Assembly: GCA_026874595.1 (NCBI GenBank)
Contig: CM049307.1
Location: forward strand, 72,640,643-72,704,642
DNA: 64,000 bases
Reading direction: 5' to 3'
Origin: Sipunculus nudus
Taxonomy: Eukaryota > Annelida > Sipuncula > Golfingiida > Sipunculidae
The position numbers and the translations under genes are program-made. Positions 1 to 64,000 of the stretch are shown piece after piece. Numbering within the stretch: the first letter of the stretch is position 1; each line of letters opens with the position of its first letter. Below the pieces are notes generated by a model. It worked only from the letters and a program-made list of their open reading frames with translations. It was not told the DNA's origin and ran no database searches.

Positions 1-391
1 TTTCTCGCATGAGGAATTGTATTTCATCCAGCTCATCAGCAAAGCGACAGGTGTAGTCGTAGAGGGTAGAGCGGAAGCCTTCCAAGGTGGCCAGCTTGAG
101 CTGGAGGTGGTAACGGTGTGTCTTGGTTTGGGTTGCAACTGCACGCTGGTATCGCACCATTGTGGCATTGAAGATGTTGTTGGTGTGCAGCAGCTGCTTG
201 CAGGCAAACTGGAACCTGCTGTGGGTGGCATCAAACTGCTTCTGCAGGGCAACCACATCCAAACAGAGTTGAGTATCCATGATAACAAAGCGGTGTAGGC
301 AGTTAACTGGTTTCACCTCAAAGGTTGAAAGAGATTTGATCAGTTTACCATCATGCTTCCCTTTTATAATAAAACTCAGCAGTGCTGCCAT
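1..391 (-). CDS. ORF-A, partial copy cut by window edge
   Basis: The start codon is at 389-391 and the frame runs to the window edge, covering about the first 130 of 140 codons. The frame is open throughout. Its stop and stem-loop lie outside the window. Confidence 0.5.
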   Translation of the reverse strand, partial: MAALLSFIIKGKHDGKLIKSLSTFEVKPVNCLHRFVIMDTQLCLDVVALQKQFDATHSRFQFACKQLLHTNNIFNATMVRYQRAVATQTKTHRYHLQLKLATLEGFRSTLYDYTCRFADELDEIQFLMRE

Positions 392-1628
392 CAGTACTCA
401 GTTCAGTGTCACATGCCAAATTGAATGGAGAAGTGATGAGACCAGATCCTGCAAGCTCTGATTACTCAGTGCTTGGCATGCTTGAGTGAGCACTGTCACT
501 TGTCTGAGTACTTCCTTGGGTACTGCTACTCAACATGCATCAGTGAACAAGATGTCTGTATGTTTATGCTTGATTTCTGTGTTACTCCAGTTTTTGATTA
601 TACCTTGTAAACTGTTTGTTTACAGTGTTTGTTGTTGGACTTGGGGGTGAACATTCTTGGGTTTCTGAGTACTTGATGACCCCCATGCATGAGTGAACAT
701 GGTCACTGTTTGTTCACACTGGACAGTTGTTTGACTCTGGTTTGTAAACAATCCAAGTAAATTGTTTATTTGCAAGATTTATTATGTGAATAATTGTTGG
801 AGCCACTGGGTACTTGTTACTCATCAGGTGTCAGTGATGATGGATATTGTTTTTCTGTCCTCGTAAGTGATGTGTTGTAAATTGTTTATTTTTCTAATTT
901 TAATGTTGATACTTGTTTGAGTACTTGTTTTGGCCTGTGAGTACTTGTTACTCATCATGAGTCACTGACCATGTCCCCTTTTTGTATGTATGATGGCTGT
1001 TCTATTACTGTCAATGATTATTAATTGTAAAATGTTGATTTACAGGTTTTATTGTGGATACTTGTTTGAGTTCTTGTTTGGACCCCTGAGTACTTGCTAC
1101 TCATTATGCATCAGGGATCATTGTTCATGTTTTGTGGCTGCTTTATTCTAGTGAGTAATAATGTGTTGTAAATTGTTTATTGACAAGATTTTTTGCTTGT
1201 AGCTTGTGTGAGTACTTGTTTTGGTGATGAGTACCTGTTAACCATGCATTATTGTAAATGGTCATTTCACCCTTCCATTTTTTTATATGGTTTGATTTAA
1301 AATTTCCCCAGAATGTCATATTATCTGACATACAAAGCATCTGAAAGCTGAAGAAGGTATGAAAGGGCCTGCCAGTTGATACATGTACGAGGGTTGAAAG
1401 AATAAAGGTCCATTTCATGTTTTGTGTATTGAAAATGTGCATTGAATATAGAGAATGTGAAATGATGGGGGGAAAAGTGGAAAAGATCTTGTTTTGACTT
1501 TTAAGAGGGAAGGTGATTGTGAAAGCAACAATTGGATCTGGAAGAAGTGCTGGCTCTGACAAGAGCCTTTGTCTTGTGAGACTGCAGGTCCTTGCCTGTC
1601 ATCAAGGCAAGAGACCTGAAGGATGACT

Positions 1629-2051
1629 TCAGAAGTGAGTCATGTCATTGGTGCCTGCTATTTCTCGCATGAGGAATTGTATTTCATCCAGCTCATGAGC
1701 AAAGCGACAGGTGTAGTCGTAGAGGGTAGAGCGGAAGCCTTCCAAGGTGGCCAGCTTGAGCTGGAGGTGGTAACGGTGTGTCTTGGTTTGGGTTGCAACT
1801 GCACGCTGGTATCGCACCATTGTGGCATTGAAGATGTTGTTGGTGTGCAGCAGCTGCTTGCAGGCAAACTGGAACCTGCTGTGGGTGGCATCAAACTGCT
1901 TCTGCAGGGCAACCACATCCAAACAGAGTTGAGTATCCATGATAACAAAGCGGTGTAGGCAGTTAACTGGTTTCACCTCAAAGGTTGAAAGAGATTTGAT
2001 CAGTTTACCATCATGCTTCCCTTTTATAATAAAACTCAGCAGTGCTGCCAT
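1629..2051 (-). CDS. ORF-A, 140-aa array protein of unknown function (copy 1)
   Basis: This is the array's principal ORF; I do not recognise the family. The protein starts MAALLSF, has a short basic N-terminal segment (K/H-rich around residues 10-20), and from about residue 40 to 130 looks largely helical with no Pro or Gly breaks until G105. It is rich in Gln, Leu, His and Thr, suggesting a coiled coil or helical bundle. No signal peptide or membrane span is evident, though the first ten residues are hydrophobic. It lacks any core-histone or H1 signature. Support for coding: intact in all 24 complete copies, no indels in 423 bp, higher GC than the spacer, and a histone-type stem-loop at 1552-1567, 61 nt past the stop. 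Against: by eye, replacement changes among copies (about 17) are at least as frequent as silent ones (about 8), so purifying selection is not demonstrated. This copy has His at 119 instead of Asp. Confidence 0.55.
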   Translation of the reverse strand: MAALLSFIIKGKHDGKLIKSLSTFEVKPVNCLHRFVIMDTQLCLDVVALQKQFDATHSRFQFACKQLLHTNNIFNATMVRYQRAVATQTKTHRYHLQLKLATLEGFRSTLYDYTCRFAHELDEIQFLMREIAGTNDMTHF

Positions 2052-2149
2052 CAGTACTCAGTTCAGTGTCACATGCCAAATTGAATGGAGAAGTGATGAG
2101 ACCAGATCCTGCAAGCTCTGATTACTCAGTGCTTGGCATGCTTGAGTGA

Positions 2150-2930
2150 GCACTGTCACTTGTCTGAGTACTTCCTTGGGTACTGCTACTCAACATGCAT
2201 CAGTGAACAAGATGTCTGTATGTTTATGCCTGATTTCTGTTTTACTCCAGTTTGTGATTATACCTTGTAAACTGTTTGTTTACAGTGTTTGTTGTTGGAC
2301 TTGGGGGTGAACATTCTTTGGTTTCTGAGTACTTGATGACCCTCATGCATCAGTGAACACGGTCACTGTTTGTTCACACTGGACAGTTGTTTGACTCTGG
2401 TTAGTAAAAAATCCAAGTAAATTGTTTATTTGCAAGATTTATTATGTGAATAATTGTTGGAGCCACTGGGTACTTGTTACTCATCAGGTGTCAGTGATGA
2501 TGGATATTGTTTTTCTGTCCTCGTAAGTGATGTGTTGTAAATTGTTTATTTTTCTAATTTTAATGTTGATACTTGTTTGAGTACTTGTTTTGGCCTGTGA
2601 GTACTTGTTACTCATCATGAGTCACTGACCATGTCCCCTTTTTGTATGTATGATGGCTGTTCTATTACTGTCAATGATTATTAATTGTAAAATGTTGATT
2701 TACAGGTTTTATTGTGGATACTTGTTTGAGTTCTTGTTTGGACCCCTGAGTACTTGCTACTCATTATGCATCAGGGATCATTGTTCATGTTTTGTGGCTG
2801 CTTTATTCTAGTGAGTAATAATGTGTTGTAAATTGTTTATTGACAAGATTTTTTGCTTGTAGCTTGTGTGAGTACTTGTTTTGGTGATGAGTACTTGTTA
2901 ACCATGCATTATTGTAAATGGTCATTTCAC
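2150..2930. repeat. Degenerate GAGTACTTG subrepeats in the unit spacer (representative)
   Basis: Six degenerate modules start near 2166, 2327, 2468, 2599, 2748 and 2889, spaced 131-161 bp. Each has a (G/A)GTACTTG...TACTCATCATGCATCAGTGA-like core and an AT-rich GTAAATTGTTTATTTACAG-like stretch. The same series occurs in every unit at +1660-bp steps. It lies upstream of ORF-A on the minus strand, where rDNA-type and other tandem gene clusters often carry spacer enhancers. Whether it is regulatory is unknown. The 123-139-codon minus-strand ORF overlapping its left part (for example 2803-3222) is broken in many units and is probably not coding. Confidence 0.75.
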
Positions 2931-3211
2931 CCTTCCATTTGTTTATATGGTTTGATTCAAAATTTCCCCAGAATGTCATATTATCTGACATACAAGGCAT
3001 CTGAAAGCTGAAGAAGGTATGAAAGGGCCTGCCAGTTGATACATGTGAGAGGGTTGAAAGAATAAAGGTCCATTTCATGTTTTGTGTTCTGAAAATGTGC
3101 ATTGAATATAGAGAATGTGAATTGATGGGGGGAAAAGTGGAAAAGATCTTGTTTTGACTTTTAAGAGGGAAGGTGATTGTGAAAGCAACAATTGGATCTG
3201 GAAGAAGTGCT

Positions 3212-3227
3212 GGCTCTGACAAGAGCC
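3212..3227 (-). promoter_or_regulatory. Histone-type 3' stem-loop downstream of ORF-A (representative; one per unit)
   Basis: The minus strand reads GGCTCTTGTCAGAGCC: a perfect 6-bp stem, GGCTCT/AGAGCC, with a 4-nt loop TGTC. ACAAA comes just before it and AGCA after. The histone mRNA element is usually GGCTCTTTTCAGAGCC with a CAAA lead and an ACCCA-like tail. Only the second loop base differs, and the loop U1 and U3 that matter for SLBP recognition in known cases are kept. It starts 61 nt after the ORF-A stop, a typical histone distance. It recurs 62-77 bp below the low coordinate of every complete ORF-A copy, with one wobble variant in copies 11 and 20. I see no clear purine-rich downstream element (CAAGAAAGA type). 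Confidence 0.6.
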
Positions 3228-3244
3228 TTTGTCTTGTGAGACTG

Positions 3245-3278
3245 CAGGTCCTTGCCTGTCATCAAGGCAAGAGACCTG
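3245..3278 (-). promoter_or_regulatory. Second hairpin between the ORF-A stop and the histone-type stem-loop (representative)
   Basis: CAGGTC and CTTGCCT pair with AGGCAAG and GACCTG around a 7-nt loop, with a single bulged A. The result is a 13-bp stem in the presumed 3' UTR. It recurs in each unit. In about a third of units a G-to-A change (gcaggtcc to gcaagtcc) breaks one pair, so it is less constrained than the neighbouring stem-loop. Confidence 0.45.
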
Positions 3279-3288
3279 AAGGATGACT

Positions 3289-3711
3289 TCAGAAGTGAGT
3301 CATGTCATTGGTGCCTGCTATTTCTCGCATGAGGAATTGTATTTCATCCAGCTCATGAGCAAAGCGACAGGTGTAGTCGTAGAGGGTAGAGCGGAAGCCT
3401 TCCAAGGTGGCCAGCTTGAGCTGGAGGTGGTAACGGTGTGTCTTGGTTTGGGTTGCAACTGCACGCTGGTATCGCACCATTGTGGCATTGAAGATGTTGT
3501 TGGTGTGCAGCAGCTGCTTGCAGGCAAACTGGTACCTGCTGTGGGTGGCATCAAACTGCTTCTGCAGGGCAACCACATCCAAACAGAGTTGAGTATCCAT
3601 GATAACAAAGCGGTGTAGGCAGTTAACTGGTTTCACCTCAAAGGTTGAAAGAGATTTAATCAGTTTACCATCATGCTTCCCTTTTATAATAAAACTCAGC
3701 AGTGCTGCCAT
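3289..3711 (-). CDS. ORF-A copy 2
   Basis: Intact 140 codons; variants F60Y and D119H. Stem-loop at 3212-3227. Cap-like motif CCATTCA (minus strand) at 3742-3748. Confidence 0.55.
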   Translation of the reverse strand: MAALLSFIIKGKHDGKLIKSLSTFEVKPVNCLHRFVIMDTQLCLDVVALQKQFDATHSRYQFACKQLLHTNNIFNATMVRYQRAVATQTKTHRYHLQLKLATLEGFRSTLYDYTCRFAHELDEIQFLMREIAGTNDMTHF

Positions 3712-3741
3712 CTGTACTCAGTTCAGTGTCACATGCCAAAT

Positions 3742-3748
3742 TGAATGG
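3742..3748 (-). promoter_or_regulatory. Cap-site-like motif CCATTCA upstream of ORF-A (representative)
   Basis: The minus strand carries CCATTCA about 31 bases upstream of the ORF-A start. It fits the PyCATTCPu cap-site motif described for sea urchin histone genes. It is present at the same place in every unit, but no TATA box is visible 25-35 bases further upstream. Seven bases can match by chance. Confidence 0.25.
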
Positions 3749-4948
3749 AGAAGTGATGAGACCAGATCCTGCAAGCTCTGATTACTCAGTGCTTGGCATG
3801 CTTGAGTGAGCACTGTCACTTGTCTGAGTACTTCCTTGGGTACTGCTACTCAAGATGCATCAGTGAACAAGATGTCTGTATGTTTATGCTTGATTTCTGT
3901 GTTACTCCAGTTTGTGATTATACCTTGTAAACTGTTTGTTTACAGTGTTTGTTGTTGGACTTGGGGGTGAACATTTTTGGGTTTCTGAGTACTTGATGAC
4001 CCCCATGCATGAGTGAACATGGTCACTGTTTGTTCACACTGGACAGTTGTTTGACTCTGGTTTGTAAACAATCCAAGTAAATTGTTTATTTGCAAGATTT
4101 ATTATGTGAATAATTGTTGGAGCCACTGGGTACTTGTTACTCATCAGGTGTCAGTGATGATGGATATTGTTTTTCAGTCCTCGTAAGTGATGTGTTGTAA
4201 ATTGTTTATTTTTCTAATTTTAATGTTGATACTTGTTTGAGTACTTGTTTTGGCCTGTGAGTACTTGTTACTCATCATGAGTCACTGACCATGTCCCCTT
4301 TTTGTATGTATGATGGCTGTTCTATTACTGTCAATGATTATTAATTGTAAAATGTTGATTTACAGGTTTTATTGTGGATACTTGTTCGAGTTCTTGTTTG
4401 GACCCCTGAGTACTTGCTACTCATTATGCATCAGGGATCATTGTTCATGTTTTGTGGCTGCTTTATTCTAGTGAGAAATAATGTGTTGTAAATTGTTTAT
4501 TGACAAGATTTTATGCTTGTAGCTTGTGTGAGTACTTGTTTTGGTGATGAGTACCTGTTAACCATGCATTATTGTAAATGGTCATTTCACCCTTCCATTT
4601 TTTTATATGGTTTGATTTAAAATTTCCCCAGAATGTCATATTATCTGACATACAAGGCATCTGAAAGCTGAAGAAGGTATGAAAGGGCCTGCCAGTTGAT
4701 ACATGTGAGAGGGTTGAAAGAATAAAGGTCCATTTCATGTTTTGTGTATTGAAAATGTGCATTGAATATAGAGAATGTGAAATGATGGGGGGAAAAGTGG
4801 AAAAGATCTTGTTTTGACTTTTAAGAGGGAAGGTGATTGTGAAAGCAACAATTGGATCTGGAAGAAGTGCTGGCTCTGACAAGAGCCTTTGTCTTGTGAG
4901 ACTGCAGGTCCTTGCCTGTCATCAAGGCAAGAGACCTGAAGGATGACT

Positions 4949-5371
4949 TCAGAAGTGAGTCATGTCATTGGTGCCTGCTATTTCTCGCATGAGGAATTGT
5001 ATTTCATCCAGCTCATGAGCAAAGCGACAGGTGTAGTCGTAGAGGGTAGAGCGGAAGCCTTCCAAGGTGGCCAGCTTGAGCTGGAGGTGGTAACGGTGTG
5101 TCTTGGTTTGGGTTGCAACTGCACGCTGGTATCGCACCATTGTGGCATTGAAGATGTTGTTGGTGTGCAGCAGCTGCTTGCAGGCAAACTGGAACCTGCT
5201 GTGGGTGGCATCAAACTGCTTCTGCAGGGCAACCACATCCAAACAGAGTTGAGTATCCATGATAACAAAGCGGTGTAGGCAGTTAACTGGTTTCACCTCA
5301 AAGGTTGAAAGAGATTTGATCAGTTTACCATCATGCTTCCCTTTTATAATAAAACTCAGCAGTGCTGCCAT
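4949..5371 (-). CDS. ORF-A copy 3
   Basis: Intact 140 codons; variant D119H. Stem-loop at 4872-4887. Confidence 0.55.
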   Translation of the reverse strand: MAALLSFIIKGKHDGKLIKSLSTFEVKPVNCLHRFVIMDTQLCLDVVALQKQFDATHSRFQFACKQLLHTNNIFNATMVRYQRAVATQTKTHRYHLQLKLATLEGFRSTLYDYTCRFAHELDEIQFLMREIAGTNDMTHF

Positions 5372-6608
5372 CAGTACTCAGTTCAGTGTCACATGCCAAA
5401 TTGAATGGAGAAGTGATGAGACCAGATCCTGCAAGCTCTGATTACTCAGTGCTTGGCATGCTTGAGTGAGCACTGTCACTTGTCTGAGTACTTCCTTGGG
5501 TACTGCTACTCAAGATGCATCAGTGAACAAGATGTCTGTATGTTTATTCCTGATTTCTGTTTTACTCCAGTTTGTGATTATACCTTGTAAACTGTTTGTT
5601 TACAGTGTTTGTTGCTGGATTTGGGGGTGAACATTCTTTGGTTTCTGAGTACTTGATGACCCTCATGCATGAGTGAACACGGTCACTGTTTGTTCACACT
5701 GGACAGTTGTTTGACTCTGGTTAGTAAACAATCCAAGTAAATTGTTTATTTGCAAGATTTATTATGTGAATAATTGTTGGAGCCACTGGGTACTTGTTAC
5801 TCATCAGGTGTCAGTGATGATGGATATTGTTTTTCTGTCCTTGTAAGTGATGTGTTGTAAATTGTTTATTTTTCTAATTTTAATGTTGATACTTGTTTGA
5901 GTACTTGTTTTGGCCTGTGAGTACTTGCTACTCATCATGAGTCACTGACCATGTCCCCTTTTTGTGTGTATGATGGCTGTTCTATTACTGTTAATGATTA
6001 TTAATTGTAAAATGTTTATTTACAGGTTTTATTGTGGATACTTGTTTGAGTTCTTGTTTGGACCCCTGAGTACTTGCTACTCATTATGCATCAGGGATCA
6101 TTGTTCATGTTTTGTGGCTGCTTTATTCTAGTGAGTAATAATGTGTTGTAAATTGTTTATTGACAAGATTTTTTGCTTGTAGCTTGTGTGAGTACTTGTT
6201 TTGGTGATGAGTACTTGTTAACCATGCATTATTGTAAATGGTCATTTCACCCTTCCATTTGTTTATATGGTTTGATTTAAAATTTCCCCAGAATGTCATA
6301 TTATCTGACATACAAGGCATCTGAAAGCTGAAGAAGGTATGAAAGGGCCTGCCAGTTGATACATGTGAGAGGGTTGAAAGAATAAAGGTCCATTTCATGT
6401 TTTGTGTACTGAAAATGTGCATTGAATATAGAGAATGTGAATTGATGGGGGGAAAAGTGGAAAAGATCTTGTTTTGACTTTTAAGAGGGAAGGTGATTGT
6501 GAAAGCAACAATTGGATCTGGAAGAAGTGCTGGCTCTGACAAGAGCCTTTGTCTTGTGAGACTGCAAGTCCTTGCCTGTCATCAAGGCAAGAGACCTGAA
6601 GGATGACT

Positions 6609-7031
6609 TCAGAAGTGAGTCATGTCATTGGTGCCTGCTATTTCTCGCATGAGGAATTGTATTTCATCCAGCTCATCAGCAAAGCGACAGGTGTAGTCGT
6701 AGAGGGTAGAGCGGAAGCCTTCCAAGGTGGCCAGCTTGAGCTGGAGGTGGTAACGGTGTGTCTTGGTTTGGGTTGCAACTGCACGCTGGTATCGCACCAT
6801 TGTGGCATTGAAGATGTTGTTGGTGTGCAGCAGCTGCTTGCAGGCAAACTGGAACCTGCTGTGGGTGGCATCAAACTGCTTCTGCAGGGCAACCACATCC
6901 AAACAGAGTTGAGTAGCCATGATAACAAAGCGGTGTAGGCAGTTAACTGGTTTCACCTCAAAGGTTGAAAGAGATTTGATCAGTTTACCATCATGCTTCC
7001 CTTTTATAATAAAACTCAGCAGTGCTGCCAT
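6609..7031 (-). CDS. ORF-A copy 4
   Basis: Intact 140 codons; private variant D39A. Stem-loop at 6532-6547. Confidence 0.55.
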   Translation of the reverse strand: MAALLSFIIKGKHDGKLIKSLSTFEVKPVNCLHRFVIMATQLCLDVVALQKQFDATHSRFQFACKQLLHTNNIFNATMVRYQRAVATQTKTHRYHLQLKLATLEGFRSTLYDYTCRFADELDEIQFLMREIAGTNDMTHF

Positions 7032-8268
7032 CAGTACTCAGTTCAGTGTCACATGCCAAATTGAATGGAGAAGTGATGAGACCAGATCCTGCAAGCTCTG
7101 ATTACTCAGTGCTTGGCATGCTTGAGTGAGCACTGTCACTTGTCTGAGTACTTCCTTGGGTACTGCTACTCAAGATGCATCAGTGAACAAGATGTCTGTA
7201 TGTTTATGCTTGATTTCTGTGTTACTCCAGTTTTTGATTATACCTTGTAAACTGTTTGTTTACAGTGTTTGTTGTTGGACTTGGGGGTGAACATTCTTGG
7301 GTTTCTGAGTACTTGATGACCCCCATGCATGAGTGAACACGGTCACTGTTTGTTCACACTGGACAGTTGTTTGACTCTGGTTTGTAAACAATCCAAGTAA
7401 ATTGTTTATTTGCAAGATTTATTATGTGAATAATTGTTGGAGCCACTGGGTACTTGTTACTCATCAGGTGTCAGTGATGATGGATATTGTTTTTCTGTCC
7501 TCGTAAGTGATGTGTTGTAAATTGTTTATTTTTCTAATTTTAATGTTGATACTTGTTTGAGTACTTGTTTTGGCCTGTGAGTACTTGCTACTCATCATGA
7601 GTCACTGACCATGTCCCCTTTTTGTATGTATGATGGCTGTTCTATTACTGTCAATGATTATTAATTGTAAAATGTTGATTTACAGGTTTTATTGTGGATA
7701 CTTGTTTGAGTTCTTGTTTGGACCCCTGAGTACTTGCTACTCATTATGCATCAGGGATCATTGTTCATGTTTTGTGGCTGCTTTATTCTAGTGAGTAATA
7801 ATGTGTTGTAAATTGTTTATTGACAAGATTTTTTGCTTGTAGCTTGTGTGAGTACTTGTTTTGGTGATGAGTACCTGTTAACCATGCATTATTGTAAATG
7901 GTCATTTCACCCTTCCATTTTTTTATATGGTTTGATTTAAAATTTCCCCAGAATGTCATATTATCTGACATACAAAGCATCTGAAAGCTGAAGAAGGTAT
8001 GAAAGGGCCTGCCAGTTGATACATGTACGAGGGTTGAAAGAATAAAGGTCCATTTCATGTTTTGTGTATTGAAAATGTGCATTGAATATAGAGAATGTGA
8101 AATGATGGGGGGAAAAGTGGAAAAGATCTTGTTTTGACTTTTAAGAGGGAAGGTGATTGTGAAAGCAACAATTGGATCTGGAAGAAGTGCTGGCTCTGAC
8201 AAGAGCCTTTGTCTTGTGAGACTGCAGGTCCTTGCCTGTCATCAAGGCAAGAGACCTGAAGGATGACT

Positions 8269-8691
8269 TCAGAAGTGAGTCATGTCATTGGTGCCTGCTA
8301 TTTCTCGCATGAGGAATTGTATTTCATCCAGCTCATCAGCAAAGCGACAGGTGTAGTCGTAGAGGGTAGAGCGGAAGCCTTCCAAGGTGGCCAGCTTGAG
8401 CTGGAGGTGGTAACGGTGTGTCTTGGTTTGGGTTGCAACTGCACGCTGGTATCGCACCATTGTGGCATTGAAGATGTTGTTGGTGTGCAGCAGCTGCTTG
8501 CAGGCAAACTGGAACCTGCTGTGGGTGGCATCAAACTGCTTCTGCAGGGCAACCACATCCAAACAGAGTTGAGTATCCATGATAACAAAGCGGTGTAGGC
8601 AGTTAACTGGTTTCACCTCAAAGGTTGAAAGAGATTTGATCAGTTTACCATCATGCTTCCCTTTTATAATAAAACTCAGCAGTGCTGCCAT
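8269..8691 (-). CDS. ORF-A copy 5
   Basis: Intact and equal to the commonest protein version (Asp119). Stem-loop at 8192-8207. Confidence 0.55.
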   Translation of the reverse strand: MAALLSFIIKGKHDGKLIKSLSTFEVKPVNCLHRFVIMDTQLCLDVVALQKQFDATHSRFQFACKQLLHTNNIFNATMVRYQRAVATQTKTHRYHLQLKLATLEGFRSTLYDYTCRFADELDEIQFLMREIAGTNDMTHF

Positions 8692-9928
8692 CAGTACTCA
8701 GTTCAGTGTCACATGCCAAATTGAATGGAGAAGTGATGAGACCAGATCCTGCAAGCTCTGATTACTCAGTGCTTGGCATGCTTGAGTGAGCACTGTCACT
8801 TGTCTGAGTACTTCCTTGGGTACTGCTACTCAAGATGCATCAGTGAACAAGATGTCTGTATGTTTATTCCTGATTTCTGTTTTACTCCAGTTTGTGATTA
8901 TACCTTGTAAACTGTTTGTTTACAGTGTTTGTTGCTGGATTTGGGGGTGAACATTCTTTGGTTTCTGAGTACTTGATGACCCTCATGCATGAGTGAACAC
9001 GGTCACTGTTTGTTCACACTGGACAGTTGTTTGACTCTGGTTAGTAAACAATCCAAGTAAATTGTTTATTTGCAAGATTTATTATGTGAATAATTGTTGG
9101 AGCCACTGGGTACTTGTTACTCATCAGGTGTCAGTGATGATGGATATTGTTTTTCTGTCCTTGTAAGTGATGTGTTGTAAATTGTTTATTTTTCTAATTT
9201 TAATGTTGATACTTGTTTGAGTACTTGTTTTGGCCTGTGAGTACTTGCTACTCATCATGAGTCACTGACCATGTCCCCTTTTTGTGTGTATGATGGCTGT
9301 TCTATTACTGTTAATGATTATTAATTGTAAAATGTTTATTTACAGGTTTTATTGTGGATACTTGTTTGAGTTCTTGTTTGGACCCCTGAGTACTTGCTAC
9401 TCATTATGCATCAGGGATCATTGTTCATGTTTTGTGGCTGCTTTATTCTAGTGAGTAATAATGTGTTGTAAATTGTTTATTGACAAGATTTTTTGCTTGT
9501 AGCTTGTGTGAGTACTTGTTTTGGTGATGAGTACTTGTTAACCATGCATTATTGTAAATGGTCATTTCACCCTTCCATTTGTTTATATGGTTTGATTTAA
9601 AATTTCCCCAGAATGTCATATTATCTGACATACAAGGCATCTGAAAGCTGAAGAAGGTATGAAAGGGCCTGCCAGTTGATACATGTGAGAGGGTTGAAAG
9701 AATAAAGGTCCATTTCATGTTTTGTGTACTGAAAATGTGCATTGAATATAGAGAATGTGAATTGATGGGGGGAAAAATGGAAAAGATCTTGTTTTGACTT
9801 TTAAGAGGGAAGGTGATTGTGAAAGCAACAATTGGATCTGGAAGAAGTGCTGGCTCTGACAAGAGCCTTTGTCTTGTGAGACTGCAAGTCCTTGCCTGTC
9901 ATCAAGGCAAGAGACCTGAAGGATGACT

Positions 9929-10351
9929 TCAGAAGTGAGTCATGTCATTGGTGCCTGCTATTTCTCGCATGAGGAATTGTATTTCATCCAGCTCATGAGC
10001 AAAGCGACAGGTGTAGTCGTAGAGGGTAGAGCGGAAGCCTTCCAAGGTGGCCAGCTTGAGCTGGAGGTGGTAACGGTGTGTCTTGGTTTGGGTTGCAACT
10101 GCACGCTGGTATCGCACCATTGTGGCATTGAAGATGTTGTTGGTGTGCAGCAGCTGCTTGCAGGCAAACTGGAACCTGCTGTGGGTGGCATCAAACTGCT
10201 TCTGCAGGGCAACCACATCCAAACAGAGTTGAGTATCCATGATAACAAAGCGGTGTAGGCAGTTAACTGGTTTCACCTCAAAGGTTGAAAGAGATTTGAT
10301 CAGTTTACCATCATGCTTCCCTTTTATAATAAAACTCAGCAGTGCTGCCAT
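9929..10351 (-). CDS. ORF-A copy 6
   Basis: Intact 140 codons; variant D119H. Stem-loop at 9852-9867. Confidence 0.55.
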   Translation of the reverse strand: MAALLSFIIKGKHDGKLIKSLSTFEVKPVNCLHRFVIMDTQLCLDVVALQKQFDATHSRFQFACKQLLHTNNIFNATMVRYQRAVATQTKTHRYHLQLKLATLEGFRSTLYDYTCRFAHELDEIQFLMREIAGTNDMTHF

Positions 10352-11588
10352 CAGTACTCAGTTCAGTGTCACATGCCAAATTGAATGGAGAAGTGATGAG
10401 ACCAGATCCTGCAAGCTCTGATTACTCAGTGCTTGGCATGCTTGAGTGAGCACTGTCACTTGTCTGAGTACTTCCTTGGGTACTGCTACTCAAGATGCAT
10501 CAGTGAACAAGATGTCTGTATGTTTATGCTTGATTTCTGTGTTACTCCAGTTTTTGATTATACCTTGTAAACTGTTTGTTTACAGTGTTTGTTGTTGGAC
10601 TTGGGGGTGAACATTCTTGGGTTTCTGAGTACTTGATGACCCCCATGCATGAGTGAACATGGTCACTGTTTGTTCACACTGGACAGTTGTTTGACTCTGG
10701 TTTGTAAACAATCCAAGTAAATTGTTTATTTGCAAGATTTATTATGTGAATAATTGTTGGAGCCACTGGGTACTTGTTACTCATCAGGTGTCAGTGATGA
10801 TGGATATTGTTTTTCTGTCCTCGTAAGTGATGTGTTGTAAATTGTTTATTTTTCTAATTTTAATGTTGATACTTGTTTGAGTACTTGTTTTGGCCTGTGA
10901 GTACTTGTTACTCATCATGAGTCACTGACCATGTCCCCTTTTTGTATGTATGATGGCTGTTCTATTACTGTCAATGATTATTAATTGTAAAATGTTGATT
11001 TACAGGTTTTATTGTGGATACTTGTTTGAGTTCTTGTTTGGACCCCTGAGTACTTGCTACTCATTATGCATCAGGGATCATTGTTCATGTTTTGTGGCTG
11101 CTTTATTCTAGTGAGTAATAATGTGTTGTAAATTGTTTATTGACAAGATTTTTTGCTTGTAGCTTGTGTGAGTACTTGTTTTGGTGATGAGTACCTGTTA
11201 ACCATGCATTATTGTAAATGGTCATTTCACCCTTCCATTTTTTTATATGGTTTGATTTAAAATTTCCCCAGAATGTCATATTATCTGACATACAAAGCAT
11301 CTGAAAGCTGAAGAAGGTATGAAAGGGCCTGCCAGTTGATACATGTGAGAGGGTTGAAAGAATAAAGGTCCATTTCATGTTTTGTGTATTGAAAATGTGC
11401 ATTGAATATAGAGAATGTGAAATGATGGGGGGAAAAGTGGAAAAGATCTTGTTTTGACTTTTAAGAGGGAAGGTGATTGTGAAAGCAACAATTGGATCTG
11501 GAAGAAGTGCTGGCTCTGACAAGAGCCTTTGTCTTGTGAGACTGCAGGTCCTTGCCTGTCATCAAGGCAAGAGACCTGAAGGATGACT

Positions 11589-12011
11589 TCAGAAGTGAGT
11601 CATGTCATTGGTGCCTGCTATTTCTCGCATGAGGAATTGTATTTCATCCAGCTCATCAGCAAAGCGACAGGTGTAGTCGTAGAGGGTAGAGCGGAAGCCT
11701 TCCAAGGTGGCCAGCTTGAGCTGGAGGTGGTAACGGTGTGTCTTGGTTTGGGTTGCAACTGCACGCTGGTATCGCACCATTGTGGCATTGAAGATGTTGT
11801 TGGTGTGCAGCAGCTGCTTGCAGGCAAACTGGAACCTGCTGTGGGTGGCATCAAACTGCTTCTGCAGGGCAACCACATCCAAACAGAGTTGAGTATCCAT
11901 GATAACAAAGCGGTGTAGGCAGTTAACTGGTTTCACCTCAAAGGTTGAAAGAGATTTGATCAGTTTACCATCATGCTTCCCTTTTATAATAAAACTCAGC
12001 AGTGCTGCCAT
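11589..12011 (-). CDS. ORF-A copy 7
   Basis: Intact, commonest protein version. Stem-loop at 11512-11527. Confidence 0.55.
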   Translation of the reverse strand: MAALLSFIIKGKHDGKLIKSLSTFEVKPVNCLHRFVIMDTQLCLDVVALQKQFDATHSRFQFACKQLLHTNNIFNATMVRYQRAVATQTKTHRYHLQLKLATLEGFRSTLYDYTCRFADELDEIQFLMREIAGTNDMTHF

Positions 12012-13248
12012 CAGTACTCAGTTCAGTGTCACATGCCAAATTGAATGGAGAAGTGATGAGACCAGATCCTGCAAGCTCTGATTACTCAGTGCTTGGCATG
12101 CTTGAGTGAGCACTGTCACTTGTCTGAGTACTTCCTTGGGTACTGCTACTCAACATGCATCAGTGAACAAGATGTCTGTATGTTTATGCCTGATTTCTGT
12201 TTTACTCCAGTTTGTGATTATACCTTGTAAACTGTTTGTTTACAGTGTTTGTTGTTGGACTTGGGGGTGAACATTCTTTGGTTTCTGAGTACTTGATGAC
12301 CCTCATGCATCAGTGAACACGGTCACTGTTTGTTCACACTGGACAGTTGTTTGACTCTGGTTAGTAAAAAATCCAAGTAAATTGTTTATTTGCAAGATTT
12401 ATTATGTGAATAATTGTTGGAGCCACTGGGTACTTGTTACTCATCAGGTGTCAGTGATGATGGATATTGTTTTTCTGTCCTCGTAAGTGATGTGTTGTAA
12501 ATTGTTTATTTTTCTAATTTTAATGTTGATACTTGTTTGAGTACTTGTTTTGGCCTGTGAGTACTTGTTACTCATCATGAGTCACTGACCATGTCCCCTT
12601 TTTGTATGTATGATGGCTGTTCTATTACTGTCAATGATTATTAATTGTAAAATGTTGATTTACAGGTTTTATTGTGGATACTTGTTTGAGTTCTTGTTTG
12701 GACCCCTGAGTACTTGCTACTCATTATGCATCAGGGATCATTGTTCATGTTTTGTGGCTGCTTTATTCTAGTGAGTAATAATGTGTTGTAAATTGTTTAT
12801 TGACAAGATTTTTTGCTTGTAGCTTGTGTGAGTACTTGTTTTGGTGATGAGTACTTGTTAACCATGCATTATTGTAAATGGTCATTTCACCCTTCCATTT
12901 GTTTATATGGTTTGATTCAAAATTTCCCCAGAATGTCATATTATCTGACATACAAGGCATCTGAAAGCTGAAGAAGGTATGAAAGGGCCTGCCAGTTGAT
13001 ACATGTGAGAGGGTTGAAAGAATAAAGGTCCATTTCATGTTTTGTGTTCTGAAAATGTGCATTGAATATAGAGAATGTGAATTGATGGGGGGAAAAGTGG
13101 AAAAGATCTTGTTTTGACTTTTAAGAGGGAAGGTGATTGTGAAAGCAACAATTGGATCTGGAAGAAGTGCTGGCTCTGACAAGAGCCTTTGTCTTGTGAG
13201 ACTGCAGGTCCTTGCCTGTCATCAAGGCAAGAGACCTGAAGGATGACT

Positions 13249-13671
13249 TCAGAAGTGAGTCATGTCATTGGTGCCTGCTATTTCTCGCATGAGGAATTGT
13301 ATTTCATCCAGCTCATGAGCAAAGCGACAGGTGTAGTCGTAGAGGGTAGAGCGGAAGCCTTCCAAGGTGGCCAGCTTGAGCTGGAGGTGGTAACGGTGTG
13401 TCTTGGTTTGGGTTGCAACTGCACGCTGGTATCGCACCATTGTGGCATTGAAGATGTTGTTGGTGTGCAGCAGCTGCTTGCAGGCAAACTGGAACCTGCT
13501 GTGGGTGGCATCAAACTGCTTCTGCAGGGCAACCACATCCAAACAGAGTTGAGTATCCATGATAACAAAGCGGTGTAGGCAGTTAACTGGTTTCACCTCA
13601 AAGGTTGAAAGAGATTTAATCAGTTTACCATCATGCTTCCCTTTTATAATAAAACTCAGCAGTGCTGCCAT
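13249..13671 (-). CDS. ORF-A copy 8
   Basis: Intact 140 codons; variant D119H. The base just before the start codon matches copy 2 (tctgtactc form), 9960 bp away. Stem-loop at 13172-13187. Confidence 0.55.
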   Translation of the reverse strand: MAALLSFIIKGKHDGKLIKSLSTFEVKPVNCLHRFVIMDTQLCLDVVALQKQFDATHSRFQFACKQLLHTNNIFNATMVRYQRAVATQTKTHRYHLQLKLATLEGFRSTLYDYTCRFAHELDEIQFLMREIAGTNDMTHF

Positions 13672-14908
13672 CTGTACTCAGTTCAGTGTCACATGCCAAA
13701 TTGAATGGAGAAGTGATGAGACCAGATCCTGCAAGCTCTGATTACTCAGTGCTTGGCATGCTTGAGTGAGCACTGTCACTTGTCTGAGTACTTCCTTGGG
13801 TACTGCTACTCAAGATGCATCAGTGAACAAGATGTCTGTATGTTTATGCTTGATTTCTGTGTTACTCCAGTTTGTGATTATACCTTGTAAACTGTTTGTT
13901 TACAGTGTTTGTTGTTGGACTTGGGGGTGAACATTTTTGGGTTTCTGAGTACTTGATGACCCCCATGCATGAGTGAACATGGTCACTGTTTGTTCACACT
14001 GGACAGTTGTTTGACTCTGGTTTGTAAACAATCCAAGTAAATTGTTTATTTGCAAGATTTATTATGTGAATAATTGTTGGAGCCACTGGGTACTTGTTAC
14101 TCATCAGGTGTCAGTGATGATGGATATTGTTTTTCAGTCCTCGTAAGTGATGTGTTGTAAATTGTTTATTTTTCTAATTTTAATGTTGATACTTGTTTGA
14201 GTACTTGTTTTGGCCTGTGAGTACTTGTTACTCATCATGAGTCACTGACCATGTCCCCTTTTTGTATGTATGATGGCTGTTCTATTACTGTCAATGATTA
14301 TTAATTGTAAAATGTTGATTTACAGGTTTTATTGTGGATACTTGTTCGAGTTCTTGTTTGGACCCCTGAGTACTTGCTACTCATTATGCATCAGGGATCA
14401 TTGTTCATGTTTTGTGGCTGCTTTATTCTAGTGAGAAATAATGTGTTGTAAATTGTTTATTGACAAGATTTTATGCTTGTAGCTTGTGTGAGTACTTGTT
14501 TTGGTGATGAGTACTTGTTAACCATGCATTATTGTAAATGGTCATTTCACCCTTCCATTTGTTTATATGGTTTGATTCAAAATTTCCCCAGAATGTCATA
14601 TTATCTGACATACAAGGCATCTGAAAGCTGAAGAAGGTATGAAAGGGCCTGCCAGTTGATACATGTGAGAGGGTTGAAAGAATAAAGGTCCATTTCATGT
14701 TTTGTGTTCTGAAAATGTGCATTGAATATAGAGAATGTGAATTGATGGGGGGAAAAGTGGAAAAGATCTTGTTTTGACTTTTAAGAGGGAAGGTGATTGT
14801 GAAAGCAACAATTGGATCTGGAAGAAGTGCTGGCTCTGACAAGAGCCTTTGTCTTGTGAGACTGCAGGTCCTTGCCTGTCATCAAGGCAAGAGACCTGAA
14901 GGATGACT

Positions 14909-15331
14909 TCAGAAGTGAGTCATGTCATTGGTGCCTGCTATTTCTCGCATGAGGAATTGTATTTCATCCAGCTCATGAGCAAAGCGACAGGTGTAGTCGT
15001 AGAGGGTAGAGCGGAAGCCTTCCAAGGTGGCCAGCTTGAGCTGGAGGTGGTAACGGTGTGTCTTGGTTTGGGTTGCAACTGCACGCTGGTATCGCACCAT
15101 TGTGGCATTGAAGATGTTGTTGGTGTGCAGCAGCTGCTTGCAGGCAAACTGGAACCTGCTGTGGGTGGCATCAAACTGCTTCTGCAGGGCAACCACATCC
15201 AAACAGAGTTGAGTATCCATGATAACAAAGCGGTGTAGGCAGTTAACTGGTTTCACCTCAAAGGTTGAAAGAGATTTAATCAGTTTACCATCATGCTTCC
15301 CTTTTATAATAAAACTCAGCAGTGCTGCCAT
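14909..15331 (-). CDS. ORF-A copy 9
   Basis: Intact 140 codons; variant D119H, nearly identical to copy 8, implying a recent single-unit duplication. Stem-loop at 14832-14847. Confidence 0.55.
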   Translation of the reverse strand: MAALLSFIIKGKHDGKLIKSLSTFEVKPVNCLHRFVIMDTQLCLDVVALQKQFDATHSRFQFACKQLLHTNNIFNATMVRYQRAVATQTKTHRYHLQLKLATLEGFRSTLYDYTCRFAHELDEIQFLMREIAGTNDMTHF

Positions 15332-16568
15332 CTGTACTCAGTTCAGTGTCACATGCCAAATTGAATGGAGAAGTGATGAGACCAGATCCTGCAAGCTCTG
15401 ATTACTCAGTGCTTGGCATGCTTGAGTGAGCACTGTCACTTGTCTGAGTACTTCCTTGGGTACTGCTACTCAAGATGCATCAGTGAACAAGATGTCTGTA
15501 TGTTTATGCTTGATTTCTGTGTTACTCCAGTTTGTGATTATACCTTGTAAACTGTTTGTTTACAGTGTTTGTTGTTGGACTTGGGGGTGAACATTTTTGG
15601 GTTTCTGAGTACTTGATGACCCCCATGCATGAGTGAACATGGTCACTGTTTGTTCACACTGGACAGTTGTTTGACTCTGGTTTGTAAACAATCCAAGTAA
15701 ATTGTTTATTTGCAAGATTTATTATGTGAATAATTGTTGGAGCCACTGGGTACTTGTTACTCATCAGGTGTCAGTGATGATGGATATTGTTTTTCAGTCC
15801 TCGTAAGTGATGTGTTGTAAATTGTTTATTTTTCTAATTTTAATGTTGATACTTGTTTGAGTACTTGTTTTGGCCTGTGAGTACTTGTTACTCATCATGA
15901 GTCACTGACCATGTCCCCTTTTTGTATGTATGATGGCTGTTCTATTACTGTCAATGATTATTAATTGTAAAATGTTGATTTACAGGTTTTATTGTGGATA
16001 CTTGTTCGAGTTCTTGTTTGGACCCCTGAGTACTTGCTACTCATTATGCATCAGGGATCATTGTTCATGTTTTGTGGCTGCTTTATTCTAGTGAGAAATA
16101 ATGTGTTGTAAATTGTTTATTGACAAGATTTTATGCTTGTAGCTTGTGTGAGTACTTGTTTTGGTGATGAGTACCTGTTAACCATGCATTATTGTAAATG
16201 GTCATTTCACCCTTCCATTTTTTTATATGGTTTGATTTAAAATTTCCCCAGAATGTCATATTATCTGACATACAAGGCATCTGAAAGCTGAAGAAGGTAT
16301 GAAAGGGCCTGCCAGTTGATACATGTGAGAGGGTTGAAAGAATAAAGGTCCATTTCATGTTTTGTGTATTGAAAATGTGCATTGAATATAGAGAATGTGA
16401 AATGATGGGGGGAAAAGTGGAAAAGATCTTGTTTTGACTTTTAAGAGGGAAGGTGATTGTGAAAGCAACAATTGGATCTGGAAGAAGTGCTGGCTCTGAC
16501 AAGAGCCTTTGTCTTGTGAGACTGCAGGTCCTTGCCTGTCATCAAGGCAAGAGACCTGAAGGATGACT

Positions 16569-16991
16569 TCAGAAGTGAGTCATGTCATTGGTGCCTGCTA
16601 TTTCTCGCATGAGGAATTGTATTTCATCCAGCTCATCAGCAAAGCGACAGGTGTAGTCGTAGAGGGTAGAGCGGAAGCCTTCCAAGGTGGCCAGCTTGAG
16701 CTGGAGGTGGTAACGGTGTGTCTTGGTTTGGGTTGCAACTGCACGCTGGTATCGCACCATTGTGGCATTGAAGATGTTGTTGGTGTGCAGCAGCTGCTTG
16801 CAGGCAAACTGGAACCTGCTGTGGGTGGCATCAAACTGCTTCTGCAGGGCAACCACATCCAAACAGAGTTGAGTATCCATGATAACAAAGCGGTGTAGGC
16901 AGTTAACTGGTTTCACCTCAAAGGTTGAAAGAGATTTGATCAGTTTACCATCATGCTTCCCTTTTATAATAAAACTCAGCAGTGCTGCCAT
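16569..16991 (-). CDS. ORF-A copy 10
   Basis: Intact, commonest protein version. Stem-loop at 16492-16507. Confidence 0.55.
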   Translation of the reverse strand: MAALLSFIIKGKHDGKLIKSLSTFEVKPVNCLHRFVIMDTQLCLDVVALQKQFDATHSRFQFACKQLLHTNNIFNATMVRYQRAVATQTKTHRYHLQLKLATLEGFRSTLYDYTCRFADELDEIQFLMREIAGTNDMTHF

Positions 16992-18228
16992 CAGTACTCA
17001 GTTCAGTGTCACATGCCAAATTGAATGGAGAAGTGATGAGACCAGATCCTGCAAGCTCTGATTACTCAGTGCTTGGCATGCTTGAGTGAGCACTGTCACT
17101 TGTCTGAGTACTTCCTTGGGTACTGCTACTCAAGATGCATCAGTGAACAAGATGTCTGTATGTTTATTCCTGATTTCTGTTTTACTCCAGTTTGTGATTA
17201 TACCTTGTAAACTGTTTGTTTACAGTGTTTGTTGCTGGATTTGGGGGTGAACATTCTTTGGTTTCTGAGTACTTGATGACCCTCATGCATGAGTGAACAC
17301 GGTCACTGTTTGTTCACACTGGACAGTTGTTTGACTCTGGTTAGTAAACAATCCAAGTAAATTGTTTATTTGCAAGATTTATTATGTGAATAATTGTTGG
17401 AGCCACTGGGTACTTGTTACTCATCAGGTGTCAGTGATGATGGATATTGTTTTTCTGTCCTTGTAAGTGATGTGTTGTAAATTGTTTATTTTTCTAATTT
17501 TAATGTTGATACTTGTTTGAGTACTTGTTTTGGCCTGTGAGTACTTGCTACTCATCATGAGTCACTGACCATGTCCCCTTTTTGTGTGTATGATGGCTGT
17601 TCTATTACTGTTAATGATTATTAATTGTAAAATGTTTATTTACAGGTTTTATTGTGGATACTTGTTTGAGTTCTTGTTTGGACCCCTGAGTACTTGCTAC
17701 TCATTATGCATCAGGGATCATTGTTCATGTTTTGTGGCTGCTTTATTCTAGTGAGTAATAATGTGTTGTAAATTGTTTATTGACAAGATTTTTTGCTTGT
17801 AGCTTGTGTGAGTACTTGTTTTGGTGATGAGTACTTGTTAACCATGCATTATTGTAAATGGTCATTTCACCCTTCCATTTGTTTATATGGTTTGATTTAA
17901 AATTTCCCCAGAATGTCATATTATCTGACATACAAGGCATCTGAAAGCTGAAGAAGGTATGAAAGGGCCTGCCAGTTGATACATGTGAGAGGGTTGAAAG
18001 AATAAAGGTCCATTTCATGTTTTGTGTACTGAAAATGTGCATTGAATATAGAGAATGTGAATTGATGGGGGGAAAAGTGGAAAAGATCTTGTTTTGACTT
18101 TTAAGAGGGAAGGTGATTGTGAAAGCAACAATTGGATCTGGAAGAAGTGCTGGCTCCGACAAGAGCCTTTGTCTTGTGAGACTGCAAGTCCTTGCCTGTC
18201 ATCAAGGCAAGAGACCTGAAGGATGACT

Positions 18229-18651
18229 TCAGAAGTGAGTCATGTCATTGGTGCCTGCTATTTCTCGCATGAGGAATTGTATTTCATCCAGCTCATCAGC
18301 AAAGCGACAGGTGTAGTCGTAGAGGGTAGAGCGGAAGCCTTCCAAGGTGGCCAGCTTGAGCTGGAGGTGGTAACGGTGTGTCTTGGTTTGGGTTGCAACT
18401 GCACGCTGGTATCGCACCATTGTGGCATTGAAGATGTTGTTGGTGTGCAGCAGCTGCTTGCAGGCAAACTGGAACCTGCTGTGGGTGGCATCAAACTGCT
18501 TCTGCAGGGCAACCACATCCAAACAGAGTTGAGTATCCATGATAACAAAGCGGTGTAGGCAGTTAACTGGTTTCACCTCAAAGGTTGAAAGAGATTTGAT
18601 CAGTTTACCATCATGCTTCCCTTTTATAATAAAACTCAGCAGTGCTGCCAT
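18229..18651 (-). CDS. ORF-A copy 11
   Basis: Intact, commonest protein version. The stem-loop at 18152-18167 carries one transition that leaves a U-G wobble, so the stem can still form. Confidence 0.55.
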   Translation of the reverse strand: MAALLSFIIKGKHDGKLIKSLSTFEVKPVNCLHRFVIMDTQLCLDVVALQKQFDATHSRFQFACKQLLHTNNIFNATMVRYQRAVATQTKTHRYHLQLKLATLEGFRSTLYDYTCRFADELDEIQFLMREIAGTNDMTHF

Positions 18652-19888
18652 CAGTACTCAGTTCAGTGTCACATGCCAAATTGAATGGAGAAGTGATGAG
18701 ACCAGATCCTGCAAGCTCTGATTACTCAGTGCTTGGCATGCTTGAGTGAGCACTGTCACTTGTCTGAGTACTTCCTTGGGTACTGCTACTCAAGATGCAT
18801 CAGTGAACAAGATGTCTGTATGTTTATGCTTGATTTCTGTGTTACTCCAGTTTTTGATTATACCTTGTAAACTGTTTGTTTACAGTGTTTGTTGTTGGAC
18901 TTGGGGGTGAACATTCTTGGGTTTCTGAGTACTTGATGACCCCCATGCATGAGTGAACATGGTCACTGTTTGTTCACACTGGACAGTTGTTTGACTCTGG
19001 TTTGTAAACAATCCAAGTAAATTGTTTATTTGCAAAATTTATTTTATGAATAATTATTGGAGCCGCTGGGTACTTGTTACTCATCAGGTGTCAGTGATGA
19101 TGGATATTGTTTTTCTGTTGTCGTAAGTGGTGTGTTGTAAATTGTTTATTTTTCCAATTTTAATGTTGACACTTGTTTGAGTACTTGTTTTGGCCTGTGA
19201 GTACTTGTTACTCATCATGAGTCACTGACCATGTCCCCTTTTTGTGTGTATGATGGCTGTTCTATTACTGTTAATGATTATTAATTGTAAAATGTTTATT
19301 TACAGGTTTTATTGTGGATACTTGTTTGAGTTCTTGTTTGGACCCCTGAGTACTTGCTACTCATTATGCATCAGGGATCATTGTTCATGTTTTGTGGCTG
19401 CTTTATTCTAGTGAGTAATAATGTGTTGTTAATTGTTTATTGACAAGATTTTTTGCTTGTAGCTTGTGTGAGTACTTGTTTTGGTGATGAGTACTTGTTA
19501 ACCATGCATTATTATAAATGGTCATTTCACCCTTCCATTTTTTTATATGGTTTGATTTAAAATTTCCCCAGAATGTCATATCATCTGACATACAAGGCAT
19601 CTGAAAGCTGAAGAAGGTATGAAAGGGCCTGCCAGTTGATACATGTGAGAGGGTTGAAAGAATAAAGGTCCATTTCATGTTTTGTGGACTGAAAATGTGC
19701 ATTGAATATAGAGAATGTGAATTGATGGGGGGAAAAGTGGAAAAGATCTTGTTTTGACTTTTAAGAGGGAAGGTGATTGTGAAAGCAACAATTGGATCTG
19801 GAAGAAGTGCTGGCTCTGACAAGAGCCTTTGTCTTGTGAGACTGCAGGTCCTTGCCTGTCATCAAGGCAAGAGACCTGAAGGATGACT

Positions 19889-20311
19889 TCAGAAGTGAGT
19901 CATGTCATTGGTGCCTGCTATTTCTCGCATGAGGAATTGTATTTCATCCAGCTCATCAGCAAAGCGACAGGTGTAGTCGTAGAGGGTAGTGCTGAAGCCT
20001 TCCAAGGTGGCCAGCTTGAGCTGGAGGTGGTAACGGTGTGTCTTGGTTTGGGTTGCAACTGCACGCTGGTATCGCACCATAGTGGCATTGAAGATGTTGT
20101 TGGTGTGCAGCAGCTGCTTGCAGGCAAACTGGAACCTGCTGTGGGTGGCATCAAACTGCTTCTGCAGGGCAACCACATCCAAACAGAGTTGAGTATCCAT
20201 GATAACAAAGCGGTGTAGGCAGTTTACTGGTTTCACCTCAAAGGTTGAAAGAGATTTGATCAGTTTACCATCATGCTTCCCTTTTATAATAAAACTCAGC
20301 AGTGCTGCCAT
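19889..20311 (-). CDS. ORF-A copy 12 (S-type of the 3-unit repeat)
   Basis: Intact 140 codons; paired change R107S and S108T, shared with copies 15 and 18 at about 4980-bp spacing. Stem-loop at 19812-19827. Confidence 0.55.
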   Translation of the reverse strand: MAALLSFIIKGKHDGKLIKSLSTFEVKPVNCLHRFVIMDTQLCLDVVALQKQFDATHSRFQFACKQLLHTNNIFNATMVRYQRAVATQTKTHRYHLQLKLATLEGFSTTLYDYTCRFADELDEIQFLMREIAGTNDMTHF

Positions 20312-21549
20312 CAGTACTCAGTTCAGTGTCACATGCCAAATTGAATGGAGAAGTGATGAGACCAGATGCTGCAAGCTCTGATTACTCAGTGCTTGGCATG
20401 CTTGAGTGAGCACTGTCACTTGTCTGAGTACTTCCTTGGGTACTGCTACTCAAGATGCATCAGTGAACAAGATGTCTGTATGTTTATGCCTGATTTCTGT
20501 TTTACTCCAGTTTGTGATTATACCTTGTAAACTGTTTGTTTACAGTGTTTGTTGCTGGACTTGGGGGTGAACATTCTTGGGTTTCTGAGTACTTGATGAC
20601 CCTCATGCATCAGTGAACACTGTCACTGTTTGTTCACACTGGACAGTTGTTTGACTCTGGTTAGTAAACAATCCAAGTAAATTGTTTATTTACAAGATTT
20701 ATTATGTGAATAATTGTTGGAGCTACTGGGTACTTGTTACTCATCAGGTGTCAGTGATGATGGATATTGTTTTTCTGTCCTCATAAGTGATGTGTTGTAA
20801 ATTGTTTTTTTTTACTAATTTTAATGTTGATACTTGTTTGAGTACTTGTTTTGGCCTGTGAGTACTTGCTACTCATCATGAGTCACTGACCATGTCCCCT
20901 TTTTGTGTGTATGATGGCTGTTCTATTACTGTCAATGATTATCAATTGTAAAATGTTTATTTACAGGTTTTATTGTGGATACTTGTTTGAGTTCTTGTTT
21001 GGACCCCTGAGTACTTGCTACTCATTATGCATCAGGGATCATTGTTCATGTTTTGTGGCTGCTTTATTCTAGTGAGTAATAATGTGTTGTAAATTGTTTA
21101 TTGACAAGATTTTTTGCTTGTAGCTTGTGTGAGTACTTGTTTTGGTGATGAGTACTTGTTAACCATGCATTATTGTAAATGGTCATTTCACCCTTCCATT
21201 TGTTTATATGTTATGATTTAAAATTTCCCCAGAATGCCATATTATCTGACATACAAGGCATCTGAAAGCTGAAGAAGGTATGAAAGGGCCTGCCAGTTGA
21301 TACATGTGAGAGGGTTGAAAGAATAAAGGTCCATTTCATGTTTTGTGTACTGAAAATGTGCATTGAATATAGAGAATGTGAATTGATGGGGGGAAAAGTG
21401 GAAAAGATCTTGTTTTGACTTTTAAGAGGGAAGGTGATTGTGAAAGCAACAATTGGATCTGGAAGAAGTGCTGGCTCTGACAAGAGCCTTTGTCTTGTGA
21501 GACTGCAAGTCCTTGCCTGTCATCAAGGCAAGAGACCTGAAGGATGACT

Positions 21550-21972
21550 TCAGAAGTGAGTCATGTCATTGGTGCCTGCTATTTCTCGCATGAGGAATTG
21601 TATTTCATCCAGCTCATCAGCAAAGCGACAGGTGTAGTCGTAGAGGGTAGAGCGGAAGCCTTCCAAGGTGGCCAGCTTGAGCTGGAGGTGGTAACGGTGT
21701 GTCTTGGTTTGGGTTGCAACTGCACGCTGGTATCGCACCATTGTGGCATTGAAGATGTTGTTGGTGTGCAGCAGCTGCTTGCAGGCAAACTGGAACCTGC
21801 TGTGGGTGGCATCAAACTGCTTCTGCAGGGCAACCACATCCAAACAGAGTTGAGTATCCATGATAACAAAGCGGTGTAGGCAGTTAACTGGTTTCACCTC
21901 AAAGGTTGAAAGAGATTTGATCAGTTTACCATCATGCTTCCCTTTTATAATAAAACTCAGCAGTGCTGCCAT
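21550..21972 (-). CDS. ORF-A copy 13
   Basis: Intact, commonest protein version; second member of the 3-unit repeat. Stem-loop at 21473-21488. Confidence 0.55.
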   Translation of the reverse strand: MAALLSFIIKGKHDGKLIKSLSTFEVKPVNCLHRFVIMDTQLCLDVVALQKQFDATHSRFQFACKQLLHTNNIFNATMVRYQRAVATQTKTHRYHLQLKLATLEGFRSTLYDYTCRFADELDEIQFLMREIAGTNDMTHF

Positions 21973-23209
21973 CAGTACTCAGTTCAGTGTCACATGCCAA
22001 ATTGAATGGAGAAGTGATGAGACCAGATCCTGCAAGCTCTGATTACTCAGTGCTTGGCATGCTTGAGTGAGCACTGTCACTTGTCTGAGTACTTCCTTGG
22101 GTACTGCTACTCAAGATGCATCAGTGAACAAGATGTCTGTATGTTTATGCCTGGTTTCTGTTTTATTCCAGTTTGTGATTATACCTTGTAAACTGTTTGT
22201 TTACAGTGTTTGTTGTTGGACTTGGGGGTGAACATTCTTGGGTTTCTGAGTACTTGATGACCCCCATGCATGAGTGAACATGGTCACTGTTTGTTCACAC
22301 TGGACAGTTGTTTGACTCTGGTTTGTAAACAATCCAAGTAAATTGTTTATTTGCAAAATTTATTATGTGAATAATTGTTGGAGCTACTGGGTACTTGTTA
22401 CTCATCAGGTGTCAGTGATGATGGATATTGTTTTTCTGTCGTCGTAAGTGGTGTGTTGTAAATTGTTTATTTTTCCAATTTTAATGTTGACACTTGTTTG
22501 AGTACTTGTTTTGGCCTGTGAGTACTTGTTACTCATCATGAGTCACTGACCATGTCCCCTTTTTGTGTGTATGATGGCTGTTCTATTACTGTTAATGATT
22601 ATTAATTGTAAAATGTTTATTTACAGGTTTTATTGTGGATACTTGTTTGAGTTCTTGTTTGGACCCCTGAGTACTTGCTACTCATTATGCATCAGGGATC
22701 ATTGTTCATGTTTTGTGGCTGCTTTATTCTAGTGAGTAATAATGTGTTGTAAATTGTTTATTGACAAGATTTTTTGTGTGTTGCTTGTGTGAGTACTTGT
22801 TTTGGTGATGAGTACTTGTTAACCATGCATTATTGTAAATGGTCATTTCACCCTTCCATTTTTTTATATGGTTTGATTTAAAATTTCCCCAGAATGTCAT
22901 ATTATCTGACATACAAGGCATCTGAAAGCTGAAGAAGGTATGAAAGGGCCTGCCAGTTGATACATGTGAGAGGGTTGAAAGAATAAAGGTCCATTTCATA
23001 TTTTGTGTATTGAAAATGTGCATTGAATATAGAGAATGTGAATTGATGGGGGGAAAAGTGGAAAAGATCTTGTTTTGACTTTTAAGAGAGAAGGTGATTG
23101 TGAAAGCAACAATTGGATCTGGAAGAAGTGCTGGCTCTGACAAGAGCCTTTGTCTTGTGAGACTGCAGGTCCTTGCCTGTCATCAAGGCAAGAGACCTGA
23201 AGGATGACT

Positions 23210-23632
23210 TCAGAAGTGAGTCATGTCATTGGTGCCTGCTATTTCTCGCATGAGGAATTGTATTTCATCCAGCTCATCAGCAAAGCGACAGGTGTAGTCG
23301 TAGAGTGTAGAGCGGAAGCCTTCCAAGGTGGCCAGCTTGAGCTGGAGGTGGTAACGGTGTGTCTTGGTTTGGGTTGCAACTGCACGCTGGTATCGCACCA
23401 TTGTGGCATTGAAGATGTTGTTGGTGTGCAGCAGCTGCTTGCAGGCAAACTGGAACCTGCTGTGGGTGGCATCAAACTGCTTCTGCAGGGCAACCACATC
23501 CAAACAGAGTTGAGTATCCATGATAACAAAGCGGTGTAGGCAGTTTACTGGTTTCACCCCAAAGGTTGAAAGAGATTTGATCAGTTTACCATCATGCTTC
23601 CCTTTTATAATAAAACTCAGCAGTGCTGCCAT
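23210..23632 (-). CDS. ORF-A copy 14 (G-type of the 3-unit repeat)
   Basis: Intact 140 codons; variant E25G, shared with copy 17. Stem-loop at 23133-23148. Confidence 0.55.
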   Translation of the reverse strand: MAALLSFIIKGKHDGKLIKSLSTFGVKPVNCLHRFVIMDTQLCLDVVALQKQFDATHSRFQFACKQLLHTNNIFNATMVRYQRAVATQTKTHRYHLQLKLATLEGFRSTLYDYTCRFADELDEIQFLMREIAGTNDMTHF

Positions 23633-24868
23633 CAGTACTCAGTTCAGTGTCACATGCCAAATTGAATGGAGAAGTGATGAGACCAGATCCTGCAAGCTCT
23701 GATTACTCAGTGCTTGGCATGCTTGAGTGAGCACTGTCACTTGTCTGAGTACTTCCTTGGGTACTGCTACTCAAGATGCATCAGTGAACAAGATGTCTGT
23801 AAGTTTATGCCTGGTTTCTGTTTTATTCCAGTTTGTGATTATACCTTGTAAACTGTTTGTTTACAGTGTTTGTTGTTGGACTTGGGGGTGAACATTCTTG
23901 GGTTTCTGAGTACTTGATGACCCCCATGCATGAGTGAACATGGTCACTGTTTGTTCACACTGGACAGTTGTTTGACTCTGGTTTGTAAACAATCCAAGTA
24001 AATTGTTTATTTGCAAAATTTATTTTATGAATAATTATTGGAGCCGCTGGGTACTTGTTACTCATCAGGTGTCAGTGATGATGGATATTGTTTTTCTGTT
24101 GTCGTAAGTGGTGTGTTGTAAATTGTTTATTTTTCCAATTTTAATGTTGACACTTGTTTGAGTACTTGTTTTGGCCTGTGAGTACTTGTTACTCATCATG
24201 AGTCACTGACCATGTCCCCTTTTTGTGTGTATGATGGCTGTTCTATTACTGTTAATGATTATTAATTGTAAAATGTTTATTTACAGGTTTTATTGTGGAT
24301 ACTTGTTTGAGTTCTTGTTTGGACCCCTGAGTACTTGCTACTCATTATGCATCAGGGATCATTGTTCATGTTTTGTGGCTGCTTTATTCTAGTGAGTAAT
24401 AATGTGTTGTTAATTGTTTATTGACAAGATTTTTTGCTTGTAGCTCGTGTGAGTACTTGTTTTGGTGATGAGTACTTGTTAACCATGCATTATTATAAAT
24501 GGTCATTTCACCCTTCCATTTTTTTATATGGTTTGATTTAAAATTTCCCCAGAATGTCATATCATCTGACATACAAGGCATCTGAAAGCTGAAGAAGGTA
24601 TGAAAGGGCCTGCCAGTTGATACATGTGAGAGGGTTGAAAGAATAAAGGTCCATTTCATGTTTTGTGGACTGAAAATGTGCATTGAATATAGAGAATGTG
24701 AATTGATGGGGGAAAAGTGGAAAAGATCTTGTTTTGACTTTTAAGAGGGAAGGTGGTTGTGAAAGCAACAATTGGATCTGGAAGAAGTGCTGGCTCTGAC
24801 AAGAGCCTTTGTCTTGTGAGACTGCAGGTCCTTGCCTGTCATCAAGGCAAGAGACCTGAAGGATGACT

Positions 24869-25291
24869 TCAGAAGTGAGTCATGTCATTGGTGCCTGCTA
24901 TTTCTCGCATGAGGAATTGTATTTCATCCAGCTCATCAGCAAAGCGACAGGTGTAGTCGTAGAGGGTAGTGCTGAAGCCTTCCAAGGTGGCCAGCTTGAG
25001 CTGGAGGTGGTAACGGTGTGTCTTGGTTTGGGTTGCAACTGCACGCTGGTATCGCACCATAGTGGCATTGAAGATGTTGTTGGTGTGCAGCAGCTGCTTG
25101 CAGGCAAACTGGAACCTGCTGTGGGTGGCATCAAACTGCTTCTGCAGGGCAACCACATCCAAACAGAGTTGAGTATCCATGATAACAAAGCGGTGTAGGC
25201 AGTTTACTGGTTTCACCTCAAAGGTTGAAAGAGATTTGATCAGTTTACCATCATGCTTCCCTTTTATAATAAAACTCAGCAGTGCTGCCAT
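24869..25291 (-). CDS. ORF-A copy 15 (S-type)
   Basis: Intact 140 codons; R107S and S108T. Stem-loop at 24792-24807. Confidence 0.55.
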   Translation of the reverse strand: MAALLSFIIKGKHDGKLIKSLSTFEVKPVNCLHRFVIMDTQLCLDVVALQKQFDATHSRFQFACKQLLHTNNIFNATMVRYQRAVATQTKTHRYHLQLKLATLEGFSTTLYDYTCRFADELDEIQFLMREIAGTNDMTHF

Positions 25292-26529
25292 CAGTACTCA
25301 GTTCAGTGTCACATGCCAAATTGAATGGAGAAGTGATGAGACCAGATCCTGCAAGCTCTGATTACTCAGTGCTTGGCATGCTTGAGTGAGCACTGTCACT
25401 TGTCTGAGTACTTCCTTGGGTACTGCTACTCAAGATGCATCAGTGAACAAGATGTCTGTATGTTTATGCCTGATTTCTGTTTTACTCCAGTTTGTGATTA
25501 TACCTTGTAAACTGTTTGTTTACAGTGTTTGTTGTTGGACTTGGGGGTGAACATTCTTGGGTTTCTGAGTACTTGATGACCCCCATGCATGAGTGAACAT
25601 GGTCACTGTTTGTTCACACTGGACAGTTGTTTGACTCTGGTTAGTCAACAATCCAAGTAAATTGTTTATTTACAAGATTTATTATGTGAATAATTGTTGG
25701 AGCTACTGGGTACTTGTTACTCATCAGGTGTCAGTGATGATGGATATTGTTTTTCTGTCGTCGTAAGTGGTGTGTTGTAAATTGTTTATTTTTACTAATT
25801 TTAATGTTGATACTTGTTTGAGTACTTGTTTTGGCCTGTGAGTACTTGCTACTCATCATGAGTCACTGACCATGTCCCCTTTTTGTGTGTATGATGGCTG
25901 TTCTATTACTGTCAATGATTATTAATTGTAAAATGTTTATTTACAGGTTTTATTGTGGATACTTGTTTGAGTTCTTGTTTGGACCCCTGAGTACTTGCTA
26001 CTCATTATGCATCAGGGATCATTGTTCATGTTTTGTGGCTGCTTTATTCTAGTGAGTAATAATGTGTTGTAAATTGTTTATTGACAAGATTTTTTGCTTG
26101 TAGCTTGTGTGAGTACTTGTTTTGGTGATGAGTACTTGTTAACCATGCATTATTGTAAATGGTCATTTCACCCTTCCATTTGTTTATATGTTATGATTTA
26201 AAATTTCCCCAGAATGCCATATTATCTGACATACAAGGCATCTGAAAGCTGAAGAAGGTATGAAAGGGCCTGCCAGTTGATACATGTGAGAGGGTTGAAA
26301 GAATAAAGGTCCATTTCATGTTTTGTGTACTGAAAATGTGCATTGAATATAGAGAATGTGAATTGATGGGGGGAAAAGTGGAAAAGATCTTGTTTTGACT
26401 TTTAAGAGGGAAGGTGATTGTGAAAGCAACAATTGGATCTGGAAGAAGTGCTGGCTCTGACAAGAGCCTTTGTCTTGTGAGACTGCAAGTCCTTGCCTGT
26501 CATCAAGGCAAGAGACCTGAAGGATGACT

Positions 26530-26952
26530 TCAGAAGTGAGTCATGTCATTGGTGCCTGCTATTTCTCGCATGAGGAATTGTATTTCATCCAGCTCATCAG
26601 CAAAGCGACAGGTGTAGTCGTAGAGGGTAGAGCGGAAGCCTTCCAAGGTGGCCAGCTTGAGCTGGAGGTGGTAACGGTGTGTCTTGGTTTGGGTTGCAAC
26701 TGCACGCTGGTATCGCACCATTGTGGCATTGAAGATGTTGTTGGTGTGCAGCAGCTGCTTGCAGGCAAACTGGAACCTGCTGTGGGTGGCATCAAACTGC
26801 TTCTGCAGGGCAACCACATCCAAACAGAGTTGAGTATCCATGATAACAAAGCGGTGTAGGCAGTTAACTGGTTTCACCTCAAAGGTTGAAAGAGATTTGA
26901 TCAGTTTACCATCATGCTTCCCTTTTATAATAAAACTCAGCAGTGCTGCCAT
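26530..26952 (-). CDS. ORF-A copy 16
   Basis: Intact, commonest protein version. Stem-loop at 26453-26468. Confidence 0.55.
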   Translation of the reverse strand: MAALLSFIIKGKHDGKLIKSLSTFEVKPVNCLHRFVIMDTQLCLDVVALQKQFDATHSRFQFACKQLLHTNNIFNATMVRYQRAVATQTKTHRYHLQLKLATLEGFRSTLYDYTCRFADELDEIQFLMREIAGTNDMTHF

Positions 26953-28189
26953 CAGTACTCAGTTCAGTGTCACATGCCAAATTGAATGGAGAAGTGATGA
27001 GACCAGATCCTGCAAGCTCTGATTACTCAGTGCTTGGCATGCTTGAGTGAGCACTGTCACTTGTCTGAGTACTTCCTTGGGTACTGCTACTCAAGATGCA
27101 TCAGTGAACAAGATGTCTGTATGTTTATGCCTGATTTCTGTTTTACTCCAGTTTGTGATTATACCTTGTAAACTGTTTGTTTACAGTGTTTGTTGCTGGA
27201 CTTGGGGGTGAACATTCTTGGGTTTCTGAGTACTTGATGACCCTCATGCATCAGTGAACACGGTCACTGTTTGTTCACACTGGACAGTTGTTTGACTCTG
27301 GTTCGTAAACAATCCAAGTAAATTGTTTATTTGCAAGATTTATTATGTGAATAATTGTTGGAGCCACTGGGTACTTGTTACTCATCAGGTGTCAGTGATG
27401 ATGGATATTGTTTTTCTGTCCTCGTAAGTGATGTGTTGTAAATTGTTTATTTTTCTAATTTTAATGTTGATACTTGTTTAAGTACTTGTTTTGGCCTGTG
27501 AGTACTTGCTACTCATCATGAGTCACTGACCATGTCCCCTTTTTGTGTGTATAATGGCTGTTCTATTACTGTTAATGATTATTAATTGTAAAATGTTTAT
27601 TTACAGGTTTTATTGTGGATACTTGTTTGAGTTCTTGTTTGGACCCCTGAGTACTTGCTACTCATTATGCATCAGGGATCATTGTTCATGTTTTGTGGCT
27701 GCTTTATTCTAGTGAGTAATAATGTGTTGTAAATTGTTTATTGACAAGATTTTTTGTGTGTTGCTTGTGTGAGTACTTGTTTTGGTGATGAGTACTTGTT
27801 AACCATGCATTATTGTAAATGGTCATTTCACCCTTCCATTTTTTTATATGGTTTGATTTAAAATTTCCCCAGAATGTCATATTATCTGACATACAAGGCA
27901 TCTGAAAGCTGAAGAAGGTATGAAAGGGCCTGCCAGTTGATACATGTGAGAGGGTTGAAAGAATAAAGGTCCATTTCATATTTTGTGTATTGAAAATGTG
28001 CATTGAATATAGAGAATGTGAAATGATGGGGGGAAAAGTGGAAAAGATCTTGTTTTGACTTTTAAGAGGGAAGGTGATTGTGAAAGCAACAATTGGATCT
28101 GGAAGAAGTGCTGGCTCTGACAAGAGCCTTTGTCTTGTGAGACTGCAGGTCCTTGCCTGTCATCAAGGCAAGAGACCTGAAGGATGACT

Positions 28190-28612
28190 TCAGAAGTGAG
28201 TCATGTCATTGGTGCCTGCTATTTCTCGCATGAGGAATTGTATTTCATCCAGCTCATCAGCAAAGCGACAGGTGTAGTCGTAGAGTGTAGAGCGGAAGCC
28301 TTCCAAGGTGGCCAGCTTGAGCTGGAGGTGGTAACGGTGTGTCTTGGTTTGGGTTGCAACTGCACGCTGGTATCGCACCATTGTGGCATTGAAGATGTTG
28401 TTGGTGTGCAGCAGCTGCTTGCAGGCAAACTGGAACCTGCTGTGGGTGGCATCAAACTGCTTCTGCAGGGCAACCACATCCAAACAGAGTTGAGTATCCA
28501 TGATAACAAAGCGGTGTAGGCAGTTTACTGGTTTCACCCCAAAGGTTGAAAGAGATTTGATCAGTTTACCATCATGCTTCCCTTTTATAATAAAACTCAG
28601 CAGTGCTGCCAT
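28190..28612 (-). CDS. ORF-A copy 17 (G-type)
   Basis: Intact 140 codons; variant E25G. Stem-loop at 28113-28128. Confidence 0.55.
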   Translation of the reverse strand: MAALLSFIIKGKHDGKLIKSLSTFGVKPVNCLHRFVIMDTQLCLDVVALQKQFDATHSRFQFACKQLLHTNNIFNATMVRYQRAVATQTKTHRYHLQLKLATLEGFRSTLYDYTCRFADELDEIQFLMREIAGTNDMTHF

Positions 28613-29849
28613 CAGTACTCAGTTCAGTGTCACATGCCAAATTGAATGGAGAAGTGATGAGACCAGATCCTGCAAGCTCTGATTACTCAGTGCTTGGCAT
28701 GCTTGAGTGAGCACTGTCACTTGTCTGAGTACTTCCTTGGGTACTGCTACTCAAGATGCATCAGTGAACAAGATGTCTGTAAGTTTATGCCTGGTTTCTG
28801 TTTTATTCCAGTTTGTGATTATACCTTGTAAACTGTTTGTTTACAGTGTTTGTTGTTGGACTTGGGGGTGAACATTCTTGGGTTTCTGAGTACTTGATGA
28901 CCCCCATGCATGAGTGAACATGGTCACTGTTTGTTCACACTGGACAGTTGTTTGACTCTGGTTTGTAAACAATCCAAGTAAATTGTTTATTTGCAAAATT
29001 TATTTTATGAATAATTATTGGAGCCGCTGGGTACTTGTTACTCATCAGGTGTCAGTGATGATGGATATTGTTTTTCTGTTGTCGTAAGTGGTGTGTTGTA
29101 AATTGTTTATTTTTCCAATTTTAATGTTGACACTTGTTTGAGTACTTGTTTTGGCCTGTGAGTACTTGTTACTCATCATGAGTCACTGACCATGTCCCCT
29201 TTTTGTGTGTATGATGGCTGTTCTATTACTGTTAATGATTATTAATTGTAAAATGTTTATTTACAGGTTTTATTGTGGATACTTGTTTGAGTTCTTGTTT
29301 GGACCCCTGAGTACTTGCTACTCATTATGCATCAGGGATCATTGTTCATGTTTTGTGGCTGCTTTATTCTAGTGAGTAATAATGTGTTGTTAATTGTTTA
29401 TTGACAAGATTTTTTGCTTGTAGCTTGTGTGAGTACTTGTTTTGGTGATGAGTACTTGTTAACCATGCATTATTATAAATGGTCATTTCACCCTTCCATT
29501 TTTTTATATGGTTTGATTTAAAATTTCCCCAGAATGTCATATCATCTGACATACAAGGCATCTGAAAGCTGAAGAAGGTATGAAAGGGCCTGCCAGTTGA
29601 TACATGTGAGAGGGTTGAAAGAATAAAGGTCCATTTCATGTTTTGTGGACTGAAAATGTGCATTGAATATAGAGAATGTGAATTGATGGGGGGAAAAGTG
29701 GAAAAGATCTTGTTTTGACTTTTAAGAGGGAAGGTGATTGTGAAAGCAACAATTGGATCTGGAAGAAGTGCTGGCTCTGACAAGAGCCTTTGTCTTGTGA
29801 GACTGCAGGTCCTTGCCTGTCATCAAGGCAAGAGACCTGAAGGATGACT

Positions 29850-30272
29850 TCAGAAGTGAGTCATGTCATTGGTGCCTGCTATTTCTCGCATGAGGAATTG
29901 TATTTCATCCAGCTCATCAGCAAAGCGACAGGTGTAGTCGTAGAGGGTAGTGCTGAAGCCTTCCAAGGTGGCCAGCTTGAGCTGGAGGTGGTAACGGTGT
30001 GTCTTGGTTTGGGTTGCAACTGCACGCTGGTATCGCACCATAGTGGCATTGAAGATGTTGTTGGTGTGCAGCAGCTGCTTGCAGGCAAACTGGAACCTGC
30101 TGTGGGTGGCATCAAACTGCTTCTGCAGGGCAACCACATCCAAACAGAGTTGAGTATCCATGATAACAAAGCGGTGTAGGCAGTTTACTGGTTTCACCTC
30201 AAAGGTTGAAAGAGATTTGATCAGTTTACCATCATGCTTCCCTTTTATAATAAAACTCAGCAGTGCTGCCAT
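29850..30272 (-). CDS. ORF-A copy 18 (S-type)
   Basis: Intact 140 codons; R107S and S108T. Stem-loop at 29773-29788. Confidence 0.55.
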   Translation of the reverse strand: MAALLSFIIKGKHDGKLIKSLSTFEVKPVNCLHRFVIMDTQLCLDVVALQKQFDATHSRFQFACKQLLHTNNIFNATMVRYQRAVATQTKTHRYHLQLKLATLEGFSTTLYDYTCRFADELDEIQFLMREIAGTNDMTHF

Positions 30273-31509
30273 CAGTACTCAGTTCAGTGTCACATGCCAA
30301 ATTGAATGGAGAAGTGATGAGACCAGATCCTGCAAGCTCTGATTACTCAGTGCTTGGCATGCTTGAGTGAGCACTGTCACTTGTCTGAGTACTTCCTTGG
30401 GTACTGCTACTCAAGATGCATCAGTGAACAAGATGTCTGTAAGTTTATGCCTGGTTTCTGTTTTATTCCAGTTTGTGATTATACCTTGTAAACTGTTTGT
30501 TTACAGTGTTTGTTGTTGGACTTGGGGGTGAACATTCTTGGGTTTCTGAGTACTTGATGACCCGCATGCATGAGTGAACATGGTCACTGTTTGTTCACAC
30601 TGGACAGTTGTTTGACTCTGGTTTGTAAACAATCCAAGTAAATTGTTTATTTGCAAAATTTATTATATGAATAATTATTGGAGCCGCTGGGTACTTGTTA
30701 CTCATCAGGTGTCAGTGATGATGGATATTGTTTTTCTGTTGTCGTAAGTGGTGTGTTGTAAATTGTTTATTTTTCCAATTTTAATGTTGACACTTGTTTG
30801 AGTACTTGTTTTGGCCTGTGAGTACTTGTTACTCATCATGAGTCACTGACCATGTCCCCTTTTTGTGTGTATGATGGCTGTTCTATTACTGTTAATGATT
30901 ATTAATTGTAAAATGTTTATTTACAGGTTTTATTGTGGATACTTGTTTGAGTTCTTGTTTGGACCCCTGAGTACTTGCTACTCATTATGCATCAGGGATC
31001 ATTGTTCATGTTTTGTGGCTGCTTTATTCTAGTGAGTAATAATGTGTTGTTAATTGTTTATTGACAAGATTTTTTGCTTGTAGCTTGTGTGAGTACTTGT
31101 TTTGGTGATGAGTACTTGTTAACCATGCATTATTATAAATGGTCATTTCACCCTTCCATTTTTTTATATGGTTTGATTTAAAATTTCCCCAGAATGTCAT
31201 ATCATCTGACATACAAGGCATCTGAAAGCTGAAGAAGGTATGAAAGGGCCTGCCAGTTGATACATGTGAGAGGGTTGAAAGAATAAAGGTCCATTTCATG
31301 TTTTGTGGACTGAAAATGTGCATTGAATATAGAGAATGTGAATTGATGGGGGGAAAAGTGGAAAAGATCTTGTTTTGACTTTTAAGAGGGAAGGTGATTG
31401 TGAAAGCAACAATTGGATCTGGAAGAAGTGCTGGCTCTGACAAGAGCCTTTGTCTTGTGAGACTGCAGGTCCTTGCCTGTCATCAAGGCAAGAGACCTGA
31501 AGGATGACT

Positions 31510-31932
31510 TCAGAAGTGAGTCATGTCATTGGTGCCTGCTATTTCTCGCATGAGGAATTGTATTTCATCCAGCTCATCAGCAAAGCGACAGGTGTAGTCG
31601 TAGAGGGTAGAGCGGAAGCCTTCCAAGGTGGCCAGCTTGAGCTGGAGGTGGTAACGGTGTGTCTTGGTTTGGGTTGCAACTGCACGCTGGTATCGCACCA
31701 TAGTGGCATTGAAGATGTTGTTGGTGTGCAGCAGCTGCTTGCAGGCAAACTGGAACCTGCTGTGGGTGGCATCAAACTGCTTCTGCAGGGCAACCACATC
31801 CAAACAGAGTTGAGTATCCATGATAACAAAGCGGTGTAGGCAGTTTACTGGTTTCACCTCAAAGGTTGAAAGAGATTTGATCAGTTTACCATCATGCTTC
31901 CCTTTTATAATAAAACTCAGCAGTGCTGCCAT
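31510..31932 (-). CDS. ORF-A copy 19 (hybrid of S-type and common type)
   Basis: Intact with the commonest protein sequence. It keeps the silent S-type change near residue 77 but not R107S/S108T, so it looks recombinant. Stem-loop at 31433-31448. Confidence 0.55.
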   Translation of the reverse strand: MAALLSFIIKGKHDGKLIKSLSTFEVKPVNCLHRFVIMDTQLCLDVVALQKQFDATHSRFQFACKQLLHTNNIFNATMVRYQRAVATQTKTHRYHLQLKLATLEGFRSTLYDYTCRFADELDEIQFLMREIAGTNDMTHF

Positions 31933-33168
31933 CAGTACTCAGTTCAGTGTCACATGCCAAATTGAATGGAGAAGTGATGAGACCAGATCCTGCAAGCTCT
32001 GATTACTCAGTGCTTGGCATGCTTGAGTGAGCACTGTCACTTGTCTGAGTACTTCCTTGGGTACTGCTACTCAAGATGCATCAGTGAACAAGATGTCTGT
32101 ATGTTTATGCCTGATTTCTGTTTTACTCCAGTTTGTGATTATACCTTGTAAACTGTTTGTTTACAGTGTTTGTTGCTGGACTTGGGGGTGAACATTCTTG
32201 GGTTTCTGAGTACTTGATGACCCTCATGCATCAGTGAACACGGTCACTGTTTGTTCACACTGGACAGTTGTTTGACTCTGGTTCGTAAACAATCCAAGTA
32301 AATTGTTTATTTGCAAGATTTATTATGTGAATAATTGTTGGAGCCACTGGGTACTTGTTACTCATCAGGTGTCAGTGATGATGGATATTGTTTTTCTGTC
32401 CTCGTAAGTGATGTGTTGTAAATTGTTTATTTTTCTAATTTTAATGTTGATACTTGTTTAAGTACTTGTTTTGGCCTGTGAGTACTTGCTACTCATCATG
32501 AGTCACTGACCATGTCCCCTTTTTGTGTGTATAATGGCTGTTCTATTACTGTTAATGATTATTAATTGTAAAATGTTTATTTACATGTTTTATTGTGGAT
32601 ACTTGTTTGAGTTCTTGTTTGGACCCCTGAGTACTTGCTACTCATTATGCATCAGGGATCATTGTTCATGTTTTGTGGCTGCTTTATTCTAGTGAGTAAT
32701 AATGTGTTGTAAATTGTTTATTGACAAGATTTTTTGTGTGTAGCTTGTGTGAGTACTTGTTTTGGTGATGAGTACTTGTTAACCATGCATTATTGTAAAT
32801 GGTCATTTCACCCTTCCATTTGTCTATATGTTATGATTTAAAATTTCCCCAGAATGCCAAATTATCTGACATACAAGGCATCTGAAAGCTGTAGAAGGTA
32901 TAAAAGGGCCTGCCAGTTGATACATGTGAGAGGGTTGAAAGAATAAAGGTCCATTTCATGTTTTGTGTACTGAAAATGTGCATTGAATATAGAGAATGTG
33001 AATTGATGGGGGGAAAGTGGAAAAGATCTTGTTTTGACTTTTAAGAGGGAAGGTGATTGTGAAAGCAACAATTGGATCTGGAAGAAGTGCTGGCTCCGAC
33101 AAGAGCCTTTGTCTTGTGAGACTGCAAGTCCTTGCCTGTCATCAAGGCAAGAGACCTGAAGGATGACT

Positions 33169-33591
33169 TCAGAAGTGAGTCATGTCATTGGTGCCTGCTA
33201 TTTCTCGCATGAGGAATTGTATTTCATCCAGCTCATCAGCAAAGCGACAGGTGTAGTCGTAGAGGGTAGAGCGGAAGCCTTCCAAGGTGGCCAGCTTGAG
33301 CTGGAGGTGGTAACGGTGTGTCTTGGTTTGGGTTGCAACTGCACGCTGGTATCGCACCATTGTGGCATTGAAGATGTTGTTGGTGTGCAGCAGCTGCTTG
33401 CAGGCAAACTGGAACCTGCTGTGGGTGGAATCAAACTGCTTCTGCAGGGCAACCACATTCAAACAGAGTTGAGTATCCATGATAACAAAGGGGTGTAGGC
33501 AGTTAACTGGTTTCACCTCAAAGGTTGAAAGAGATTTGATCAGTTTACCATCATGCTTCCCTTTTATAATAAAACTTAACAGTGCTGCCAT
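33169..33591 (-). CDS. ORF-A copy 20 (diverged)
   Basis: Intact 140 codons with R34P, D45N and A55S plus two silent changes in the Leu codons near residue 4. The stem-loop at 33092-33107 has the same U-G wobble as copy 11. Confidence 0.5.
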   Translation of the reverse strand: MAALLSFIIKGKHDGKLIKSLSTFEVKPVNCLHPFVIMDTQLCLNVVALQKQFDSTHSRFQFACKQLLHTNNIFNATMVRYQRAVATQTKTHRYHLQLKLATLEGFRSTLYDYTCRFADELDEIQFLMREIAGTNDMTHF

Positions 33592-34827
33592 CAGTACTCA
33601 GTTCAGTGTCACATGCCATATTGAATGGAGAAGTGATGAGACCAGATCCTGCAAGCTCTGATTACTCAGTGCTTGGCATGCTTGAGTGAGCACTGTCACT
33701 TGTCTGAGTACTTCCTTAGGTACTGCTACTCAACATGCATCAGTGAACAAGATGTCTGTATGTTTATGCTTGATTTCTGTTTTACTCCAGTTTGTGATTA
33801 TACCTTGTAAACTGTTTGTTTACAGTGTTTGTTGTTGGACTTGGGGGTGAACATTCTTGGGTTTCTGAGTACTTGATGACCCCCATGCATGAGTGAACAT
33901 GGTCACTGTTTGTTCACACTGGACAGTTGTTTGACTCTGGTTTGTAAACAATCCAAGTAAATTGTTTATTTGCAAGATTTATTATGTGAATAATTGTTGG
34001 AGCCGCTGGGTACTTGTTACTCATCAGGTGTCAGTGATGATGGATATTGTTTTTCTGTCCTCGTAAGTGATGTGTTGTAAATTGTTTATTTTTCTAATTT
34101 TAATGTTGATACTTGTTTGAGTACTTGTTTTGGCCTGTGAGTACTTGCTACTCATCATGAGTCACTGACCATGTCCCCTTTTTGTGTGTATGATGGCTGT
34201 TCTATTACTGTCAATGATTATTAATTGTAAAATGTTTATTTACAGGTTTTATTGTGGATACTTGTTTGAGTTCTTGTTTGGACCCCTGAGTACTTGCTAC
34301 TCATTAGGCATCAGGGATCATTGTTCATGTTTTGTGGCTGCTTTATTCTAGTGAGTAATAATGTGTTGTAAATTGTTTATTGACAAGATTTTTTGTGTGT
34401 AGCTTGTGTGAGTACTTGTTTTGGTGATGAGTACTTGTTAACCATGCATTATTGTAAATGGTCATTTCACCCTTCCATTTGTTTATATGTTATGATTTAA
34501 AATTTCCCCAGAATGCCATATTATCTGACATACAAGGCATCTGAAAGCTGAAGAAGGTATGAAAGGGCCTGCCAGTTGATACATGTGAGAGGGTTGAAAG
34601 AATAAAGGTCCATTTCATGTTTTGTGTACTGAAAATGTGCATTGAATTTAGAGAATGTGAATTGATGGGGGGAAAGTGGAAAAGATCTTGTTTTGACTTT
34701 TAAGAGGGAAGGTGATTGTGAAAGCAACAATTGGATCTGGAAGAAGTGCTGGCTCTGACAAGAGCCTTTGTCTTGTGAGACTGCAAGTCCTTGCCTGTCA
34801 TCAAGGCAAGAGACCTGAAGGATGACT

Positions 34828-35250
34828 TCAGAAGTGAGTCATGTCATTGGTGCCTGCTATTTCTCTCATGAGGAATTGTATTTCATCCAGCTCATCAGCA
34901 AAGCGACAGGTGTAGTCGTAGAGGGTAGAGCGGAAGCCTTCCAAGGTGGCCAGCTTGAGCTGGAGGTGGTAACGGTGTGTCTTGGTTTGGGTTGCAACTG
35001 CACGCTGGTATCGCACCATTGTGGCATTGAAGATGTTGTTGGTGTGCAGCAGCTGCTTGCAGGCAAACTGGAACCTGCTGTGGGTGGCATCAAACTGCTT
35101 CTGCAGGGCAACCACATCCAAACAGAGTTGAGTATCCATGATAACAAAGCGGTGTAGGCAGTTAACTGGTTTCACCTCAAAGGTTGAAAGAGATTTGATC
35201 AGTTTACCATCATGCTTCCCTTTTATAATAAAACTCAGCAGTGCTGCCAT
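34828..35250 (-). CDS. ORF-A copy 21
   Basis: Intact with the commonest protein sequence; a silent Arg129 codon change (CGA to AGA) is shared with copy 23. Stem-loop at 34751-34766. Confidence 0.55.
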   Translation of the reverse strand: MAALLSFIIKGKHDGKLIKSLSTFEVKPVNCLHRFVIMDTQLCLDVVALQKQFDATHSRFQFACKQLLHTNNIFNATMVRYQRAVATQTKTHRYHLQLKLATLEGFRSTLYDYTCRFADELDEIQFLMREIAGTNDMTHF

Positions 35251-36488
35251 CAGTACTCAGTTCAGTGTCACATGCCAAATTGAATGGAGAAGTGATGAGA
35301 CCAGATCCTGCAAGCTCTGATTACTCAGTGCTTGGCATGCTTGAGTGAGCACTGTCACTTGTCTGAGTACTTCCTTGGGTACTGCTACTCAACATGCATC
35401 AGTGAACAAGATGTCTGTATGTTTATGCCTGGTTTCTGTTTTACTCCAGTTTGAATTTAAAGCTTGTAAACTGTTTGTTTACAGTGTTTGTTGTTGGACT
35501 TGGGGGTGAACATTCTTGGGTTTCTGAGTACTTGATGACCCTCATGCATGAGTGAACATGGTCACTGTTTGTTCACACTGGACAGTTGTTTGACTCTGGT
35601 TAGTAAACAATCCAAGTAAATTGTTTATTTGCAAGATTTATTATGTGAATAATTGTTGGAGCCACTGGGTACTTGTTACTCATCAGGTGTCAGTGATGAT
35701 GGATATTGTTTTTCTGTCCTCATAAGTGATGTGTTGTAAATTGTTTATTTTTCTAATTTTAATGTTGATACTTGTTTGAGTACTTGTTTTGGCCTGTGAG
35801 TACTTGCTACTCATCATGAGTCACTGACCATGTCCCCTTTTTGTGTGTATGATGGCTGTTCTATTACTGTCAATGATTATTAATTGTAAAATGTTTATTT
35901 ACAGGTTTTATTGTGGATACTTGTTTGAGTTCTTGTTTGGACCCCTCAGTACTTGCTACTCATTATGCATCAGGGATCATTGTTCATGTTTTGTGGCTGC
36001 TTTATTCTAGTGAGTAATAATGTGCTGTAAATTCTTTATTGACAAGATTTTTTGTGTGTAGCTTGTGTGAGTACTTGTTTTGGTGATGAGTACTTGTTAA
36101 CCATGCATTATTGTAAATGGTCATTTCACCCTTCCATTTGTTTATATGTTATGATTTAAAATTTCCCCAGAATGCCATATTATCTGACATACAAGGCATC
36201 TGAAAGCTGAAGAAGGTATGAAAGGGCCTGCCAGTTGATACATGTGAGAGGGTTGAAAGAATAAAGGTCCATTTCATGTTTTGTGTATTGAAAATGTGTA
36301 TTGAATATAGAGAATGTGAAATGATGGGGGGGAAAAGTGGAAAAGATCTTGTTTTGACTTTTAAGAGGGAAGGTGATTGAGAAAGCAACAATTGGATCTG
36401 GAAGAAGTGCTGGCTCTGACAAGAGCCTTTGTCTTGTGAGACTGCAGGTCTTTGCCTGTCATCAAGGCAAGAGACCTGAAGGTTGACT

Positions 36489-36911
36489 TCAGAAGTGAGT
36501 CATGTCATTGGTGCCTGCTATTTCTCGCATGAGGAATTGTATTTCATCCAGCTCATCAGCAAAGCGACAGGTGTAGTCGTAGAGGGTAGAGCGGAAGCCT
36601 TCCAAGGTGGCCAGCTTGAGCTGGAGGTGGTAACGGTGTGTCTTGGTTTGGGTTGCAACTGCACGCTGGTATCGCACCATTGTGGCATTGAAGATGTTGT
36701 TGTTGTGCAGCAGCTGCTTGCAGGCACACTGGAACCTGCTGTGGGTGGAATCAAACTGCTTCTGCAGGGAAACCACATTCAAACAGAGTTGAGTATCCAT
36801 GATAACAAAGGGGTGTAGGCAGTTAACTGGTTTCCCCTCAAAGGTTGAAAGAGATTTGATCAGTTTACCATCATGCTTCCCTTTTATAATAAAACTTAAC
36901 AGTGCTGCCAT
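36489..36911 (-). CDS. ORF-A copy 22 (most diverged)
   Basis: Still open for 140 codons but carries V26G, R34P, D45N, A48S, A55S, F62C and T70N, the largest load in the array. It shares three of these with copy 20, so the two derive from one duplication. Possibly decaying. Stem-loop at 36412-36427. Confidence 0.45.
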   Translation of the reverse strand: MAALLSFIIKGKHDGKLIKSLSTFEGKPVNCLHPFVIMDTQLCLNVVSLQKQFDSTHSRFQCACKQLLHNNNIFNATMVRYQRAVATQTKTHRYHLQLKLATLEGFRSTLYDYTCRFADELDEIQFLMREIAGTNDMTHF

Positions 36912-37830
36912 CAGTACTCAGTTCAGTGTCACATGCCATATTGAATGGAGAAGTGATGAGACCAGATCCTGCAAGCTCTGATTACTCAGTGCTTGGCATG
37001 CTTGAGTGAGCACTGTCACTTGTCTGAGTACTTCCTTGGGTACTGCTACTCAACATGCATCAGTGAACAAGATGTCTGTATGTTTATGCTTGATTTCTGT
37101 TTTACTCCAGTTTGTGATTATACCTTGTAAACTGTTTGTTTACAGTGTTTGTTGTTGGACTTGGGGGTGAACATTCTTGGGTTTCTGAGTACTTGATGAC
37201 CCCCATGCATGAGTGAACATGGTCACTGTTTGTTCACACTGGACAGTTGTTTGACTCTGGTTTGTAAACAATCCAAGTAAATTGTTTATTTGCAAGATTT
37301 ATTATGTGAATAATTGTTGGAGCCGCTGGGTACTTGTTACTCATCAGGTGTCAGTGATGATGGATATTGTTTTTCTGTCCTCGTAAGTGATGTGTTGTAA
37401 ATTGTTTATTTTTCTAATTTTAATGTTGATACTTGTTTGAGTACTTGTTTTGGCCTGTGAGTACTTGCTACTCATCATGAGTCACTGACCATGTCCCCTT
37501 TTTGTGTGTATGATGGCTGTTCTATTACTGTCAATGATTATTAATTGTAAAATGTTTATTTACAGGTTTTATTGTGGATACTTGTTTGAGTTCTTGTTTG
37601 GACCCCTGAGTACTTGCTACTCATTAGGCATCAGGGATCATTGTTCATGTTTTGTGGCTGCTTTATTCTAGTGAGTAATAATGTGTTGTAAATTGTTTAT
37701 TGACAAGATTTTTTGTGTGTAGCTTGTGTGAGTACTTGTTTTGGTGATGAGTACTTGTTAACCATGCATTATTGTAAATGGTCATTTCACCCTTCCATTT
37801 GTTTATATGTTATGATTTAAAATTTCCCCA

Positions 37831-37941
37831 GAATTCAAAAATTAAACGAAACTTACCAAGTTGAAGTTTGATTGGAATTCTGTCGATCCTTGAGTCTGAA
37901 GAGATCACGTGAGATTGCAAGTCCGGAGCTCCCATGAGGCA
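37831..37941. repeat. DIRS 3' inverted terminal repeat with extension
   Basis: The outer 81 bp (37831-37911) are complementary to 37988-38068 with one mismatch. Bases 37901-37941 form the 41-bp core shared in inverted orientation with the 5' terminal repeat. Confidence 0.88.
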
Positions 37942-37987
37942 AGTTTCAGAGGACTACACATGATCGGGCTGGGTGTAACAGGGTGGG

Positions 37988-38104
37988 CACGTGATCTCTG
38001 CAGACTCAAGGATCGACAGAATTCCAATCAAACTTCAACTTGGTAAGTTTCGTTTAATTTTTGAATTCTGTCTCACCTCTCGTCTTACGAGATCACGTGA
38101 GATT
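37988..38104. repeat. DIRS internal complementary region (ICR)
   Basis: Two abutting blocks: 37988-38068 is complementary to the 3' terminus and 38065-38104 to the 5' terminus, overlapping by four bases. Together they spell the joined-ends junction expected of the circular DIRS intermediate. Confidence 0.88.
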
Positions 38105-38127
38105 TTTAGAGTTCATGTGTAGTCAGA

Positions 38128-39234
38128 CTATTGTGAGGCTTGTGTTAAGTTCTGAGTACCAATAACCGGTTTATTGTAATATTTAGTGAAGGTGGACTCT
38201 GCTGTCCAGCCTGCTGTTTTCAATATAGTGTCAATAGGGAGATTACCTCGTACTGCGGCAGATGTTGCTGCAGCTCTGGTGCTATGCGGTGTAAAGATTG
38301 ACATATCAATTCCTGCCTCTTTCAGTGTTGATTTAAGCCACCTGGATATTGTGTCCCTAGATACCGCTCTGTGTGGCTTTTGCAGGGTTAGGAAGAGCCT
38401 ATTTTCATCTTGTCTGTAACTACTTGTTCTTTTTATGTACTCTGATAACACAGTAACCACACATAAACGGCGATCTGGAGCATATGCTTTCAATGTTATT
38501 TCCTGTTGGTGCCTATTTGGAGCTGATTGTTTAACTAGATCACCTACTCTGAGTTTAATCTTTGAAGTGGTCAATGTAATATTGTCTACCCGTAATAAAT
38601 GCAGAAACTGTCCTCTTTGCCCTGTAAGGAGGGCTAGGAGTGTTAGCAGTTTATAGGATAAGAATTTTGTTGACAAGTCTCTTACTGGTGAGAGTGTTCT
38701 TAAATATTGTAACACTGTGTCTGTGTCCCATGTTACACAAGTTTTAGGGATGACCGGCCGAATATTAAATACCCCTTTTAAAAACCTGGTGACAAGCGGA
38801 TGACTACCAAAAGTGCAACCTTCAAATGGCTTGATGATTGTAGACAAAGCTGATCTGACTGTGTTTATTGCACTGTAACTGAGTCCTGATTTTACTAGTG
38901 TGCTCATAAACTCTAAAGCTTGTCCCAGAGATGGTGAAAAGGGATCCACTGACCTTTCACTACAGTACCTATTCCATTGGGAGAGGTAAGTTCGGTACTG
39001 TTTTTGTGTATTTTTCCTCCATGAACAGAGGATAACGGTTGCTGCTGCTGAAGGAATTTCTTGTTTTCTGAGGGCTTGCCTGACAAGAGGCAAGCCAGCA
39101 GAGTCATTTTCGTGAGTCTGTGAGTTTCCTGTGGTTTCTGTGGTAGTTGTAACGTTGTTTGGCTGTGCGGTAGTATGCGGGGGTGATCTGTCAGTAGCTG
39201 CATTGCTTTCGGGAACCACGGTTGTGTTGTCCAA
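38128..39234 (-). CDS. DIRS ORF3, tyrosine recombinase
   Basis: 368 codons. Core-binding SAM-like region about residues 60-155, catalytic domain about 165-355. Catalytic set: Arg207 in TGQRGQ, His317 and Arg320 in PHSTR, Trp343 in AGW, and nucleophile Tyr352 or Tyr353 in FTKYYNKP. The enzyme recombines the circular DNA intermediate with the target and replaces the DDE integrase used by LTR elements. The Thr/Asn-rich N terminus of about 50 residues lies in the overlap with ORF2, so the true start could be internal. The ORF is complete, with all expected catalytic residues present. Confidence 0.92.
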   Translation of the reverse strand: MDNTTVVPESNAATDRSPPHTTAQPNNVTTTTETTGNSQTHENDSAGLPLVRQALRKQEIPSAAATVILCSWRKNTQKQYRTYLSQWNRYCSERSVDPFSPSLGQALEFMSTLVKSGLSYSAINTVRSALSTIIKPFEGCTFGSHPLVTRFLKGVFNIRPVIPKTCVTWDTDTVLQYLRTLSPVRDLSTKFLSYKLLTLLALLTGQRGQFLHLLRVDNITLTTSKIKLRVGDLVKQSAPNRHQQEITLKAYAPDRRLCVVTVLSEYIKRTSSYRQDENRLFLTLQKPHRAVSRDTISRWLKSTLKEAGIDMSIFTPHSTRAAATSAAVRGNLPIDTILKTAGWTAESTFTKYYNKPVIGTQNLTQASQ

Positions 39235-39392
39235 AATGGTAAAATTACAATTCCTGTTGCCTGTTCTAGTATTATTTTCTTGATTACTTGTGCAAGGATG
39301 CTGAAAGGAGGAAAAGCATAAAAGTAATATATAGACCAGTCTATGGAAAAAGCATCTACAGCGAGAGCATGTGGATCAGGTTTCCAGGCAAC
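38913..39392 (-). pseudogene. Continuation of DIRS ORF2 beyond the TAA
   Basis: 159 further codons in the same frame as the RT-RNase H ORF. The first part has a PDPHA...DAFSIDWS-like block and a PFWTTQPWFP motif, both characteristic of the segment after RNase H in DIRS-group pol proteins. It overlaps the first 322 bases of the tyrosine recombinase ORF in another frame; overlapping ORFs are normal for DIRS elements. Its last part is low in conserved features and may be just the overlap. Confidence 0.75.
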
Positions 39393-41030
39393 TTAAGGTG
39401 TTACCTGATTGTTCAGCCTGGATGCAAAGAGGTCTATTTCAATAGTACCCCACAGGCTTGTCAACTGTTTAAACAGTTTAGGATTTAGCTGCCATTCTGC
39501 ATCATGATTTACCTCGCGTGATAATTTATCCGCCTCTACATTCTCCCTTCCAGGTAGATGTGCTGCTGACAGCCAAATGTTTCTCTCAACGCACCAGTCC
39601 CAAATTTTCCTAGCAAGAGCATACAGTTGAGGTTTTGTACCTCCTTGCTTGTTTATATAGGTTACAGCGGTGACATTGTCCATAAGTAGCCTGATATGTG
39701 TGTTGCTAAGACTATTGCAGAGAGATTGTAATGCTAAGAAAGCTGCCAGCAATTCTAAATAGTTAATATGATGTTTAGATTCACAACTATTCCAATTGCC
39801 ACCTGTTTTTTGATTTTCTAGCACTCCTCCCCATCCTGTGCCACTAGCATCTGTTGACAATGTGATGTCCGGCTTTCCCCTTCTCATGGGTTTTTCTACA
39901 GAATGTGCATTTCTAATCCACCATTTCAAGTCAGTAACTGCTTTATTAGAGAGCACCATTTTATGTTCATAGTCACCCTTACTCATTCTAACTGCCTCAG
40001 ATTTATCTAGCTCAATGTATTTTGTCCTAAGCGGTCCCAGCGAGACTCCTGGACAGCTTGATACGAGTATACCTAGTACCTCTGCTACCTGCCTGATTGT
40101 TGGACGGGGATATGCATTAAGTCTCTTGCAACACGATACTATGTTGTCTGCCTTCTCTTGTGTTAATGATACAGTCATTGTTTTTGAATTTAGAATGAAT
40201 CCTAAGAATTTTATCTCTTGAGAAGGAGTTAGGACTGATTTCTCATTGTGGACTAAAAACCCCAATCTAGTAAACAGTGAAACTGTATCTGTTACATTTT
40301 TTGCACACTCTTCAAAATCATCACCAATCAAAAGGGAGTCATCAATATAAGCTACATTTACATGCCCCTGTTGTCTTAGTGAGGAATAAACTGGTTTAAG
40401 CAGTTTAGTGAACAAGCGAGGAGCAGGCGACAGTCCGTTAGGCATGCAGGTAAATTTGAAAAACTTTCCCTTCCATGCAAAGCAGAGATATTTCTGAAAA
40501 TCCCTGTGCACAGGCACCGTGTAGTAGGCGTCCTTTAAGTCCACTGATGCTAAATAACAGCCTGGTGTGATTAAGTTGATTGCATGATCCAGTGACTCCA
40601 TTTTAAAGTGGTGGTATTCTATATACTCATTAAGGGCCTTCAAGTTCAGTATTACACGGTATTTCCCATTCTTTTTTGCTCTGAGAAATATGTTTGAAAA
40701 AACACTGCCCGGCTCAAAGCTTGTTTGCTCAATAACCTGTTTGTTCAATAAGTTCTCAATTTCTATTTGAATAATTTTCTCCTCTGCCGTGTTTAGTTTT
40801 AAAGGTTTTGGAATGAAGTTCCTTACAGGGGGGTAATTTGAGGTAAAGTTTAGTTTAACACCCATTACCATGTCCAAAATAAAATCATCTTCTGTTATTG
40901 TTTCCCACTCTTGATAATGTGATTTTATTTTTCCACCTACTGCCTCACATGGTTTACCACGCATTGATCTATCACTAGACATATGTAATGAATTGTCACT
41001 TGCCTGGGCTATACTTGATGTTCCTTCCAT
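39393..41030 (-). CDS. DIRS ORF2, reverse transcriptase-RNase H (ends at an in-frame stop)
   Basis: 545 codons. Reverse transcriptase motifs: VDLKDAY at residues 163-169 and YIDD at 228-231 (catalytic Asp pair). RNase H follows: TDASG near 393, the LELL glutamate near 425, MDN at 450-452 and EADKLSR near 499-505. After RNase H the DLFASR motif near 533-538 is typical of DIRS/Ngaro pol. The frame stops at TAA 39393-39395, but the same frame stays open beyond it to 38913 with further conserved-looking sequence. The stop therefore probably arose from one base change in a longer ORF. No Dam-like methyltransferase motif is evident. The product copies the element's RNA into DNA and degrades the template RNA. 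Confidence 0.9.
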   Translation of the reverse strand: MEGTSSIAQASDNSLHMSSDRSMRGKPCEAVGGKIKSHYQEWETITEDDFILDMVMGVKLNFTSNYPPVRNFIPKPLKLNTAEEKIIQIEIENLLNKQVIEQTSFEPGSVFSNIFLRAKKNGKYRVILNLKALNEYIEYHHFKMESLDHAINLITPGCYLASVDLKDAYYTVPVHRDFQKYLCFAWKGKFFKFTCMPNGLSPAPRLFTKLLKPVYSSLRQQGHVNVAYIDDSLLIGDDFEECAKNVTDTVSLFTRLGFLVHNEKSVLTPSQEIKFLGFILNSKTMTVSLTQEKADNIVSCCKRLNAYPRPTIRQVAEVLGILVSSCPGVSLGPLRTKYIELDKSEAVRMSKGDYEHKMVLSNKAVTDLKWWIRNAHSVEKPMRRGKPDITLSTDASGTGWGGVLENQKTGGNWNSCESKHHINYLELLAAFLALQSLCNSLSNTHIRLLMDNVTAVTYINKQGGTKPQLYALARKIWDWCVERNIWLSAAHLPGRENVEADKLSREVNHDAEWQLNPKLFKQLTSLWGTIEIDLFASRLNNQVTP

Positions 41031-41040
41031 TTTGTTTATT

Positions 41041-42252
41041 TCAGCGCGGCCTTGTTTTGTGTTGTTTGTGCCTCTCTTGCCTGTATGACTGTCCTTTCAT
41101 CCCTAAAAAAGGCTTTGTTACTGGTGCTTTGCCCTTTGTGCTTGTGTGTGTTTGCGACTTGTAGTGACTGTTGTTACTCCTGTAGTTTCCTTGGTGTACT
41201 AGACGCTGAGACAGGGCATTTGAATCCTGGATTCTTTGCATAGATTGCTGCAGATTATCACCAAACAACAAGTCTGTTACTGGCACGTCTGCTTTACAGA
41301 GTTCTTTGAATTGGCCCTGCAGGTCCCCCTTTAACAGCTCCCTCCTGCGCAAATTAAGTTCATGATTGGCATGACTGATGATAGCAGTACCATCCATCAG
41401 TTGTCTTATCATGCCGTCCAGATTAACATCATTAATGGACTTCGTGCCCATTTTTAGCTGCAACAGCGTATCAGCTACTTGGATAGATGGGGTAACCCCT
41501 TTCAAGATGGCTGCTTGGACCCGCTGAAGTCTATTGTCTCTTAGCTTTGTATCCTGCCTAAGCTTACTCCAGACTTCTTTGTTAACTCTTGTGCCCTTGA
41601 GTTTTGTCAGATTTGCAGGGGTCAGTACTGAGTCTATCTTCTCCTTTACAGTATCACTAGGATTACCTGTAATGATTTTGTCCACTAACTCTGCGAGTTT
41701 AGGGTTAATTTCAGGGCCAAGATCTTCTCGCTTTTCAAATGACAAAGCTATCTGATCTAAAAATTCAGACTCACCATTGCTGTTAGCTTGAGAAGCAGGT
41801 ACAGAGTCCAAGAGCTGGTTAAGTTCAGTGTCTTGATCGTAAGCCTCTGTGTCCTCCTCATCACTGTCAACATGAGGAGTGTTCCCGGTGAGCGCATGGC
41901 CGCCATCTTGACTTGGAGTGGCACTGGCTCCACTGGTCCCCGGGGTTTGGTCTGAACTGTTGTATCCCTGGTTTTGCTTAAGTTGTCTAATTTCCTGTTG
42001 CATGCCTTGTATAGTGTTGGCTAATGCGGCGTGATTTGCCTCAGAGCTTTCCTTAAAGTCTCTGAACGCGGCCAGCAGGGCGAGCATCTGGGAATCCCCC
42101 TTCTCAGGGCTAGCATCTCGGCAACTTGACTCCAGCTCACTGGGTCTGTCTGCCATTGCTTCCCGGGGTCCCGATTCTTGGATTTTCCTTAACTTAGGCT
42201 GAACATGGCTGCTCCTAGAGCTAGCTGAAGGCCGCTTGCCCTTGTTATCCAT
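41041..42252 (-). CDS. DIRS ORF1, gag-like protein
   Basis: 403 codons, first in the coding order of the DIRS element, starting near its 5' end after about 270 bp of leader. It starts MDNKGKRPSAS, with a basic, Ser-rich N terminus. A predicted helical or coiled-coil stretch follows near residues 55-95, then an acidic linker around residues 125-160, and a basic, Gln/His-rich tail (KGKAPVTKP...HKTRPR) that could bind nucleic acid. No CCHC knuckle is present, which is usual for DIRS ORF1. Its stop is 10 bases before the RT ORF's first Met, in another frame. Assignment rests on position and composition, not on a recognised domain. Confidence 0.75.
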   Translation of the reverse strand: MDNKGKRPSASSRSSHVQPKLRKIQESGPREAMADRPSELESSCRDASPEKGDSQMLALLAAFRDFKESSEANHAALANTIQGMQQEIRQLKQNQGYNSSDQTPGTSGASATPSQDGGHALTGNTPHVDSDEEDTEAYDQDTELNQLLDSVPASQANSNGESEFLDQIALSFEKREDLGPEINPKLAELVDKIITGNPSDTVKEKIDSVLTPANLTKLKGTRVNKEVWSKLRQDTKLRDNRLQRVQAAILKGVTPSIQVADTLLQLKMGTKSINDVNLDGMIRQLMDGTAIISHANHELNLRRRELLKGDLQGQFKELCKADVPVTDLLFGDNLQQSMQRIQDSNALSQRLVHQGNYRSNNSHYKSQTHTSTKGKAPVTKPFLGMKGQSYRQERHKQHKTRPR

Positions 42253-42525
42253 CCTTCAATGTTTGTTTACAAACAGTTCTTTTCGGTCCCACAAGCGCGT
42301 GAGCGTGAAATCAGTAGTCCGTTCACAACTAACAGCTAAACTAAACTCTGAACGTCTAAATAACCTAAAACAACTATGGAACTAATGAAAAACTGATTCT
42401 ACAATACAGCCACGATCAGTAGAGCAAGAGAACACTTCTGTACGGTCGAAACCTCAGCCAGAATATGATATTAAATGACCCGCTAGTAACTTACCTTACA
42501 AGCCTCACGGGAACCGGAAGTGCAT

Positions 42526-42590
42526 TGCCTCATGGGAGCTCCGGACTTGCAATCTCACGTGATCTCGTAAGACGAGAGGTGAGACAGAAT
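42526..42590. repeat. DIRS 5' inverted terminal repeat
   Basis: Bases 42526-42566 are the perfect 41-bp reverse complement of 37901-37941 at the other end. The outermost 40 bp (42551-42590) are the perfect reverse complement of the internal region 38065-38104. Confidence 0.9.
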
Positions 42591-42903
42591 GCCATATTAT
42601 CTGACATACAAGGCATCTGAAAGCTGAAGAAGGTATGAAAGGGCCTGCCAGTTGATACATGTGAGAGGGTTGAAAGAATAAAGGTCCATTTCATGTTTTG
42701 TGTACTGAAAATGTGCATTGAATATAGAGAATGTGAATTGATGGGGGGAAAGTGGAAAAGATCTTGTTTTGACTTTTAAGAGGGAAGGTGATTGTGAAAG
42801 CAACAATTGGATCTGGAAGAAGTGCTGGCTCTGACAAGAGCCTTTGTCTTGTGAGACTGCAAGTCCTTGCCTGTCATCAAGGCAAGAGACCTGAAGGATG
42901 ACT

Positions 42904-43326
42904 TCAGAAGTGAGTCATGTCATTGGTGCCTGCTATTTCTCTCATGAGGAATTGTATTTCATCCAGCTCATCAGCAAAGCAACAGGTGTAGTCGTAGAGG
43001 GTAGAGCGGAAGCCTTCCAAGGTGGCCAGCTTGAGCTGGAGGTGGTAACGGTGTGTCTTGGTTTGGGTTGCAACTGCACGCTGGTATCGCACCATTGTGG
43101 CATTGAAGATGTTGTTGGTGTGCAGCAGCTGCTTGCAGGCAAACTGGAACCTGCTGTGGGTGGCATCAAACTGCTTCTGCAGGGCAACCACATCCAAACA
43201 GAGTTGAGTATCCATGATAACAAAGCGGTGTAGGCAGTTAACTGGTTTCACCTCAAAGGTTGAAAGAGATTTGATCAGTTTACCATCATGCTTCCCTTTT
43301 ATAATAAAACTCAGCAGTGCTGCCAT
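42904..43326 (-). CDS. ORF-A copy 23 (right of the DIRS insertion)
   Basis: Intact 140 codons; private variant R116C and the silent Arg129 change of copy 21. Stem-loop at 42827-42842. Confidence 0.55.
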   Translation of the reverse strand: MAALLSFIIKGKHDGKLIKSLSTFEVKPVNCLHRFVIMDTQLCLDVVALQKQFDATHSRFQFACKQLLHTNNIFNATMVRYQRAVATQTKTHRYHLQLKLATLEGFRSTLYDYTCCFADELDEIQFLMREIAGTNDMTHF

Positions 43327-44561
43327 CAGTACTCAGTTCAGTGTCACATGCCAAATTGAATGGAGAAGTGATGAGACCAGATCCTGCAAGCTCTGATTAC
43401 TCAGTGCTTGGCATGCTTGAGTGAGCACTGTCACTTGTCTGAGTACTTCCTTGGGTACTGCTACTCAACATGCATCAGTGAACAAGATGTCTGTATGTTT
43501 ATGTCTGATTTCTGTTTTACTCCAGTTTGTGATTATACCTTGTAAACTGTTTGTTTACAGTGTTTGTTGTTGGACTTGGGGGTGAACATTCTTGGGTTTC
43601 TGAGTACTTGATGACCCTCATGCATGAGTGAACAAGGTCACTGTTTGTTCACACTGGACAGTTGTTTGACTCTGGTTTGTAAACAATCCAAGTAAATTGT
43701 TTATTTGCAAGATTTATTGTGAATAATTGTTGGAGTCACTGAGTACTTGTTACTCATCAGGTGTCAGTGATGATGGATATTGTGTTTCTGTCCTCGTAAG
43801 TGATGTGTTGTAAATTGTTTATTTTTCTAATTTTAATGTTGATACTTGTTTGAGTACTTGTTTTGGCCTGTAAGTACTTGCTACTCATCATGGGTCACTG
43901 ACCATGTCCCCTTTTTGTGTGTATGATGGCTGTTCCATTACTGTCAATGATTATTAATTGTAAAATGTTTATTTACAGGTTTTATTGTGGATACTTGTTT
44001 GAGTTCTTGTTTGGACCCCTGAGGACTTGCTACTCATTATGCATCAGGGATCATTGTTCATGTTTTGTGGCTGCTTTATTCTAGTGAGTAATAATGTGTT
44101 GTAAATTGTTTATTGACAAGATTTTTTGTGTGTAGCTTGTGTGAGTACTTGTTTTGGTGATGAGTACTTGTTAACCATGCATTATTGTTAATGGTCATTT
44201 CACCCTTCCATTTGTTCATATGTTTTGATTTAAAATTTCCCCAGAATGCCATATTATCTGACATACAAGGCATCTGAAAGCTGAAGAAGGTATGAAAGGG
44301 CCTGCCAGTTGATACATGTGAGAGGGTTGAAAGAATAAAGGTCCATTTCATGTTTTGTGTACTGAAAATGTGCATTGATTATAGAGAATGTGAATTGATG
44401 GGGGGAAAAGTGGAAAAGATCTTGTTTTGACTTTTAAGAGGGAAGGTGATTGTGAAAGCAACAATTGGATCTGGAAGAAGTGCTGGCTCTGACAAGAGCC
44501 TTTGTCTTGTGAGACTGCAGGTCCTTGTCTGTCATCAAGGCAAGAGACCTGAAGGATGACT

Positions 44562-44984
44562 TCAGAAGTGAGTCATGTCATTGGTGCCTGCTATTTCTCG
44601 CATGAGGAATTGTATTTCATCCAGCTCATCAGCAAAGCGACAGGTGTAGTCGTAGAGGGTAGAGCGGAAGCCTTCCAAGGTGGCCAGCTTGAGCTGGAGG
44701 TGGTAACGGTGTGTCTTGGTTTGGGTTGCAACTGCACGCTGGTATCGCACCATTGTGGCATTGAAGATGTTGTTGGTGTGCAGCAGCTGCTTGCAGGCAA
44801 ACTGGAACCTGCTGTGGGTGGCATCAAACTGCTTCTGCAGGGCAACCACATCCAAACAGAGTTGAGTATCCATGATAACAAAGCGGTGTAGGCAGTTAAC
44901 TGGTTTCACCTCAAAGGTTGAAAGAGATTTGATAAGTTTACCATCATGCTTCCCTTTTATAATAAAACTTAACAGTGCTGCCAT
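44562..44984 (-). CDS. ORF-A copy 24 (last full copy)
   Basis: Intact, commonest protein version, with silent Leu codon changes near residues 4 and 17. Stem-loop at 44485-44500. Its upstream spacer is mostly deleted: the unit is broken at about 45207, some 220 bp upstream of the start codon. Confidence 0.55.
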   Translation of the reverse strand: MAALLSFIIKGKHDGKLIKSLSTFEVKPVNCLHRFVIMDTQLCLDVVALQKQFDATHSRFQFACKQLLHTNNIFNATMVRYQRAVATQTKTHRYHLQLKLATLEGFRSTLYDYTCRFADELDEIQFLMREIAGTNDMTHF

Positions 44985-45207
44985 CAGTACTCAGTTCAGT
45001 GTCACATGCCAAATTGAATGGAGAAGTGATGAGACCAGATCCTGCAAGCTCTGATTACTCAGTGCTTGGCATGCTTGAGTGAGCACTGTCACTTGTCTGA
45101 GTACTTCCTTGGGTACTGCTACTCAACATGCATCAGTGAACAAGATGTCTGTATGTTTATGCCTGATTTCTGTTTTACTCCAGTTTGTGATTATACCTTG
45201 TAAACTG

Positions 45208-45358
45208 CAACCCTGTTTTCAGCGAATACATGTAATTGCTTGTCAACTACCTGTATTCTAGTTGTGTGTGGTTATTTCACCTTTCCATTTGTTTATATGT
45301 AATGATTTAAATTTTCCCAGAATGCAATATTATCTGACATACAAGGCATCTGAAAGCT
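45208..45358. repeat. Truncated terminal array unit with rearranged spacer
   Basis: After the matching spacer sequence ending TTGTAAACTG, the last unit switches to about 62 bp of unrelated sequence. It then resumes about 1 kb further on in unit terms (CCTTCCATTTGTTTATATG-like) and stops at GGCATCTGAAAGCT. So about 1 kb of subrepeats is deleted or replaced at the array edge. Confidence 0.8.
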
Positions 45359-45432
45359 AATAATAAATGAAAAGGTGAATTCTGTCACATATTTGTCGAA
45401 TCCAAGGGTACACTCCATAATGAGGATGATTA

Positions 45433-46400
45433 TTAGGGCTTCGCTTGAAAAGCGGGTGCACATAGTAATCGACCTGTCCGTCTGTCTGTCGTGCCGTCCA
45501 TCTGTCCGTCTAGCTGTGTGTCTGTCCGTCCACAGATTCTTTTTCGCATGATAACTCCAGGTAGGATTGACGAATTGAGTTCAAACCTGAAATATTTATT
45601 AACCATCAATTATGGAAGATCCCTTTCGATTTTTGGGTCCAGAGGTCAAAGGTAAAAAAAAGTTATTCACAGTTTGGTGTTAAATTTTAGGTCCCTCTTT
45701 CAGCAGGGTAGAAATCATAATTGTAACCATAATTGTTTGTTCCACCTTAACAGTAGGACAGGTCCTCATGTCAACAGCAACAAGGCATGATATAAGGTCT
45801 TAGTCAGCCATTTTTCTGTAAGTTATGTGGTAAAAACCATTACTGATCACCTAGTAAGGTTGCGCTTTCTTAGCAAATATGCATGCAAAAGGACACACAT
45901 TGTTAACACAATAACTCGTAAAAAGTATTTCATATAAGGTCCCCAGACTCACGGCAATGATGGATCTTTTGATGGGCTACATTATGTTTGAAGATGGGTG
46001 ACCTTGATGGATTTTCAAGGTCACAGAGGTGATAATGCTAAAATGATGTTAACCAAATAGCTCGCAAACAATTTGACTAACACTCACTGAACTTGCACCA
46101 GTAATGTTTGTTATTAAGGGCTAGGTCAAGTTTGAAGATGGATGACCTTGACAGAGGCGATAATTCTCAAGTGATGTTAATGCAATAGCTCACAAAGAAT
46201 TTGATGAACAATCAAATTTGTTTCTGCATAATAACTCCCCTAACATATGATGGATAGGATTCAAACATAACATGAATCACCCATGGCCTGAGGGAGAAGA
46301 TTATTGATATTTAAGTCAGAAGGAAAAAAAAAGTAATGCACAGTTTGGTGTTCAGTTGCTGGTGTCTCCTTCAGCAGGCCAGAAATGGATGAATCTTTTT
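45433..46400. repeat. Mollusc-type interspersed repeat with duplicated core
   Basis: It starts GGGCTTCGCTTGAAAAGCG, which can fold (CGCTT/AAGCG), followed by a GTCCGTCTGTCTGTC-rich stretch. Segments 45547-45720 and 46223-46390 match each other at about 670-bp spacing, including the CACAGTTTGGTGTT and TTCAGCAGG...AGAAAT blocks. A shorter duplication (GATGACCTTGA...GATGTTAA) lies between. No coding capacity. The right boundary is not clear. Probably a non-autonomous DNA element; family not identified. Confidence 0.5.
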
Positions 46401-47460
46401 CAAGTCACTGGTGTACAGCTGCATAACATTTTCACAGCATATTTTGTACAGACAATTTGAAGATTCCCCAGAAAAGGATACAATGGCCCAACACACCACA
46501 GTGGCTCTCATTTAAACCATGTTTGGACAAATCTATCTCCACTTCCAACATCTCAAGGAATTTGGACCTATTTTAGTGACCATCAACAAATTTACATTGA
46601 TATTCATATGTAGCCATTCTACACAACACCGCACATCTGTAGACCCAAGCCCAAGAACAGCTGAATCTCAGTTCAAGAGAATGACCATTTTATCACTACT
46701 AACCAGCAGCTGACTCTCTCTTATACTACAAGGTTCATGTACAGACTCAAGCCTCACATATAATAAGGCCAATTGAACATACAAATACTGGAAAAATATT
46801 TGACACAGCCCAGCCAAGACTTCAACCAAGAATAATTGGCACAGGTAATACACAAATACAGAAACTAAAAATGCATGCAGTTCTTTTATATAATTATTTT
46901 GATAGCTTTGAACATTTTCACTTTACCATATCTTTTCTTCCAGTTTATACATGTCAGCTGTTCTTTACAGGTTCTTAAATTTTCAAATATCACTCTATCA
47001 GCCCATGCTACTAAAGTACACCAAATTCACAGTACTTCAATTTATAAGGACTGCATCTTTTGCGGGGCCCTTCCTGACCTGTCAGGTTTCTAGTTACAAG
47101 AATTATTCTTTGTCTGGAACTGCGCCATATGATGCATGTAAAGGGGCTAGTCATGATACAGGACTTGAACCTGATACCTTTTATAAGAATCTGTTTGGAA
47201 CTTATCTGGATCCATTATGCAGTTGTCCAAGAGATGTGTTTATCGAGAATCTTATGCTGAAGGTAGGTGAAGATGTTGACATTCTAGAAAAAATTGCGCT
47301 TGGGTCTATATTTGGAGGCCAAAACTAACAGTGAATTTCCACCCCTAGGATTAATAAAGAGAAAAAAAAACAAGGAAAAAAGATGGTGATTCTCTTGCTG
47401 ATAAATTGACCAAGGACTGCTACCTCTTGTTCTCTTTTCTGCAAGGTGGCCCTGTGAATG
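46401..47460. other. Unassigned AT-rich stretch; one unrecognised open frame
   Basis: I identify nothing firm here. A plus-strand frame at 46951-47328 is open for 125 codons and ends LEKIALGSIFGGQN, but matches no family I know. It may be the decayed 5' part of the LINE that follows. Confidence 0.3.
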
Positions 47461-47499
47461 AGGTGAAGGAGGTGCTGAGTGCAGCTCCGGACAGGTTGA

Positions 47500-48493
47500 A
47501 CATGACAGTGACAGTTATGTGACGGAAGTACATATAAAGTAGATGATGCTTTGCATACCTTTACAGTTGGTGAACAACACCAATCAGACACACAGGTTCC
47601 ATAATGTATACAGCAGTGTATTTTAGTATCAAGTACTGACACATAATCTGATGGAAATGGAAAACAAGAAAATACTTGAGGAAAACAAACAACTAGAGTG
47701 TCAAAATAACACACTTGAAAAAGAACTGTTAATTCTTCAGTCCAAGGTGGATGCTGTTTCAGGGTCATTGTTGCAAACTGAGATCCACTCATTACAAGGA
47801 ACCATAAAGTCAACAAAAATGACTTTCAGAGTGTTAAAGATAGATTTGAGAAAACAGAACAATTAACACAGTCTAACTGTGTATCCATTAAAAATATCAG
47901 GATGCGACTGAAAGTCACCAAAACCCCTCAGAATAATAACAATGGTCCAACATATTCTTCAGTATTGAGTCATACAGAGGTTTTTACTGCTCCGCCTTAC
48001 CCAGTTTCATGTCCGTCTATGAATGTTCAGTCAAAACAAAGTGACCGTGTCAGTATTCCGTTCGAGTGCCCTCCCTGGGATGGGAAGAAGTGCGTTGTTC
48101 CCTGGAATTTACCGATAGGACTACCACTACCTAAGCTAGGGATGCTGCGGTCTCCAGTAAAAACCAGCAGACGTGTGCGGTTAATGTGAGCACAATAGAA
48201 GGGTTGGATAAGTGTGATTCAGGTCGAGAGACTTGTTGTAGGTCAATTGATTTAAATGTTAAATTGATTCCTGTTATATCTCGACACAACACAATGTATT
48301 AACGTCCAAAAACTCTAAACATTATTATGTATTATGTGGGTAACATTCCGAACAGACTGAATGAACAGAAATTGTACAAATTTTTGCAAGATAATGATGT
48401 GATTGTGTTAGATGTAGTTATGTTACCAAGCAGGAATAATACAAGAAAGGCAGCAAAAATAACAGTTGACGTACACGTTACTCTGTTGAAGAC
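47500..48493 (+). pseudogene. LINE ORF1 remnant
   Basis: Broken into short frames. The 47651-47866 frame has a clear Glu/Lys/Leu heptad-like coiled coil (about residues 1-45). The 47902-48189 frame is unremarkable. The 48327-48493 frame begins YYVGNIPNRLNEQKLYKFL, which resembles the start of an RRM-like fold as found in LINE ORF1 proteins. The last frame is cut by the Gypsy element at 48493 and continues in frame at 53184 for a few codons before a stop. Confidence 0.55.
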
Positions 48494-48673
48494 TGTTATG
48501 TCCCACAGAAGAACCAGACCGAATAAAATGGCATAAACGGAACAAAACTTTAATCCAGGTTCCTAGTCATACATCAACATGGCCGATCCGCCTAACTCTG
48601 CGTCCGGTCACGTGATCCCCAAAAACACATGCCAAAACCCAAACTCGGTTACGGAAAGTGGAAATACATAACA
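48494..48673 (-). repeat. Gypsy 3' LTR
   Basis: 180 bp, the left copy on the plus strand. It differs from the 5' LTR at one base in the GAATAAAA(T/C)GGC stretch and one in AAAACC(C/T)AAAC. The reverse-strand polypurine tract GGGAGGAGA abuts it at 48674-48682. Confidence 0.95.
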
Positions 48674-48882
48674 TCTCCTCCCATCTTAGCTGAGACATCG
48701 CTTAATAAAGTTTTACCATAATTACATGTGAACTGGAGCAGTGGTATAAGTATCCAGATGTGTGTAATATAGTAAGTACAACTGATTACGAGTAAATGTA
48801 AAATTAAAACAAGTCTATACTTTGACATGTTAATGAAACAAAATAAAAACATCAAACATCGCTATACTGTGGCTCACACAAT

Positions 48883-49692
48883 TTACCAGTCTAACCTCTT
48901 TGGTTTCCGGATTACTCGTTTTGGTCGACTCTGAACCAAAGAGTTATCAACACGCGAGCTACTCTTACTATTAGCCAAAGTGTCATCAGAACTATTCGAG
49001 TTCTCATGCGCAACAGAAGATGTATCACATGAAGTACAAGCTTCAGCATCAGAGTCTTTAGCTTGAGTGTCACAAAAAGTGGTATCAATAGCAATAGGAA
49101 TCTCAGGCTGATAAACATTTGAATTACTCACAGGCACAGAGTCATTTGGTACAACTGGCACGGGTAACTGAGTAGGCCCTGAAGATCTCTGTACTTCAGG
49201 TGCAGGCTCATTCTGTGGCAATTCACCATTAACAACATCATCATAACACAATTTCACATGATCCATATGACGCCTCCAGACGCGACCATCAGACAATCGG
49301 ACAGTGAAACTAACAGGACTCAACTGTTCCTGTATCACACCAGAGACCCATTTGGGGCCCTTCATGAAATTTCTCGCGTAAACTTTGTCTCCAATAAAGA
49401 AACTACGCTGTTTGGCTTTCATATCATAGTGGTTCTTCATTTGTTCTTGTTTCTTTAGCACAACTGCCTCTGTATCAGGTCTAAGCAAATCAAACCTTGA
49501 CCTTAACTGGCGCTTCATGAGTAAAACTGAGGGTGATTCGTTTGTCGTAGCATGCGGAGTGATATTGTACGTCAGCAAGAATCTGTTCAATCGCGATTCC
49601 AGGGATCCTTCTTTGGATTTCTTTAACCCATTTTTGATAGACTGTACCGCTCTCTCAGCCAACCCATTACTTGATGGGTGGTACGGTGACAC
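48883..49692 (-). pseudogene. Gypsy integrase C-terminal part, after the frameshift
   Basis: 269 codons in another frame, continuing the integrase core. The third catalytic residue is Glu13 in SSNGLAERAV, followed by the conserved LLTYNITPHATTNESP block and a KGPKWVSGVI...GRVWRRHMDHVK chromatin/DNA-binding tail. The rest is a Ser/Asp-rich region that ends RPKRVIRKPKRLDW. The Met used here is only the first in frame; the part was translated as a continuation of pol in an intact element. Confidence 0.9.
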
Positions 49693-52067
49693 TTTAATGT
49701 GGCAATTCCATTCATATCACAGAATGTCTGGAACTTCTGATTTGCAAAAGATGGTCCATTATCGGAGACGATAGAACATGGGAGCCCATGCATAGCAAAC
49801 GAGTGGCGAAGTTTATCCAGAGTCACCTCCGCACTACTGGAAGTGGTCACATGAGCATCTATAAATTTACTATTAGCATCCACAATCACTAGGATCATTT
49901 TCCCTTCAAAAGGACCAGCAAAATCGATATGGATTCGACTCCAGGGTGTCGAAGGCCAAATCCAAGGCTGCAACGGTGCAACTGGTGGCTTCCTACCCAC
50001 TTGTTGGCACATCTGACATTGCCGTACTGTCATCTCAATGTCACTATCAAGTTTAGGCCACCAAAAGTAAGAGTGGCATAAAGCTTTCATCAGCACTATT
50101 CCTTGGTGTGTATCGTGCAAGTCAGACAACAGTATCTCTCGGAACTTCTTGGGAATGATCACACGCGTGCCCCAAATCAAACAACTGTTCTGCACAGACA
50201 ATTCATGTCGTTTCGGGTAATACGGCCGCAATTCATTATCATCTGGCATAGTGGCAGGCCATCCATGTAACGTGTACTGCAGAACTCGACTCAACTCAGG
50301 ATCATTCCTAGTTTCCTGAGCAATATGTTTTGCTGTGACAATAGACGAAGTATCCACAAACTCCATCGACAACAATATTTCAGGAGGGTCTTGCTCACAA
50401 GCAGGTTGTTTCCGGGCAGGCAGTCGACTTAAGGCGTCAGCATTACAGTGATCTTTGCCAGGACGGTAAACCAGGCTGTAGTCATATGCACCCAATAACA
50501 GAGTCCATCGCTGGATGCGGGCAGATGCCATCAATGATATTGCCTTAGTTTCTTTGAACAGCCCCAACAGTGGCTTGTGATCGGTAACTATAGTAACACT
50601 ACGTCCATACACATATCTGTGGAAATGTTTAAGACCAAAAATCACTGAAAGGGCTTCTTTTTCCACTTGTGCATATTTTTGTTCCGCAGGTGCTAACATG
50701 CGCGACGCATACGCAACTGGCCGTTGTTCTCCTGTTGGCATTTCGTGTGAGAGGACAACTCCCAGACCGTATGGGCTAGCATCACATTCCAAGTACAATT
50801 TCAAATCAGGCTGGTAGTGTACAAGCACTTGTGATGATTGAAGCATTTCTTTGCTTCTCAGAAAAGCACTGGCCTGTTGTTCACCCCAGTGCCATTTAGT
50901 GTCCTTATGTAACAAAGCATACAAAGGTTTCAATATCGTACTAGCATGCGGTAGAAACTTATTGTAGTAGTTCAGCATCCCTAAATAACTACGCAGCTCT
51001 GAGCTGTTGCTCGGAGCTGGTGCCTCTGTGATGCCTTGCACTTTCTCAGGATCCGGATGGATGCCTACTGCGTCAATCACATGACCAAGGTAAGAAACAC
51101 TTTCTTGAGCAAACGAACACTTACTTCGCTTCAGTCGCAACCCACTACTCTGAAGTCGATCAAGGACAGTCCTCAAATTCTGGTCGTGATCAGCTTGTGT
51201 GCTGCCGGTGACAAGAATGTCATCTAAATACACTGTGGTCATAGGTATGTCCTGTAGTAGGTTCTCAAGTGTACGTTGGAATATTCCTGGTGATGCGCTA
51301 ATTCCATAAGGTAGTCTTGTATATGCCATGAGTCCTTTCGGTGTATTGATAGTAGTAAGCATTTGTGACTCAGGGTCCAACTTGAGCTGTTGATAAGCAT
51401 TACTTAGATCTAACTTGGTAAACACAGCACCACCAGATAACTTGGCATATAACTCATCAATGTGAGGCAAAGGGTAGCTATCACCTTTAGCTACTTGATT
51501 AACAGTTAGTCTGTAATCTCCACAAATTCTCACTTCACCAGAGTTCTTCAAAACAGGGACCATGGGTGCCGCCCACTCGCTGGAAATAACAGGTTTAATC
51601 ACACCTTGTTGCTGAAGTCTATCCAACTCAGCCAGCACTTTATCTTTCATAGCAAGAGGAATGGTTCTGGCTTTATGAAATTTTGGAGTGACATTCTCCT
51701 TCACATAAATTTTGACACAAGTATCCTTCAATAAGCCTAACTCATCCTTGAAAACTTCAGGAAATTCATCAAAAAGATCAACTACCTGATGCACCTCTTG
51801 CCAATCAAGCTTAATCTGTTCTAGCCAGTCTCTTCCCATTAAACTTGGGCCAGTACCAGGCACTACTACTAATTTCAAGGTCTTACATTGCTGTTTGTAT
51901 TGAACACTAACACTGATTTCACCTTCCGGTACAATAATTTCACCTGTGTATGTCTTCAAAGACATTTGCGCTTTATTCAGGACTGTCTTGGAACCAGAGC
52001 ACAATAACTCATTAAACACAGTACTATTCACTATTGAGACTGAACTTCCAGTGTCAATATCCATCAC
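49623..52067 (-). pseudogene. Gypsy pol: protease, reverse transcriptase, RNase H, integrase N-terminal part
   Basis: 814 codons. Aspartic protease DTGSS at residues 5-9, close to the first Met, so the protease N terminus must come from the gag frame. RT about 130-295 with LDLSNAYQ near 218 and YLDD near 280. RNase H about 420-550 with ECDASPYG near 427, EKEA near 470, TDHKPL at 495-500 and ADALSR near 543. Integrase zinc finger H651, H654, C684, C687. Core Asp residues near 715 (HIDFAG) and 769 (SDNGPS). A frameshift at about 49699-49703 turns the frame into 30-odd meaningless codons before 49623. Confidence 0.93.
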
Positions 52068-52085
52068 TGTAGGAATACCATTGAT

Positions 52086-52966
52086 CTAAAGTTCAACTTT
52101 ATATGCACCATTTGCGTTTTTACTTGACATATGATACATTTCATTATACTCTTCAGCGTTAACACGTTGCGACTCTCTCGGTGCCTTAGACTTCAAGCAC
52201 ACTTTAGCAAAGTGGTTCAGTCCGCCACAGCGAGTGCACTTTTTACCTTGTGCTGGACATTTACGGGTCTTCGGGTGTGGCCAACTACCGCCACAACGAT
52301 AACAAGTCTTTGAAGTAGAAGTATTACTAGGCCCATGGGGTTTTACTGGGGCTTTAAAGGGGGTCTTTTGTTTGAGTTTGTTTACACTCTGACTCACCGG
52401 AACCGGATGTGACGTAGGCGTGAGCTTGTCCTCCATCGCTCTTGTCTGATGACGTAAAGATTCCATTGTCCGGCCAAGTTTTAAAAGCTCTGACAAGGTT
52501 AACTGAGGCTTGAAAAGTCCTTCCTCCCTTAATTTCGATGACAGACACCGATGAATAATTTGAGATTTAATGTCCTTGTCCGGGTCATGGAATTCACAAT
52601 TGCTGGAAAGCGTACGTAAGCGAGCATAAAATGCATCCAAACTCTCTCCTACCTCCTGCCGCGCCTCTCTAAACATAAATAACTCGTACTCCACATTTCG
52701 CTTGGGGGCGAAAAAATTTGACAGAGCTGTCTGAGCGGTTTTGTATTCTCCTCGCCAACAGGTGCAGGGACTTGCAAGGTATTAAACACTGTATAAAGTT
52801 CCTCGCCGATTAAATGCAAGAGCATAGCACGCTTCTGTGCAGGTTTGTCGATGTCCGCAGCAGCTAAATAATTATCAAAACGCGCTAGCCATCTGAGCCA
52901 GCGCTGGGCCGCAGTATCCCGGGGCTCATACTCGAACATTGGCATCGAAAGACCCTCGGCAGCCAT
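52086..52966 (-). pseudogene. Gypsy gag, frameshifted
   Basis: The likely start is the Met codon at 52964-52966 (MAAEGLSMP), just inside the leader. The N-terminal part is rich in Trp and Arg (RWLRWLARF), as in Gypsy gag. The frame changes near 52740-52760. The second part (through 52086) has MFREARQ..GESLDAFYARLR, a typical capsid motif, and two zinc knuckles: a variant CYRCGGSW...C and a regular CTRCGGLNHFAKVC. It ends at amber TAG 52086-52088, which is in the same frame as the downstream protease. Confidence 0.88.
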
Positions 52967-52998
52967 TGTGGGATCGTCAACTTGTCCTGTCGCCAAAA

Positions 52999-53178
52999 TG
53001 TTATGTCCCACAGAAGAACCAGACCGAATAAAACGGCATAAACGGAACAAAACTTTAATCCAGGTTCCTAGTCATACATCAACATGGCCGATCCGCCTAA
53101 CTCTGCGTCCGGTCACGTGATCCCCAAAAACACATGCCAAAACCTAAACTCGGTTACGGAAAGTGGAAATACATAACA
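52999..53178 (-). repeat. Gypsy 5' LTR
   Basis: 180 bp; should hold the promoter for the minus-strand genome. A primer-binding-site candidate, TGGCGACAGGAC (minus strand), is at 52984-52995, three bases inside. I cannot assign the tRNA. Confidence 0.95.
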
Positions 53179-53319
53179 AAGACCAGTAAGTTGGCCAGGT
53201 AATATCTATTGCCACCGTGGATAGGGCAAAGGTAAACTACTAGGTTAGATACAGGTTTACTGATCTTATTTTTGTCCTTTTTTTGTGTAGCATTTTCAGT
53301 CCACCGTTAAAATTTAAGT

Positions 53320-54086
53320 TATGCTGCTTTAATGTGCGGGGTATCATGCCCAGCACATTAAATCACATAAGTATACATATCATGCTATTCTTTCTGTTAG
53401 CAATATTATTGATTAGGTGTAAGTGAACATTGGCTATTTCCTGATTCACTATGCTTTCTAAGAACTATTCACTCGGATTTTGATTATTTGGGTGTTTCTG
53501 ACAGTCTTCTTGACCCCCTTGATCCCTACAGAAGAGGTAAGGGAGGTGTGGCATTTTTATGGCGAAACCGGTTCATATATCTAATGACAGAATTGTTGGA
53601 ATTCGAATAAGTATGGGAAGCAACACTGATTTGTTCGTCTTTAAAGTTTATTTACCTTCATCTAACTGTACAGTTGAATATCACATGGATTGCTTTGACG
53701 GACTGTTTGATATGTATCATGAGTATTCCATGTTAGGATGTGTCATTATTTTGGGAGATTTCAATTGCGACATTACTAGGGAAGCCAGGACTTACACTAA
53801 TCAACGAATAAATGCACTGGAAAAGTTTATGAAAGACACATGGCTGTATAGCCCTGCCACATGGAAAGAAAGCCTTGGGCCTCATTACACCTTTGACCTT
53901 TATGAAAATGAATGTAGTCTTTCTTTTATAGATCATATTTTGATTCCTGAAAATATGATGCAATCACTTGTTCATGATGACACAAATGTTTCTGATTATC
54001 TGCCATTCATAATCGAGTTAAATTTGCACATACACATAAAATTGTCTGACCCTGAGGTCCGAAATCATGCCTTGAGAAAAAATTAA
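53320..54086 (+). pseudogene. LINE ORF2 endonuclease domain remnant
   Basis: The N-terminal part is scattered over frames between 53320 and 53575, including a HWLFPDS-like block and RRGKGGVAFLW. The main open frame is 53559-54086 (175 codons) with GDFNCD near residue 66, SFIDHIL near 122 and SDYLPF near 144. These are the APE-type (exonuclease-endonuclease-phosphatase) motifs that nick target DNA. The last motif normally has SDH; here His is replaced by Tyr, removing a catalytic residue. Confidence 0.8.
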
Positions 54087-54537
54087 ACTTGAAAAAAATT
54101 ATGGTATGCAAACCCCCTAGCAGAGGAACTTGTAAAATTAGAGAAACCAAAGTTAGAAATTTGCACTATAAGTGATTTGACAACCTATCATGATATGATT
54201 GTAAATACCGTGAACAGAATATTGAGAGCAGGAGTTCCTGTTAAGATGTTTAAAAGATGGCTATAACACAGGTGGAAGGAGGAAATGAAAGCTTGTCATA
54301 ATGAGATGCGAAGGAGTCGAAGGTCATGGTTACAGTCTGGTCGGCATAGAGGAGATGATATTAGGTACAAGAGATATTAAGAAGCAAAACAAATATTCTG
54401 TAGGTCTATGAGACAAATTCATTCCAAATGTGAAAGAGAATTGTTTGAGGCTATTGATACCGATGCCAGCGTAGACATATATAAACTGAGCATTTGTTAA
54501 ACAAAAGCATCGTGGTGGTCCTCTAGGTACAACAGAA
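54087..54537 (+). pseudogene. LINE ORF2 inter-domain remnant
   Basis: Between endonuclease and reverse transcriptase the sequence is interrupted by stops in all plus frames, but basic, Arg/Lys-rich segments such as MRRSRRSW-like codons near 54305 remain. This is the usual linker of LINE ORF2. Confidence 0.5.
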
Positions 54538-55661
54538 ATGTTGTTCAATGGTGAATGTAAAACGACCCCATCTGACATAGCCGAATCTTGGGGGAATTCA
54601 TTTCAAGAGTTATACTCGTTAGGTGTTAGCGAGTCTTATGATTCACATCACTGTCACCGCATTAATGAGAGTATAGAGTTGTTCAAAAGAGAATCGTTAA
54701 ATCAATATAATAATGTATTAGATCCTGAAATAACACAGCAGGAGGTAACAGCCGCAGTTAGGGAGCTTCTCTGTGGTAAGGCTGGTGGCCATGACTCTCT
54801 GACCAATGAACATATCAAGTATGGGAATTCAGAGCTCTGGCTGCATTTGACACACCTTTTTAATTTAATTTGGCAGTTAGAGTGGTTTCCTACTGATATA
54901 AAAAAGGGGGTTAAATAATAAGAATCCACAGAAGCATCATGAGAGTCCTGATAACTATAGAGGCATCACTCTTCTACCTATGTGTACAAATTATTTGAGA
55001 AAATTTTGTTTAATAGAATATCCAGGTGGAGTTTTTCAAAGTGTACTAATATTTTTGATGATATGCAGTGTGCATATCAGTTGCAACTGTCTTCCTTGTA
55101 TGTATCCCAAATGTTGCAGGAGTGTATATTTTATAATTTAGAAAGGCATTCCAGAGTATTTGTCTGTTTCCTCGACACCAGGAGGGCTTTTGATGTTGTG
55201 TGGCACAAAGGTTTACTATACAAATTATATACTATAGGTGTACAAGGAAAATCATGGAGAGTAATCAAGGACACCTATTCAGATATCAAGTGTGCCTTTA
55301 TGTTTTAAGGGTGTTTTTAGTGATTTGTTTGGTGTAGAATGGTCTGTACGGCAAGGAGGGGTTTTGTCACCTTGGTTGTACAAACTCTTTATAAATCAAC
55401 TTCTGGTGGACCTGAGGAACAGTGGTTATGGTGCTCAAGTAGGAAATATCTACGTTGGTTCTCCCGCACAAGCAGACGATATTGCCTTAATATCTCTGTC
55501 ACCTTCGGGTCTGCAGGGGATTGATTAACTTATGTCATGAATATAGTGGGAAGTGGAGGTTTGATTACAATGTTGATAAAACTGTGATAATGGTTTTTGA
55601 TAACAGAAGGATAGTTTTCAAACCAAGAATACCTTTTACATTAGGCAGACAATTAATTGTA
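54538..55661 (+). pseudogene. LINE ORF2 reverse transcriptase domain remnant
   Basis: Spread over at least four frames. Recognisable in order: KAGGHDSLTNEHIKYG near 54778, a DNYRGI-like block near 54950, FLDTRRAFDVVWHKGL near 55170, QGGVLSPWLY near 55350 and QADDIALIS near 55470 (catalytic ADD with Gln in place of the usual Tyr or Phe). The thumb region continues to 55661, where the Helitron-like element interrupts it. Inactivated by frameshifts. Confidence 0.85.
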
Positions 55662-57409
55662 TCCCCAGACAAAGTCGGGGGATACTATGTTTTCATACCC
55701 GTCCTGCCGCCGCTGCCACCGCCGCTGCCACCGCATAAAAATCTTGTTGGCATGATAACTCAAAAAATATTTCACGGATCTTTACCAAACTTGGTATATG
55801 TATAGATATGGGTGAGTGGAAGACGCCTATTTAAAATGAGGTCATGACCTTGACCAGGAGAGTGTCCTTGACCTTGAATAGTTCCAATTTTGGGGAAAAT
55901 CACACAAATTCTTAAATATCTCAAGAAATCTTGCATGGATTGATCCCAAAATCAAGTTGATGGAAGATCATGGACAGGGTTGTTATGTTCCAGAAACTTG
56001 TGGCGCCACCTATTATTCTTTACTTGTTTTTGTGCTGTTTAATACCCCCAAAATTGCTACTTGACAGTACTGTGAGCATTATAAGTCAAAAACTAATGGA
56101 CAGATTTCTTTTATATTATGCATATACATAGATATGGGTTATGGGATGTTTATTTAAATTGGGGTCATGACCTTTCTATGAGAGTGGCCTTGACCTTGAA
56201 TATTGCCATATATGGTAAAAATCTCACAAAATCATTAATTTCTCAATAAGGGATGCATGGATTGGTCCAAAAATCAACTTGACCGAAGATCTTGGATAGT
56301 AATGTCATGTACCGGAAACAGGTGGCGCCACCTTTTATTCTTTTACTTGTTTTTGTGCCGTTTAACACCCCATCATTGCCACTTAACAGTACTGTGAACA
56401 TTTTAAGTCAAAAACTAATGGACAGATTTCTTTCATATTATACATATACAAAGACATGGGTTATCGGATGATGTTTATATATATTGGGGTCATGACCTTT
56501 CCTATTAGAGTGGCCATGACCTTGAATATTGCCATATATGGTGAAAATTACACAAAATGATTAATATCTCAATAAGGGATGCATGGATTGGTCCAAAAAT
56601 CAACTTAATCGAAGATCTTGGATAGTATTGTCATGTGGCGGAAACAGGTGGCGCCACCTGTATTCTTTTACTTGTTTTTGTGTCGTTTAATACCCCCATC
56701 ATTGCCACTGTCAGCATTATAAGTAAAAAAATAATGGACAGATTTCTTTCATATTATGCATATATATAGACATGGGTTATGGGATCATGTTTATTAGCGA
56801 ACCTGTGAGCTTATGTGATGGTGCAGCATCGTGCGTCGTGTGTTGTGCGTCGTCTGTACATTAACCATAGCTATCTCAAAAACGGCAGGAGCTAGCATCA
56901 CCGAATTTTTTGCAAATATTCAGTCATCCAAAAAACTATATCGGATTCAGTTTATTTTTTTTCTAACTGCATTTTCTTAGATTTTATAGGGAAAAAGCTA
57001 AAAAAAACTTTAAAAATCTTCTTCTCTGAAACTGTCCAGCCAAATTGTCCAATATTTCACAGAAATGATCCCTGGAACAATCTTTCTCAAGTTTGTTCGA
57101 ATGGTTCCAGTTCAGAGATTTTTGGCTGAGTTACATGAGGTTGAACTTTGTTAACTGTGCAAAAAAGCATATTAAAATTTAAATCTCAGAAACAACTGGA
57201 GCTATCATCACCAAATTTTATGCCAATGTTGGTCACATGAGTCATATCTGAAATTGAGGTATTGGTGGCGCCACCTGCATCGGCCTTTTTTGTACGGGGT
57301 CATCAGTGCCCGTATCACACTGACAGCTACAAATAACTTCCTCTCTGAAACAAAATGACCAAATTGTTTAATATCGCACAGAAATGATCCTAGGGTAGTG
57401 CTTTCTGAA

Positions 57410-57990
57410 GTTTGTTCAAATGGTCTCAGTTCAGTGACTTTTGGCTAAGTTATGGGAAGCTGAATTTAGTCATATGCCATAACAGCCCATTTTAGCTAAG
57501 TGGCTACAAAAATCTTCTTCTCAAAAACCACTGGGCCAAATTCTTAAATCTCACACATTAGTTATCCTTAGATGTTGATAATTCAAGTTTGTTCAAATGG
57601 TCTCAGTTCAGTGACTTTTGGCTGAGTTATGGGGAGCTGAATTTAGTCATATGCCATAACAGCCAATTTTAGCTAAGTGGCTACAAAATCTTCTTCTCAA
57701 CAACCACTGGGCCAAATTCTTAAATCTCACACATTAATTATCCTGAGATGTTGATAATTCAAGTTTGTTCAAATGGTCTCAGCTCAGTGACTTTTGGCTG
57801 AGTTATGGGAAGCTGAATTTAGTCATATGCCATAACAGCCCATGTTAGCTAAGTGGCTACAAAAATCTTTTTCTCAAAAACAACTGGGCCAAATTCTTAA
57901 ATCTCACACATTAATTATCCTTAGATGTTGATAATTCAAGTTTGTTCAAATGGTTTTGATTCAGTGATTTTTGGCTGAGTTATGGGAAGC
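57410..57990. repeat. ~177-bp tandem repeat
   Basis: Copies start near 57410, 57587, 57763 and 57940 (GTTTGTTCAAATGGT...), each with the TTTTGGCTGAGTTATGGGAAGCT and AAATCTCACACATTA blocks. Three full copies and a partial, inside the nested element. Confidence 0.85.
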
Positions 57991-58082
57991 TTAACTTTGC
58001 CATTTTGTTGTATTTTCCCATATGAGTTGGCTGAGTTATGGGAAGCTTAACTTTGCCATTTTGTTGTATTTTCCCATATGAG
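57971..58082. repeat. 56-bp direct duplication
   Basis: 57971-58026 is repeated at 58027-58082 with no difference by eye (TTGGCTGAGTTATGGG...CCCATATGAG). Confidence 0.9.
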
Positions 58083-58833
58083 TTATAAACCTACAAAACG
58101 TTTTTCGACTGATGATGATACTGAGGCCAGTTTTTTTAATATTTTGCAAGAATAATTCCCTGAATCATTCTTATAATAATTGTCTTTTATGGTTCCAAAA
58201 AAAGAATTTGGCTGAATTATAAAGATTGAATTGAGTCATTTTACCAAATATGTTAGCTGTGTGAAGCAGATACATCTAGCCTAGCACCAGTTTATCAGCA
58301 TCCATTACATCATGCCTCTAGACATTTAGATTTCAGGTTATCTATGGAAAATATTGACACCTGCAAGAATGTTTTTAAAAGCTTTTAAAAAATGTAGATT
58401 TATGATATTACATATCATCTGTACACTAACTCATAATTTCTCAGGAATAGCAGGAGCTACCATCCCCAAATGTTATGCAATTATCTGTCACATATCAAAT
58501 GTTGATGGATTCATCTATTTTTGCTATCTGCATTTACTTAGATTTTACAAGGAAAAAGCTGAAAAAAAACTTGTAAAAGTCTTCTTCTTGTAAACAGTCC
58601 AGTCAAATTGTCCAAATTTTACAGAAATGATCCCAGAGGCGAGCCCTCTCAAGTTTGTTCAAATGGTTTGTGTTGGTTAAATTTTAGCAGAGTTACATAA
58701 CAGGCCAAGATTGTGCACGTTTCTTGAATAGGTTGAGAAACTGCCAACTGTTTCAGATTTGGCAACAGATCAAGAGTTCATTCAGTGCAGCCAAATATAG
58801 GTCAACAGTTCAGTCAGTGCAGCCAAGCACAAG

Positions 58834-58921
58834 GCATGTGATCACCTCATGGGCAGCATGTGATCATCTCATGGGTAGCATGTGATCACCTCATGAGTAT
58901 CATGTGATCACCTCATGGGTG
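58834..58921. repeat. 22-bp minisatellite, four copies
   Basis: The unit GCATGTGATCACCTCATGGG plus two bases is repeated at 58834, 58856, 58878 and 58900 with one or two changes. Each copy contains the palindrome TGATCA. Confidence 0.9.
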
Positions 58922-59059
58922 TCATGCCCCTCAGGGCTGCATATGGAGCCAATCTGTGAGCTTATGCAATTGTGTGGCTACTGTTTCAGATTTGGCAATG
59001 GGCAAAAGGTCAGCCTGGATTTATTTATAGCTTTGGCAGACTGCCAACTGTTTCAGATT

Positions 59060-59160
59060 ATGCAACAGGTCAAGAGTTCACTCAGTGCAGCCAGGTACAG
59101 GTCAAAAATTCACTCAGTCTAGCCAGGTGCAGGTCAAGAGTTCACTCAGTGCAGTAGCCT
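59060..59160. repeat. Short tandem copies of a GGTCAAGAGTTCACTCAGTG motif
   Basis: Roughly 33-bp degenerate units. Related copies lie at 58765-58825. Part of the nested element. Confidence 0.65.
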
Positions 59161-60124
59161 GAGCCAGTAATTTGTCACAGCACACTCGGGGCAACAGCCT
59201 TTCTCACCTAAGCTTGGTCAGCCCCGTGCATCAGACTCAAGGTAAGTTTGATGTATTGGCCTGATATTCTGACCTGTCTATGTGTTTTTATGGCTTTCTC
59301 GTTCACAAGACAGGTGTCGCCATCTACAATGACTTTTGCAAAGTGTATTTGCCTGCTTAATTCTACAGAAGAATTTGATATATCAGCCTGAAATTGGGCA
59401 TATGTGTACATATCAAATAGCTTTGTTGTATACAAGACTGGTGGTGCCACCTACAATAATTTTTGTGTTGTGTGCACCCATGCCAGAATTTCAGCAGTGA
59501 TGTTTGTGTATTGTTTCTTGTTCAAAATGTTTAGTACTTGCATTGTTCATATATATGAAAAGTAGTGGTTCAGCACTGAAGCAATATACCTGGTGTATAT
59601 CCATATGCACAGGTTCACATTAGGTCTGTAGGCCTTGTTTAAATTGGGGTCATGACCTTTCCTATGAGAGTGGCCTTGACCTTGAATATTGCCATATATG
59701 GTGAAAATCACACAAAATCATTAATATCTCAATAAGGGATGCACTGATTGGTCCAAGAATCAACTTGATCGAAGATCTTTGATAGTGTTGTCATGTACTT
59801 GAAACTGATAGCGCCACCTGTTATTCTTTTACTTGTTTTTGTGCCGTTTAATACCCCATCATTGCCACTTAACAGTACTGTGAGCATTATAAGTAAAAAA
59901 ATAATGGACAGATTTCTTTCATATTATGCATATACATAGACATGGGTTAGGGGATGATGTATATTGGAATTGGGGTCATGACCTTTTCTATGAGAGTGAC
60001 TTTTTCTACGAGTGTGGTCTGATATTAATTGTTGCTGAAGATTGGGGGCCTATTCTTAAAGGGTGGGGGGGGGGATTAATTGTCTGGGGATACTATGGCA
60101 CCTGCGGTGCCAAGAAATGTCTAG

Positions 60125-61199
60125 TTAATATTGTTAATAGTTACAAGCATGTGGGCATAATATTACATAGCAAGTTCAGTTCTGAGGAGCGTCTAAAGGA
60201 AGCTTGTCATAAAGGACGCGGAGCCCTGTTATCTCTTATTAGTGCAGGTGTCTGTCCCAAGGGATTAAATCCACTGACATGCACAAATCTTTATAAAGGG
60301 GCGGTTTTACTGAGAGCTATGTATGGGTGTGAGCTCTGGTACAATTTTAAACATACCGATTATCTTCAACTGGAGAGATTTAACAGATTTTGTGCAAAAT
60401 TCATTCAAAATTTATATCAGCAGACTAGATCAGACAAGGTGCTTACTATGCTTGGGGTGCCTCGTATTGAGGCTTATATACATGAATGTAAACTATTATT
60501 CATCTGGAAGCTGTGTTCTCTTAATCCAGAACATACTTCCCATCGGCTCTTTCATTTTAGTTTGGGAAATGCCTTTCTTAATCATAGGATTACCCAGAGG
60601 GGATATGTTGGAGATATTCTGGAATTACTCAAAAAGTATAACCTCTTGAATTATATTGAGAAATTCTTCAGGGAGAGAATTGGCCCTCGAAAACTTTATG
60701 GAAACGGATAGTTATCAACAGGATTGTGACATATAAAGAAGATGAGTATGTCAATAAGGTTAACAATGATACAGAATTTTCCATGTATTATGATATTCAG
60801 AGCCAGTGTTTTGCTCAGTCGGTGTTATGGCATGCAGCTCAAAATATTCCTGAAAAAATGTTGTCTGCTCCAAACTTATTGGTAAATATAGATAGTAAAT
60901 TTGATGAGATACTTTGTCATATTTGTGGTAGGACATTATGTAATGCATATGTACATACAGCCACGGACTGTTATAGAACCATGTATGTGAGAGGTGTATT
61001 TTGAGATTTTGTAACAGATGTGTTTCCAGTTACAGTGAGTGCTTATTTAAATAACTGTGAGGAGAGGCAAGTTCTGATGCACTTATTAGGTAAGCCATTT
61101 CCACTAGCGGATTTTACCTGGGAAATGCATTCGGTCTTCTTATATGGTGCCGCCATCTATTTAGATTGGATTCTGTCTATGGTATCAGACCTTATATGA
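60125..61199 (+). pseudogene. LINE ORF2 C-terminal remnant
   Basis: It resumes right after the Helitron-like element with NIVNSYKHVGI, the conserved block that follows the RT thumb. It stays open to 60711 (end of a 261-codon frame that begins inside the Helitron), then shifts frame to 60726-61004. That part carries a C-x2-C...H...C zinc motif (CHICGRTLC...H...DC). The TGA at 61002-61004 is in frame with a further 64 codons ending at 61197-61199, so it is probably a nonsense mutation. Confidence 0.75.
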
Positions 61200-61282
61200 T
61201 TTAGTTAGTCTGCAGTACACTACTATACTGACTTGAATGGATAAGACCAACAATCATGTATCTATAATTTATATGTCAGTTT

Positions 61283-62613
61283 TTAGCTCAGCTGACTGAA
61301 AGTCATCTGAGCTATAGGGATCACCCTTTGTCCATAGTCTGTCCGGCCTTCCCTTAACAGGGCACAAATCGTAACCACTGTACCTGGAATCTTCTTACTT
61401 AACATCAAGAGAGGTCCATGAAAAATCTCCTTGAAAACCTGAAATTAGGTCTCTGTTACTCATATCCTTTGAGCTATGGGGCTCTGAAGTACCCCCAGAA
61501 TAATGCAAAATTTGATACAAAAGCATAAGTATCTGAATAACTACTGCATTGATCACCATGATTCTTTGCATGAATATTGATCATCGGATGTTCCATCACT
61601 TCCTGCAGACTGGTGGTGCCACCTGTATTTTCTCCAATTTTTACCAATTTTTTTTCTCTTTTTTTTCAGACCTGCAATGAAACTGTCATCTGTTAACAGG
61701 GCACAAATCATAACCAGTGTACCAGGAATCTTCTTACTTGACATCAAGAGAGGTGCATAAAAAATCTCCTTGAAAACCTGAAATTAGATCTCTGTTACCA
61801 TTATCCTTGAGCTATGGGGCTTCGAATTACCCCCCAGAATAATGCAAAATTTGATACAAAAGCTCAAATATCTGAATAACTACTGCATTGATCACCATGA
61901 TTCTTTGCATGAATATTGATCATCGGATGTTCAATCACTTCCTGCGGACTGGTGGTGCCACCTGTATTTTTTCCAATTTTTACAAATTATTTTCTTTTTT
62001 TTCAGACCTGCAATGAAACTGTCATCTGTTAACAGAGCACAAATCATAACCGCTGGACCTGTAATCTTCTTAATTCAAATTTAGGAAGATCCATGAATAA
62101 TCTTTTTGGAAACCTGAAATTAGGTCTCGGTTACCAATATTCTTTGAGCTATGGTGCTGTGAAGTACCCCCCCCCCCAGAATCATCAAAAAGTTGATACA
62201 AAAGCTCAAGTATCTGAATAACTACTGCATTGATCATCATGATTATGTGCATGAACATTGATCATGGGGTGTTCTATCAACTCCTGCAGACTGTTGGTGC
62301 CACCTGTATTTTTTCCCATTTTTTATGATTTTTGTTTTTGTTTTTTTTTAGACCTGCAATGAAAATGTCAGCTGTTAACATGGCACAATTCCTAACTGCT
62401 GGACCTGGAATTTTCTAACTTGACATCAAAGAAGGTTCATGAATATATCTCTGAAAAAGCTCTCTGTTACCCATATTCTCTAAGCTATGGGACTCAGAAG
62501 TACCCCTCAGAATAATTAAAAATTTGATGTTAATTATATTTCAAATACATCTTAAAATACCCTCTTTGTATTATCAAGTTCAGCTGAGCGTCATGGCCCA
62601 TAGGCCACTTGTG
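61283..62613 (+). mobile_element. Helentron-like interspersed element with ~340-bp tandem core
   Basis: GCTCAGCTGA at 61286-61295 is repeated inverted as TCAGCTGAGC at 62580-62589. It is followed by hairpin TGGCC-cata-GGCCA (62594-62607) and a CTTGTG terminus. This asymmetric layout matches Helentron/HINE elements and ends like the nested element at 59639. The core holds four copies of a unit starting AACAGGGCACAAATC near 61356, 61695, 62031 and 62377. Non-coding. Confidence 0.6.
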
Positions 62614-62702
62614 TTAATCTTGATTTGATTGCACTTTTGTATCTTTATATGTACATTGGAATATTTGCATTTCAGAGGAAAATAAGTTAACCAACCAACC
62701 CT

Positions 62703-63008
62703 CCAGTTGATACGTGTGAGAGGGCTGGAAGTATAAGTGTCCATTTCATCTTTTTTGTATTGAAAATCTGACAGAAAAATTGACTTGTGAAAGGATTTTC
62801 CTGAGAGCGTTACATCAATAAATAACTTGAGGGTAAATTTTGAAAATAATGCAAGTAATGTTGGACTTAAATGTTCTGATGTAGAGATCTGAGAATAACT
62901 TTGAAACTGAAAGAAATGATGCAATTGGTTCTCTTTCCTTGTAGATAAATATACAGGATATAAGTTGGAGGGGGGGGGGGGGCTGGAAAAGATCTTGTGA
63001 TTGTGAAC
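62703..63008. repeat. Diverged fragment of the array unit outside the array
   Basis: 62703-62770 matches the unit segment CCAGTTGATACATGTGAGAGGG...CCATTTCATG...TTGAAAATGTG with scattered changes. 62981-63008 matches GTGGAAAAGATCTTG and the later GTGATTGTGA. About 200 bp between the two blocks has no counterpart in the array. It ends before the position of the stem-loop and ORF-A. Confidence 0.7.
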
Positions 63009-64000
63009 TTGTAAAACATGAGCGTGGGTATTTGTAAATTCAATTTAATTATTGTGTGTTAGTGCAGGACAGACAATGTTAATAATGCCAAATTCAGTGT
63101 ATAAGTTCAATATCCTTATAACCTTTTATAAATAATACCCAAAACGAGAGAAGCAGTTGCTGCAGCATAAATGAAAATTGAAAGCTTGTGAAAGTGTCAG
63201 TTATCACTATCATCTATTAATCATTAGTTTGGGATTCCTTTATTTCCATCATCTTAGTTATTTTCTGATAGATTCAAAAATACGACCATTGGATATTTCT
63301 CTCTGTATGAATTGTTGAAGAAAGTGTACTATATTGAAACCTGTCTGACATTAAAGCATTTTCATGTTTTGAAAATAATTTTCTTACAATAAATTGTAGT
63401 GTCTGGAAAGTTTATCCTCATCATAACAAGTAGGATGGAAAGGGGGTGCCATGGCCCCTGAGGCATCCCCTGTTTAACTGTTATCAAAAACCATTTTTGT
63501 GAACTAAGCTAAAAAGAAAGGGGGGGGGGGGCAACCAGCTGAAGGATTAGTAAAGCAAGCTTTGCAAAAAACAAGGGACCCATGGGTCACATTGCTCAGC
63601 TGAATTTTGGAAAATATTAGTAACTGCAAAATATTTTTATTTCTTTTAGTTTTTCATGTATATTATCATTAGAAAAGCTATGAGAAAATGGCCCTGCTAA
63701 AATGAAACTCTGTAAATTATAGAATAATGGACATGAGCTAAACCATTTAGTGATGCACCAAGGGAACAAATAGGCCTACGGTAAGTGTTATATAAAAGTA
63801 ACATTTCATAACAAATAATGTGTGAAGGTAATTAAGTTTTCAAAAGTTAAATATAAATATATGGCCATATGAGTTAAAAATTAATTCCCCAAAGTTTGAC
63901 CAATATTCCTAATTTTAATACTTAGTTAACAGTGTTATTCACACCTGGGCCCCGCCAACTTTGAGAGATGTGAATGAAATGCTACAAAGTATTTATATCT
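63009..64000. other. AT-rich sequence without recognised features
   Basis: No convincing ORF, RNA gene or element boundary. A G run (63520-63530) and a CCATGGCCCCTGAGGCATCCCC stretch near 63450 are the only compositional oddities. Confidence 0.5.

Follow-up and report, generated by a model that had tools for sequence, protein, structure and literature searches.

A tandem array in Sipunculus nudus carries a candidate non-histone gene with a histone-like 3′ stem-loop

Among metazoan mRNAs, non-polyadenylated ones ending in a stem-loop are described as exclusive to histones (PMC12775136, PMC12803260). A tandem array in the genome of Sipunculus nudus raises the question of whether this route is confined to histones, since its sequence suggests that a non-histone protein may be expressed in a histone-style manner. 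The array lies in a window of 64 kb (the whole stretch of DNA analyzed), for which an earlier note had proposed a multicopy tandem non-histone gene with a histone-type stem-loop.

The array unit and its 3′ stem-loop

The array is built of 1,660-bp units arranged head-to-tail, each with one minus-strand gene. It takes up 45.2 kb at the left of the window, with its left end beyond the window edge; BLASTN places its right end at 45207. At least 24 near-identical complete gene copies are present in the window, and a 25th is truncated by the window start. The array is broken once, by a retroelement at 37838–42584. The features of the array and of the 3′ part of the gene, given for the copy at 3212, are as follows.

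1–45207, minus strand: tandem array of 1,660-bp units (one unit as BLASTN query against the window)
3289–3711, minus strand: 140-codon ORF of the earlier note (ORF list; 24/24 copies)
3245–3278, minus strand: second hairpin, in the 3′ UTR between the stop codon and the stem-loop (folding)
3228–3232, minus strand: 5′ flank of the stem-loop, ACAAA (24/24 copies; RF00032 model positions 1–5)
3212–3227, minus strand: histone-type 3′ stem-loop GGCTCT-TGTC-AGAGCC (RF00032 match; 24 copies)
3206–3211, minus strand: 3′ flank of the stem-loop, AGCACT (24/24 copies)
2836–2841, minus strand: nearest AATAAA downstream of the stem-loop (offset of 370 nt in the unit consensus)

The positions of the hairpin (3212–3227) and the ORF (3289–3711), their minus-strand orientation and the 61 nt between them agree with the earlier note, as does the occurrence of ACAAA ahead of the hairpin in all 24 units. 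The hairpin, a 6-bp stem with a 4-nt loop, lies 61 nt past the stop codon in each of the 24 complete gene copies. It had been described as identical throughout, which holds for its presence (24/24) but not for its exact sequence: 22 copies read GGCTCTTGTCAGAGCC, while those at 18152 and 33092 read GGCTCTTGTCGGAGCC, sharing a single A-to-G change that turns a U–A pair into U–G. The stem with GG...CC ends and the U residues at loop positions 1 and 3 are therefore perfect in 22/24 copies and carry one U–G pair in 2/24. Loop positions 1 and 3 are the most important for SLBP. By itself, the hairpin at 3212–3227 has a folding energy of −9.3 kcal/mol; its reverse strand also folds, but lacks the loop and the flanks of the family. 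Cleavage would be expected just 3′ of the hairpin.

The earlier note had proposed a comparison with the Rfam model of the histone 3′ stem-loop, RF00032. The comparison yielded a full-length alignment, from the first to the last model position and on the coding strand, at 21.7 bits (E 0.0054 when 1.8 kb was scanned with 4,227 families; E 0.19 with the whole 64 kb scanned), but this score does not reach the curated gathering cut-off of 34. In the whole-window scan, RF00032 was found at 22 places, which are the copies with the exact hairpin, all on the coding strand, and no match in the window attained any Rfam gathering cut-off. The flank, stem and loop agree with the model except that loop position 2 is G instead of U and position 4 is C instead of A; the downstream half fits poorly. 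When the unit consensus was dinucleotide-shuffled 5,000 times, a perfect GGYYYU-UNUN-ARRRCC hairpin appeared a single time, counting both strands; no such hairpin was found in 45209–64000. A search of viral contigs with the 20-nt pattern of the hairpin gave 0 matches. The second hairpin, at 3245–3278, is stronger than the stem-loop (−20.1 kcal/mol, z −3.53, 0/200 shuffles as stable).

The purine-rich downstream element for U7 is lacking, as had been noticed earlier: no AAAGAG, GAAAGA or GGAAAG occurs downstream in the unit, and the first 100 nt past the hairpin are pyrimidine-rich, with 33/100 purines. This is the largest gap in the histone-style reading. It need not be fatal by analogy with the bivalve Lucina pectinata, because its histone genes carry a purine-rich element near the palindrome only in some cases, and the element is displaced or undetected elsewhere (PMC6210712). 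These genes resemble the present one in having a stem-loop near the stop codon and differ in that they encode histones; the authors interpret the odd 3′ end of L. pectinata H1_B as a hint of replication-independence. In Hydractinia, the stem-loop and the purine-rich element are both present and are termed hallmarks (PMC5011920).

In the unit consensus, the 370 nt that follow the hairpin contain no AATAAA or ATTAAA, and AATAAA is found at 370, 404, 498, 511, 661, 768 and 781 nt. These seven signals could serve a real multicopy gene in which the hairpin does not act as a 3′ end of the histone kind and transcripts read through to polyadenylation at an AATAAA at least 370 nt downstream, a reading with which the missing purine-rich element, the G in the loop and the RF00032 score below the cut-off would also fit. 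However, the nearest signal is far away for a 450-nt gene and is located in an A+T-rich spacer (37.5% GC), in which AATAAA readily arises by chance. Read-through would furthermore reduce to coincidence a hairpin that is correctly placed and oriented and has an AAA flank, when the hairpin alone appears in one of 5,000 shuffles. We consider this alternative rather unlikely. The proposal of a multicopy tandem non-histone gene with a histone-type stem-loop is upheld by a hairpin on the coding strand, near the stop codon and distant from AATAAA.

Candidate promoter, start codon and coding sequence

The 140-codon ORF has neither an internal stop nor a frameshift in any of the 24 complete gene copies, in agreement with the claim that it is intact in all complete units; of its description as intronless, what stands is that it is uninterrupted in the DNA. 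Its length is weak evidence for coding, as 38/1,000 shuffles contain an ORF of at least 140 codons. The features of its upstream part, listed below together with the region beyond it, point to a different gene boundary.

3844–4545, strand unassigned: degenerate sub-repeats upstream of the TATA box of the 3212 copy (shifted by +1660 from 2184–2885)
3681–3688, minus strand: TATA box TATAAAAG (24/24 copies)
3653–3659, minus strand: initiator (YYANWYY) with its A at 3657 (24/24 copies)
3601–3657, minus strand: putative 5′ UTR of 57 nt, from the initiator A to the ATG, with no ATG inside
3289–3600, minus strand: proposed CDS of 103 residues from Met38, stop included (start context, codon bias and predicted fold)

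The TATAAAAG box is situated 23 nt inside the 140-codon ORF (3688–3681). The initiator reads TTAAATC in 3/24 copies, including the 3212 copy, and TCAAATC in the remaining 21, and in all 24 its A follows the first T of the TATA box at a distance of 31 nt. A TATA box typically lies 30–31 nt before the initiator A, so that the spacing of the pair, judged from sequence, is that of a promoter in 24/24 copies. TATA–initiator pairs of the TATAAAAG form occurred in 4/1,000 shuffles and those of a looser form in 25/1,000, with patterns written after the pair had been noticed. The pair is thus a candidate RNA polymerase II promoter. If RNA starts at 3657, Met38 would therefore be the first usable ATG, giving a product of 103 residues. 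The context of Met38 is GTTATCATGG in 24/24 copies; an A at −3 together with a G at +4 is favorable for initiation.

A boundary at Met38 is also indicated, independently of the promoter, by codon-position bias and by structure prediction. From Met38 onward, G or C occupies the three codon positions in 56/35/68 of 103 codons (p 2e-5), compared with 18/11/15 of the 37 codons before it (p 0.25, at low power). AlphaFold2 gives the 103 residues a pLDDT of 83.9 and a pTM of 0.68, and the 140 residues a pLDDT of 56.2 and a pTM of 0.36, with residues 1–38 below 50 and the same helices at only about 59–77 by block; both models are based on 8 near-identical alignment rows. The true protein is probably the 103 residues from Met38 rather than the product of 140 codons. 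The 140-codon protein of the earlier note is not supported, since the TATA box, initiator, start context, codon bias and predicted fold all favor Met38. The first 37 codons of the ORF, which overlap the promoter and the 5′ UTR, probably remain untranslated. The mRNA would come to about 450 nt: the 57-nt 5′ UTR, a 312-nt CDS with the stop codon, 61 nt up to the stem-loop, the stem-loop itself and a few further bases. Its layout would resemble that of a histone mRNA.

Sub-repeats upstream of the promoter recur every ~130–150 bp, with 61–85% identity to a reference copy, and carry the words GAGTACTTG, ATGCAT and TGTTTA(C/T). They were detected in the copy at 1552–3211, at 2184–2885, and have equivalents in other units; the coordinates 3844–4545 are a projection by 1660. 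In this respect, the region resembles spacers with repeated enhancers.

Predicted protein and variation among copies

The 103-residue consensus has a pI of 6.95, contains no proline and no tryptophan, and begins with the predicted N-terminal peptide MDTQLCLDVVALQK. AlphaFold2 predicts two long helices, 3–48 and 53–102. The histone fold consists of a short, a long and a short helix, and the two helices predicted from 8 near-identical sequences do not have this form. The protein is, as modeled, a two-helix hairpin and not a histone. Foldseek and VIA-align matches to the predicted model are generic helical hairpins. Pfam reports no histone family for the 140-residue, 103-residue or plus-strand frame, and an NCBIfam scan of an 86-codon frame gave no match. 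The layout and the length of 103 residues, which is comparable to that of histone H4, would fit a histone gene repeat whose CDS has lost its histone identity through decay or frameshift. Given the lack of a histone match in any of these frames, together with the two long helices of the predicted fold, we give this explanation hardly any credence.

Searches for relatives were conducted in several collections. Among ~5.8 billion proteins, of uncertain animal coverage, the 140-residue query gave 7 candidates, none at E 0.001, and the 103-residue query gave 0. Two 7-residue patterns found 99 stretches in GTDB genome contigs and no relative among them. One locus in viral contigs, with 15 residues at 80%, was judged a chance match. 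The Pfam family DPCD (E 0.13 and 0.063), sacsin as the only PDB match of the 140 residues (E 0.58 and 0.79), two PHROGs families (E 0.043 and 0.048) and one NCBIfam family (E 0.077) were rejected as too weak.

Variation among the copies was compared by region and by codon. Columns from the TATA box to the hairpin are less variable than those elsewhere (23/480 versus 105/1,182, Fisher p 0.004; 23 aligned units), with limits that were set after the anatomy was known. Within the 103 codons, 3 synonymous and 11 non-synonymous changes are present, against expected shares of ~25 and 72 per cent, and 3 and 6 remain without the two most changed copies. The ratio is near neutral, and purifying selection on the 103 codons is not visible among the copies. 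These changes do not argue for a constrained protein; in an array whose units exchange, young copies offer little power. The two most changed gene copies, at 33092–34750 and 36412–36911, have R34P, D45N and A55S in common, the latter with V26G, A48S, F62C and T70N in addition, and are perhaps a decaying pair.

The near-neutral change among the copies and the lack of a homologue would be compatible with satellite DNA in which array homogenization has fixed an ORF and a hairpin that both arose by chance. An ORF of this length occurs in 38/1,000 shuffles, as given above, and, if 3.1% of changes are expected to create a stop, a set of 21 changes free of stops is not unlikely. On the other hand, the TATA–initiator pair, the codon-position bias, the class of the hairpin and the less variable gene body agree with one another, and a confidently predicted fold begins at the same Met38. 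We therefore regard a satellite origin as improbable.

A plus-strand ORF of 111 codons (3283–3618) lies over the gene, is intact in 23/24 copies and has no Pfam match. It shows 6 synonymous and 10 non-synonymous changes; the copies therefore do not favor the minus-strand frame. Nor can codon-position GC alone pick the strand, because the plus-strand ORF reads identical columns. The third-position preference for C (0.42) in the minus-strand CDS and the predicted fold favor the minus strand. They also bear on a non-coding RNA gene, in which a TATA-driven RNA would end in two hairpins and the ORF would be incidental. The last 100 nt do hold two stable hairpins, and the persistence of the plus-strand frame illustrates how easily open frames are kept; nevertheless, the C preference and the predicted structure support a CDS, and among the 11 Rfam matches listed for 1500–3300, all but RF00032 are far below their cut-offs. 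We consider a non-coding RNA gene very improbable.

A proposed histone-style expression route

The best reading of the locus, which we hold with moderate confidence on the basis of its sequence, is a gene for a non-histone protein whose mRNA has a 3′ end of the histone type. Each 1,660-bp unit would constitute a single small gene, transcribed by RNA polymerase II and organized like replication-dependent histone genes, with a 103-residue non-histone product. Transcription would start 31 nt past the TATA box, within the 140-codon ORF, and translation at the former Met38. The message would be unspliced, about 450 nt long, with its 3′ end right after the stem-loop, where SLBP would be expected to bind, to guide cleavage and to take the place of a poly(A) tail. 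The dose would come from tens of copies, homogenized by unequal exchange. The protein would most likely be an oligomerizing two-helix hairpin, produced in bulk during a brief period, e.g., S phase or egg maturation. Against the histone-style reading stand the RF00032 score below the cut-off, the G at loop position 2, the absence of a purine-rich element and the absence of a selection signal.

Compared with the 3′ end of replication-dependent histone mRNAs (RF00032, SLBP/U7), the present one is alike in its 6-bp GGYYYU/ARRRCC stem, its 4-nt loop with U1 and U3, the AAA before the stem-loop, the 61-nt distance from the stop codon and the lack of a near AATAAA. It differs in the loop G2, the lack of a purine-rich element, the non-histone protein and the score below the cut-off. 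Animal tandem histone clusters likewise consist of short head-to-tail units with TATA-driven single-exon genes, but here there is one non-histone gene per unit, and Pfam finds no histone among the scanned frames of the unit. The poly(A) signal is distant, as in replication-dependent histone genes, while the product belongs to no histone sequence family. Thus, the 3′ end is histone-like on paper, and the gene is not classified as a histone gene, with a hairpin that falls under the RF00032 cut-off.

A wider reading is that a lineage-restricted non-histone gene took over the entire histone expression cassette, possibly without U7, for an orphan helical protein made together with histones or stored in the egg. 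The cassette would include the TATA–initiator pair, a single exon, short UTRs, an SLBP-type stem-loop replacing poly(A), and tandem amplification. This reading is tentative, and we place it just short of what we would call likely. Among the open-licence PMC papers listed in searches for such targets, no title or abstract opening names a non-histone SLBP target, which is no proof of absence in print. If the proposal is true, a multicopy non-histone gene with this ending would mean that the histone pathway can be borrowed; it would also provide a natural test of the loop tolerance of SLBP and of the need for a purine-rich element, and would point to a protein that cells need in amounts, or at times, similar to those of histones.

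Further observations concern the array and its surroundings. Between 1552 and 18151, the unit pairs 1552/11512, 3212/14832 and 4872/16492 differ at 1 site each, and neighboring units at 6–29 sites. Since non-adjacent units are near-identical and neighbors less so, recent block duplication or gene conversion is indicated. The insertion at 37838–42584, within one unit, has three minus-strand frames: one in the place of gag and without a Pfam match, one with reverse transcriptase and RNase H, and one with a tyrosine recombinase (Phage_integrase). We take it to be a DIRS-like retroelement. At 49623–52781, retroelement frames contain a zinc knuckle, protease, reverse transcriptase, RNase H and integrase, the first two below the Pfam cut-off; this element appears Ty3-like, as judged from its domain order. 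The right flank holds two diverged spacer pieces, in order and 17 kb apart, at 45269–45358 (unit 1368–1458 at 89%) and 62700–62767 (unit 1477–1545 at 84%), as if they were an old array end later split by inserted DNA.
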